Part shown: positions 1 to 64,000 of the stretch, piece after piece
How positions within the stretch are numbered: position 1 is the stretch's first letter
How the letters are laid out: the number at the start of each line of letters is the position of its first letter
DNA from: Paragyromitra xinjiangensis
Lineage: Eukaryota; Ascomycota; Pezizomycetes; Pezizales; Discinaceae
Direction of reading: 5' to 3'
NCBI GenBank assembly: GCA_038503065.1
Contig: JBCAMK010000004.1
Coordinates: 1-64,000 of the forward strand
DNA length: 64,000 bases
Notes under the pieces: model-generated
Database searches by the model: none
Told to the model about the DNA's origin: nothing
Seen by the model: only the letters and a program-made list of their open reading frames with translations
Made by a program: the position numbers and the translations under genes

Positions 1-1267
1 TTTTTTCCCGCCAATTTGTTTTTGAACATTTGGAGGGAGACGTCGTAGGGTGGGCGTGCCATAGTGTAAATTTTGTGCAAACGAGTATTTTTGGTTGAAG
101 AAATACAGGACTACGACTTCTCATCCTTCACCTCCATCATGATCGTTCACCCCTATTCTTTCCTGGAGGAACGAGGTCAAGAGACAATAAGACATGAGCG
201 CTGACAATTGATAGACATACTAACGCATGTTTTACAGCCACGCATGTATGTTCCACCCCCTAGCGCTAGAACGAATTTCATGAAATGCTACGGTATGTGA
301 AGGACCTTAAAACGTTACACCGAGATCACCATATGCATGCAAGCTTCCGCGAACGACCCGTTGCATCCCAGTTGCAGAGATCGACAAAGTTTCCTGTGGG
401 CTAGGTAATTCTTAGATAGGTGCATGAAGCATCGGGGGTTTGATCGGGTTGGGTAGCCGATTGAAACCTCTCCACACTCAACTAGTTACATATATAAATC
501 AAACCTAACATAATTCCACAAAGTGCACTAATGCACTAAGGCACTTGTAGACATCACTGATTAGCGACATGGCCCAATTAGTAGCTACGACAATTAAGTA
601 GAGCCCAACACAAAACCCGCCAGTGTCATATTGAGAGCTAATTATCTTGGTCAAACCTAGGAGCTGCTTGATTTCCTCAGTAGATTTGAATCCGCTCGAT
701 GAGCATAGTAAACAACCCTAAACGACATAACATTCCTTGCTACCACTCGGGTCGCGGGTGTGGAGATGGAATTTCCCGCTCTGTGGGGTCACCATAGAAA
801 GATTGTGAGACCTGTTCCATCTCCATATGCTTAACCCGAGTATATGATTGTTCTTCATGTCGTGGATCTAAAGCCGTGTTACTTATATTGTCAAACGTGA
901 TTTGCTATCTTAATTGTCGGCTGCAGCGCGCTAAGTACTTGAATACTGACCATGCATATATCCGCGTCTCAAACATTCAGATTTGGTCGAATTCAAAGGC
1001 CAGACAACTAACACATGACATATTTTTTCGGCCCAATAATGACAGAAATACCTTTCGCGTATCACTCATTGTTTTAGGCAGGTGGTGGATTATTCAGAGT
1101 GCCTAGTATCAGCTTGTGCAGGCGTATACCCACGCACTAAAGTTTCAAGGTGTTTAGGACTGTGTAGCCAGGTGTAGTCGTGTACTTAAAAGCCCTAGGC
1201 GCCCCTCGAGCCGGAATTTCAACTCCCCAAATACTTACCAAGCTCAATAGGTAGCTTCATCATCGCA
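1..1267. other. Non-coding flank
   Basis: No ORF here has recognisable similarity or a spliceable structure. The sequence is A+T-leaning with many TA steps, like the other intergenic parts of this window. It forms the 5' flank of the DUF2235-GTPase gene. I see no convincing TATA box or repeat. Confidence 0.6.
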
Positions 1268-4200
1268 ATGGCCGGATTACAGAAGCCAGCTGAGAAAAAC
1301 GCCGAAAAATTACCTGTGCGTCTAATTCTTTGCCTAGATGGAACCGGTGACACGGCAGAGGGCTCATATAGCGCAATTTCAGGTAAGAATCATAACCCTA
1401 GCCCGATGCGACCTTCACAAGAATAGGAATAACACCCACAGTAGATGATACTGTCGGAATTAAGGACTCGATTAGATCTATATATGATCTAGCTAAGGCT
1501 GGGGTAGTTGAGAACCACTCAGGCAAAAGAGCTTTCCAGGTAGAAAGAGATACCCTGCTCTATTCTTGTGGGGCCAATAACCTAAATTTAATACCACGGT
1601 TCTTTAGTACGTATCATACTTTGAAGGAGTCGGGACAGTGGGTGTAGGAAAGAATGCCAGCTTGCTTGTAAGGATAGAATCATTATTCGATAGTGCTACC
1701 GGATATGGTGCGTATTTTATGCCTATAAAATTTAACCATTTGCGCGTACTAATGCAAGCGGGCACTATAGGCTATCTAGAAATTCTTAAGAGCGCCTATA
1801 AGGTTAGATCTAGCTATGATATGAGTTAGGAGATTTTCGATATCTGACAAATCGTAAATTTAGGTTTGCTGTCAACAGTTACAAGGCGGGGAAGATGACG
1901 AAATATTTATATTCGGCTTCAGCCGTGGGGCCTGTAAGATGAACCTTACTATTATCTAAAACAAACTAATATTTATATAGTTATATCCCGCGCACTTGCA
2001 TCTTTCCTACAAAATGTAGGCTTGATTAAACCGGAACATATGGGTAAAGTGGGAGATAAGGAAGACGTTTTTGAGAAGCGATTTTATGAACTCTTGAAAA
2101 GATATTGTGACGTCTGCAAGATCAAAATCAAGCCTATTTCTAAGGTACCTACCCTATCCAGGTCCTAGCGTCATTCTTTGGCTACGAACGCAAACCCTCC
2201 GAGGTTGTTTCCAAGGTACATTGGCTTTATTTTTCTTTTACTAACCTACCGCTACAGCTTGTCCAAGGCGATGGATTGATGTAAGTAGTATTTTCTTCCC
2301 CACCTGGACTTCTCACGCTGATATGCTAAGGTCTTTCTGCAAACCATCCCCCCGCATTCGACTAGTCGGGGCTTTCGATACCGTCAAGACTGTTATTCCG
2401 CTTCCACTCCATAACCTCCTTTTCCATGGAATTCCCAATATTGACTTCGAGATGGACGCGCCGGGTATCGTTGACCACTTTCGCCATGCGTTAGCACTGA
2501 ATGAGGCCAGACCTCTCTTCAACCCCGATCTCTGGAAATCTGATGCAAATTCTCCCGACAGTAGTTACTTGGAAGCCTGGTTCTTTGGGCACCACCACGA
2601 TATTGGAGGTGGAGATGTCCGCCAAGGCTTAGCTTTATGGCCATTACAGTGGATATTGCATGCCGCTGTTGACTATGGGATGGTTCTAGATAAGAAGATG
2701 GACCCTTACGATGTTTTATTCGCCGGCAAAGATAATGTCGTCGAAACCCCTCACGAGATAGCGATGAAGATGTACGACATGATACGTCACCATCATGCTC
2801 GCAAGGATCTTGGGCTACGCCTTAATAAACCCACCTCTTTGATGTACCCTGAGCCTCGGAATTACTTTAAGTCTCTTACGTCTCCGCCATATTTCCATAT
2901 TTTCAAACCGAAGGTTTTTCTCCATCCATCGGCATACCTTATCTTTGACGTTAGCTCGTCTTTTCGTATTCAAGTCTATGAATGGAAATACTTCCGCAAC
3001 TTCCTACGAGATCGGGCTACTACAATCTCCGCCAACACTGTGCCATGGTGGGAGCAGCAGACAATAGACAGCATCCTGAATGAATCATCGGCGGTTCAGC
3101 ATTTCAACGTCCTTATCTACGGACGACCAGGGACCGGTAAATCATCCCTTATTAGTGCAGTGTTTGGCGAGGGCTTTAGTGGAGGTTCGAGATCGAAGAA
3201 GCTGCTGGTAGGGTCTCATTCTCCAGTTTTTACTCACCCAAGCTCATACTAACTATATATTATTAGACATCCGGCTTGGCAAGTGCACATAATATTAATA
3301 CACCAATATCGATCCCTGGAAACGACCAAGTGCGTATATATCTTTCTGATGGCTTTGGAGCTGGGGGTAGCGATACCCAGGAAGATGTAAAGAGATTTCT
3401 AGCCAAGCAGAGAGATACGGAGAACCTTGAGGACCAGATCCATGCTGTGTGGTAAGCATTCCTCCACGAGAAGAATACTCCTAACGCTAGCCTGGTGTTG
3501 GGGGATCATGTGGGCGTCACGAGCAACTTAATCCTTTGATTGTCAATGCTGGCTTTGTGCGAAGATATCAAGGCTTTGAAATCCTTGGGATTAGGTTGTT
3601 TCTGACGCTGGGATACACTAGATGCCAGAATACCTGGCCCCTAGTGTTGATGGTGGCAAATTTTGGGGGTTAGTTAGTAACCAAAAATTACAGGTATTTC
3701 CAGGACACCACAGAGGAGAAAATGGAAGAATCGGAAAAGAAATTCTTCGAGCTCAACTTCGGAGATATCCCGAGATTGGTCGTCCTCAAGAATGAGGATA
3801 AGCTGCGTGAAAACATTCATGAACTCTCTATTAATGAGGAGTTCTACAGCGAGCTAAAAATCCAGAGGATATTTGACGAAAAGGTCACAGCACTATTGGG
3901 GGAAATGGACAGCTTTAATCCGGCAGGCATCGTGCACGCTAGAAACGGTACGTTTTCGGTCCACAGCATTTTGAATTTTAACTAACCCCCCGCAGCTACC
4001 GAGACGCCCAAAAACCTTCTCTCAGAGAGCGCCTTGAGCTTCAAAGATGAGAGCATCCAGATTGCACAGATCAAAGCACAAAGAGTATCGGTCAGGCCAA
4101 AGGTCGGTCTTGCTACGGAAGAGAGTTTGCGCGCGTACATGATCTGGCATAACTTCAAATTTAAGGAGAAAAAGATCCCATTTAGCCGGAATGAAAACTC

Positions 4201-4720
4201 CGAAGGGCTGAAGCTCTCCTGGATGCTTATGGAGCCCGTTCTTGCAACCTTCAATATACGCTTCCCTAACGATGACGATTTGATACTGTCTAAGATCGGT
4301 AGTCAATGGAGAGATATTGACAAGTACAAGTCAGGCTTATGGGATAAGTCGCTTCCGGGCGACTTGGCTCTCATATGCATGATAGATACTACCATTGTTA
4401 TGACGCATGCTCTCTCTCACCAAGAAATCGATGGTAAAAGGAAATCAGCAACAGATACTGCGCGGCCATTAACGGCGGCTGATCTCGAGCGATCTTGTGC
4501 CTGGTATACAGCCGCTAAAGACAATAGGCAGCAGGAAACGCACAAGAAAATCAAATCTTTGATAAACGCGGAAGATGGGTCGCCCGTGGGGAAGTCGATT
4601 GCGAACCTGCAAATGAAGCTGATCGAGATCGTTGAACTTGAGTCGGACGTCGCAGAAAATGCTGCAACCGGTATTTTCGCTGCGGCTAAGAATCTTTTTG
4701 GTATTTTCGGTTCGAAGTAG
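1268..4720 (+). CDS. DUF2235 (Tle1-like) alpha/beta-hydrolase fused to a P-loop GTPase, 11 exons
   Basis: I spliced this gene by eye: exons 1268-1382, 1442-1539, 1608-1707, 1771-1802, 1864-1933, 1981-2144, 2258-2280, 2331-3207, 3267-3451, 3694-3947 and 3996-4720. All introns are GT..AG, the frame is kept throughout, and the product is 880 aa. Residues about 15-400 are DUF2235, a serine-hydrolase fold shared with T6SS Tle1 phospholipases: an LCLDGTGD strand (D24), a GFSRGA nucleophile elbow (S135), a VGAFDTV motif (D217), and an EAWFFGHHHDIGGG block holding the presumed catalytic His (288-290). Residues about 457-720 are a GTPase-like domain with Walker A GRPGTGKSS (K471) and a DGFG that fits the DxxG motif; the NKxD motif is degenerate (KNED). 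There is no signal peptide, so it is probably cytosolic. The substrate is unknown. A role in defence or allorecognition is only inference from similar effector-NTPase fusions. A decayed inverted copy keeps the same intron positions and independently supports this model. Confidence 0.88.
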
Positions 4721-5451
4721 CCATATGTAGGTTTGATTACTCGAATTAACAGAGTGAGTTCATGTACCTATCGAGGAAAGGGAGGTGGGGCTACTAAATT
4801 GACACTCGTGCATGTATCCTAACGGCCGAATTTTCGTTTTCTCTTCATTTAAGTCTACTTCCATTCATATCTCCTACTATCAACCTCTTTTCAATGTCCT
4901 CTTAACGCGACAAGAGATCACTTCTTTAAGCTTAACCACTTCGAACTCGGGTTTGGTTGTAGAACGCTAAGAGCGCCAAGACTCGAGTGATTTTCTATGA
5001 TAATACTCTTTCCACGTAAAGTGTCCAATTAGTAACCTTAATTTCTTATAACCGTAAATCCACCGCTATAAATTTCCGACATGATTGGGGAATCAGTACC
5101 GGTTGGGAGGGCGACGCCATATATAGACACAGCACCTAATACTCTGGTGTAACGTTAACCACATGTATGCATATACATTCAAACAAGGAAATCTACCGCT
5201 GAAATAACAACTCAAATATAAGCAAGGGAAGAATAAGTACACATAAGTTTCAAGTACACAAAACAAGTCTCCCGTATATAGGGAACAAGTGCCTAGCAAG
5301 TATAAGTACCGAGGCCCAAGCTGAGCATAGCATCTACACCGATGTAAGGATAGTGTATATAATAAAACTCTTCGTAGTGGCCTTAACATTTTCACTCTAA
5401 ATTGCCACTGAAACCCCCTGCTTTATTGTAAAGGCTCTCGTTTAATTGGAC
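4721..5451. other. Spacer between the inverted gene copies
   Basis: This stretch separates the 3' end of the intact DUF2235-GTPase gene from the 3' end of its decayed inverted copy. I see no supported gene. The 100-aa ORF on the minus strand at 5093-5395 is Tyr/Cys/Leu-rich and has no recognisable domain; I take it as chance. Confidence 0.5.
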
Positions 5452-7330
5452 CTCGTTTTTGAGAACGACAATCACTGGGATATCTCCGAAATTGAGATCG
5501 AAGAACCGATGCTCCCAGTCTTGAGTTTCATTAAAGCAGTTGAGGAAATACCTAAAGCTTCGTTAAAACATATCTAGATTTTACTGCTGGGTACTGCGGC
5601 TTACCACATTGCATGGATTTTGTCCCCCAGGTTTTTCTCTACTCTTTTTCTCTACCCTTTTTTGAGCCAAGAAACGTTCGAAATTCCCCATACTTTCACC
5701 ACTGCCGTTTCCGAAACCATTCGAGTGATGTATTCGTACCTGACTATTCCTAGGGATCGAAACCGATGCCTGAAATTGTTAACAATAACCCGGCACGTAA
5801 CAACTTTAATGAAAATGACCCTCGCTCCAGGCATGAACAAAGCGATAATCGGCTCGGGGGCCTACCAATGATGCCGTCTTTGGCCCATCGCCTGCTGTAG
5901 AACACTCCCCAAATATCTGGCTTATGAGAGACAGTTTACCAATTAGTGGCGGACCACAGACTAACAGGTTCAAGTGCTCAACAGCCGAACTCTCCCTCAG
6001 GATACTCTCTACAGTCTGTTGCTCCCACCACGGCGCCGCTGGTTGCAGAGTGATAGATCGGTCCCGCATAAAGTTGCGGAAATATTTCCACTCGAAGGTC
6101 TGAATGCGAAAGGAGGAACTGACATCGAAGAGTAGGTAGGCCGATGGATGCAGGAATACCATGGGTTTGACGGATTTGATATAGGGCGGAGTCGTGAGAC
6201 AAGCGTAGTAATCTCGAGGGTCTAGAGACATCGGAAAAGAGGCCTTTTTCAACTGCAGCCTGAAGTTCTTGGTAGTGTCATGATGGTGATAGCGTACCAT
6301 GTCGAACATGTTGATCGATATTCCTTGGGTGTTTTGATAACCTTATTTGCACCTGAGAATAAAACCTCGTAGGGCTCCACTGTATTATCAAGGACCAACC
6401 CGTAACTCACCGCATCATACAATATCCATTGTAAGGGCCATAAAGACAGGGTTCAGCTCCGGAAAGATATACTTCTTACAGCAGATCATTGATATGGCCA
6501 AACTGAAGTGGTATAATAGTAAGTCATAGGTCGAAACCGCTGTTCAGGGAGCTTTATAAGAATAGTCGGGAAAAAAGTCACTAAATCGAGCAAAAAACCT
6601 CACCTGCGGCCTAAGCTTAGCCTTCTTGGTTAGCTTCGAATACCTCCGCAACAGTTCGTAAAACTTTGGCTGGAAGCCATTCTCGTCGTCTACATCATAT
6701 TCTGGTTTCACCAGGCCGACATACTGCAGGAAAGATGCAAGTGCACGACCTATAACTGTAGAAAATATCAGACAGTAGCACATTTTGCAGGGCTAGAATC
6801 CTTACACGCTCCACGGCTAAAACCAAATATAAATATTTCACCCCCGTCCCCTCGTAATTCCCTACAACAAACCTACCCGAACGTGTTAGACCCCACGAAT
6901 TGTTGCTCTTGCCCTCAGATCTAACCTTATAGGCGTTTTTAAGAATATCTAAATAGCCTAATAGTCACATTTACATAATCAGTAGATATACAACGAAATA
7001 AGGAGGCTATCAAGACACATGAGGATAGTACCATATCCAGTAGCACCGTTCAATAATGCCCCTGTCCTCGTAGCGAAACCGGGATTTTCTGCGTCCGGGC
7101 CTAATGTCCCAACTCCTTCAAGATACAGTGCGTACTTAAGGGGTCGGAGGCGTGTTAAACGACCTACTTCGTGTCTGAGTAAATTAGGTCACTCTCGTAC
7201 CTGAAAAACCCTCCTAGATAACGAATCCATGATGGGCCCAGCTTTGACCAAGTCGTAAATGGATTTGATCGAGTCCTTGGTTCCAGCAGTGTACCCTAAT
7301 AACGTTATTCTTGCCTTCTACTAGGAAATC
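5452..7330 (-). pseudogene. Decayed inverted duplicate of the DUF2235-GTPase gene
   Basis: Reading leftwards from about 7330, the minus strand reproduces the gene at 1268-4720 block by block: the KDSI..IYDL segment (near 7270), the LEGVGT and GATGYG segment (7040-7130), EIFIFGFSRGA (near 6820), RALASFLQ..GL (6700-6750), ALWPLQWIL (near 6440), and the 168-aa stretch at 6309-5806 with DVSSSFRIQ and PWWEQQT. It ends with KIHAMW and FFDLNFGDIP near 5490-5630. Splice sites sit at the same places, so this was a DNA-level duplication. The catalytic core with the Asp and His motifs (homologous to about 2150-2625) is missing. The Walker A site is degraded to GPPLIGKLS. Frameshifts separate several blocks, including one before KIHAMW. 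The copy is convergent with the parent, 3' ends about 0.7 kb apart. It is almost certainly non-functional. Confidence 0.88.
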
Positions 7331-9692
7331 GAGATGAGATATAGATGCTTGCCCTTGATCGCGTTGAAAGATCCCTCTGATGTACACCCAGTCCCATCAA
7401 GGCATATGATAAGACGCACAGGCAAGTTTTCGTCGTTCTTTGTGGTTGGTTTTGTGAATACGCTCATGACTAAAGATGGATGGTTTCAGTTGAAGAAGCA
7501 AGAGGGGTTTACAGACAGAGAGGGGGATCAGGAAGCGGGGTTGAGAGGGCCACATGTACTTATGGTACTGACTGGTTGGTATATGAGGCTCTGCGGGAAC
7601 TACAAGCGTTGAGCACGGAAGGGGTTAGGGTTTTTCATTAGCTATCTAATGTCAACACCAAATCAGACTACCCTTCCCGCTTGGGAAAGTGGCGCATTCC
7701 GCGATGCTTGGCGGCTCAACGAGCTTCAAGACCAGGGAGCTGAGGAATTGGCCATACCAAAGTCGGGTTGTGACGGTTCTAAATAGTAGGATCGATTGAG
7801 GAGAGGGCGCACTCAGATCTAAACTCTGATTGCAATACTCCACTCATACCCGCTGCTGCCAAAAGCAAGTTCTAAGTTGTTAGTCATCAGTCTGCCCGGA
7901 CTAATGACTAATGACAATCCCCAGTCACGCATAAGCCTGAGTGTGGCTAAAGAATATACTACATGTAGTAGAGCCGAGCAGAGAGGAACCTCTGAAGAAA
8001 ACATCACTAACATTATACCTACTACATGAGGGTACTGGTCCCATATATAAACCCACGCATTGAAGAATAGCGAACAGCTATCTGTTTCGCATCTAGAGCC
8101 GGTAATTTTGCAGGAACGTTTTGGTGGCGGAGCTGTCATTGCAAGTACTTTCTTCATAGTAGCAGCACTGATATCCAGCCCTACTATTTCTATTAGCCTT
8201 GATGCCCTAAGTTATCCCACCTCCCCATGTCAACTTCCCAAGCAAGGACCGCGAAGGCATCTATAATGCTAAGTTGATAGCACTTGCTTCTGTTCAGGTG
8301 ACAGTACTAAATTGCACCCCTTGTTTGTATTTCACCCCGACGCCAAATTCTTGGTAAGCAAAGATCTGGATTACAGTTCTCTAGCGCTCGGCACTTAACT
8401 TCACTCAATATATTGGAGCAGGTAGTGAACCCAATACCAAGGCCCACAGACCTCCTTCACTTTGTGGCTGGTAACGAAGCGTATTTTGGGCCCTTTTGGA
8501 CATCAGCGTTGCTCAAAACATTTTGAAAGTTATTTGCGATGTGAATGATGTGAATAATGTTGGCTCGTGTACTCCTTAGAGACCTAAAATCTTGATACGC
8601 TGTTCACTCTCTTCTCACTCATCCATGTACTTCTATGCGAGCCCGAGGCATTTACAAACGTCGCTGAATACAAGTAAACAAACAAATACCCTCTACAGGT
8701 ATTTCCCTAACGGGATAGCATGTGCGAGCTAACCAGCTTATGATTCTCTCCAGATGAAAGGCAAGATGGCGATCTTAAAGTTCGTCTTGTATCCCTACAT
8801 ATCTGCGAAACGTAGTTAGATACGCGGTACGGGACTACCTATCAACTCGTGGATGCAGAGCTCCTGCATACTAAGAATCACCCCAGATTTCTCTCTTATT
8901 CTCCTCGGTAAAAGATCAGCGAAGACTAACCTTTTATATGTCGGTAGATTGAATGAAATCTGAACCTGAAGTGCTGAGGTAACAAGCAAACTACTCGTAG
9001 ATTTTAGTCTCAGATCAATGCAGATGAAAAACCATGCAAGTCATTTGGTAAGAACAAATAATCGCTCCTTATACGTAGTCTTGCTACCATACCGCTACGA
9101 TATACTCTCGTGCAAATTGCGTGGGATCGGAATCTAGAAAATATCCACAGCAAGATAACCGCACTATTGTGTTGCTTTTGTTGGATATTTAGCATGCGTC
9201 AATTGAATTAGGCAATGATGCGCCTCCAGGTAGGAACTAGGGGCTGGCCACAAGACCTATCGTCGTTTCGTTGTCGAAATCAACTCTTAGTGCATTACGC
9301 CATCCCCAGAGGTAAAAGATGGCGCTTTCTCAACCAAGTGAGTTTCGAAGATCTTCATAGATATCGGGCATTGATAAGAAACAACGGGGAGGAAGTATAA
9401 TATGCTTTTTCGTGTAATACGGGGGACCTAGCTAAGTTTTTCTCCAAATAAAGAGGTTGTTAGTAGAGCTACAGTAAAAAAGGCCATCAGAAGGAGAGCT
9501 GCAGCTAGCTCTTGTAAGTTTTCAGTATATAAGGTAGGGGTGCACGTTTCATCGAACTCTATGGATAGGTACTATAACAAAATTTGTCTGCTTCAACTAA
9601 GATAGGTCTTCGGAGGGTTTTTGGTGAGGTTTCTGGTGATTATCTAACTATTAATACTATATTTTAGCTGCTAATCCCCAATAATATTGGTT
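7331..9692. other. ORF-poor intergenic region
   Basis: Only short ORFs (under about 115 aa) occur on both strands, none with a recognisable domain or credible splice pattern. The region is A+T-leaning. I see no transposon ends or tandem repeats that I could define. Confidence 0.55.
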
Positions 9693-11395
9693 TTATATGT
9701 AGCTAAAGTACATCCTCCCCACTTCTCCTTTTCTCTTCCCACTCTCGCACCGCCTCAATCCCCTCTCCACAGTTCCCTTCACTCTAACCACCGCCCGCAT
9801 CACCTCGATAACCTTCCGAAACTCACCCAACTGCATTAGTACATACCGGTCCACACCCCTCTGCAGCACTGCCACATGGCGTCCGAGCATATGCATTGTG
9901 TACGCATTCATCCTGAGGCCCACGTTCTGTATCTCGACAAGCTGTACCCTACGCATGACGTCCTCATCCCCATGTACGCTACGCTCTAGCACATGGAGCA
10001 TATTGTGCAGCGCGCACACCAGCTTGCCCGCGTCTACCTCCTCCTTTCCTGCAGGTGTTGCGGCGGTGACACGTGCAACCTCGATGCAGCCTAGTTCGTA
10101 CACGGTAGCATCGGCCAGTTGGGCGCGGAGAATGGCGTCTAGGCGAGATTTGGCGGTTGAGGAGGAGGATTTGATTTCGGTACGGGAAACCGAGAGAGAG
10201 GGAATACAGTGGAGGCAATGGTCGATGAGGGGCTGCCAGATGCCTGCGAACCAGCCTTCGCGGAGGTCCTGCAGGCCGAGCCAGGGGCAGGTGCTATAGG
10301 ATTTGATAGTAGCAAGACTGAGGGCGCGTGAGTGTTAGTATTGTGAGAGGGGGGGGTGCGAGGGGGGTGCACGAACATTGAGTTTGCGGCGTTGTTACTA
10401 TAAATAGCGGTGCAGTGGCTGGCTTCTGCAAAGGGTTCGTCGACAGAGCGGGATCTGGATTTTGTGATGTCCCAGAGTTCTTCGAAGGACGTAGGGATCT
10501 GTGATAGGTGTGATTATTGTGATTTGGAGAGGGAAGATAGCGTGGCGATCGGATCGGGGTATTCCCTTCGGGAATCTTCCAACCGCATACTCAAACGCCG
10601 GATCGCGCAGTGGTAACGGAGGTCCCCACGACTTCAATTCTATCCTCTCAGCCTTCGTGAACCATTCCTTGACTTCGATGTCGTCGATATCAATGATCCA
10701 GCGTAGGATCGGGCTTCCCTTCAGCCATTTGGAGCCTGGTGGGTAGAGCGGACGTGGTGGAATATCGTATCTTCTAGGATCTTGCCCGTTTCGAAGCTCC
10801 GTTTGCTTGCCGGTGGTATAGAGAGGTAGGTAGTGACAAACGTGGCGGAGTAAAGGAATTCGCCAAAATCACAATAAGGTTCTTTACTGAAGGGGGGTGC
10901 AGGGCTATGAAGTGGCGACATAGTTGCCGAGGAGGAGGAAGCATCATCTAACTACGGGGTGTTAGCAAGATGAGAGAAGCTGGGACTTTAGAAATTGGAA
11001 TGAAGGAACCTCAATTCCAACTTCCTAAGGATAGTGAAGTGGGAGGAGACATAAGAGGTGTGGAGAAAGGTAAAACTTACCAGTGTCACGGCATTACTAG
11101 CATCTATAACATCCTGGCCGGCATCAACCCCATTGCTCCTCGTTCGTTTGGGCGGCCCAGCGGTTGCAGCCTCTGCAGTCCGCCTCTTGCCGGCAGCAGT
11201 CGAGATCGACGATTTGCCCCCTCCCGTAATAACCATATCCCCCGTAACTTTTACCCCACCCTGCTGAACAATATCCCCATTATGGACAATATCCCCATTA
11301 TGGAAGATATCACTGCGAACGATCGCGCTACGCGCTGGTGCTGCGCTCGGTAGAGCCCTAGATCTTGTGCGCCTCTGATGCTGTTTACACATCAT
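9693..11395 (-). CDS. Unrecognised multi-exon protein-coding gene
   Basis: Coding sequence is supported by a G+C-richer island and several exon-like blocks on the minus strand. The first, from 11395, codes a Lys/Arg- and Ala-rich N-terminus with a repeated HNGDI motif and ends at CTG followed by a good GTAAGT donor (11080). A middle block near 10610-10790 contains GSKWLKGSP, RWIIDIDDIEVKEWF and LKSWGPPLPLRDP. Another near 10390-10490 contains IPTSFEELWDITKSRSR and AEASHCTAIYSNN. The last, about 10300-9693, is helical, contains LRAQLADATVYELGCIEVARV and LMQLGEFRKVIEVMRAVV, and ends in a stop at 9693. The N-terminus resembles a disordered nuclear-type tail and the last helices are loosely like C-terminal parts of fungal transcription factors, but I find no zinc cluster and do not name a family. 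The start and the middle exon borders are uncertain. Confidence 0.5.
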
Positions 11396-12736
11396 CGAGA
11401 CCTTGAATCAGCTTAAACCTCCGACGGGCAAGACCAGGATACCACGCAGGCTTTCTGCGCCCGGGAGGACCTGGCGTTGGCGTCTCAAGCGAATAGCCGA
11501 AACCGGAGGAGCGAAACTGTTTGGGCCCCAACGCCGGCATGGCATCCGCGACCAGGTAGAGGACTAGCACTCGGCCGTCGACCCCCAGGGGACCAGCGTT
11601 GGCAAGGCTAGCGAATAGCCGCAACCCAAACAAACTCAACCGGCCCAACGCCGAGGCCCATAAAGGGAGGGATGGAGGGGGAGGGGAGATTACCGAAAGG
11701 TTTTTCAAGCGATCGATTAGCGACCTCGCCTTTCTGCGTCGGGGGGGAGAATCTAAGGGTATACGTATAGATAGTAAGAGAGGAGGAGCAGTTGTGGTGG
11801 GGGATAAGAGGTCGTGGTGGTTGGTGGGGGAGGAGAGGAGAGGAAGAGAGGTTAGAGCGTAGCGATGAGGGATGTGCGTGTGACTCTTGGCAAGCCCTGA
11901 GCCCTAAGCAACCACAGATCTCAACCCACGCACCTTGTTCAACACGAACACAGATATCCCCCATCATTTCTAGCTAGAGTCCAACTCGGGATGCAAGAAC
12001 AAGGTATTGTAGCTGGATCTGATAAGATCCGAAGCAGGTATCTGTCGGCGAAAAGGGAAGGGATGCCAAGGAAGGGTATCTTCGTCATCAAGACTAGATA
12101 AGGACTATATGAGTAGAAAGATTGAGCATTAGGGTCTCCTCGGGTTTTCTTCTCTCCAGAAAGCAGAAGAATAATAAGATTGTGGCTTCTTCTAAACATC
12201 TTTTCATTGCTTTTTTTTTCCCCTTGCCACGCCTTGGTACATCCCAATCCAGAGTTTTCAACTGGTTGCATCTCCCAATTGATGGCCTGATAAGATCGTT
12301 GATAAGATGGTTGCTAAGCGAGTCTGGACATGAGACTCTGTGGCAATTGCAGTCCCAAATATATGAATCGATATCGATTTGGAATAGGGAGCCTTTTCAA
12401 TTACACCAAAAACTCCGGCTTAGCATAACTGTGAGTCCGTGTAGCATGGCTCGATCGAGTAAGTAATCTGTTATGCTCCATCGTATGTTGAGCCCTACTA
12501 GTGTATGAAACCATCCAACCTTCGAGACTTCAGATGTTCTCCCCACAAGGCTAGACTATGAAGCCCATTTCCAATAAATAGATACTTTGTGCCTGCTATG
12601 ACACCTCCGATTTTCCCATACCGATAGCATTTGCAATCTTGTGTCAGTTAGTCCGCCTTACACTACCCCTCTCACTTTGCTAGTTCCCACCCTATAATAA
12701 GAAAGCTTCTCTTAATGCTACACTAAATATAACCCC
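11396..12736. other. G+C-rich upstream region with a purine-rich tract; no supported gene
   Basis: From about 11400 to 11870 the base composition is G+C-rich and overlapping ORFs appear on both strands, so ORF length is not informative here. About 11779-11862 is a nearly pure G/A tract on the plus strand, a possible non-B-DNA or promoter element. This could hold the promoter, 5' UTR or an extra first exon of the leftward gene ending at 9693. The 114-aa ORF at 12122-12466 has no recognisable domain. Confidence 0.4.
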
Positions 12737-14431
12737 TCACAAGTGCGGTATATAATCACTCCAAGCCGGTGTCCGAAACGACCCCTTCGCCGGACTCCTA
12801 ATACTGATGTACGACTCTATCGTGATGTACCAGACACATATCGAGTAACAATTAATCGAGAAGATAATCCCACAAATCATGCCGATATGTCTCCGTTTCC
12901 CCTGTGCCGTAGCCGCCTTATATGTCTTCTGGGACATCTCCACACAAAACCCCCACAGATGACTCAGTCGTCCCTGATCATAAAGACTCATATCAAACAG
13001 CATCCCGACCATCAACCTCTCGTATCCCCCGACGTAGGCCATGACCGAGCAGCTCAGCGGAAATACACACATCCCGATAGAGCACACGCGCCACATCCAA
13101 AGCTCGAACAAGGTCGGAAAATGGGAGTTCCACGCGAGCGAGTGCATGAAAGAAACAGGAACCGTGAGAAAGGTTTCGAAAAGCATCATTCTCCGACGTT
13201 TCGAGATGAAGTATCGCACAAGGTCGTAGCTTGCTTGGTAGGCCGTAGTCAGCAACTCTGGGGGACCACGTCGGGTGACATAAAGAGGTTCTTCATTCTC
13301 CTTCTCTGAGTCGCCCCAGGAATGGCCTTGCTCTTTTTGCCGCTTCAGGTCTTCCTTCGCTGCATCCAGAGAAAGAAATGGTGCGATGGAACTGGTGGTA
13401 AGAAGAGGCTGCCTATAGCTGACTGGGTAGCCCGACGTGGCAGCCAAGCCCTCGTAGGGAACCTGGTGTTGCTCTTCGGGTTCGGGGAGGATGGTTATCA
13501 GTATCGGTTCCCGAACGTCCAAGGGTTTATGCCACCAGAGATAGTAAGTTACTATTGTGCAGAGGACCTGAATAACGATATGAATTTCCAGTAGAGTAAG
13601 GGGTAACTTGGATACAATTCGGGCAATGCACTCCACGATGAGCGATGAAGCTTGCAGGCAGGCTAACGCTTTTGCAACGCTATTTCCTTTTCCTTTGTCG
13701 TCTATATGCCGCCTTTCGAATACATGGGGATCGATCCGGCCCTGGCCAACGTATTGTTTGAATCCGTACGGTGTTAACGTCGTACTGTAGTAGACGTCCT
13801 TGCCTCCCTCCTTGTCAGTTAATTCCCGGATGGTGAATCCCCCCATTACCACAAAGAACCCTTCTAGCATGCTGATCTCTCGCCGAGCTTCCGCAACATT
13901 CAGATCCCCTCCGAACTTCCTCTTCCATACTGTCATTATCTCTTTCGCCTGACGCCACTGCCAAAATGCGGACATGATGATCGCTTCTGGGATAAGGGCT
14001 GCGCACAACATCCAGACCGCTTTATATACGACGGAGATCCAAATAGAAGCATGGAGCGGTGGTATGTCGGCGTGCATTGAGGTCCAAATGCAGATGATAA
14101 AGGTAGCTGTACAACTCTTGATGATACCAATGGTGCCGCGACCACGGGGCTCCGATTCAAATTCCGGCTTAGAACCACCGAAAATCGATGTGGGAGTGGA
14201 GGCATTTCCGGCGGACACGGCAAGGGCAGATTCAGTGAATCCAAGCAAGATGCCGAGGAGAAGCAGTAGGGCTGTCGAACGAGATTTTGATAGGCGGCCT
14301 CCTGCCAAAAAGTACGTAGTCATTCTCGGAGGCTGTGAATGGTATTCAGGGCAAAGTACTCTAAGCGAGAATACAGGAACGTTGAGAGTTTGCTTCAAAT
14401 TCGGTTGTAGCTCAGGGTGCTCCCAGATCAT
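12737..14431 (-). CDS. Polytopic integral membrane protein of a fungal family without known function
   Basis: A single open frame of 564 codons, no intron needed. A second Met (MTTYFLAGG, about residue 37) directly precedes a hydrophobic signal-like helix (ALLLLLGILLGF), so translation may start there. Further hydrophobic segments include GTIGIIKSCTATFIICIWTS, a helix ending MSAFWQWRQAK, VIQVLCTIVTYYLWW, the region MLFETFLTVPVSFMHSLAW..MCVFPLSCSVMAYVGG, and a last one near the C-terminus (GMICGIIFSINCYSICVW); I count about eight or nine. Between them lies a soluble stretch with LEGFFVVMGGFTIRE. I recognise the GTxxIxxSCxxTxxxCxWT plus xxAxWQWRQA pattern from uncharacterised membrane proteins common in ascomycetes and basidiomycetes, but no function is known to me. 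It is well conserved as an ORF, in contrast with the decayed surroundings. Confidence 0.85.
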   Translation of the reverse strand: MIWEHPELQPNLKQTLNVPVFSLRVLCPEYHSQPPRMTTYFLAGGRLSKSRSTALLLLLGILLGFTESALAVSAGNASTPTSIFGGSKPEFESEPRGRGTIGIIKSCTATFIICIWTSMHADIPPLHASIWISVVYKAVWMLCAALIPEAIIMSAFWQWRQAKEIMTVWKRKFGGDLNVAEARREISMLEGFFVVMGGFTIRELTDKEGGKDVYYSTTLTPYGFKQYVGQGRIDPHVFERRHIDDKGKGNSVAKALACLQASSLIVECIARIVSKLPLTLLEIHIVIQVLCTIVTYYLWWHKPLDVREPILITILPEPEEQHQVPYEGLAATSGYPVSYRQPLLTTSSIAPFLSLDAAKEDLKRQKEQGHSWGDSEKENEEPLYVTRRGPPELLTTAYQASYDLVRYFISKRRRMMLFETFLTVPVSFMHSLAWNSHFPTLFELWMWRVCSIGMCVFPLSCSVMAYVGGYERLMVGMLFDMSLYDQGRLSHLWGFCVEMSQKTYKAATAQGKRRHIGMICGIIFSINCYSICVWYITIESYISIRSPAKGSFRTPAWSDYIPHL

Positions 14432-15932
14432 TTATCCTCTACCCATAAAGTGCGCAGCAAGCATCAGAAAACTAAGGTTTTGGAGCAGCGTTCTATAGCC
14501 AATCACACAGTTAAAACCTTTACTAAGAACACTCGGGAAAAATCTCTCACGATTCTCGGTATTTTTGCTGCGCGTGCGCACATATAGCTAATACGTGTCA
14601 GTGAACAATACTCTATACGCATCTGTAGAACGAATCATCCCAATGGGAAACCTATAAGTCGAGCTATATTTCCAAGACTTATTAAATTGATATGTGATTG
14701 AGTGCTATCGGTATACCCTGCTGTAAGCATGGATTGGCTAGTCCCGATCGGAATCGCGATGGGTAGTAGAGTACAGCCTTCTTCTATCAAGCTTCTGACT
14801 ACCAATGCATCCCGCATCCGAGATCGATCGCATAGCCGCTGTCGGTAGTATTGGTTCTCTACCCATTCTGCCGGGTAGCCCCCCGGCCTGATAGCACGCC
14901 TGGTCAGTTGGCGGGCACGGGCTAGATTTCAATGGCGGGAAGACTCGATTAGCAGCCCGCACAGTGGGGGAAAACCTTTGGTTGTGACTTCTGGGTGTCA
15001 ACACCGCATTTTGCCTAGGTAGTGCCGGCTCCAATTTCCCCGGTTGTCACCTTCCGAACTTTATTAAAGCGGCTCTATCTACAGGTGTTTGAAACATTAT
15101 ATCACAAATCCTCAACCGCGGATGTGTGGCAAACTTGATCAGTGGGATCGGGAGAGGCCGAAAAAAAGGCTTAACTTGAGGGTTGAGGCGTAGATTCTTT
15201 CACTTAATGAACGCCTAAGTGCTCAATTGGCGCAAGAATAAATTCCTGCAGGATTTTAGCCACAATAGTATGATATTGTGACAACTCCATGCGGTATCTA
15301 TTCTCGTAGCAAGTAACTGCTTCTTACGGTGATGTGTATGTGAAATGACTGCTCAGAAGTTTTCGTAATTAAATGGAGTGACTAAGAATCCCATGTAATT
15401 CTACATGCTTGACTTCCGTGGTTGAACATGTCCTGCAGAAAAGAAAAAGGAAAGGAAGGAAACTAGCTTTCCTTCTTATACTAAATACACGGAGCGCTGC
15501 GGAAACCCATAGAAATCAAATGACTCAACATATGACTCAACCTCTACAAGCATGACTGCGACGACAAACAAATAGAACTTCCCAGAATGCACTACATGTG
15601 ACCAGCATGTAATAGACAAAGTACGTGACCATATAATAAACAATTGGTACACGGGCCGCAGCCTGTTACAAGTATCCCTCATTACCTTAACCACCACTTC
15701 TATAAGCTTAAGAATTTTTGTGCGAAACATCCTTATGATTTTCACAAGGATCCTGTACACTCTTTTTTGATTTATTGTGTTGGGCTTGAGTAGTAGGGGT
15801 TACTAATTGGCTATTTTTGCTGTGATTCACCTGATCGCGAAGATTTTTGGGTAGTCAGTTTAGCTTAATCAATTATAAACCAGCAATTCAAAATCCAGAC
15901 CCTTATAAAGGGGGGGCAGCTTTACCGAACTA
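14432..15932. other. Intergenic region left of the transposon
   Basis: No supported gene. The longer ORFs (98 aa on the minus strand at 14738-15034, 94 aa at 15476-15760) have no recognisable domain and lie in A+T-leaning sequence. The region ends at the TA target duplication of the pogo-type element. Confidence 0.55.
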
Positions 15933-16020
15933 CCGTAGAAACTGGAAAAATCCACTATCTCCGTGTAGGGGCGTTACCTCCGGAGCCAGCCAGAGGCAGT
16001 GGCAGAAAGCAAGTGGCGTC
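15933..16020. repeat. Left terminal inverted repeat of the pogo-type element
   Basis: 88 bp that match the reverse complement of 18416-18503 at about 83 positions; the mismatches cluster in the inner half. Confidence 0.92.
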
Positions 16021-16198
16021 AAATAAAAACTTGAAGAAAGTAAGCGAGATCTGGTTGCTATGCGAGTGATCATTCATGATCGACGATATTCCAGGTATGT
16101 AGAGCAACGAGTAAAGCACAAAAAGGCTGCAGGAAGGCCGCAAAGAAGGCCAGGAATGTAAGAAACATATGTCTACAAGATAAACTATATATTTTATT

Positions 16199-18040
16199 CT
16201 ATTCTTCACCATCTGCTACAAATTCCACTGCACTACTGTCATCATTTTCTACAGAGAGATCATCAAATTGCTCTACCAGTTCATTCACTGGCACCTCAGC
16301 CTCCCGCCTCCAATCCCCCACCTCAAGACCCTGAAACCCTTTGATATCTATCTCATGATCTGCACTTCCATCAATAGGAAGTGACAAACCAACTTTTCGG
16401 AATACACGTCTTATCAAGTCTACCTTCTCTATACAAAACTGATACCAAGCATCACCAACACAACAAGTTGTCACCACTCTCCGCTTGCCCACTGTCCACT
16501 TTTCAAATTCTTCCACACTCTCACATTCACGAATTGCTTCATCCATCAGCAAAAAAAAAAAGTGGCACCCAGTGCCTCTGAAGGAATGTGGCCTTCCAGA
16601 ATATCAGGATGCACTGGGTGCCAAAATGATACTGGGTGCCAAAAATATTGTTACCGGATTAGGCTGAATGATAACATACTAAAAGTGAAAAATTGCACCT
16701 GGTACTTCTGAAGGAATGTGGTCTTCCAGAAGATCGGGATGCACCTGAAGACCAAAACGCACTGGGTGACAATTAATTTTTTTGCTGATGTCTGTAAGAG
16801 ACTGAATATACTCCTTTAAAGGCTTATTGATAGAGACATCGAGAGGTTGAACTAGGCTGGTACAGCCTGCAGGAATCATGGTAGGCATGATTTGGTGGGC
16901 GTGTAGTTTATTTAAGACTGGCTCAGTCTTGTGGGAACCACACAAGTCCATCGCAAATAAGCTGGGTCGTCCTTGAAGAGCTGGGATCAAGTAAAGCTCA
17001 ATGTATTTGAGGAATAGAATGTCATTCATGTATGCAGTTTCGTTAAATTCAACAAGAACGCCAGGATGGTAGCTCTCATGCTCTCTCCCAAGTCGTTGCC
17101 CCGTTCCATGGAAGATAATCATAGGAGGTACACGATTATATCCATCTGCAAATATGCAAAGAACAAGAGTAGCTTGTCGTTTATCCCAGCCACTTTTTGT
17201 CTCTTTAACCCAAATAGTTTTCGCTCCAATGAGGTTATAGGTTCGTCCACTTAGGTATTCAAATGGAAGAGGAGTTTCATCAACGTTGCATATATTGCTT
17301 AAATCATAGCGACCAACAGCTCGGTTTAAAGCAATTTCGATTGCATTGAGAGGCTGCGAGTTCCGGCGGTTGAATCGAATCCAGCTGGTTAGGAGTTTCA
17401 AATATTCTGTGGGAACCATCTGTGCGGTTTTGGTAATCCTTCGAAGACTGACTCGGTGCCTGCGCAAAAACCCTCCAAACCAACCAGCAGAGAACCGAAA
17501 GATAGTAGTACAAACATTTGGATACATCTCCCGAAAAATTTGATCAGCATGGACTCTGAACCAGCCCTGGCGTATCGATTGTCCTGATTCACGGCGTTCT
17601 AAAAACAGATTGTATAGCTTGCTCTCAAGCTCGGGCCATTGACAGATTGTAACGGTTCGAAAATTCCTCATCAATGTCTTGCTACCTTGTGCCTCAATCT
17701 GCTTCTCCCTTCGTACCCAGTCGCTAATTGTGCGTTGAGGTACACCGAAAACATCTTCTGCCTCAATCTGAGAGGGAGCTCAATACTCCCCAGGTACACC
17801 CGTAGGAATTCGGTAGTGAGTGAGAAATACCAGAACTCGGATCCACTGTCGCTGACTCCATGATCGCTCTGGGTATGCTATCGGTTTGATGTCTTTAAGG
17901 GTTCGTTCTTTTATTGACTTGGGTTTAGGACCCCGCTTGCGTGCCCTTGGCTGACTTTGCTCATTCTCTATCACACTTCGCAAAATTCCTTTGGACTTTG
18001 TCTTTGGCATCTTGATCTTAGGTATCGGTTGTGTCTTCAC
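16199..18040 (-). pseudogene. Broken pogo/Fot-like DDE transposase
   Basis: The N-terminal part (from Met at 18040) is basic (RARKRGPKPKS) and reads to a TGA at 17780; the same frame then continues with a helix-turn-helix-like stretch (PQRTISDWVRREKQ) into a 331-codon block. That block has an HTH_Tnp_Tc5-like region (SAGWFGGFLRRH) and the catalytic triad motifs NVDETPLPFEY (D1), FAMDLCGSHKT (D2) and SLVQPLDVSINKPLKEY (D3). It stops at 16679 after a HIPSE motif. About 100 bp further on HIPSE recurs, and the frame 16552-16199 carries the usual C-terminal segment of this family (VGDAWYQF, FRKVGLSLPIDGS). So one stop codon, possibly a CGA-to-TGA change, and one local duplication break an otherwise near full-length transposase. 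Active protein is unlikely. Confidence 0.88.
16560..16770. repeat. Imperfect direct duplication inside the transposase gene
   Basis: A block of about 60 bp around a CTGAAGGAATGTGG core occurs at 16560-16625 and again at 16690-16760. It duplicates the part of the gene coding HPD(I/L)LE.HIPSE and introduces the premature end of the upstream block. The left copy is bounded by a perfect 13-bp inverted repeat, TGGCACCCAGTGC and GCACTGGGTGCCA. Confidence 0.75.
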
Positions 18041-18099
18041 AGTTTTTGGTACACCGCTAATTCACACAGGTTTTATAGCTTTAGGACATCCTCAAGCTC

Positions 18100-18300
18100 T
18101 TCCCCACGCCTCCCAGCTTCTACCAACTCCTTCCGACTTCTCCAAGCTCCTCTGGCATTTCTCAGCTCCTCCACGTGTCTCCCAGCTCCTCCCAGCTCCT
18201 CCCAGCTCCTCCAGGCTCCCCCAGCATTTCTAAGCTCCTTCCCGCGTCTTCCAGCTCTCCCCAGCTCCCCCAGCTCCCCCTCCTCCTCCTGGAGTCGATC
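18100..18300. repeat. Pyrimidine-rich short tandem repeats within the transposon
   Basis: Imperfect units of about 10-11 bp of the type CCCAGCTCCT repeat through this stretch, just upstream of the transposase start and inside the right end of the element. The long plus-strand ORFs here (for example 17957-18481) are by-products of this low-complexity sequence. Confidence 0.75.
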
Positions 18301-18415
18301 TGCTGCTGCAGGAACACCGAGCAGAGCGTGGTTCCTGGATCTCTTCCTACCCGAGCCTCACCTCTCTCCTATTCGTTGCCTCCTGCGCCGAGCCTCCTGC
18401 GCGCTCTCCCTATTC

Positions 18416-18503
18416 GACGCCTCTTGCTTCCTCCCACTGCCTCTGGCTGGTCCCGGAGGTAACGCCCCTACACGGAGATAGTGGATTTTTCCAGTTTCTA
18501 CGG
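18416..18503. repeat. Right terminal inverted repeat of the pogo-type element
   Basis: Inverted partner of 15933-16020. The outer 47 or so bases are identical between the two ends. Confidence 0.92.
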
Positions 18504-19129
18504 TATGGGGTAGCCGAGTAGGAAAACAGCCCCACCGGCGCGAGGAAATGGATGGATCTGGAAAGTCTGTAAGATATGCTCCTTGCTCATATCTATTCAG
18601 CGAATTTTGAAAGCCGCAGTTGGTTTTAGCACGAGGTGGACACAGCTTTTACAGCCTCAGCGGACAATTTCTCATGGCTTCAACCCATATCTATAACAAA
18701 AACTACAGTGACAGATACAAGTCCCCTCTGGCTCTGTTAAGCGAGAAACCAATCTTTGACTGGGTTTGAGGGTTTTGTTAGCTTTGTAATTACAAATGCT
18801 ATGGTAATAAGTTTGGGTGCCTTAAGAGATTACCTGCTCTCTACCGTATGTATGTATCCTACATGGTATACAGCTTAGTGGTTCTACTCCTCTAAGTTAG
18901 TACTCTTTCTCAATCCCATCAGTCTGTCAGCTTCTCTAGAACTTGACACCACTAAACACGGGGATCTTCTCTCATTATTTGTTTCTAAGGCCAACTACCA
19001 GCTACTTATACAAAGTTCTAGCCCCAACCTCTACCTAGCCCCACTAATTTCCTCTATATAATGGCTAGGCTCTGACGACTCTCATCCCGTTTACAGATCA
19101 CCCATTACAAAACTACTAGCCAAACTACC
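18504..19129. other. Intergenic spacer
   Basis: Starts with the right TA target duplication of the transposon and ends at the 3' end of the lectin gene. No ORF, RNA gene or repeat is evident. Confidence 0.6.
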
Positions 19130-20265
19130 TTACTTAAGATGTTCAGCGAGATCCTTCGAAACTTTGTCCAGCATCGCAGGTGTCCTAGATGGCAACTTAA
19201 CCATTGGCGGGATCCCCGGATATTCGGTCTCCGTCGCATCATTGATACCTATACCTTTAGATTGCACCCACCAAGTCCCCCCCGATTTTGTGCCATACTC
19301 TCGAACACCTAACGTATCCATCGGGCTGCGAAAATATATAGTAACATTCCCGTCATATACGGATGCAGCCAGGCCCGAATCCGGCATAGCGAACGCTTCT
19401 ATCTCACCCAAGGCCTCGCTAAGGATTCCTTCGTACCATTCGCCTCCATCCTCTTTGCACCGTTCTTGAACAATGTTATCATTGCCGAAGAAGTACAAAC
19501 GTTGGTAACCCTTCTATGCGTTAGTCATAAATAGTTTATACTCTTAGGACAATACTAACCGGCCACCCGACGATCGAGATCGGCGTTCCAATCTTAGCAG
19601 GGTACTTTAGGCCCCCCTGCAGCCACCCAGTATTATGCTCCTTCCAGAATTCGCGGACGAAGCCTCCTGTGTCTTGATAGTACAGACGGATCGAATTATC
19701 ACCCCAACACTGCACTGCGATACCGGTGCCATGAAGGGCCCCAGGTACAGGAAGTTTAGTTTCCTTCCAATCCCCATCATTGTTGTTGGCTAGCTCGTAG
19801 ATATAGTTATCAGTGCCCTGGTAGTAAACGCGACGACCGCTTGGCAATCGGATAGCAGAGAGCTTAGAGTTGGGTGCAGTTTTGATATTTTTCGTAGTAA
19901 GCGCACCCCCGTACCACTGGCCACCTTCGGAACAGTATTCACATATGGTGTTTGATTCGCTAAGCGTATAAGCGCGAACGGCCAACTGAAGAGATTAGCT
20001 TTCATTTATTAGGGCGTAGGGTCAGGGGACCTACGACGTTAATGAATGTCCAAACAACCATTGTAAGTGGGGAGCCCTTCTTTGCTATGAACATGAGATT
20101 ATCGCCACTCGTAATAGCGCTCTTCAGCCACCTGAAGCCGCCATCGGAGCCTTGGTAGACTATACGGGTATGATCGCCGCTATAACCTCCAAGGGGCTGA
20201 ATGGCCGTCAAACTTGTTCCGTCTTGTATCTGACGGGATAAGATCGTTGTTTTCCAGAATGGCAT
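19130..20265 (-). CDS. Fucose-specific lectin (AAL-type beta-propeller), three exons
   Basis: Spliced model on the minus strand: exon 1 20265-20035, exon 2 19985-19560, exon 3 19513-19130. Both introns (49 and 46 bp) are GT..AG in phase 0, giving 346 aa. The product shows the repeated blades of the fungal fucose-specific lectin family (Aleuria aurantia lectin, PF07938): recurring R(I/V)YYQ or RLYYQ strands (RIVYQGSDGG, RRVYYQGTDN, IRLYYQDTGG), W-K or W-L stretches before Lys/Gly turns (FRWLKSAI, GWLQGGLKYP), and W-x-x-G strands (GQWYGGAL, GEWYEGIL). AAL is slightly shorter at about 310 aa and has six blades. There is no signal peptide, as is usual for this family. Likely role: binding fucosylated glycans in defence, recognition or storage. 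Confidence 0.87.
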
Positions 20266-23200
20266 TGTGAAGTATGTGATAGGCGTGCAGGGGAGGAAAT
20301 AGTGAGCGAAGAATAGACAGCAATCTACAGGTTCTTATAACAGTCGCGCCAGACTGAGTATGTCAGACGCTAGACGAGGGGAAACACAAGTCAGACATCA
20401 ATGCACCGTGATAGTTCATCACTCTTCTACGGATCAGCCGTTTGGTTGGAAAATGGCCAGCTGAAAAGCGCCACATTTCGCGTATGTGTTTGTGTGCGAT
20501 ATGTATTCGCAATGGCAGGATCCACTACTTATAATCAGTTAGACCGAGATATCATACAGTAACTCAGCTGAAGCGCGATATCGCGTGGGGGGTATATCCC
20601 GGCTAATTTAGGAATTCTATCACCCGTGGTCGCTGCAACTCAGCTGAATATCTACCTTGATTGGTCGCTAAGCGATTCATATGAGTATTGGCTTGGACTA
20701 GGCGGTCCTAAACCAGCTTTCGAAAACCGAGTGAAGCGCTAAAACGTTTATCAAGTATCGAAAATTGCAGTGATGGTCAGCCGTGCTTACTCGATAAGGT
20801 GATTTCAATCAAAGTATTCCTCAATGAAACCCTAACCCAGACCATCCCGTTATAATCCCAGTTCACTAACCCAAAAGTGCAAGTTATCGTAAGAATCGTC
20901 CTTGCTATTGGAGCAGTGAGAAAGCAAAGTAAGAATATCCCCTCGCTTGCCGACGCCTCGCGTGCCAAGGAGCTAACGAATTTTTCGAGTTTCTGCGGTA
21001 TCTCAAAAATTCACCTCACATTTTATTGGGGTGGTTTGACCTCACATACAGCCTGGTAGAATTCGAATATGGCAACTTAGGATCCAAAGACGTATTTATT
21101 GGGCTTGGGAGTTTGTGGCAAAGATTTAGCAGCAGTCATTGGCTACTCTACCCTACTTAGGTTTTCGCTTGCCCCGTTTTCATACAATATTCCACCAGAG
21201 ACGGGATCATATTTGATCCTATTGTTGCCCCACCAAACAGTAAAATATGAGACGATATGGCTAGTTTGGGCCGTAGCTGATCAATGACAGTAGCTACAAA
21301 TAGGCTGGCCCGTCGCACAAAATTTCGGGGGTAGGATAGCTGTAGTAGTGGAGCGCTGGTGGTCACGGTGAGGATTCAGCTGTTGCTAACCCACAATTAA
21401 AGCTGATGGCAGTTATCCAGCGGGTAGGTATCTTACCACTCCACGATAGTTAGCGGGGTAGTCTGATAACTAATCAGACTTACTAGTACCTCTTCAGCCT
21501 AAACCCCCGCTAATTCCTTACCCCACAATCCGTTGGAGCTAGAGCACGACCGCTTCGCTTAATTGGCGACCCACGTCTCCATGCTTCCCCACAAATACAG
21601 AAGTATTGATGGCGGTATAACCACACCACCTGTATTGGCGCTAGAACTCGTCAATTTGCCCTTTTTGAACCTTGCAGAACTATTCACGGCGAATAATTCA
21701 GAGGTTTATCTGGAGGTCGACTCCAATACCGCTTCAGAATCCTATGTGTAGTTTAGGGATTTGCTCAGAGTTTGAAGAAGTACTGCGACCCGTATTATAG
21801 ACGGTTCAATTCGTCTGACCTAGCATCGTGGGACTTGGCATGCTACGCAGCCGAATCCTGCGAAGGCGATATGCAAGAAGTTGCTTACCCAATTACCGGT
21901 ATGTAAAACCGATTCGTTTGCCTTATAAGCACAGCTAGCTCAAATCTCTGCGTTTTCAATCATAGGAAATCACTCGAGATGTGTCGACAGCGGTACCGGA
22001 GTGAATATGAAAATACTGGTATTACTATGGGGAGCAAAGTATTAGATGGAAAGGATAGGCAGAAGGGTGAAAGCCTTCTCTATATATACACTAGCTTAGC
22101 CAGTTGGTAAAATTCCATAACCGAAGTAGCTCCCGAGTACTACCACCCATGGAAATGACACCAACGACAACCGCTCGTCCGATTCTACTACCCAATTCAC
22201 TGCACTAAATAAGCGCCTCATAAATCACGAAATTATACAGCATCAACGCCGTATCACCTTCCATTTCTCTCCAATACGAGGTGGATCTAAGCTGAAAGGC
22301 GATAGAATTAACACTGTTATACGAAATACACTGTTATACGAGCCAGCTTCCTTCGTATATCTTTGTAAGCGCAGTGGTACCTAGAATCTAGCCAATATGT
22401 AACAAACATCTGCAGTAGGGTTTTCCCACAGAATGGCCCGATCATACTCTCCATCTCCGAAATCTACAATGCCGAGCACATTTGCCGTGTTTCAGCTGCC
22501 GACACCTGGGATAATGCCACGGGTGCAACCATCATAGGAGTTCATTAAAGATGTATCACAGAATTAGAGGACACGTTGGACCGGAATGTTGCGTTAGCTG
22601 AGCAGAAAAATGGTTTCAGACGGTGTGTATTCCCCCGAGTGTTCTTTAGAGCTTTAACTTACGTACAACTCTATTAACCATCCATTTCAAGGTTGATAAT
22701 GTCTCTGGGATATCCAATAGTTCCAGCAATACCACGACAATTAAAGTCTATGATGAGACGGGATAATGACACATTGAAACCCAAAGCCACAACTGCGACC
22801 GCCAAACCTTCGCTTACGCTAGCAATAATTCCGAGCTCAGGTCCAGGCTCTTTGATCACCCTCTAATCTTCTCTATAGGTCATGTATATTTGTATTTCCG
22901 AAGGGAAACAAGGATTCGACACAATATTCAAATAAAACCCATTTGCCCCTGCATCTTTACCCCATCATTCGGCCTTGAGCGATATACGTTACGTTAAGTT
23001 TTCTGCCGAACAGTTATCCGAGCGCCTTGAACGAAGCCAAGTGCAATTGAATGAGCAATCTCGACTTTTATTAGTCGCTTACGTGCGTAGCAACCTTCGG
23101 TAGTATGGGGCTACGAGACTAGCTTAACCCGACCAATAAAACTCGGTGGCGACAACAGGAAACCCTAACCCATTAAGCACAACGGGAGAGGTTTGCATGG

Positions 23201-25825
23201 TGTGGAGCGACAGGTACAGATACCAAGGAAACAAACTGGCCTACCACCGGCGCGAGTTCCGAACACGTGGAGGGTAAACTAAATAAGAAGGTGTCAAACG
23301 GCTTTGTCGCAAGGATTAGAGATTTTGCGGGGAAACCATAACGTGGAATTGAAAATTGCACACTCACTGCTTTGGGAGGAATAGGTTTTTTACTTTACTA
23401 TCCAAGCAGGTTTTCACGCATTTTTTGTTCGGTCACTTTGTCGCATTCGCAAACGACGAGCGACGAGCTACAAAACACTAGAATTCACATCCCCTATTCC
23501 CCGCGACGAAAACGGAAGTAATTTACTCTGCCCTACTCAATATAACGAGGCGACTATGTAAATAGCTGGGGTAAGCACCACCCCATTCACAGATATACAT
23601 GGGTAGAAATCACTTCATTTACAGTCCATGTCGATAAGTCGACTATTAATATTTGACTAGTCGAGGATCTCTCAAGCAATGGAGTACCCTCGCACTACCG
23701 AGACCTCCCTTCTACAAACCAAGCAGTGACTTTCGCCCTGTCGAGACTCCCTTCCTTTGTCATCAGCCCATTTGTACAGCGAATCTGCTGATGGAGTAAG
23801 TCTGTGATCATTGGGCCGAATTGGTTTGCGCAGGGGCAGAGTGAATAGCCTGAATTCTCCCTGCTTGTGTGCCTGAGTGAGCTACCGAAGAACAACCCGA
23901 ATTCTCTTGGCTTGAAGCACAATAGGCGTTCAAGTAATATACCCCTAGTAAACTAAGACCACGGGAAACTTATTACGCTTGGGTAGGAGCAGTGCTAGAA
24001 GGTCTACTGCCGCAAACCGCATTGTAAGAATCGAAAATCTACTTCCATTAGCATTAGTCTAAGTTGAGAGATTTCAATATTTACTTCCTTCTACCGCCAG
24101 CTCGCTCGTGCAGAGAGGTCTAGGCATAGGAGGTCTATAGCCCAGTCAAACTCTGTGCTTGGAGCCTAGCTTGCCGGCCAGATGGGAGGATACATGTACC
24201 GTGATAGCTGCCGACAGCGGATGGTCACACACCACGGTCAAAATAAAGTTTGGACGTAATGGGCGCATTCAGAGGGTAGTGTTAGTCCTAGATGGGGTAA
24301 AAAAAGGCGAAAATGAGATATGTGACTTAGAGGAAGGAGAAAAAAACAAGATTCCGTGTCTTGAGTGAGGGCTTTCTGTCAAAAAATAGTGTTGTATACA
24401 CGATCTCAAGCTAGTCACTGCCTTTATTTGGCTGGAGTTTAATAGGAGTAAGGGAGTAACTTAGATTTGAGTCCGACACTTTAATTCAAAATGCCTCAAC
24501 TTTAATTTGACCCTCTGCATGACTGTCCGTTGTCGAGTTAACACGGTATGCCGCAGTAGAGAGGTCTCTGGAGAGTCATGAGCATACACTACATACCGCA
24601 AATTATCAATCTACCGATATACTTTAGTTATCCTACATAGTAAAAATAAGATTCCAATCCGCTATCTGCTATCACCAGCCTTTGCTCGTGGTTGTTGGAG
24701 TCGTAGGGCTGCAGGGCTAGGGTTTTGCGACGGTTCGCGGCAGGCGACTCGCTCCCACGGTAGCATCCAAGCCACTTCCGGACACCTTACCGCTTCAGGC
24801 ATGACGCTGTTTCAGTGCTCGCGGTAACACATGTCACTTCCGGCGGCTGTTGTCATCCGGACAGGTACCGTCGATCTGTCGATCCTTGGCATGTCGGTCC
24901 CAAACTAGCGAAAGACCGACTTGGAACATGGGTGATCGGAAATCTACGTCTTGGTGCCGCCAGACTGCTTCCGGAGAATCGGAGGTATACTTTGCTGTTT
25001 TGCTACCCACAGGACAAATTTACGATGGAAGGAAGCGGGGAACTGGCCTGCACTCGTTGTTCTTGAAGCTGGCTTGGCTGCTCGAGTGAGGGCCTGTGAA
25101 CCGCTTATTCGCAGTACTGGGGGCTTGTACTGTAGGCTTAGATTGATCTATGACTTGACTGAAGGATTCATCGAGTACTCGTTGATTCGGTATCAATGGT
25201 TGTGAATATCTGGGCTCGCTGTCTCTGAAGCTCCCCCGGCAGTTTGAATCTGCCCCCAAGCCTCCAGCCAAAAGAGAGCAATGCTATGCCGAATACCTGG
25301 CACAAGCCGAGCTCTATATTACTTCGGGTACTTTGGAGCTTGGAAATTCTAGGCAAAAGAAATTGCTAGGCACACAATAGTCAGGACAGGGTAAGGATTG
25401 GGAAGTGGTCATGTATAATGAACGGTATTAAGGAGGGTAACAAATACCGAGCCATGCGTCACATCAACGGGCAGCTGGTGTATAAAATCCGAATGATTTC
25501 TCCTCTTTTTGTCTCTACCAATTGCACAATGGCACAGGCACTCGGCTCAGTATCATATATTCTCTCCATCACAAATCCATGTTTGTGTCTCGACCACTTC
25601 ATCGTCCCTCCGTCTCTACTATTTAGATATCGAACATACACCAGCCAGAAGATACACCAGCCAAACACTCACGTCACACACTTCCAATCACATCGATCTA
25701 CCGAAGATACTACCACTACTAAGTTAACTCCAGAGAGGTGCAAGCACCAAGCCGTACTCTACTAGCTTATACGGGTGATAACTTATGTCCCTGTTGCTAT
25801 GGTTTTGTATCCAAGCACCCGTCTA
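20266..25825. other. 5.5-kb ORF-poor region
   Basis: Only scattered short ORFs are present, none with a recognisable domain. Most of the stretch is A+T-leaning with many stop codons in all frames, consistent with old mutated repeats. A slightly G+C-richer patch at about 24700-25300 has overlapping small ORFs in several frames (for example 24815-25066), but no codon pattern or motif that I can support as a gene. Confidence 0.55.
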
Positions 25826-26425
25826 CGAAGTGTCTAACACGGAGGACAGTTGTGTTGGGCCAAAGTTACCTGTTCCCTAAGCGCCTAATATTTCGGTCCC
25901 GGAGAAGGAACGGAAAGAGATCTGGGACTAACTCTCAAGTATGATAAATATGTTGGAAATCATCAATTTACCGAGCGCCTAACGTGGAGGACAGACATGC
26001 TGGACCGAGATTAATTTTTCACCAAGTGTTTAATATGGTAAATAGATACATCGGACTGAGATCACTTGTTTATCAAATACAGAATATGAAGGACAGAACA
26101 GCTGGAACAAGATCACTCGTTCGCCAAGTACTGAATATGAAGGACAGAAACGCTGGACCGAGACAATTTATTCATCAAGTGCTAACACGAAAGACAGTCA
26201 TATCGTACTAAGATCACTGTTCGTCAAGTACTAAATAGGGAGGACAAAACAGTTGGAACAAGATCACTCGTTCGCCAAGTACTAAATATGAAGGACAGAA
26301 ACGCTGGACCGAGACAACTTATTCACCAAGTGTCTAACACGAAAGACAGTCACATCGCACTAAGATCACTGTTCGTCAAGTACTAAATAAGGAGGACAGA
26401 AACGTTGGACCAAGATCACCGGCAG
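25826..26425. repeat. Minisatellite array, unit about 51-54 bp, with a higher-order period near 151 bp
   Basis: The motif CAAGTACTAAATA..GAAGGACAGAAACG..GGAC..AGATCACT recurs in tandem with substitutions and small indels. Two consecutive three-unit blocks (starting at about 26111 and 26262) are far more similar to each other than neighbouring units are, which points to recent block duplication. The array ends about 270 bp beyond the stop codon of the cellobiohydrolase gene. The ORF at 25984-26211 is a by-product of the array. Confidence 0.85.
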
Positions 26426-26692
26426 ATATATGCTCGTTTATTGCAAACCACTAATCGAAGGAAGCAGACACCAATTTTATTTTTTTCCGCCATAAACATC
26501 GCGACACAAAAAAGGTAAATCACACAAAAAAGATACAAAATTCCTTCTTAGGCCCGGCCACAAATCCGTCCTCTACTTTGCACTTGGCAACCCGTCCAAG
26601 ATGCTAACACGATCCATAGTACCACATCTAATGAAGAAACGACCCAATCCCCCGGCCCAAATCCTACATTAGCCCCCTTAACTCTAGCTAAT

Positions 26693-28299
26693 TTACAAGC
26701 ACTGGAAGTAGTAGTCGTTGATGTGGTTGCAGGTGGTGCCAGAAACACAAGTTCCGCTACCGGTCCATCCGATTCCACCACACTGGCTGTACTTGGTAAT
26801 GCTGCCACCGGATGCTGGTGGCGAAGAGCTGGTGGCAGGAGCAGAAGAGGTGCCAGTTCCAGTTCCAGGGGTACCATAGGTGGTGCCGATGTCACCGAAG
26901 CGGATGTTGGAGTAGACGACCTGGGCGTTCGGGCTGGCAGCCTCGATATCGGCAGGAACACCTGAGGTAGTAGCACAAGTACCACGGGCGGCACCGAGAG
27001 CACCAGGAGCAGCGGTAGTGGGGTAGGTGCTGTCGAGCCAGAGCATGTTGACCGCATGATCGTCCCAGATGCTCATGACGAGAACACCACCGCGAGCAAG
27101 AGACTGACCCATACCGGCAAGACCACCCTTGGTCGCGAAAGAGCTGGTGTCACCGAAGACGGACTTTTGCTGGGTGCAGAAGTTGGTGGAGACAGAGTTG
27201 GTAGCAGTGATACCGGGGACGTTGCTCTGGGAGTTCTGAATGACAACGCCGTTCTGGACATACAAGCGGCGGATCTCGGTGAGGGTACCGGTGGCAGTGT
27301 TGTCGGAGGTGATGAATTGAGTGACAACGGTGATCTTCTTGGTGGTATCGACGGTCTTGCCGGGGCCATAGAAGTTGGTGTTGCCCATACGGTAGGAGTT
27401 GAAATCACAACCATCTTTGTCGCACATACCTCCATAACGGTTGTCGCCATCACCACAGGTAGTACCGCTGCAGCGGGTCTGGCCAGTGCCAGTGCAAGGA
27501 TGAGGAGTATAGGCAGCAGAGATAGAGTTGGCTTCCCAGATATCCATCTCAGCACAGCAAGTACCGTACTGGCCGACACCGGAGTTGGGATCGTTGGGAG
27601 ATGGGTTCCATCCAGCAACATTGGCCTACAAATGGAAGTTAGTAAGAAAGCCTTTCAAGGAGATATGGAATAGAGAATTACCTCTCCGTTAATGAACTTG
27701 ATGTCGTGAGGGCACTGGGAGTCGCAATAACCAGTTCCGTACTTGGCACCAGCCTTGTTGTTGGGGTACTTGGATGCACCACCATCGGCGTCCATCTCGA
27801 CGAAGTAGAGAGCGCCATTGAGACCGCAAGGAAGCTGAGAAACATCGACATCGAAGGTGAACTCCTGGTTGAGTGGCTTGAAGACCTGGTAACCCTTGTC
27901 GGAGGTGTCCATCAGGTAGACACGAGAACCGACGTTCTTGGTGCCTCCGGATGTAGTGACGAACTTGTGGGTGATCGCATTACCGCTGGTAGTGATACCA
28001 TAGGTACCAGAGTAGTCGGCACCATCGACAGCGCAGTTCTTAGCGCAAGTAACACCATCAGGGCAGAGGGTAGTATCCCAAGAGTCACCGGTGTAGCAGT
28101 TGGTGTAGCCGGTTGTGGTGTGGAGCCAACGCCAGTTGGCATCGAGGACGACGGACGCAGACTGAGTTGCGCAGCCACCGGATTTCGTACACTTCTGCCA
28201 AGTGAGCTTAGGATGGACCTCAGCTGTTTGGGTACCGATCTGCTGAGCAGAGGCAAGGGCGAGAAGGGAGAGCGAGAGGAGTGCGGAAGCGGTGGACAT
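26693..28299 (-). CDS. cbh1: GH7 cellobiohydrolase (reducing-end exo-cellulase) with C-terminal CBM1
   Basis: Two exons on the minus strand, 28299-27682 and 27625-26693, with a 56-bp GT..AG intron, code 516 aa. Residues 1-18 are a signal peptide ending ASA before QQ, so the mature enzyme starts with Gln as in other Cel7A enzymes. The catalytic core carries the GH7 signature EMDIWEAN: E232 nucleophile, D234, and E237 acid/base. Many paired cysteines and the blocks [19 protein letters not shown] and [15 protein letters not shown] are typical. A Thr/Ser/Pro/Gly linker ([15 protein letters not shown]) leads to a CBM1 with the usual cysteines and aromatic face ([15 protein letters not shown]). The enzyme is secreted and releases cellobiose from cellulose chain ends. 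A TATA box lies about 90 bp upstream, and two CTGGGG sites fit CreA carbon-catabolite control. The gene is intact and strongly codon-biased compared with its surroundings. Confidence 0.97.
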
Positions 28300-28386
28300 G
28301 ATGACTGTTTTGACCGAGGGACTTCGACTGCGAATGAGGCGACTGTTGTCTGGATGATTGAGTCAAGTTGAGGGCAGACGGGACTG

Positions 28387-28394
28387 TTTATATA
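28387..28394 (-). promoter_or_regulatory. TATA box of the GH7 gene
   Basis: TATATAAA on the minus strand, about 90 bp before the start codon at 28299, a normal distance for a strongly expressed fungal gene. Confidence 0.7.
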
Positions 28395-28612
28395 CCATTG
28401 AAGTCTTCAATGTGTCTCCCGTTCGATCTCTAGTTGGAGCGCTAGAGCATCGAGCCATGGGGAAAAACGGGTTTCCCCAAGTCAGGCCGTCGAACAGTTA
28501 GATTGGCTCAATCTACAATTGTCGAAGTCTCCCTGAGAGTCTTCATGCTAAACTGCACCCTGACATAATTAATCCATGCCCAGAGTGGTTAGAAATAAGC
28601 ATTTGGGGCGCA

Positions 28613-28673
28613 CTGGGGTCAACGTTACACCCCGGAAAATAAGGGCCCTGGCCAGATCTAGGAACTGCTGGGG
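28613..28673 (+). promoter_or_regulatory. Two candidate CreA sites (CTGGGG)
   Basis: CTGGGG at 28613-28618 and again at 28668-28673 match the SYGGRG consensus for the carbon-catabolite repressor CreA/CRE1. They are about 315-375 bp upstream of the cellobiohydrolase start. The motif is short, so this is context-based. I found no exact GGCTAA XlnR site in the same stretch. Confidence 0.4.
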
Positions 28674-28699
28674 TACGACAGGCACAGAGATGAATTGAG

Positions 28700-30511
28700 T
28701 GTCGGCTCAACGGTAATGTTAGCTCGATGGGCCGTGGAGCCGTGAGGCCAGTCCCGGCGGGTAATAGTTCAAACAACCAGTTTCTACTATTAGAGAGCTC
28801 CTGCACTGACGACCATGGAGTTTTTTTTTCCGAAGCTACCTAGTGCAGCATGTTGGACGGAGCGTTATTCCGATCTCAGAGGTGAGTGATGCTTGGACGG
28901 TAATTAAAAATCCGGAATTAAGTTGCATCGCAAGCAGGCATCATCAAAAAGGTACAATTTAGATGTGTGTTTCACGAAACAGCAGATATTTTTTTCACGG
29001 CCCGAATCGCTATCAGTAGACCAATCAGTTTGCGCGTGGAATGCCTTGTCATACCATGGCCAACCCTTTCCTACTATCAAATCTTTCAGCCTCTGTATCT
29101 CCGACAACTATAGTTCTCGAAGTAGTTGAGATTTCGCATTCTACTAGAACGTATAAATTAATTTACTCTTAAGATTAGGGTAAAGTTGATCTTCACATTA
29201 TGTAGATCTTATTATGTGTAGGGTACTTTTTGGAACATTCCACTTAGCACTTTTACAACCAAAGTGATGTCCTGTTCTACCACAAGCATTGAACTCTACA
29301 TGTATGCTATCTACATGTATGCTATGCCTTTAACAATCTGAAGTTTTTCACAACTATATTGCCAGGCTTGCCAAGTCCTCCTTGGCGGTCTAGCTAGCTG
29401 GCTGTGTCGGAATTACGGCCCAAGATCGTAGTCTACGTATACACTTGAGCAAACGCATACATGGTGATAGTTTTTTTAGACTTTAGTCCAACCTCAAGAT
29501 CATTCTCATGGTTATAGTGTTGGCGCGGAGTTATCTACTGCAACACAGCCCAATTCCGGGTTTTGAATCGCCACCCAAGTATAGTAGGCCTGGAACGGGG
29601 ATATTCCGCCAATCGGTGATTATTTTTCAGTTCGTCCAGTACGACATCACCAGATAGTTAACCTATCTCTAGACTATCCAGCGCTACCGAAAATGGCCGA
29701 CAGGAAACTCATGATAGGCAAGTGCAACTTCCCCGCAGAAATTCTCTATTCTTAAAACAATAGTGGGCTTTTTTTTCCGCAGGAGTTCCCGAAACTCCGA
29801 ACTTGACAGGGGGTGCAAAAAGTAGATTGCCCTGAGTACATTGATGTACTTACCAAAGGAATCCGTGGAATCCGGACCGTTGCCGAGAGTGTGGCTTGCA
29901 GAATTACGAGAATCCTATGCCACTTACAGGGTATACAGTACCAATTAAAGCCGCGTTTTAGGTTAAGCAGTGAGCTGAGATCCTCAACCTCCTGACTTGT
30001 TGTTTAGATGTTGCAAATCGAAATCGAAAAGGGAATAGTTCGACAAGCCACACACACCATCGGCAGCGGCCCCGATGTACTCTATGTATCCCTCTTCCGA
30101 ACGCCGACGGGAGCTGGCCTCCGTTTCTCCAGAGGACGAAAAGAGCGCTGGCTGAATTGATTCACGGGAAGCTCTCTAGGAGCCCGAAGTAATTTATCGT
30201 ACTTGACATGTAGAATAAGGGCAGTAGCCAAAGGACTGAGGCCCGAGCGAGCCAGAAAGCCCTGACGGCCCGGTTGACTTCAGAGCCTATGGAGGAGATA
30301 GTATCACCTGGCCATACAAAGTAAAGAGAGATAAAAACTAGAGAAGGCATTTGCCCCTATGTTTACCCCGTACCCGCCTGATATCGGTCTTGCCCGCAGT
30401 CCCTGAGGAACGAGAACTCCGGGGTACATGAGGCGCAGTCCTGGACCAGTCGTCTTTAGCGACGTAACCGGTGCCTGAGCGTATTTAGAGTGTTGTGGAG
30501 CCCCTCGCGGC
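28700..30511. other. Intergenic region without a supported gene
   Basis: Short ORFs only. Small local duplications such as CTACATGTATGCTAT twice near 29300-29325 are visible, but there are no transposon ends or RNA genes that I can support. Confidence 0.5.
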
Positions 30512-30760
30512 CCCGCCTAAAGACTAACATTTTTATCCAAAGAGACACCAACCCGATCCAGATCTTCCCCGGGCGCCACATCGTCCTGAGGGGCCTTGCC
30601 TAAATAAAGACTTTTTTATCCGGCGAAAGACCAGCTAAATCTAGATCCTGACCGGCGCCACATCGTGCCGAATATCCCCGTATAAAGCCTGGCATTTCTA
30701 TCCGGCAAGTACCAACCCCCATCTAGATCTCGCCCGGACGCCACTGACCCCACACCGAAC
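30512..30760. repeat. Three degenerate tandem copies of an approximately 80-bp unit
   Basis: The series CCTAAA-type start, TTTTTATCC, CCAGATC or CTAGATC, then CCGGGCGCCACATCGT repeats at about 30514, 30598 and 30680 with many substitutions. The G+C level here is higher than in the flanks. Origin unknown; no ORF spans it. Confidence 0.65.
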
Positions 30761-31738
30761 CATTCTAACGCGCCCGAGGGATCATTGAATGATCTTCTTA
30801 CCGCCGTGCGGGGTTTGGTGGGTGTGAGCTGACACCACCGTTATGAGCGGGAACAGCGGAGAGCTTATCCCCACAGCCGATTAAGGGGCTGGGTAGCAGA
30901 GGGGTCAGCTTGGTGCCCTCCCCACAGAAAATCCCCCGCCAGAGGATATGCCCGCGCTTCCTCTCAGCCCGCCATCGCAGCCAAGGCTGATTTAAGCTCA
31001 GCCAAGGGTATCATTACCAGGGTTGAAAGTCAGACACACAGCCAGACGAAGCACGTAAGCCTGCAGGCACGAGTCCGTCTTGGCTATTAATTTTTTAAAG
31101 TCTAAGGCAACGACACGCACTTAATCAACGGATGCTTTCCCGTCACACCCAGTAGGAAATGAGTAGATAATCAATTTGAGGTTTAGGGTTCGTCTTCTGA
31201 CAACTAGAATTTTCCTGGTCGCTAGAAGGGAAACGATATATTATCCCTGCTAGTGAATAACCCACCTTAATTTCAACAAAACTAGATACACCCAACAAGA
31301 CAGGTATTCCCAGTAGAATTGTTAGGCTAGGTTTCGAAGTCATTGTCTCTCGGGAGGCGTTGAGACTCCATCCGTGGCCATTGTAAAACCAAAAGAGCGT
31401 TCATATCAAGTTGGTTGTAACCGAGAAAACGCTAGGAAATGTGTTGTTTCTGCCAACTCTACGGTCGCAATTTCGCGGATGAGGATACTATGGTTATGCA
31501 CGATAGGAGATATTTGCTAATTTCTCTTTTCCCGGTTCTCTCGTTAGGAAGCCCCAAGCCCCAAGCCCTGCAGTTAGAATACGTAGGTAAATATCAAGCT
31601 GAAGTATATTGCAAGCGCCAGTAGCGGGGTAGTAATTGCTATTTAAGCACTCAGGTTATATGAATCCCTGATATTGATTTCCTTGCCCATATCTGGCCAA
31701 ACCAGACCCCAGAACATGAACCCTTAATAGAGTAAAAG
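30761..31738. other. Intergenic region
   Basis: No supported gene between the 80-bp repeats and the 3' end of the gasdermin-like gene. Small ORFs at 31143-31343 and 31439-31624 have no recognisable features. Confidence 0.5.
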
Positions 31739-32587
31739 TCATATCGTATCAAAACTAAATTTCAACCGCTTCCAGATCTCATCATCTACACTGCCCAGCT
31801 CCAACTCCAACTTCCGTTTCACCCTCTCCCCTCCAATATCCATAGAGTCCCGTGACACATCCATAGACTCTAGATCCCCATCACTGGCATCCTCCACATC
31901 CACAAGTCTCGCCTCTAACACGTCATCTTCCTCATCCCGCTCATACTCCTGCACCGGTCCACGCCAACACCAAGCCGACATCCACCGATTATCTTCCACG
32001 ATAGTCCTAGTATTGATGTACCGGCTCGACAGGCACTTAAAGGCAACCCTGTGATACAACACTACGAATACCTGCTCGCCAGGTGGCTTCGCCGGAATCC
32101 CTAACCCATGTCCCGTAGGTGTAACGTCGCTATTTAGAGGACAGCATGTCGTTCCCTGTATTTCCAAAGTGACGCCCTTGACTAGTGCATCCTGGACGGT
32201 GCGGAGCCCGACGATAAGGTACACTTCATCCTGGTTATCGAATGCATCTTCGAGGAACCGTCGGGTAGGCGGGCGAGAGCAGGCGCTGGTGAGCCACGCT
32301 GCGGGGTTCGTGAGGTTGTACGAAGTGGCTCGTGGGGCGGTCAGGGCTGCGGTCAGCGGGGTGCGGGGAACGGGGGTAAGAAGGGTGTTGGTGAGATGAG
32401 GGGGTAGCTTGGAGAATCTTAGGGTTTCTTGGAGGAGGTGGTGGTCGGTTTGGGTGGTCTCAGAAGAGGATGGGCGGGAGTCGAGAGGGTCGATGAACTG
32501 TTGGTGAGGGGTGGTGTTGAGGATGAGACGCCCGAGTTTGATGGAGCTTAGAGGGAGAGTATCTGCCAGCAAATGCGCCGTAGCCAT
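31739..32587 (-). CDS. Candidate fungal gasdermin-like protein (RCD-1/HET-Q1 type)
   Basis: Single exon, 282 aa from the first ATG (32587); the frame opens 21 bp earlier but only with GTG. I assign the fungal gasdermin-like group from its layout: an N-terminal LADTLPLSSIKLGRLIL strand-helix segment, a middle TSYNLTNPAAWL segment, a DEVYLIVGLRTVQDA strand, and a PPGEQVFVV..RVAFKCLSSR strand pair followed by a DNRW..W motif. A short acidic linker (EYERDEEDD) then leads to a C-terminal tail of about 50 residues. In HET-Q1 a comparable tail restrains pore formation until a protease removes it, and cleavage kills the cell by membrane permeabilisation. The divergent neighbour, 3 kb away, is a TPR-CHAT protease, a pairing expected for such a system. 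The family call rests on remembered sequence patterns and needs a profile or structure check. Confidence 0.66.
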   Translation of the reverse strand: MATAHLLADTLPLSSIKLGRLILNTTPHQQFIDPLDSRPSSSETTQTDHHLLQETLRFSKLPPHLTNTLLTPVPRTPLTAALTAPRATSYNLTNPAAWLTSACSRPPTRRFLEDAFDNQDEVYLIVGLRTVQDALVKGVTLEIQGTTCCPLNSDVTPTGHGLGIPAKPPGEQVFVVLYHRVAFKCLSSRYINTRTIVEDNRWMSAWCWRGPVQEYERDEEDDVLEARLVDVEDASDGDLESMDVSRDSMDIGGERVKRKLELELGSVDDEIWKRLKFSFDTI

Positions 32588-35567
32588 CGTTGAGAATTGA
32601 TAGAACACAAGACCGTTAAGCGATACGAGGTATTCGGACTTGAAACCAACTAACTAGTAATGTATGGAAGACAAGTACTGTTGAAAAAATCTAGAACGAA
32701 GAAAGATAGACGGTATCCTTCTTTCTGAATACTTCCTCGCTCGTCGTATTCAAAGGGGGATACAGAAAAATCTCCATTTCGTAAAATTTTAACGGTAGCG
32801 CTGCTCAAGAAATATGCTGGCAAATACACATCATGTTTTAGATGATCACGGAAGTGCATGGAGGAAGATCCTAGACACTTCAAAAACACTGTTGCCTAGA
32901 ACACATATCTGCATATCTACATATCTAGAATATTCGTAGGCAATTCTGTGGTATAGGAAGCCTTGCAAGGCTTTTGACACAAATGGCCCGAAGATATTCG
33001 ACAAGATGTGTACAGTCACTTCTGGGTCGCGACAAAACTCGCGCATTGACGAGTGAGGGTTACAACCATAGAGATTTCTAGATCCAAGCCCGATCCCTAT
33101 TCAAAGTGCAGCTTTGTAGGTTGCTTTTCGTCAAAGCACCAGTTAGTTTCGTCGTGACCGGCCCCAGGAGTGACTGTACAGTACTTCGTAAACAGCCTTG
33201 CTCAATTGTCAGAATATCGAGGCAATTGGCGGTGGTGGTTGCGATATTAGGTGGCTCCACTCATTATGTATTTACTGAAAAATGAATTATGCGACTAGAA
33301 GCAGCCGCCTCATCTGCAGTTCCCAAAGCTGGCCGTGTTTAGATCCAGTAGGTTGCGCGACAGCTGAGAGCCTTGTCAGGCCAGAAACCACTGGATTGCG
33401 ATCAGAAAACCTAAATACTGTGGGGTAAACCTTCCCATATCAGCGCCAAAGGTGTAACTGTCGCCCACCAGCCTCATTTAGCAACCTCGTCAGGCGCATG
33501 CCGGTATTCTCAATACGTATTGTGAATTCTCATTGAATCGTTATAAACTTACATAAGCTTTTTAACAGTTGTGGGGGCTGTAACCGACCCAAGGTCGCCC
33601 ATAGCAACCAGTCATGAACGAGCACTCGATCTCTATACTCCCAATTCGCGGATACACCCCTCTTCGTTGATAATCAATTAATTAGGGTAGCTGAGGGTTA
33701 TACTATTAACCTAGAGTATGCTAGGTATTATTTACGATTCTTCTCAGATCTTTTGGTACCTATGGTTGCAACAGCTTGCGTTTTGTGGTCGAGATGTGTA
33801 AAATCCTCGTGCTTAAGTTTACTTAGGTACGTAGGTATACTTTGGTTTGCGCCAAAAAAAAAATCTACAGAACCACATTTCCAAACTGTTGTCTACATTG
33901 CCTAGACCTGTGAGAATCTGTATAAATTATATTATTTAGAGTTGCTGTTAAATAGCATAGTATTGGCCTGCGATTCGATGTGCTTGGTGGGACTGTGCCG
34001 AGGCTGTGGCTCTTGCTTACAAGCCACACCACACCAGCCACACTGTGGAGGTGTGGCTTTGTATATCTCCTGTTTTATGGTGACAAGGGTTCCCAAAACT
34101 ATGATGCAGGGAGTAAGATTAGCTAGCCTGCTCTATATGAGGCTCAAAGAGTCGCCTTCGCATCTCGTTTATTGGTCGCAGAAACTTGGGGCTCAATTAC
34201 AACTAGTAAATTTACCTTTCAGGCTGATCTTGGCATTTATTTACCGTTTGAGCCCCAATTTGTCTTTGACCAATCCAAAATTAATTACGGTCACCCAGCC
34301 CCGTCCAGTACTCCTGAGATATTACGGTATGTTATTACAAAGGTGTTGAATCTACGTCCTGAAAACACCTTACGCCAAAGGTAGATAGTTCGAAGCCTTG
34401 CTGCTTGTACATGTTAGATATGTGTCGCCCGCTCGTTGCGCAGAGTCCGTAGCTGGACCTATGAATTCTAGAGGTTATGAGATGGTCTACTTATCCATTC
34501 GGTATCTGACGAGAACCCCGTCACCAAGCTTGGATGGTCAGTATAAAGGGCAGTGTTGGCATACTCCGAACCTATAGAATTATGATTTCGGAAAAATCAA
34601 CTATCTTCCCCTGTAAGCTAGGTATTGCTTTTGGCGAGGCGCATCGGGATAACAAGCTTCTTATTTGATATCGTGGTGGCCTTATGCCGAGTAGGTACTG
34701 TGTGGCTCAGAGATGCGGGACAGCTGGCAGAAATGTAAATAAACTGAGGCTCTGCGGGTGCGTTACTTGTACTCTACTCTAGCAGTATCTGGTGGTAGGT
34801 CTAAGCAAAGTTTTAGAAGGAATTACTTACTCTGCGGTTGGTCATTGTGCCTTGTATGCTACTACGACGCAACAAGGCGTTACGAGCCCCACGGCACAGC
34901 ACCCCCAAATCCACCATGTCTCCCACAGCTGAACCTTAATCACGCCGCTACGTGATGTTTTCTTTTTTGTTGAGTAGTGGGTGTTTTCATTGAGTGGTTC
35001 ATGGCATCTAGATCATGTTGCATCGTGGTACTTCAAAAACCGCAAGAACTTGTTTGATGCAACTATACATAAGGCTACACTTTGGATGCCACGACTGATC
35101 TGCTTGCTTCACAAGATCGCTTCGCCTTCCTCATAACGCGCAGAACCATCGCCTCGAACCGAAGTAGATACACATTATCTCGCTGGCAAACAGCTGATCA
35201 GGCAGGAACACCCGGCTGAATCTCTTCATTACGACTCCAAAGATCTGGTGTCTGAAGAACGGTCGCGTGTACTCGAAGACTGAAAAAACCTACACGTACC
35301 TAACCGCCAATATATATTCTCCCACCCTCCCGAAGCCGGCGGTCTCAGTAGGAACCCTTCGGACAGAACACGGCAGAAAATACTAGACACCCGAAAAATC
35401 GCAGCTGTGAATAAGAATGTAAGTCGACGACTCCAACAGGTGAGAGTGAATAATGAAAACTGATCTTTGAGTTATTACCGTAGGGAGGATCCGGTCAATC
35501 TTTCCGACAGGGGCGGCCAACAGCCGGTTAACCTTGACTTGCATGTGAGCTCGGAAAAAAAGGCACC
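32588..35567. other. 3-kb divergent intergenic region between the gasdermin-like and CHAT genes
   Basis: No gene is supported. The ORFs at 33942-34349 and elsewhere are short and lack motifs. Since both neighbours are transcribed away from it, the region must hold both promoters. It may also contain one or more 5' exons of the CHAT gene, whose long frame has no early ATG. Confidence 0.5.
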
Positions 35568-38500
35568 GTGGAGCTCGTAAATTCACTCATTGGAAGCGTC
35601 TGGGAAACGCATGACATTACCAGCCTTATCATTGCTATCGAACTTGTTGAGGAGCTGGTTGTTCACGACGAGCGTAACCTTAGAGTCTTGGGTTGGCTGT
35701 TGGATCTCCAAGAACTACTGGTCCTGAAGGGCATGGTGGAAGACCTTAAGCAGGCCGTCAAACGAACTGAGGAAGCGGCAGCAGCTCCTCAAGGTAGGAT
35801 CTTAGCTAAACCGAGTATCCAGCTGTCCATGAGATCTGAGGATCCGGAGAAGGTTATCAAAAATTTTGAGGCGGGGCTTGCAGCAACACCTCCCGAGGAC
35901 GGGGATCGAGTATGGTGGTTGGTTGGCCTGAGTATTCTGTTGTCCGGCAGATATGAAAAATTTGGGGCAGTAGAGGATCTTGAACAGGCTATCAAGCACT
36001 CAGAGGCAGCGCTTGTAGTGGGGCCTCTTGAAGACAGTCGTGCAAGACAATTGGGTGACCTCGGAGCTAGGCTTTCCCGCAGATATGAGAGGTTGAGGGT
36101 AGTGGGGGATCTTAAGCAAGCTATAAAGAACTTAGAAGAAGCACCTGTAGCGACACCTCCCGAACATAGCGATCGAGCACGGCGTATAGCCAATTGCAAC
36201 CTGGGTTCTTTCTTGCTCAAAAGATATGAGAGATTTGGGGTAGTGAAGGATCTTGAGCAAGCTATAAAGTACTCAGAAGCAGCACTTGCGGCAACACCTC
36301 CCGAGCACAACGATCGATCAATACTTTTGCCCAACCTGGGTTTATCTTCGATCAGAAGATATGCGAAGTTTGGGGCAGTGGAGGGCCTTGAGAAAGCTAT
36401 AGAGTACTCAAAAGCAGCACTTGCGGCAACACCTCCTGAGCACAACCGTCGATCAATGCTTTTGACCAATCTGGGTTCATCGTTGTCCGACAGATATGTG
36501 AGATTTGGGGCAGTGGAGGACCTTGAGAAAGCTATAAAGTACTCAGAAGAAGCACTTGCAGCAGCACCCCCTGAACACAAAGATCGAGCAGTGATTTTGA
36601 CTAACCTATGTTTATTGTTCTACAGATATGTGAGATTTGGGGCAGTGGAGGACCTTGAGCAAGCTATAAAGTACTCAGAAGCAGCACTTGCGGCAACACC
36701 TCCTGAGCACAACCGTCGATCAATGCTTTTGGCCAACCTGGGTTTATTGTTGTCTGGCAGATATGTGAGATTTGGGGCGGTGGAGGACCTTGAGCAAGCT
36801 ATAAAGTACTCAGAAGAAGCACTTGCAGCAACACCCCCTGAGCACATCGGTCGAGCAAGAGGATTGCATATCCTCAGCGGTTGCCTGGCCAACAGATATG
36901 AGAGGTTTGAGGCAGTGGGAGACCTTGAGCAAGCTATAAAGTACTCAGAAGCAGCACTTGCGGCTACCCCTTCTGAACACAACGATCGAGTGGGGCAGTT
37001 AAATGAATTAAGTAGCTATCTTATGATAAGATATAACAAATTTGGGGCAGTAGAGGACCTTGAGCAGAGTATCAAGCACTCAGAGGCAGCACTTGCGGCT
37101 ACCCCTTCTGAGCACAACGATCGAGTAAGGCGGTTAGATGACTTAAGTGTCAAGCTTTTGACAAGATATAACAGATTTGGGGCAGTAGAGGACCTTGAGC
37201 AGGGTATCAAGCACTCAGAGGCAGCACTAGTACTTGCAGCAACATCTCCTGAAACCGTCGCCTATCCTTTTGTACTGCGTACCTTAGCAGGTTCCCTAAT
37301 AGCAAGATACGAACGAACGAATTCTCTTCTGGAATTCTATCGCATCATCCATATTCTACATTTATATTTGCGTATTCGAACGCCGCCGCTTAGCTGGATT
37401 AACGTAGCTTGGAATGCTTCTATACTATTTGCTTCGAAGAAGATGTGGGAGGACTCTAGTTCCACCCTTGCAGATGCTGTCAAACTACTTCCACGAGTAA
37501 GCTCAAGGACGGTCGGGAGGAAGGACCAAGAATATCGGCTTTCTGGGCTCTTGTTGACTCGAATTGTCTCTACCTCTGTCTCTGTTGCTTTGCAGGCCGG
37601 AGAGGATGCATCCTACTGTCTTCGGTTGTTTGAACTGAGTCGAGGAGTCATTATGGGACTTGTGATTGATTGCAGGAGTGACCTCTCTGAGCTACAAGAG
37701 AAGCATCCAGCGATATTCGAGAAGTTTCACAGCCTTCGAGTTGAGATTGATTCGCCCCCAACTAGAATTAACCCAAATGCACTCTTGGCTATTCATGGGC
37801 CCACATACGAGCAGGTCCGCGATCGACGGCAACTGGTAGCTAATCAACTCGAAGAGACGTTAGTTTCCATTAGGGAGCTCCCCGGCTTCGAAGGGTTCCA
37901 GCTCCCACCCCATGCCCACTATCTCATGTCAATGGCAAGTGATGGTCCAATCGTAATTTTCAATAGCACCGAATTTCGGAGCGATGCTATCATTGTCACA
38001 AGTTCAAGCATCAAAGAGCTACGGCTCCGAAAGTTGATTTTCGAAGAAGCTGAGGAATGGATAGACGAGATGCGCAACCTCACTAGCGGCCCGCGATCAA
38101 CATACGGGGATCGAAATAGCAGAATGCTAAAAATGCTTCAGTGGCTGTGGGATGTAGCTGTGGAGCCCGTCTGTAAAGCATTGCAATTGGACCCGGTGGC
38201 TGATGATACAGACTTGCCCCGAGTTTGGTGGATTGGTGCAGGACCTCTAGCTACGGCACCTTTTCATGCTGCGGGGAACCCTAAATCGAAAAACAACACC
38301 ATGAGCCGAGCTATTTCTTCATATATCCCAACGATTAAGGCACTTTCATACGCACGTCAGAAGAACCTCGAGTTGCTCGGAAAAAAGGATTCCCGAATCC
38401 TTCTGGTTACCATGCCCACTACTCCCGGTAAACAGTGGAGCCCTCTCCCGGGGGTTGTAAAAGAAGCTAAGAATATTGCGGATCTTGCTGAGGGGAAAGC

Positions 38501-39023
38501 TCATACCACTCAACTAGAATGTCCAAGCGCAGCTCAAGTGCTTGCAGAACTTCCCTCACACGATGCCATTCACTTCGCCTGTCACGGTAAATCCGACCCC
38601 AAGAGTCCTTCGAATAGTGCCTTGCAACTCCAGCCAGAAAACGAATCAGGGGAACCAGATAGATTGACAGTCGAAGCAATATCGAACATGAAAATTCAAC
38701 GCGCGCAAATAGCATATCTCTCCGCTTGCTGCACCGCAGAGAACGCTTCGGAAGACTTGGCGGACGAGTCAATCTATATTGCCAGTGGATTTCAACTCGC
38801 GGGATTTAGTCATGTGCTTGCAACACAATGGGTATCAATGGATAAGGCATGCTTGCAAGTTTCAGGGGAGTTCTATCGTTTGCTATTCGATGGCCAACCT
38901 TGTGGAAGTAAGGGTGGCCATCGGAAAGTGAGTTCTTCGTTTCATTCCGCTGTGAAAAAGTTACGGGATGCGAATTGGAGGCAACCCGTCATGTGGGCAT
39001 CTTTCATTCATACAGGTGTTTGA
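35568..39023 (+). CDS. TPR-CHAT protein (caspase-like cysteine protease candidate)
   Basis: One open frame of 1151 codons. It opens with GTG and the first in-frame ATG is only at about 35733; sequence open to 35538 suggests an upstream exon, so the true start is uncertain. Residues about 128-579 hold ten TPR-like units of 45 aa with consensus RY.RFGAVEDLEQAIKYSEAAL, unusually alike. A helical linker follows (LRLFELSRGVIMGLVID), then a CHAT domain at about 850-1151 with WWIGAGPLATAPFHAAG, the catalytic His in HFACHG (H1006) and the catalytic Cys in YLSAC (C1054), ending in WASFIHTGV. CHAT domains are clan CD peptidases related to caspases; the TPR-CHAT layout is shared with bacterial Csx29. 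It probably is activated when the repeat domain senses a ligand. The divergent gasdermin-like gene is a plausible substrate. A damaged paralogue lies at 56.6-61.4 kb. Confidence 0.9.
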   Translation: MELVNSLIGSVWETHDITSLIIAIELVEELVVHDERNLRVLGWLLDLQELLVLKGMVEDLKQAVKRTEEAAAAPQGRILAKPSIQLSMRSEDPEKVIKNFEAGLAATPPEDGDRVWWLVGLSILLSGRYEKFGAVEDLEQAIKHSEAALVVGPLEDSRARQLGDLGARLSRRYERLRVVGDLKQAIKNLEEAPVATPPEHSDRARRIANCNLGSFLLKRYERFGVVKDLEQAIKYSEAALAATPPEHNDRSILLPNLGLSSIRRYAKFGAVEGLEKAIEYSKAALAATPPEHNRRSMLLTNLGSSLSDRYVRFGAVEDLEKAIKYSEEALAAAPPEHKDRAVILTNLCLLFYRYVRFGAVEDLEQAIKYSEAALAATPPEHNRRSMLLANLGLLLSGRYVRFGAVEDLEQAIKYSEEALAATPPEHIGRARGLHILSGCLANRYERFEAVGDLEQAIKYSEAALAATPSEHNDRVGQLNELSSYLMIRYNKFGAVEDLEQSIKHSEAALAATPSEHNDRVRRLDDLSVKLLTRYNRFGAVEDLEQGIKHSEAALVLAATSPETVAYPFVLRTLAGSLIARYERTNSLLEFYRIIHILHLYLRIRTPPLSWINVAWNASILFASKKMWEDSSSTLADAVKLLPRVSSRTVGRKDQEYRLSGLLLTRIVSTSVSVALQAGEDASYCLRLFELSRGVIMGLVIDCRSDLSELQEKHPAIFEKFHSLRVEIDSPPTRINPNALLAIHGPTYEQVRDRRQLVANQLEETLVSIRELPGFEGFQLPPHAHYLMSMASDGPIVIFNSTEFRSDAIIVTSSSIKELRLRKLIFEEAEEWIDEMRNLTSGPRSTYGDRNSRMLKMLQWLWDVAVEPVCKALQLDPVADDTDLPRVWWIGAGPLATAPFHAAGNPKSKNNTMSRAISSYIPTIKALSYARQKNLELLGKKDSRILLVTMPTTPGKQWSPLPGVVKEAKNIADLAEGKAHTTQLECPSAAQVLAELPSHDAIHFACHGKSDPKSPSNSALQLQPENESGEPDRLTVEAISNMKIQRAQIAYLSACCTAENASEDLADESIYIASGFQLAGFSHVLATQWVSMDKACLQVSGEFYRLLFDGQPCGSKGGHRKVSSSFHSAVKKLRDANWRQPVMWASFIHTGV
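35949..37305 (+). repeat. Coding tandem array of 135-bp TPR units
   Basis: Ten units. The marker GACCTTGAG or its variants starts at 36249, 36384, 36519, 36651, 36786, 36921, 37056 and 37191: steps of 135 bp, except one of 132 bp where a codon is lost. Units from about 36500 to 37230 share long identical stretches, while the first two are more diverged. Confidence 0.92.
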
Positions 39024-41689
39024 AAGATATTTTAGAGTTTTCCTTGTTTCAGGTGTTTTGTTGGTTTTTTTCGGTTCTGTTTTTCGCATATCTGGGGTAT
39101 TTGGCGCTATTTCCAAAGTTCTTTTTCTTTTTTCCAGCGGATATGGTTTCGATCTCTTTTCTTTGGCTTGGGTGTCTTTTCTTATCTTATGGCCTCATTT
39201 ATCTTGTATTTTTCCACTTTGCAGATACGATTTTGTGCGATCATGTGAGTACTCTATATACTATCTCCAGTAATGGGCGTATGCTGATTTAGCTTTAGTA
39301 GATATCCCTACTTCCCTCTGAATAGCGGACAGGACCTCTGAGGATTTTACTTAGTCGATTTAGTTGATTTCTCCTTACTCACATACTCTTAATCCCTTTT
39401 TATATCAAATGGCAGACCTGCAGCCCTGCAATCAGAAATTGAATTGATGAACTTAGCTCCCTACGAGAGGTTGGTAGTTGAAGTGTCATAGTTTTTACTT
39501 GATGAATGTCATTAAATAGGCTGATAAAGCAAGAGAATAGCGGGGGTGGGTTAGAGTGATTCGTGGTAAAATTCGGAACTATCCATTTTAGATTTATGTA
39601 ACTAGGATCACGTAAGCTACTACTCTTCCCTAACCGATAGTTTATTGCGGTAGTCGGAGACGACCAGCTGCCTATTCTATGGTTTGGGCTTACCAATACT
39701 AATCAGATCAATCAGACGGTAATCTACTTTCGATATTTAGCAAAAGTATTAAATAAGAAACTGAAGCAATAAGTATAAGTAACTGGGAACCCTCCTCGGG
39801 ACCTCATTGCTCCATTTTCTACAGATTCAGCTGAACGCTCAAACGTTTAAAAACTAGCTGACTATATTAAAGCCCTCATAACAAGTAACCAGCGACTTAA
39901 ACTAACTATGTTTCGGTATACAGAATCACTTCCCGTGCAAGTGATTCGCTGCATCGCCGGGATGGAAACGATGAAGGGAGGCTATCGGAGAGGGAAAGGA
40001 AATATGTAATTTAATACTGGCCTCAGCCGAGCGAGAGCACGATAAACCAAATGTCTTTGGTGGAGCTTGTCTCGAACCAAGCCCAATTAGGCTTAGTGTG
40101 TTTCTTGTGTTCACATCACCAATTGGCCAAGCCATTGGTAGCGCCTTAATTCTTGTACGACGTGTTATGCTAAAGGCCAAACCAAAGTTATTTGAGTGGC
40201 CACCCGCACATGATCAACTCGACCATACACCTCCGCAGCGAAGCTCGTAGGTCTGTAGTGAGGTTCAATTTCGCTTGGGAGGGCTTCGAAGCTAATTCGG
40301 CCTCTGAAGGGTAGTTGATTCAGTCTTTATGAGGCATCTAATTCAGTTTTTGGGGGAGTATATTCGGTCTCTATGGACCAGCTGATCCAGTCCATACCGG
40401 CCGCAGCCGGAGATTCTTGTAGTAACCATTATCTTTGGTGTCTGTTCCTTCACGCTGGTCATATTCATTATTATGACTGTCTTGGTGTCATCGTTGACCT
40501 ATTGCTCTCTGGAGTGAATGCAACAGGTCACATTTTTCTCTATTCAACAACAGCAATCTGGTAGATCCCTAGAAACGATATCTTTGTTCCAGTACTTTAA
40601 CCTCGTAGCCCTACCCGGTTGCGTTTGCTACGGGTGGGGTAGCCAAGATCTTGTGCCCAGATCAACCAGTAGAAATCTAGGAGTGCTCCGTGTCCTAGAT
40701 ACTGAACGAGCATTACCTCCCTCCTTTATAAAATGGCCGGATTCTCCCCTAATCTCTACTACTATCATTGCGCTTCGATACCTACCATAATAATACTATC
40801 TATATCACCTATCCACGAGCCTCCTCTTAATAAAACTTTAAATTGTTTCCCTGTCTAGATTGCGGTTGCCCAACCGGCAACGGTCTTAATCCAAGATTGC
40901 GGGCATTGGGTAATTCCCCGTCTACGTATCTATTTAGTCGGTATTTTAATCAACGCCTGAGGAATTCAGCACTAAATTGAACCTTTACCTCCTCGGTCCT
41001 CCTTCACACCACGCGATACACAACAATACAGTCTCCGAAAGGGTACGTGTCATTATGCTCGTCTTCGTTGGTCTTTGGTAGCTGTAGATTTCGCCGTGCA
41101 ATAAAGCCTCCTAGTTTAGGCAATTTCATCCCCCGTAGAGTCTGAATTTTCATGCATGCGCCCTGTAGTAGGGCGGCTCAAAAGTAGCCATGAAAGACGA
41201 ATAGCAGCTAGACTAGAATTGTGGAGTGGGGTATCTCGCGGGGTAGCGGGGTGTGGGGTGTGGGGTATGCGTAAAACGTAGATTTAGAATGATGTAACGC
41301 GTACGTCTATCATAGAATACCTGTTGGTTTCTAAGATCTGTTTGACGGCTTAGTTAATTCGCTTTCGGGACTAGAATCGATATCAGCTTCAAGCCCACAT
41401 ATGTGATCCAATACTGAAGCTCGACTCCGAGCTTGAGGCGCTCCATTCTGAATAACTAATCTTAGGGAAGCTTTCATCAAAAGATGTCGTTACGGTACTA
41501 GCTATCTAGTACTAATCCGATTGAGCGATAGCGCGGTAAACCGAGCGTCTTGGCATTTATACCGCGCCTCATCAAGCGACTACTGTATCTAGCAGAGTGC
41601 GTTAATAATTCTCGTACAGCGGCACTTATTATCCGGGTGAACATCCACATGATTAGTCATCATGCACTGCTGACAGATCTGTACTTCGG
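39024..41689. other. Intergenic region after the CHAT gene
   Basis: The first 250 bp are T-rich with overlapping hydrophobic ORFs (38975-39292), which I read as 3' UTR rather than genes. About 40240-40390 has a degenerate short repeat (GATTCAGTC-like). No other gene or RNA is supported. Confidence 0.5.
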
Positions 41690-41925
41690 GGGTGGGGAAA
41701 AGTCTGTCACCAGGTGGCCGTGCTGGCAGTGCGAAACTTGACCACCAACTCAACTCTAGACTTAAAATTTTATAGCAACCTTACAGAAAGTGGAGAGGCT
41801 TCAGAGATAGAGAAAATCAAGGGTTACTTAACGAAAGAAGAGCCCCAGAGTGTTGAGGATGAAGTGAAGAATCGCCGCTAGCACCGCCACCTGGTGACAG
41901 ACTTTCCTCTACACCCGTAGTACTT
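41690..41925. mobile_element. Short inverted-repeat element (MITE-like), about 236 bp
   Basis: The stretch containing AAAGTCTGTCACCAGGTGGC at 41699-41718 returns inverted as GCCACCTGGTGACAGACTTT at 41886-41905, with weaker similarity extending outwards (GGGTG.. ends) and inwards. GTACTTC lies just outside on both sides, possibly a target duplication, but the exact borders are not clear. It has no coding capacity. Confidence 0.55.
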
Positions 41926-42839
41926 CCGCTTTAGACATTTGCGAGCTCAATCTCGCCTAAGAAGAATTCCATACAGAATGGATGCTGTTGTAACCCTTAC
42001 CCTTACTAGCGAGTCTTCTATCACGGCCTCTTAAGATCTCTCCCATGCATCGGATTACTTCGTCGCATGCTTACCGTATATCCCATCCCGACCAAAACCC
42101 CAAGCCCTAAGACCACCTGAGGCCCATCCTTTGCTCTCCGTGAAGTCATCCTACACAACCATGCTAGAAGAAATCCCCCATCAACATTCTCACCTACAGA
42201 TCTCCATACCAAAAGCCTTCGCTCCTTAGACTTCCTAAGCGACGACTACAAATAGAACTCATCTCAACCGACACCACAGAAAAGAACAAAGGTCATCACT
42301 TACACTATACCTCTAGCCGAAATTAAACACTCCGTTCTACGGAACCTATTAGACGAATTTCCCAAGAAGCTCCTCCTCCCCGCTTTTTCCACCGCTGACT
42401 CGCAGGAGAAAACATGCAAACATTCGAAGAAGCATTGACCACCTGCTGATTTCCACAATTCCTCATAACCCCGCTCCTTAAAAGTTGACCGTCATGTTTG
42501 GTGACAACGTGATCAACAACATACTCACCAACCTCACCACCTGACTAGACCTTCACTCCCTCCCTAGATCTCTAAAATCTTCACCTCAACCTACCCCCAA
42601 CGTGAGGAGGTAGAGAGTGGTAGAAACCTCCTCTCGACCTTCATCAACTCGCTTACACTCGATCGAAGGGATCATATTCTCATCTCATATCCCCCATCTA
42701 ATTCTTATGGATGTCGTTTAACCGTCTCCCTACATACTCATTCTGTATGGTTCGGGGCTATTTGCTCGAGCTGATACTGCGCCTATCACTTTCTTCACGG
42801 GTGATTGATATGATTGATTAAGGAGATAATACCGAAAGT

Positions 42840-42864
42840 GATGATGATGATGATGATGATGATG
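42840..42864 (+). repeat. (GAT)n microsatellite
   Basis: About eight uninterrupted GAT/ATG trinucleotides. Confidence 0.9.
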
Positions 42865-43214
42865 AATTCATTAAATAATACCGTATAACGAAGCTTTTAC
42901 TCATACTACTCTAACAACGAGGAAACAGGGTGTATGCTACACCAAGTACTGTAGGGGCTTGTTCCTCCTTGTGAGTTATTCTGGGTTAGGGTTGTCCACT
43001 GCAATGATCTTGAAAAATCACTCGATTTCAGTCTGGACCGACAGCGAATAAATAATCTCGCTCTACCTACATTTTCTATATTTCTAGTTAAAGAATTCCT
43101 TGGAATTATTCGAGGTGCACGGGGTATACGTAGTCATACTCCCGAAGGGAATATTAAGCGAATACATCTATCACGATGTGATACCATGTAAACGGGAAGA
43201 GCTGCAAGTGTCCA

Positions 43215-43400
43215 TACCCGTCCCGTACATCTGAGAACAAAGAAACCCATCTCAGGCATCCGTTAAATCAGACGGATCACCAGCCCTCTGCATCTCCCGA
43301 TCGATACCCCCACTTATCCGCCTCCACCTCATCCAAACGTAGTGACCTCGGGTAATTAAGGCACTAGTAGTACTGCTGAGAATCCCTAGGACAATGTAGG
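43215..43400 (+). repeat. Diverged dispersed repeat, copy 1
   Basis: Shares ordered blocks with 46410-46650: GAGAACAAAGAAAC, a GGCATCC segment, a block reading AGATCAGA or AAATCAGA then GCATCACCAG or GGATCACCAG, a CCCCCACT segment, and AGTAGTACT then GCTGAGAAT or ACTGAGAAT. Many substitutions and several indels separate the copies. Confidence 0.65.
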
Positions 43401-44959
43401 GGGGGAAATATACTTGGTTTAGTGGTTTCGGTGGAAACGTGGGTTTGTGACTTGAAGAGGTCTGGGAATGAACTTAGCTCCTACATAGACTAAACCAAAA
43501 CTCCATCTTGTCCAATCATCATATAGCACACTCAATTATGCTCGTTCGTAGCCTAAGCCACTGAGCATGATCCCAGACATGTCAGAATCCGCAGCCCTGG
43601 TGTTACTTCCGGGCTGGTATTGTGAGAAGTCTTGGCATACATTACACGTAGTTGATGGTCCACTTTATTTTTTATCTTTTTTCGGCATTAACAGAATTAG
43701 TGGCAGCTAGAGGAGTTTACAATCCCCTATCACACGGAGATATACAGGAATCAGAATATGGGTAGTCATCCAGACGGCATATGAAGAGCCTCAGCTAGCA
43801 GTAGCAATTCGGACATAACATGTCACTCGGTTGGGCCATGTTGAAATATTGCTAACCGAGCAAAGAAGAATATCGTCTTAGAATATACAATCTTGGTCCT
43901 AGATAAATTGGTTTAACCAAATCCTCGCACTCACAAGAATATCCACTCTATAAGAAGACTACAGCCCAGTCCCGAGTTTATTGCTTTTGGGCTTCACATG
44001 GTCTAAGTTGGAGATTCTGGTATACGTGTGCAGGTGTGCAGGTGAGGTCTACAGACTAGATTTGTGCTGAAATAGTTTGAATTAATCAACTGATTCCGAC
44101 CGCTGTGGTAAAAGATCCTTAGTGGAAAGTTCTGGTACACATGCGGAGTCTGTATCCTGTAATATACAATCTTTCTTTCTTCAACGTAGAACACGTCAAA
44201 ATCCAAGACTCCTCCCCCCCCTACCAGTAGTCCATCTCCCCCTTTCTCAGCAAACCCCCTCAACCACACAGCTGTATCTCTGTTGCACTTTTGGTCAAAG
44301 CGCCCCCTATTTCCCCATCACCAATCCATATAACCTTCATATGCCCCTTCGACCCTCGAATGAAGTGAGCCATAGTAGCTATACATTTAAGATCACGTGA
44401 ACGGATTTCCCATCTAGGAGGATGTCTGATGCACTGAACGAGTTGTCAACAATAACAGATTCAAAAAATGGTGATCTCTGCCAAAAGGCACCCACTGAAT
44501 GCCAACCATTGTCTTCCAGTGTTGCCCACCTGATGGGATTAAATCCACGGCTTGAAAACCAAAACGGGGTTCCTCGGGAGAGCACAACATCAACAAAACC
44601 AATTATCCCCTTCCAGAGCTCCGAGAGGCGCGGGAGATGTTGTGCCTTTAGAGACGCGCTGGCTGCGAGCCACCTCCCCCAGGAGATCGATATAGGCGCT
44701 CCCAGTCGTTCCAGAGAGACCTGTGGAGAAGCATAAGTTACGTCTATCACCCTTCTCAGTTGGCCGATGTCATGCTGTCATCCGGGTTTGGAGCATAATT
44801 CTGTCTATTATCGTGGACTATCTAATGGATCTGTATACATCGAACGAGCCCCCGCATCCCGCCTACGCTGTTGCTTCCCACCTATACCTCTTAAGCCTAT
44901 CCTCCCTATTCGGAGCGCGCTGTCGAGGCTGTCAGCTAGAGGATTCGGGGACTGCGTGG
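43401..44959. other. Intergenic region
   Basis: Overlapping ORFs on both strands at 44379-44750 give no clear strand preference and I support neither as a gene. No defined repeat or RNA gene is seen. Confidence 0.45.
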
Positions 44960-45190
44960 GAGGAGGTTCGGGAGCTGATTCAGCTGTAGTTTCGGAGGCT
45001 CAGAAACAGCCGATTCGGAGGTAGGCGAGCAGTCAACTCCGGAGGCAATTCAGGAGTCGATTCGGAGTCTATCCGGAGTCCACCCAGGAGTCAGTTTAGT
45101 AGTCAATTCACGCGTCGATTCGTGACCTTCCAGGGAGAGGATTCGGAGGCTCCGAAGCAATGGATTCGGCTGCTATTTGGTAGTCGATTC
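44960..45190 (+). repeat. Degenerate short tandem repeat of about 12 bp (GGAGTCGATTCG type)
   Basis: Blocks such as GATTCGGAGGCTC, AGTCGATTCGGAGTC, GTCAATTCA and GATTCGTGACC follow each other at roughly 12-bp steps. A looser GGAGG/CAGGAGG series continues to about 45480. It looks like an eroded minisatellite. Confidence 0.6.
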
Positions 45191-46409
45191 AATGTTTCCT
45201 ATGGAGATTATTCAGAGTTAGCAAATGTGGCTCTTGGAAAGGTGTAGATGGAGATATTAGGGGGTCAGGGTTATCCTAGCGATATCAGCTGGGGGATGCG
45301 CCTGGAGGTGGAGCAGAGCACTTCTGGAGGATTATGGAGATGAAGTATCGCGCATATGACTCCAGGAGGATATGGTTTTCCAAGGGAGTCGCAATATCCT
45401 CCAGGAGATGACAGTTGCGTACGGTCTGCTCCAGGAGGCTCGGGAGCTTCAGGAGGTCAGGGAGAAAACCGTCTCCCGGGGAGCGCCAGCCAAACTCCCG
45501 GAGGTATATTTCTTTTTGCTGATGGTTATGGTATCTCTATCATTTTCTGTATTAAGGCATCGCTTCTTTACTTGATGCCCATTGCGGGCTACCAATTTCG
45601 GAACAACACGATATTGTAGGTGTGTTTCTTTGATGACAGACAAGTATTTGTTTATTTGGTTGACGGGAGTGACTAAGTCACACCCGGCCTGATGGCAGAC
45701 TTGATTATACCCACGCAAATGCACATAGAGCCACCCTAACATGGCCTGCAAAGTGGTAATTAAGAAAATCATAGTCAATACCAGACTAATTAGAATATCA
45801 GCATCTTGTAGTCACTCCCCTCTTGTTACAGTGGATTTCCTATTGACCAGCTATAACCATAGGTCTTACCCAATCGAACCTTCTCGCTGGTTGAGAGGTG
45901 GCCCGTGTCCGCCAATTGCAACTGACCGGGGGTGACTGTACTATTATTACATGTACCTTGCGAAACATGATCCTTGTTTATTCAGCCCCAGGTAGTGGGA
46001 GATGGGAACGAGCTTATTGTTGAGCGATAAATATTTTCATTGTTGAATACATGTATATATGCGGTATTGGACGCAACCGGACCGGGCAAGATTGAAATAC
46101 AGGTTTTGTTTAGCCCGACTGCCAGACACGACAGTACCTACCCGAAAAGCAGCAGAAACTTGTTGAAAGCAACTGTACCATAGCCCATACTGAATGAATC
46201 AATTAATCAACTAGCTACACGATGTAAGTCCATCTTTTTAATTCAACAATGATAGGTATGAATATTTTAAGACCTCTAGAAATCGGAACGTACGCGTAGC
46301 TATGGTTACACACGTTCAGCCCAGAGCCGCACCTTATTTTGACAGTGCATGTAGGTATGTGAGCCTTGGCGCTGGGCAGTGCACGGGAAAATATTGAAAC
46401 GGGAAAGAC

Positions 46410-46650
46410 CCTTACCCCCACATCTATTCGAGAACAAAGAAACTATGTAATCCCATAGGCATCCTGCCTTCGGATGCATGTTAGATCAGATGCATCACCA
46501 GGCCCCGATTTCTGGGAATTCGACTTGCTCACCCCCACTAAATACAAATGCAGCAACCTCAGGTAGTAACTGATATTAAGGTACTAGTTAACGTTAGTCT
46601 CGTGCCCGGCTCAATACACGTACCTAGTAGTACTACTGAGAATAAATATC
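46410..46650 (+). repeat. Diverged dispersed repeat, copy 2
   Basis: Direct-orientation partner of 43215-43400, with extra sequence between the later blocks. The intervening and following sequence (45490-47850) shows no supported gene. Confidence 0.65.
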
Positions 46651-47851
46651 ACAGCACGGCTGAAATCCAGGTGATAGTAGTACCCCACCAACGTTATTTT
46701 TGGGCAAGCGGGTGGTGCTGGGTCTGGGCCACGCAACCTTCATTCTATGATGCGTCCCCCCGGGCCCGCTACATTCTCCGGCAAACACCGCAAGTGATGA
46801 GTACTAACGAATCTAGCGCTTGCCTCGGGAAGGTGCGCGAAATATCTTGATCCCTTTCACGATATTCTTGATTCTCACACTGGATGACTATCGGCAAATT
46901 GCTATGGCGCGGGAAGCCACGGAATCATCACTTCCTACTGCTTATTGACTAGCGTTGAAATACCACCATAGCTTGTGATGCAATTTGCCGGTATCCTGGT
47001 ATTCGTTCTCATCCCTCAGTCGACACGATTCATGATACACGCAACGCTACGGCCATGATTACTGGTCTTCATAGTACTTTCAGGGAACCCGGTTGTCCTC
47101 AAACCAACTGTACGCACTATCTAGAGTGTGATTTTCTACTACCTCTCTAACGCCGCTGTTAGAGAAGCAGTATCGTAGATTCCCAAACATGCACAACGGC
47201 TTCTTCCCCAAGATAGCATCATTAATTCCCACACATCCCACTCACCATCTCCCGGTATCAATCTTCGGAAGCTCATACCGCTGTTACTCAGATTCCACAT
47301 GACTCCCAGCGGTACGGGTGAGTACGTAGACCATCCCACGGGAGCGGCAGCTCATCCGTTTTGATCCGATGGGATTAAAAACGTGACATCACTTCTCATG
47401 GTCTTCTAGTAAATAGCGGGAACTTATCAGTCATACTACTTTGTTGCTTGAAATCCATATCTCAGCTGGACCGGACACCAGCGTAAGAAAATTTTCATCG
47501 GGTAACAGCATAGCTGGAGTCATATCGACCTCAGCCCGATTCGGATGCTGGGGGCCTTAGAGGTGCTGATATTCCAGCTGTAGTAAACGCCCCGTGTAAG
47601 CATAGGATTGGACAGCAGGTAAATAATGAATTAATTACAAAGGGGTTTGGATGTCCCTGTAGGGGGGCCCCACGTATAAGAACCTCGTTGATCCCCTTGC
47701 GAATTGAGTTATAATACAACACCAAACCCGTCTCCCACGATCAGAACCTCTCTTACGAACTTCGATTAGAACTAAACACCGAACCCCTCTCACTGATCGA
47801 TGCCCTCGAACCTCTTACAGGTCAAACCCCTCAAACAAACAAAAAATCGAA

Positions 47852-48316
47852 ATGGCACGAAGCACACGTGGGCGCAGGCAAAACCGCCAAATAGATTACA
47901 GGTACTGCTCTCAGGCCCCCTCCTATTCAAGTCATAGGTTTATACTAACCCAGTATACCATCAGGGCTCGTACCATTGTGGTTGTAGTAGCCGACATCAG
48001 GAGGAGAGCCTTCTGTGAGGCTCCAAGACGTGGGTTTGAGGTGCCCACCAACCGCTACGGGAGGACCCATCCTCTCACGCCTAGGTTTTTCAGCCAGGCA
48101 AATAGGTTGAGGAAAGCGGAGTGGCACTTTCTGAGTGCCTACTATTCCTTGGGGTTCCCCCCAAACCTCAGCACTCTACGCTGTAAACACAGATTTTACA
48201 AGGAATTTGGCTGGAGATCGCAATCTTGTGAGTGGGCTCATGGAGTTGCGGGTAGATCATTAGTTAAACTAACGTTCTGTTGCTCCCTGATAGGCCGATT
48301 TCTACCCTCCGATTAA
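47852..48316 (+). CDS. Doubtful small ORF, unrecognised
   Basis: A 154-codon frame starting MARSTRGRRQNRQ in a reasonable start context (AAATGGC). I recognise no domain. A possible intron (GTACTG near 47901 to a TACTAAC-plus-CAG acceptor near 47955) would, if used, switch the frame to an early stop, giving only a short basic peptide. Either this is a small uncharacterised protein or a remnant. There are no helpful neighbours. Confidence 0.2.
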   Translation: MARSTRGRRQNRQIDYRYCSQAPSYSSHRFILTQYTIRARTIVVVVADIRRRAFCEAPRRGFEVPTNRYGRTHPLTPRFFSQANRLRKAEWHFLSAYYSLGFPPNLSTLRCKHRFYKEFGWRSQSCEWAHGVAGRSLVKLTFCCSLIGRFLPSD

Positions 48317-48984
48317 GCTTTAAACACTTAATTGAAGAGGTGGCCCAGCATGTGCTGGCCCCCCTCTGTAACCTCCTTTCGACAGCTCACCTTACTCTAA
48401 AACCGGATCAACACAGACCACAGCTTCAAGGTCTCTCATATAATTCCAAGTTATCCTCTTGGATACTCTGGTCGACGCCACCCTCTACGTTTTATGGCGG
48501 GATCGGCGCTCGGTAACACAACTCTCCGGTCGGCTTTTGAGCCGATGGCCTTTACGTGCACCGGTTTGCTCGCTCAAGCGAGGGCTAGGGAGAGTGAGCT
48601 CTATGGAGCGATGGATGTCGTGTGGATAAGAATAGTGTAGTACCGTTGTTTGAAGGAATATTTATACCAACGGGCAATGGATCAACCTTTACATATGCAT
48701 AAGATAGAATCGATTTATGAGACCTCTGAAATAAAAACTTCGTATTGGTCAGCGATTATCTTGAATGAGCGTGAAACTGTACTCGTATCGTTATAAAAAT
48801 ACGAAGTTATTCAATAGCCATAGAAAAATCATCGGGTCTGGGATAGCCGTACGCTATCGTTGAAAGGCGTTAAAAATCACAGGGGGACGTGGTATCCATA
48901 TCTTTGTTAGCTTCAGCAATGCCGGGATTTCGTGTTCTCTGGGTGTTACAAAAAAAACATAGGACTGGCCAATCTTAATCGACC

Positions 48985-49310
48985 TCTTGATTACTGATCA
49001 TTACCGGAGCGGTTGGGTTACACACCTGGTTATATTTGTGATGTAACGAACGAACCATAAACTACTCATTGCTCAACAAAAGAAAATACCAGATCGCTGA
49101 GACATGTGAAATATTTAGAAGGTAATGGAAACAAATCAATGTGGGGGGATTATGGGATTGAGGTGCATGCGCAGCGTTGAGCGGGGAACAGGGTCGGTGT
49201 CGCGCACCTCACGATCGTAGGCATAACCGTACGCGTAGCAGATAATTACAACCCACCTCATTGGATCATTCTGTCCTTGGGTTATCGGCGGGGTTCAACT
49301 AATTGTTGGG
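48985..49310 (+). repeat. Diverged dispersed repeat (about 330 bp), copy 1
   Basis: Ordered similarity with 54148-54487: TTACTGATC.TTACC, ACTGCTCAACAA or ATTGCTCAACAA, AGATCGCTGAG, a TTGAGGTGCA block, a GTCG-rich middle, and CGGGGTTCAACTAATTG at the end. Many differences are C/T or G/A, as expected from repeat-induced mutation. Confidence 0.75.
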
Positions 49311-49347
49311 GTACATACTTTGGTACATAGTAAACAAACCAAGTAAC

Positions 49348-49851
49348 GAGAAAACCTTTTCTATACCGTAGGCTTGGCAGCGCCCCCTCCCGGATACCAT
49401 CGTACTTTTTTAATGCCAGCAAAACCGAACACCCTACACACGATTTGGGCATTTTTTATACCGCAGAAGCTGGTTTCAACCACCATTGACAGCATATTTG
49501 TAGTACAGCGGTGACATAGTGCAAAAACTATTGGTATTTATTTTTGCAATAGTTTTACATATTTTATCTCTATATACTCAAATATGAACGGTAAATTTCA
49601 ATTCTTTGTGGGCGTCAGGCCTTGCTGCCCTAGAGGCTGCACACAATTACCCTGCCATGAAATTATCGGGTATCTGGGCCTGCTTCACGCACCTGCGCAC
49701 GTGTATTTGTGGGCTGGAGGCTGGGCTCTGTGCGGCCCCCTGTTTGGGGGGGGGTCAGTGTGTAAAAAATTCAGTTTTGCTGGCATTAAAAAAGTACGAT
49801 GCTATCCGGGAGGGGGCGCTGCCAAGTCCATGGTATAGAAAAGGTTTTCTC
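49348..49851. mobile_element. 504-bp non-autonomous element with about 78-bp terminal inverted repeats
   Basis: The left end (GAGAAAACCTTTTCTATACC, then GGCAGCGCCCCCTCCCGGAT) recurs inverted at the right end, with four mismatches in 78 bp by my count. The interior is A/T-rich with a G+C-richer patch; the ORF at 49584-49838 runs into the right inverted repeat and shows no domain. I could not identify a target duplication, so the family is open. High TIR identity suggests a fairly young insertion compared with the surrounding decayed repeats. Confidence 0.75.
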
Positions 49852-50232
49852 ATCAAATAAGTTTAGAGACAGGATAATAGTGGCTTCACAGCACCGAAAA
49901 AGGTCTCGACTTTGGGGTTCTGCCCCCGCTTGGGACTCATTAGGTGCCCCTAATAGTGAGTAGTAGCGCATGGCGTTTTATTTTCTAGTAGTTAAAAGGA
50001 CCAACCTTTTGAAAGTCACGCTCTAGATAGAGAAGAAGAATCCTTCTTAATTTCTTTATTCTTTACTGCCGCAACCGAAACTCCCTGCTCAAGACAAAAC
50101 ATCATAACGAAAATAAACACAACGAAGGTGCGAAGAAACACGAAACGAATGAGCGGAAGCAGTAGACCAATAACCAAAAACAAAAGCAGTAGGCCGAAAA
50201 ATACAGGCGAGGAAAACGAAAGGTCAAAAGAC

Positions 50233-51804
50233 CTATTCAAAAGCCAAATAAGATGCACCAGCACCATAGCAGATCGTACCCTCCCTACAATTAACATTCC
50301 ACTTCATCCCCTCAGAGCTCACGTCACTCGCAAATGCTTCAAAATGAAGAGGGGCCTTATTGTCAAAGTGTATCCTGTTGACCCCTAGGAAAACCTTCGG
50401 AGCCCCACCGAATGTGCCCGGAGGGAAATTAACACTTTCACCATTGATCACCTCTGGTTGGTCATCATCTTTGTGATTCAGGGTGTCGACGAATCCCGAG
50501 TAAGTACTAGTCCTACCCGATCGCCACGCAATCCAAGAAGCGCCTGCGGAATGAATGACGGAATTGCTCCCGGCATCGATATGAATTGTGAAGCCCTTCT
50601 TGTCGATACCAGTTGCGTGCGCTTTGACCCGAATATGGTGGTCCTTATCAATATCTAGGTAGTTCAGCCAGATGACGACGTTTGGAGTGACATCAAATGG
50701 GTGGTCGAAATCGATACGCTTGGAGGCTAGCTTCTCCGGTTTGTCCCACGGCCGGATATCCTTAGTATTGAACGACCCGACCTGGAAATCGTGATCGTCT
50801 TCGGCGGACTTAAACCAGGTTGCGCTGCCGGAGTATAGGGTTGTGTCGGCCCAAGTGTCGACGTGTATAACAAAGTTGTCAGTCTTGACACGGCCAGCTG
50901 TCGTACTGATGCGGACATCCGCTCCGGTACCGATATCAAGAGCGTTAATTCCAACGGTGACACGTGGGGGCGCGGCGTATTCATGGGAAAATTGGATCTG
51001 TTGTTGATTGGTGGGAAGCATCGGATAAAATTCCCAGCGAGGGGTAGTGAAGATTCCAGCGTCATTACTTTGTGGTGGGTACATTTTCCTAATGACCTCT
51101 TTGTCACCAGTCGAAAGAACAAGACTCAACTCTACATGGAAACCGTCCGTAGTCCATTCCTTCGGGAAAGGGTAAACCATGATTGAATCTTTATCGAAAA
51201 TGGTTTGCTCGGCATTTTGGCGGTTGAATATGTTATGCCTCACCAACTTCTCGTCCCAACTAGTCTCCTGGATGTGATAATTGATCACATACTCTTCATT
51301 CCATTTAATATCTGCTGCTGGGCCCTGGTGCTCGTGGACGCAGCCGAGAGCATGTCCGAACTCGTGAAGCGTAGTCCTTTGGATTTTTTCTTCGCGAGCG
51401 TATTCGAGTCCGAGTTGCATAGTAGGTAATTTCTGATTGGTTATCCCGAGGCACTTACTTCCGAGTTCTGAGAAGGACCCGCTGGACACACTGGTGATGG
51501 CCACCCGGATCTCTGCATCCCCTTCATCGACGAAGGTAAACTTAATGTTGGCATATTTGGTCCAAATTAAAGCATACTGCTTGATCTTCTCCCTCAGTTC
51601 TTTTGTTCCGCCATAAAGTATACGAACGCGCAAATTACTGCCGTTCTGCCACATCAGACTCTTATCGATAGCAAGATGCAAGGGGCCCGAGCCAGAGATA
51701 GGCTCTGAAAGATTGCTAGGTGGTAGCGGTCTGTCATCAAACCGTGAAGGCGATGGCAGACAAATATCTGGCGTATCTTCGAGGCCTATAGCTAAGGAAG
51801 CCAT
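50233..51804 (-). CDS. Astacin-like (M12A) zinc metalloprotease with three H-type lectin domains
   Basis: Single exon, 523 aa. Residues about 40-245 form the peptidase: zinc motif HEFGHALGCVHEH (H147, H151, H157, with E148 as catalytic base) and a Met-turn SIMVYPF. The astacin signature continues past HEHQGP, where astacins usually have R in HExQR. Residues about 262-523 contain three repeats of the H-type lectin fold (PF09458, as in Helix pomatia agglutinin), each with a hydrophobic opening strand (IQFSHEY; RIDFDHPF; VNFPPGTF), a P.V.(V/W/L)G.N or similar strand, and an ending SGSATWF, AGASWIAW or AGASYLAF. No N-terminal signal peptide is visible (MASLAIGLEDTPDI), which is odd for this class and suggests unconventional export or an intracellular role. 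The lectins probably direct the protease to GalNAc/Gal glycans. The hydrophobic ORF overlapping the 3' end (50016-50297) is in another frame and I do not annotate it. Confidence 0.9.
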   Translation of the reverse strand: MASLAIGLEDTPDICLPSPSRFDDRPLPPSNLSEPISGSGPLHLAIDKSLMWQNGSNLRVRILYGGTKELREKIKQYALIWTKYANIKFTFVDEGDAEIRVAITSVSSGSFSELGSKCLGITNQKLPTMQLGLEYAREEKIQRTTLHEFGHALGCVHEHQGPAADIKWNEEYVINYHIQETSWDEKLVRHNIFNRQNAEQTIFDKDSIMVYPFPKEWTTDGFHVELSLVLSTGDKEVIRKMYPPQSNDAGIFTTPRWEFYPMLPTNQQQIQFSHEYAAPPRVTVGINALDIGTGADVRISTTAGRVKTDNFVIHVDTWADTTLYSGSATWFKSAEDDHDFQVGSFNTKDIRPWDKPEKLASKRIDFDHPFDVTPNVVIWLNYLDIDKDHHIRVKAHATGIDKKGFTIHIDAGSNSVIHSAGASWIAWRSGRTSTYSGFVDTLNHKDDDQPEVINGESVNFPPGTFGGAPKVFLGVNRIHFDNKAPLHFEAFASDVSSEGMKWNVNCREGTICYGAGASYLAFE

Positions 51805-54147
51805 GGAGATTTCTGTGTGGTTGTGCGGGTTTAGATCTGGATAATCGAAAGAAGCTTATGGAATAAGAAGGCTTGAGGTAGCGAGGAGTATGGATCGAAG
51901 TGAGGGAGCTCGTGGCCTTGGAGAATACAGATCAAAACGAGGGGACTTGTGGGAATATATATACATAGAGCCCACTCGCTAATCAAGAAAAGAGCGTTGT
52001 CTGAAGAGCTTCCTCCTATGGTTGGGGACACCTAGTGCCGGAGGGGATTTTGCCCAAGATTCCAAGGCCAATACCTCAACCACCACCACACCTTAAAATA
52101 ATTTTCTCTCTGTTAAATGCCTCTATTTCATCTGCTCTACAACATGACAGAGCCTGATTCTTTTTATCTTTTTTTTTCGTGGAGTTATTAAGCTTCAAAG
52201 ATGTGGCTTTTTGGTGGGAGACAGAATGAATGTCGCGTCTAAATAATGCCTATTTGGGCTATTTTATAGCCCAAATAGGCAATAGTTTGGCGTATTAATA
52301 AGCCCATACGGGATCTTGGCACAAATATTCAGGCTCTTGGCGGATGCGTAATGGATAAATTACCCAAAATAGTAAGGAAAAGTGCATTACTAATCATCGA
52401 GATGAATGTCGCACCCCTCCGGCACTAGGAGTCCCCAACCATACGACCGTAGGAACATAGCGCATGCAGGTCGCTTAGCTTGATCTAGAGGCCCTGCATG
52501 TTATCCGCAGGGTTTACTTTAGCGGAAAATCACAATGCTGCGCCTATACATACCTATCACGAAGGTACTATGGATTCCAGGTAAGGGTAGGAAAAAGTAA
52601 TATATCAGTATGGCGCTTCAGGCGGTACGCTTACGACGACGATAATAATTCTTTTTCGCTACGCACAACATATTCATGCAAGCAGTTGCTTCGAATTTTG
52701 GCTACTCGCCTAGTAAGGCAACTTTAAAGTATTTCAGCCCTTCAAGCGCATTTTCATTTTCAGCTGGCTTCGACTCCAGCCAGCCCCGAGCTCAGCTACT
52801 TCAGAGAACCTTAGCCAACGCGTTCAAGCCTCAAAGGGCCCCGGAACCGCCGAAAACATTGTACAATGCTTGTGCAACTAAGACTTCAGCTCTGTATGTC
52901 CGATCTTGAAGTGTTTTGTGGCTAACATTGTATGCAGCCAGATCCAAAAGCGACAACACCCGTTGTTGCGAAGTGGAGTTGGTACGCCACAAGTTATATT
53001 AGTGATCAACTGCACACCCAACTAAACTGAATCATGATGTCTTGAGGAACTTCCATAGGGCTGAGACAAAATTTAAACTATAGCACATGCGCTGTTCCTC
53101 ACCTTTTGTCCTTCGCTTAATTCGGAACAGAACACCATATCCGAAGTGTGAATATAATTTCCAATACTATTGAGAAAAGACCCACCCGTCGTGATGCACT
53201 ATTTACTAGGTGTTTTTAGCAGGAAAAAGTCCTGGATAGCCCCACGGTAAGAACACGCTCGAGGCCTGGAACTAGGACACTATAGGGAGGCGTAATCCAA
53301 CTGATACCCTCGGCAGTGATCATGACTATTCCTCTACTGTACACGCATACCTACACCTTAACCAACTATCCCGAGGGGACTTGCAGAGTCTAGTACCATA
53401 GTATTGAAGAACAGTTCCACCAATAGAAGTGCAATGCGGAGCCTCCCAAGAAATACACCAAAGGGCACGCCATATCACGAGATTCTTGCGTTCAAAGATG
53501 TGCGTTGACCTAAATTCGGCAACTCACCTAGTGCACTGACATTTAACAATTTTTGTACATTGGTAAGACAGAGGCGCTGACGTTTAGGGACGCACACACC
53601 AGAGTACTCCACGTTTTGTGGGTCAGCGTCCCGCATGCAACTCTGATTAGTCTACATTTAAGGCTGCACGCGCCACAACTGCTAGATCTGTGTGTAAACC
53701 CCACAAAAGTAACATCGGGCTTTCCGAATGTTGAAACCTGAATCACATCAGCTCAAGTTTTGTCCGATACCCCACCCAAACGGGATAACCACGGTAATAC
53801 CCGCTGCAATACCCAAAGCCTTTCGTTGGCAATGCTAAAGCCCAAGGGTCTTGTGGATTTTTACAGGCAATCCGTCAGTCTAGTCGCTGTGAGTACCAGC
53901 GGTAATAAATTATCGAGTTCACAGAAGGGGATTGATACCGATATTCAAATCTACGTGTAAGTGTAGTGCAATCTAGCTTTAACTAATGAGACAAGCGGAA
54001 ATTTAGCGACCCAATAGGGAGCGCGATTCTAGTTACGACTTGGTTGTATCTGCATTAGACAAAACGACGGGTGGACAGTGAGACATTCCATTACCCAAAT
54101 CGGTTTATGGGGTAGCTGAATCTTTGCCCATTCAGATACAACATCTT
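51805..54147. other. Intergenic region
   Basis: No supported gene. Short ORFs at 52676-52909 and 53553-53741 have no recognisable features. A small inverted repeat around a TATTTGGGCTATTTTATAGC centre (52250-52275) can form a hairpin. Confidence 0.5.
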
Positions 54148-54487
54148 GATTACTGATCGTTACCAGGGCAGCTGAATTATGGTGCAATTGCAACGAGCGA
54201 ATTACTGCTCAACAATTAGCCACATGTACTTATTACCCCACAACCAAGAAAGCATGAGATCGCTGAGGCATCTAACATATCTAGGTCACGATGAGGGGCA
54301 AAACCAATGTAGGGGTATCGTGGAGTTGAGGTGCAGCGCTGCGTGGGGATGGGGTCCGCGTCGTGCGCGTCGTAAAATCGTGGCGGCTTATTAGACACAG
54401 CCGCACGCATGCACAGCAGAGAATCACAAACCGCCTCGTTTAGTCATCCTGTTCCTCGGTTATCAACGGGGTTCAACTAATTGCTGG
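54148..54487 (+). repeat. Diverged dispersed repeat (about 330 bp), copy 2
   Basis: Direct partner of 48985-49310. Its right end is where a small MITE has inserted, so the similarity breaks off at the target duplication. Confidence 0.75.
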
Positions 54488-54492
54488 ATAAC

Positions 54493-54589
54493 TGGCCTCG
54501 AATCCAGGCTCTTACCTAGCTTCGGAAGTGGTTAGTGTGGATATCACTAAGACTCAATTGACCAATAAAAGAGCCTGGAAACGAGGCCA
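54493..54589. mobile_element. 97-bp MITE with 21-bp inverted ends and a 9-bp target duplication (Mutator-like)
   Basis: Ends are TGGCCTCGAATCCAGGCTCTT and, inverted, TGGCCTCGTTTCCAGGCTCTT. CTGGATAAC occurs immediately outside on both sides (54484-54492 and 54590-54598). A 9-bp duplication is typical of the Mutator/MULE superfamily. The element is too short to code anything. Confidence 0.88.
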
Positions 54590-54599
54590 CTGGATAACA

Positions 54600-56647
54600 C
54601 GCTTTAGTATAGTAGAAAACCAGGTAACATCACACCTCTGATCTCTGAGTTGTCACGCAATTCTATAGCTGGATCACATGAGGTTAGCCCTGCGTTATCA
54701 ATGAGACGTGTGGGTAACACAATATGAAGGTAAATGTGTAAGGGTTAAAGATAGTAGCAGGCATCATTAGATATGATTACTTTCAACTATAAGTTAGTAG
54801 CTACCAATCTTAGTTCATAAGGAGCGCTCTGGCTTTTTAAAAATACCCACATCTAGTCCACAAACTCTGCGAAAAATATAACCTGACGTGTGGCTTCACG
54901 AGAGGAAGAACAACACGCGTCCACTATCTCTATGACCCAAATCCACGGGCTTAGAGTGATCGTGCTATTGTCTACTAGAGAAGAATATCATATCAGGTGG
55001 AAGGTCTCCTACCACGGTCTTTTTGATGTCTCATGAATTTTTCTCTTTTTCTTAACTAACGCTTGCAGACCCCGTTCCTCTATAGTTGATTTCCGGGTCG
55101 TACTGACTCGTACAGTGCTCTTCGAAACATTACACTAAGCGAGGACATCCCGGTTTGGTGTGGTGTCATCTTGATCCCCTGTAGATCCTGAGATCAAATC
55201 GGATGTCTCGGAAGCTCCCGCAGAGCCTCAACATTAATTCATCTGCATGTGATATCACATCCGCAGAGATCCAGGAATTAGAGAGGATTAAGAGGATTGT
55301 GATGCGAGCAATAGATGGGATCAGAGATAATTCTAGATAAAGTAGAGTCAAGATAAGCTTCTTCAGAGCCTCAACTTAAACTTACATGTGCTACAAGGGA
55401 TGTGTCACATGTTCCCGAATAAATGTAGAGTCTTAGCAGCGGGATCATGTAAGATCTCTGCGAATTAGGGTTTCCAAGTGCTGGATCTATCGTAGAGAAA
55501 ATCTACCCGAATCTAGAGATTCATTACCCTTCCAATTTCTACTTCACAGGAGCAACGTTTAGAGACTAACACGACACTTGAGGTCTCTAATAGTTGTTGC
55601 TTGCCTCGGAGAATTTTACTTGTGCCCGGATACGTTACAAAGCCACCTCTATATCAAACCACACGCCCTCTCCCTATCCTAACGGTGGTTGAAGGAAAAT
55701 CTTGACAACCTGACCCTGAAGATCTTCTCGAATCAGGTGCTAGATGGAAGCGAGATAAGAGACTCAGCTTTAATTTCTACATGTGATCCCGCAGCTTGAT
55801 CCTCAGAACGAAACCAGAGGAACTACGAGGTTTCTTTACGGTTCTCTATCCACTTCAGTGCCTTTTTCTCCCTCCGCTCCTTCCCTCCGTCCTTCCCGAC
55901 TCACAGTTAATACCTCGCGAGATACCCCAGCCCACCTCTCCATCTTGGCGTTCAGAGCCTCATCCTATCTAGCACTCAGACCCCTGGTGTATGATTATCA
56001 TAGAAAGACGGAAGCCGAGGCTTCAGGTATGACATCTTCGCAGACTTACAGAACCATTCATCCCAAAACCCCCACTGACAACTCTTCAAGCCCAACTTTC
56101 TCTCCCTTGCTAGCGGGAAAAACGATTTCGCTAAAATCACCGGGCTCTACTGCCAAGAGTCATCCCACAGACATAAAGAACTGCTGCATCGCTGGTCTCA
56201 CGATCACTCACCCATCGATCTCGGCTCTGGCTACATCTCCGTATCTCCTGGGCGACAAGAGTCCATGGAGGAAGTGTGTGTATGTAAGGCAGATCAATGC
56301 TTGACTGAAATTTCTGCAGGGTGCGGGGAAATCCGATTGAACTTGCTTGTTTCCCTACCAATCGGCTAGCCCTCCGCTGGGGACACAACAACCAACCAAT
56401 CAACAGATCGTCAGATCGACACTGTGGCTGAGGGAAGCTTCTGTCTGATTGCGTATATAACTCATCGTGACTAGATGGGTGAACAAGACACCCCGCAAAA
56501 CACGATAAACGTATACCCCTAGAGAACGATGTAATTTCCCCACTCCCACCGAAGGTGAATAGTTAAACGGAAGCTAACTTCAGAATCTGCCTAAGGGTGA
56601 ACATAGTAGATAGTTCCGATGGCCCCTCAGTAAACCACATCTCTGAT
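54600..56647. other. Intergenic region with one doubtful ORF
   Basis: The plus-strand frame at 55783-56304 (173 codons, Ser/Thr/Pro-rich, opening with GTG) lies in a slightly G+C-richer patch and could be part of a spliced gene, but I recognise nothing in it. The rest is A+T-leaning. Confidence 0.4.
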
Positions 56648-59600
56648 ATGCCTGAGCCTGAGGGGTTAATAGCGAGTTTTCAAGATATGTTCTTGGCATT
56701 GGGCGATATGGAATGCCTGGACTCTGCCATCCGCCGAGCGAAGAAGTTGGTCCTATCATCGCCTCCCGGGGAACTACAGCGACGTCACCAGTCCCTCTTG
56801 GCTGGCTTGTTGGAGACCCGAAATAGTCTAATGGCAAAGGTAGATCCACTCCATGAGGCTTATGGGTAAGGTTTTCATCCATCTTCTGGGGAGATATTTA
56901 AGGATACTAAGTAGTTGATGGGGTAAAGTTGTGGCTCGCAGGAAACTGAGATTTGTACTGGCCCACAGAGAGAGATGCCAAACTGCCCCTCTGAACCATG
57001 CGAAGCCCCGCCGGAGTGGTCGGGAATGAAACAACTCGTTAATGATGAAAATATCTACATCGCGGGCGAGAATAATATGGATAGCGGGGTCACACGAAGT
57101 GGAGAGCTTATTGCTTTACCCTCTTCGAATGATGAATTGGAATACCAACCGACCGTGAGGGATGAACTAAGGGTAGGGAATGACCGATCCCTAAGAGCAG
57201 AACAACTCAAGCACCTCCGGATGTAAGCCCTCAATTCCACCCACAGGATAAAATACGAGGAAACTAACCTCAAAATGAGAAGGCAAAGGGAGTTTTTCCA
57301 AAGAGACACATTGATTGGCGACAGCGTACATTGTGGCCCGTCAATAAACCCTTTTGAATCCCGTGGACCTACAGAGGATCTACCGAAAACCGTAGAATCC
57401 TTACAGACTTTCCAGGATATGGCCAAGATACTGGATGAAATCAGCTGTCAGGGTAATGGGCAGGCTGGAGAGTCGGGCATTCAGCTAAGCCTGGATCATC
57501 TAAGGCTGTATATGGCGCGAAAGGATATTGACTATGTCAATAAGGCGATCGAACTGGCTAGTGATCTGGCCATTAGAAACAAGGGCATTCAACCGCTTTT
57601 AGGGTATATTTTGGAGATTCGAAACGCGAAATTGGCAGGGCTAGATTTCATCTGGTTGGCAAAAGAGTACGTACCTATTTCTATCACAGAACTCAAACCG
57701 ATGGAAGCTAATATTGAATAAAGTTACCATCCACGAACCGATGTAGGAGTAGACAACAGTCCACCGGGAGTGGCGTTGTGTCAAACCCTCGAACCTAGTA
57801 GAAGCAATGAAGAGATTGAAAAGCTCTTGGAGAATTCTCATGAGATATTCAAGGCGACGGGAGAAATTGGATATCTGGATCGTGCCATCGAAATGGCTGA
57901 AAAACTGGTTGATTCAGACTTGCAAAATAAGGAGATTGGGAATCTACATATCCCTCGGATCGATATTTCAGAGGGCATCAATCGGATGGGAGAAGCAGAG
58001 AACCTAGAAACGGTCGCCAAATCAACGGAAGAGACAATCACTGAAATACCCCAAAATAGTCATAATCGCGCACGACTCTTCAACAACCTGAGTGCCCTAT
58101 TTTGGAAAAGATACGAGCTACTGGAAGTTATGGAGGGCCTTAACCGCGCCATAAAGTATAGTGAGCAGGGAATCTCTATAATGCATCGCAACATTCCCCT
58201 TCGTGCAAAAGTGTCTAGCAATCTGAGTAAAATGTTTAAGGAAAAATTTAGGGTCTCGGGAGACCTTAAAGACCTTGATAAATCAATCACACTGGCTAAA
58301 GAATCAGTTACGGTAGCATTCTCTGAAGGTCCTGCTCAGGAAAGAAGTTTCAGCAATATAAGTAGTCCTTTTTACAAGGTATAGGCGTTTGGGAGACATG
58401 GATGACTTTGAGCAAGCCATCGAGTGGGCTTCGAAAGCAGTCGCCGCGACACCGGAAGAGGGTTTAGGCTTGACCCGAGTAGAAATGGATCAGGATCTTA
58501 GTGCCATGCTTTTCGCGAGGTATAACAGCTCTGGAAATGCGGAAGATCTTGAGATGGCTATCCGGAAAATCGAGGAAACAATTACAGCAATGCCTCACCA
58601 ACTGCATCAAGCAAGGATGTCTAGTAGACTAGGAAGGATGCTTCTGGCAAGGTATGATCGTTACGAAGTGCTTGAGAAGGGCATCAAGCTGGCCGAAGAG
58701 GCGGTTGCAGTAACTCTTACAAGCAATCTTATCAGAGCAGAAGTGGTTGAAAATCTAGGACTTCTCCTTCAGCGAAGGCATGATCTTTTTGGAGCTATGG
58801 AGGATCTTGAGCGGGCAATCAACTTGATTAGAGAGGAAATTGTTGCAACGTCTCCCCTCCGGCCTAATCAAGCAGGAATAGCTAGCATTCTGGGTGGAAT
58901 TCTTCTAGCAAGGTATGACCGCTTGGGGGATGTAGGAGATCTCGATGAAGCGATCAATTGGACTCAAAAGGCAACCACCATAACACCTCCTGGCGACCCT
59001 GCCCGAGCATGTATGTCCAATCGTATAAGTACTACGCTTCATTCTAGGTACAAGCGTCTGGGAAACGATGATGACCTCGAGAACGCTGTCCGCTGGGCGG
59101 AAGAAGCAGTCGTAACGACACCCTACAGCTCTCCTAACCGAGCAGGTGTCTCTCGAGATATGGCTGAAGTTTTTGAAACCAGATACGAACGGCTGGGAGC
59201 CCTCGAGGACCTGGAACAAGCAATAAGGTGCGCTCTAGAAGCTATTGCTGTGACACCTGCTCACGACTCTAAACGACCACGGCTCCTTAGCAGCCTATCC
59301 ACAAAGCTTTGGCTGAGGAGTAGACGCCTGGAAACCCACGAAAGCCTCGAGCAAGCAATCCTGTATGCTGAAGAAGCTGTTAGGGTAGTACCTTCTAACC
59401 ACTTTGATCGGCCCGTGATTCTTGGGAGACTAGGTACAGCGCTTATGGCACGGTATGACTTCTTGAGAATACCGGAGGACCTTGAGCGGGCGATCTGTTA
59501 TGCCGAAGAAGCGGTCACAAAACTACCATCGAATGTCTCTTGCGAAAAAGGAATCACCAAAGATCTTGGTGCGATGCTTTTAGCAAGATATGAGCGATTC

Positions 59601-61414
59601 GGAGACCCGAAGGATCTTAGACGAGCGATGGGGCATATAGGAGCTGCAGTGGCAGAAATGCCCTTGGATCACCCCGATAGAGCTAATTTGTTGATCGATC
59701 AGGCGGTAACTGTCGAGCACAGATACCGACAGACGGGTTCCAGTCGAGATTTTTGTCAAATTCTCCATATTCTTTACGGAGCTTGGTATTGCCAGATGTC
59801 ACCGCCAAATAGCCGGATTAAAGCAGCCCGCAAAGTTGCCAAACTACTTATCGCGAAAAGGAGATGGCAGGATGCATGCTCTATTTTGGAGAACGCCGTG
59901 AAGATGCTCCCGACGCTAAACTCAAGATCTTTGATGAGAGGCGATCAAGAGCATCTTTTGTCTGACTTTACTCAATTTGCAGCCGAGACTGTTTCTGTCG
60001 CTTTCCAGGCTGGAGAGGATGCCGCACACTGTCTTCGATTGCTGGAGCTTGGCCGAGGAGTGATAATGGGCTTAGTTATCGATCGCAGGAGTGACCTGTC
60101 AGAGTTGCGATGCATCTATCCAGACATTTCTGAAAAGTATCACCAACTTCGTACCCAGTTAGACTTTCCTTTAGTCCGAATAGGAGAGGGGGACTGTGGA
60201 TCCACCTATCAAAACGGGCGCCGCCGGCATGATCGAGCAGCTGGTGAACTGGAAGAATTGTTAGCCGTGATCTGGGAACTACCAAGTTTTGAAGGGTTTC
60301 AGCTACCACCACATTCCGACAAACTCATGGCAATGGCAATTGAAGGTCCAATCGCTGTTTTGAATAGTACCGAGCTCAGAAGTGATGCCATCATTGTTAC
60401 TCACTCTGGCATAAAATCACTAGCACTCCCCCGGCTAAGACACACAACCGTAAAAGAGCGGCTGGGTCAGATACCTAAACTTACTCGAGGCTCGTTTCGG
60501 ACACTTTCATCCAGGAATCGCAAGTTGGGGGAGCTTCTTTTATGGTTGTGGGATGTAGCGGTGGAGCCGATTTTGGGGGCATTGCAACTTGAGGCGGTTA
60601 TGGGTGATCTACCACGGATTTGGTGGATTGGTGTTGGACCACTAGCTATGGCCCCTTTTCACGCAGCTGGTGACCATACTCCTGGATCAACGCGTAATAC
60701 CATTAGTCGGGTCATCTCATCATATATTCCCACCATTAAGGCCCTTTCGTATGCACGCGAGAAGAAACTAGAATTACTAAAAAGATCGGAATCCCGACTT
60801 CTTTTGGTTGACATGCCCACCACTCCTTCTCACAAATCACTTCCGAATGTATTGCAGGAAGTCAAAGAGATCATTGACATCGTCAAGGGAAAAGCAGTTG
60901 TGGATCGACTAAACCACCCAAGCGCAGCTGAAGTCCTAACAAGACTTCCCTCTTGCCATGCGATCCACTTCGCTTGCCATGGCGTGTCGGACCCCCGGAA
61001 CCCCTCCAACAGCCATTTGCTTCTCTGTAAAGAAGGAGTGGTTGATAGGTTGTCAGTTGAAGCCATATCAACTACCAATATCAAACGCGCAGAGACAGCG
61101 TTTCTCTCAGCTTGCTCTACAGCGGAGAATTCTTCGGACAAGCTACCCGATGAGTCAATATATATCGCCAGCGGTTTTCAACTCGCAGGTTTCAGCCATG
61201 TTCTTGCAACACAGTGGATATCGACCGATATTGCTTGCTGAGAAGTTGCATGTGACTTTTACAGTTCGCTATTCAATGAGGATTTGGAAGACGGGGGGAT
61301 GATAGGGGCCATCGAAAGGTCAGCGCTGCATTGCATTACGCTGTTAAACGATTGCGAGACAAGAATTTTAGAAAACCCACCTTATGGGCGCCTTTCATCC
61401 ATACTGGGGCTTAA
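56648..61414 (+). pseudogene. Second TPR-CHAT gene, broken by a frameshift, a stop and a 5-bp duplication
   Basis: Paralogue of the gene at 35568-39023. N-terminal exons start at about 56648 (MPEPEGLIAS); one clear intron is 57667-57759 (GTACGT..CAG, frame kept). Ten diverged TPR-like units of about 45 aa follow, then the linker (LRLLELGRGVIMGLVID) and a CHAT domain that keeps HFACHG (near 60966) and FLSAC. Three lesions break it: a run of five T at 58369-58373, where four would keep the frame; a TGA at 61239-61241 where the paralogue reads on (AC-LQVSGEFY); and a tandem TGCAT-TGCAT at 61327-61336 that shifts the frame, after which the conserved end (WAPFIHTGA, stop 61412-61414) is still legible. 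The dyad lies before the TGA, so a protein lacking only the last 55 or so residues is conceivable if the first frameshift is a sequencing error or is spliced out. First exon borders are uncertain. Confidence 0.82.
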
Positions 61415-62397
61415 AATTTGCCTTTCTGCGATAGGAGAAGTGGTTAGCTTGTGTGGCATCCTGCTATTTCGGAGATTTTATGGTTGCGGTAGTGGCCTTT
61501 TGTTCTAGTTTTAATGGCTCTTGATACAGTACTTTTGAACTTCGTCATTATATTCTTCACTTTTCCATTTTTCATCTTTACAAATTCATATTCGCATTTT
61601 TAATACTACCGTATATATTTCTGGAAACTGACCTATCTAGTTGGGGATTAGAATACTTTTGGCCGAACGCTAGCGACCCCTAACCCTCAATCGCCGCAGC
61701 AGAGGGTGCTTGGTCCTCATTCAAGATTGTATGTGTGGCTGGAGAGAGAAATTAGTTATCAGTCTGGCATTTTTGCGCGGGGTGCTCAGGCTGGTGGTTG
61801 ATCATGTTTCTAGTGAGCCGGAACGAGGCTAGTGTTTTATCCCTGCGCAGCGTATTCAATATATGATTACGAATATCAATTATCCTACCGGATCCCCAAG
61901 ACCTTCAACCATGCCCGAAGTTAGCAGTAGTGAACATAATAAAACAAATTAGTGTAAGAGCAAAAGTTTTTAATTTCTCTAGAAAAGGTGGGGCGCTGGA
62001 GACAGTAGAGGTGTACCTCGTTTGCCTGCTAACATACACAAACAAATGGTAGGCGTAATCCCGGGTTAACAGATTGAAAGGCGCGGGTACACAAAGGGGA
62101 TGCGGTATGAAGACAGGGAATTGACTAATGAAGCGGAAGTGAATTTATCTCATAAAGGGAACCACGAAAAGGAAAAACAAGGCCATCTCAAGAAGGTATG
62201 AAAAACGTTATGCTAAAGTGAAAGAAGGTCGGTTCCAAAAGTTGGATTAATCCTCTAGGGTTGTTTCCAGAGAGGCTTAATTGTAGAAGGATATCTATTG
62301 GGGGGTGTGTACGCATGCACACAGAATAATCTTCTGGAGCGTGAATTAGTACATGACCTATTCAATTCATACTGAGGGAATATAGGAGTTCTCACTT
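61415..62397. other. Convergent intergenic region
   Basis: Lies between the 3' ends of the broken TPR-CHAT gene and the leftward TPR gene. No ORF of note, no repeat recognised. Confidence 0.6.
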
Positions 62398-64000
62398 TCA
62401 TCTTCCAAAAATCCAACGCGCTCTAGATCTGGGTACCATAGCTCTATATGAAATATTGAAAGAGTTCCACCGTTTCATGCTGGATTCTTTCTCCTCGCTA
62501 AGAATCGTTTCCGGATGGTCTTTGCCGAATAATTTTTCCCGTCCATTCCGTACCCTTCTATGAAGAGTCAAAGCCTCAGCATATTTCCTCTGCTTCTCGA
62601 GTATACTGGCCTTGCCATGTATGGCTGTGAGCGTCAAAGGGTGGCCTGGGCCAACTGCTTTTTCCAGCCCTACTAATGCTTCTTGATAACGGTCAAGCGC
62701 TTCCGGATACCGTCTCTCTTTCTTGAGCACTTTCGCAATGCTGCTGATTGCCTCAAATGTCAAGGGATGCTCATCTCCTAAAGCACCCACCCGTCCATCT
62801 AGTACATTTTGATAGTGAATCAACGCATCCTTATACTTTCCTTTATTCACCAACAAGTTACCCATTCCATGATGGGCCAAGAGCGTCCAAGGGTGATTTT
62901 CGCCTAATTTCTCTCTCCATCCATCTAGTGCGTATTGGTACCGTTCTAAAGCCGCATCGAATTTCTTCTGATGCTCCAACACAGCACCAGTTCTGTACAC
63001 GACCAACAGGGTTGAAGGGTGCTCTTTACCTAGTTTCTGGCTCAACCCATCGTGAGCGCGTTTGTACAATGTCATAGCTTCATCGTATCGCGCGAGTTTA
63101 TCGAGTACGTTCGCCATCCCATGCACTGCCTCCAGCGTTGACGGGTGGTCTTTGCCGACCGCATTCTCTTGGCCTTGTTCTGCTTGCTGATAACACTTCA
63201 ATGCATCTTCGTACCGCCCCTGACTGCTTAGCACGCTTGCTATATCGCACATCGCCATCCACGTCATATTGTGATCCACACCCAGAGCATTTGACATTCC
63301 CTCCTGCACCTGCTTGTATATATCGAGTGCTTGGTCGTATTTCCCTTGATTTTCTAAGGAATAGGCGATGCCGAACTTCGATGAGAGGGTTGTAGCATGG
63401 TCCTTCCCCAATTCCCTCTCCTGTCCCTCGTCTGCTATTCTATACCACTTTAGGGCCTCTGCGTATTGGCCTTTCCTGTTCATCACTCTGCCGATGTCAT
63501 TTGCGGCCATGTACTCTCCACGAACACCCATCTGACGCTTTTGAAACCCATCATACACTTCCCGATACTCGCTGAGAGCCTTGTCGTATTGCCCTTGGGT
63601 ATCATGAATATCTGCCATGCCGTTGATCGTCATTAGGGTCCAAGGATGATCTCTCCCGAATATATCCTCGATCCCTCTCAACACCCGTTCATACAAACTC
63701 AGGGCCTCTTCATAGAGCCCTTGAGTGCCATAAAGACCTGCAATACTATGGGCAGTGTCAAGGGTTGAATAGTGGTTCTTGCCCAAGCTCTCCTCTTGTC
63801 CCTTTAATACTCGCTCATATTTTTGCTGTGCCTCCCTATACCTCCCCTGAGTTTCAAACACTAATGCTATGACATGTATTGTATCGAGTATTGAAGGGTC
63901 GTTTGCGTCCATGGTTTTGTCCGCAATTTTTTTCTCTTTCGCCGAGCGCACTTCCTCAAGTAAAGATAATGCTTCCGTGTAGTTGCCCAAATCCTTATGC
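62398..64000 (-). CDS. Kinesin-light-chain-type TPR array, C-terminal part of a larger protein (runs off the right edge)
   Basis: The minus-strand frame is open from the window edge to a stop at 62398. It encodes twelve tandem 42-aa TPR units of the TPR_10/TPR_12 kind, consensus GKYDEALxxYxxVLxGxExxLGKDHPSTLxxxxxxAxVLxxQ, then a short tail (SFNISYRAMVPRSR). The first in-frame start codon near the edge is only TTG, so the true N-terminus lies to the right, outside the window. In fungi such arrays are typically the sensor end of NLR-like proteins with an NB-ARC domain and a variable effector domain; stand-alone forms also exist. I cannot see the N-terminal part, so the NLR reading is an inference. 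Units here are clearly diverged from each other, unlike the 135-bp array of the intact CHAT gene. Confidence 0.88.
   Translation of the reverse strand, partial: HKDLGNYTEALSLLEEVRSAKEKKIADKTMDANDPSILDTIHVIALVFETQGRYREAQQKYERVLKGQEESLGKNHYSTLDTAHSIAGLYGTQGLYEEALSLYERVLRGIEDIFGRDHPWTLMTINGMADIHDTQGQYDKALSEYREVYDGFQKRQMGVRGEYMAANDIGRVMNRKGQYAEALKWYRIADEGQERELGKDHATTLSSKFGIAYSLENQGKYDQALDIYKQVQEGMSNALGVDHNMTWMAMCDIASVLSSQGRYEDALKCYQQAEQGQENAVGKDHPSTLEAVHGMANVLDKLARYDEAMTLYKRAHDGLSQKLGKEHPSTLLVVYRTGAVLEHQKKFDAALERYQYALDGWREKLGENHPWTLLAHHGMGNLLVNKGKYKDALIHYQNVLDGRVGALGDEHPLTFEAISSIAKVLKKERRYPEALDRYQEALVGLEKAVGPGHPLTLTAIHGKASILEKQRKYAEALTLHRRVRNGREKLFGKDHPETILSEEKESSMKRWNSFNISYRAMVPRSRARWIFGR

Follow-up and report, generated by a model that had tools for sequence, protein, structure and literature searches.

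The window analysed here, a stretch of 64 kb (64,000 nucleotides), forms the start of contig C4 in a genome of 48.2 Mb assembled in 22 contigs. Two ORFs within it, one for a gasdermin-like protein of 282 aa (31739-32587, minus strand) and one for a TPR-CHAT protein of 1096 aa (35733-39023, plus strand), lie head-to-head, 3,145 bp apart. The ORF listing matches the coordinates, divergent order and spacing of about 3 kb claimed in an earlier reading of the bare sequence (the sequence-only reading). The features of the locus are as follows.

31739..32587, minus strand: fungal gasdermin-like gene, 282 aa, single open exon (ORF, RCD-1-1 profile match, fold matches, paralogues)
31742..31981, minus strand: acidic segment plus C-terminal tail (residues 203-282), which may be inhibitory (alignments)
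31757..31819, minus strand: KRK...KRLKF motif at the end of the tail (alignment; similar in P0002 and in the C18a paralogue, L011)
32081..32206, minus strand: residues 128-169, predicted to form membrane hairpin 2 (modelled for the most part with low confidence)
32312..32458, minus strand: residues 44-92, predicted to form membrane hairpin 1 (model strands 44-58 and 78-92; putative assignment as a gasdermin hairpin)
32588..35732, no strand: divergent intergenic region with three dispersed repeats inside
about 33011-33194, 34171-34342 and 34860-35071: short dispersed repeats between both genes (genome copy search)
35733..39023, plus strand: gene for the TPR-CHAT protease, an ORF of 1096 aa whose frame is open from 35538
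36081..37228, plus strand: TPR array of 45-aa (135-bp) units, about 8.5 copies (Tandem Repeats Finder; Pfam TPR)
38130..39017, plus strand: CHAT domain (Pfam)
38583..38585, plus strand: codon of His951 in the motif HFACHG, presumed catalytic from family knowledge
38727..38729, plus strand: codon of Cys999 in the motif LSACCT, presumed catalytic from family knowledge

The three intergenic repeats recur at roughly 13, 4 and over 20 other places, respectively (40 of 108 candidates scored), and the repeat ends match elsewhere on both strands, which is MITE-like. A 123-aa ORF at 33978-34349 overlaps the second repeat and is therefore probably not a gene. The window also contains a second TPR-CHAT gene (57827-61408, plus strand), about 48% identical to the first and carrying in-frame stops (TGA, TAA); a tblastn search with 48 gasdermins picked up the gene at 31739-32587 but no gasdermin relic elsewhere in the window. 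An NLR candidate extends from 62401-64000 (minus strand) to about 66679 of C4 (L074); its TPR repeats were recognised by Pfam, and by eye, from family motifs, we take it to have a HeLo-like N-terminus and an NB-ARC-like NTPase. Further ORFs encode a protein of NLR-like architecture that combines a Tle1-like hydrolase domain (PF09994) with a weak match to AAA_16 (2245-3249, plus strand), a Tc5/DDE_1 transposase-like protein (16682-17779, minus strand) and a protein that matches H-type lectin three times and astacin weakly (50236-51855, minus strand).

The 282-aa protein has the layout claimed for it, a gasdermin-like core followed by an acidic stretch and about 50 further residues. Its predicted model, when compared by fold, is gasdermin-like and corresponds to the N-terminal pore domain, which is the result that the sequence-only reading had anticipated. 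The fold matches to RCD-1 (PDB 8jyy, 8jyz) show about 7-17% identity in the fold alignments, and a 48-row profile of the family searched against PDB gave a single match, RCD-1-1 (E 0.029). The PDB search returned no match for the single sequence or for a 10-row profile; Pfam gave nothing useful for the protein and no gasdermin match in any member of the 10-row alignment (0/10). Paralogues in the genome were recovered with E-values down to 2.1e-35. Both hairpin strand pairs are present in the model, the second loop with low confidence.

This gasdermin has drifted from its relatives. The stretch between Gly127 and Gly170, which would constitute the second membrane hairpin, comprises 42 aa and is the shortest among 48 relatives (median 65; the next are 48, 48 and 49). 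Changes at 15 of 44 conserved columns, among them 177, 179 and 180, at which Gln, Arg and Lys are usual, are the most among the 48, the C16 paralogue being next (14/46). With 80 aa beyond Trp202 against a median of 49 in relatives, the tail is long; it is modelled as a strand at 223-229 followed by residues 235-282 with pLDDT below 50. By analogy with HET-Q1, residues 203-282 are a candidate inhibitory tail, and the KRK...KRLKF motif presumably resembles a two-part nuclear localisation signal. P0010, one typical family member that was modelled, has a short pair of predicted strands at its end, unlike the 282-aa protein. By eye, the tail of the C12 gasdermin (L010) ends in a hydrophobic stretch resembling a TM helix, unlike the others aligned. 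The 282-aa gasdermin may be weakened or else a fast-evolving variant. Its public counterpart P0001 is full-length and identical at 278 of 282 positions, which mildly favours function; the four differences (residues 70, 79, 160 and 166) all lie in or adjoining the hairpin loops.

The TPR-CHAT identity proposed for the neighbouring ORF is borne out by Pfam, with TPR repeats and a CHAT domain (PF12770) at residues 800-1095 (E 1.9e-36; 126.4 bits, curated cut-off 24). The His-Cys dyad that it was said to keep is present as His951 (HFACHG) and Cys999 (LSACCT), which we take to be the catalytic residues of the CHAT family, and the 1096-aa protein is a predicted CHAT cysteine protease. The frame is open for 65 codons 5' of the first ATG and has no other ATG there, so the true N-terminus is uncertain. 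A PDB sequence search with the CHAT protein yielded no match at E 0.1, and its named relatives are pezizalean (Maublancomyces, Morchella, Tuber and Choiromyces), which makes the Pezizales the likely order of this fungus.

Searches of the genome with five protein queries revealed 12 gasdermin places. CHAT places, after exon-wise matches had been merged by place, numbered 19, remnants counted in; both counts are lower bounds, as only the best candidates were scored. The CHAT count leaves out C6:507165 and C19:19083, which are TPR-like only, and retains C17:659267-661072, where the match covers the TPR and middle parts only. At nine of the 12 gasdermin places a CHAT place lies within 10 kb, at distances of 1.3 to 5.6 kb (3.1 kb at 31739-39023), for which the chance is 1.1e-16 genome-wide; leaving out the C6 CHAT remnant reduces the linkage to 8/12. 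The homologues of the two genes thus show, within this genome, a strong tendency to be neighbours (P about 1e-16), the absence of which would have counted against the sequence-only reading. Six of the nine linked pairs are divergent, the pair at 31739-39023 among them, two are tandem and one is a same-strand pair with a remnant, so that the genome holds eight gasdermin/CHAT pairs and one pair with a CHAT remnant, with partners broken or intact. The distances of the paired genes correlate (r 0.68, 8 pairs; 1142 of 40320 permutations). Pfam detected CHAT in the partners of all seven other pairs, some scanned as pieces cut by locus ends, and TPR families at E 0.001 in five of them (not in C18a and C14); no NLR NTPase domain was found in the seven, again partly scanned as pieces. 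None of the 18 S8 matches listed falls within 10 kb of any gasdermin place.

Decay has advanced unequally at the sister loci. At C18a, the CHAT gene adjoining an intact gasdermin ORF (L046) no longer has either dyad motif (HFACLG and LSASGT stand in their place), and sequencing error is unlikely because the public protein P0097 is about 100% identical over the same part. The C7 gasdermin is broken, what is left of the C6 CHAT is a stop-containing remnant, and the C22 gasdermin contains stops. Three gasdermin places, C13, C18b and C22, are CHAT-less, and among the matches listed no S8 lies within 10 kb of them. About 4 kb from the C18b gasdermin there is an interferon-inducible GTPase domain protein (PF05049, E 1.1e-20; L071:990-2465), and the C13 gasdermin is surrounded by ORFs of housekeeping appearance, as judged by eye. 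A 663-aa ORF (L014; C13:498835-499545 and its frame) combines a divergent gasdermin-like N-terminus with some 400 further residues lacking a Pfam match; no CHAT or S8 was among the matches listed within 10 kb of it.

A public homologue of the protease, P0043 (1077 aa, on a 4,657-base contig), shows mosaic divergence from the 1096-aa protein: the two are identical at 294 of 297 positions of CHAT, at 141 of 159 just before it and at 208 of 409 over the TPR array, and the gasdermin counterpart P0001 is nearly constant. As a control, one CHAT sequence for each of 13 places (of the 19) was compared with 120 listed of 481 public proteins. Counterparts with CHAT identity above 90% were found among these for four, namely the 1096-aa protein, C12 (P0046), C18a (P0097) and C9 (P0103), and for none of the other nine. 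The last three pairs are 99-100% identical over all aligned parts, unlike P0043, so that a candidate for strong allele divergence (99% identity in CHAT, about 50% in TPR) is seen in one homologue against three uniform controls. The P0043 array could have been another array of this genome wrongly joined to the CHAT part; this was rejected, as it is closest to the 1096-aa protein's own array (45-61%), the other arrays of the genome reaching about 50% or less. A constant effector combined with divergent recognition alleles would be expected to give such a pattern of P0043 and P0001, and this may be what the one homologue reflects. In a separate case, the gasdermin P0004 and the TPR-CHAT protein P0054 both occur on public contigs of 15,671 bases, a hint of a linked pair elsewhere, although the equal lengths may be chance given thousands of comparisons; the own-genome relatives nearest to P0004 are nearly tied (C18a 0.451, C5 0.444).

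Amino-acid and silent changes among TPR units were compared with 5000 random sets, the loci of one gene overlapping and hence not being independent. For the 1096-aa protein's array the result was not significant (568/5000 random sets as high). The corresponding counts were 32 and 3 for C5 (L043, L060), 169 and 56 for C6 (L044, L061), 2009 and 1195 for C16 (L047, L054), 1268 for C18c (L053), and 1168 and 1144 for C7 (L055, L066), each of 5000, indicating that a shift is present in the C5 and C6 arrays and absent from that of the 1096-aa protein. The ratio for the A-helix part exceeded 1 only in C16 (2.00, 1.30), with no contrast between parts. For a fungal NLR, an excerpt of PMC4986451 describes TPR repeats whose concave side is under positive selection.

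Taking together the gasdermin-like fold, the CHAT domain with its dyad motifs, the non-random linkage of the two families and the mosaic divergence of one public homologue, we infer that the proteins act as a pair, with cleavage, pore formation, cell death and a role in recognition. The pair is probably a fungal gasdermin with its dedicated activating protease, at a locus that seems to behave like one of self/non-self recognition. The TPR array would serve as the sensor, and binding of a trigger would switch on the attached CHAT cysteine protease; the active protease would cut the neighbouring gasdermin near the acidic segment and remove the C-terminal tail, and the freed N-terminal part would oligomerise into a membrane pore that kills the cell. 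Recognition would depend on a sensor array strongly different between strains, with protease and gasdermin nearly constant. That the locus is an active allorecognition gene, in which TPR arrays about half identical are exchanged before an unchanged CHAT and gasdermin, so that the sensor reads strain identity and one common pore executes, is a more tentative proposal, which we regard as possible.

The drift of the gasdermin invites a different reading, in which its frame has stayed open but its shortened hairpin 2 no longer spans the membrane; the pair would then be a relic, or the gasdermin would now serve as a decoy or would inhibit other gasdermins. The shortest hairpin 2 of the 48 relatives, the greatest number of changed conserved columns with 177, 179 and 180 all replaced, and the common decay at sister loci (C18a and C6 CHAT, C7 and C22 gasdermins) agree with it; however, P0001 is full-length with four changes, RCD-1-1 itself has some 53 residues in the aligned stretch (by eye), not far above 42, and the partner CHAT retains its dyad motifs, so we consider decay or a non-pore role unlikely. 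It is less likely still that the gasdermin works as RCD-1 does, without proteolysis and through an encounter with another allele once cells have fused, and that the neighbouring CHAT has another target. The closest solved relative, RCD-1, is indeed reported free of cleavage control in an excerpt of PMC12881547, and the four differences of P0001 adjoin or lie in hairpin loops, but these changes are few, the remark is post hoc, such loops may simply tolerate change, and linkage at 9/12 places speaks against it.

Both families could also have expanded in fast-evolving subtelomeric regions and be neighbours through shared birth and death, with no functional pairing. Where this could be determined, seven of the 12 gasdermin places (C4, C12, C16, C6, C7, C14 and C22) are no more than about 125 kb away from a contig end, and the window contains NLR-like and transposon genes. 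Nevertheless, the chance of the linkage is still 4e-10 with all 19 CHAT places and the gasdermins squeezed into the terminal 200 kb of the 22 contigs, and a published pair of the same kind is reported, in an excerpt of PMC12881547, to be functional; we find this explanation very improbable. A gasdermin with its own activating protease remains our preferred reading.

Gasdermin/TPR-CHAT pairs are not new as such. According to excerpts of two reviews (PMC12881547, PMC10197012), some 80% or more of the gasdermin genes of fungi are clustered with a protease gene, direct fusion of the protease domain to WD40, TPR or ANK repeats is frequent, and Podospora anserina has a two-gene cluster whose gasdermin is activated by the CHAT protease encoded beside it, which bears TPR repeats (both cite Clave et al. 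2022). Across fungi the figures given are 63% S8 and 19% CHAT (PMC10197012, in part), in contrast to this genome with no listed S8 match near a gasdermin place. The pair at 31739-39023 therefore belongs to a known kind, and of the sequence-only interpretation the gasdermin-like fold and the neighbour tendency in this genome stand, while the claimed novelty of a TPR-CHAT/gasdermin pair without an NLR NTPase does not. The stimuli of fungal gasdermin-protease pathways are called a major open question in an excerpt of PMC12881547. With eight pairs and a remnant pair, partners broken or intact, and one array unlike that of a near-identical public protein, the question of the trigger becomes testable here by array swaps. 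If this fungus is a morel, the pair also has a bearing on vegetative incompatibility in morels, in which two other mapped genes leave some barrages unexplained and more genes are said to take part (PMC8940278, in part); among the matches listed in a literature search, no paper joined Morchella with gasdermin, which is not proof of absence.

CHAT has been connected with incompatibility in another fungus. At the idiomorphic incompatibility locus hetB of A. fumigatus, one allele encodes a CHAT-domain protein of 1,327 residues, which is reported to be a determinant, and the alternate allele has no predicted domain, the link to a gasdermin there being unverified (PMC11138114, in part). RCD-1 of Neurospora crassa shares the fold of the pore-forming part, but its proteins are shorter (257 and 244 aa) and, according to the excerpt of PMC12881547, are not under cleavage control. 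From HET-Q1 of P. anserina, a protease of the same locus removes some 5 kDa at the C-terminus (PMC12881547, in part). However, HET-Q2 is a subtilisin-like serine protease rather than a CHAT protein, and het-Q1 and het-Q2 occupy one locus as alternatives, whereas the gasdermin and CHAT genes lie side by side here. In the bacterial gasdermin systems of Johnson et al. 2022, cited in PMC10197012, a protease gene reportedly adjoins a gasdermin with a short tail; the gene-pair logic is alike, but the context is prokaryotic and anti-phage. Closest is the Podospora gasdermin/TPR-CHAT cluster, likewise of two genes with a TPR-bearing CHAT, for which activation by the protease is reported in the excerpt of PMC12881547. 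Compared with that pair, known to us by description, the gasdermin here is strongly drifted, its tail is longer and the sensor array is apparently polymorphic. Gasdermin/protease pairs are known; in this one, the sensing half seemingly exists in two very different versions joined to a constant cutting half.
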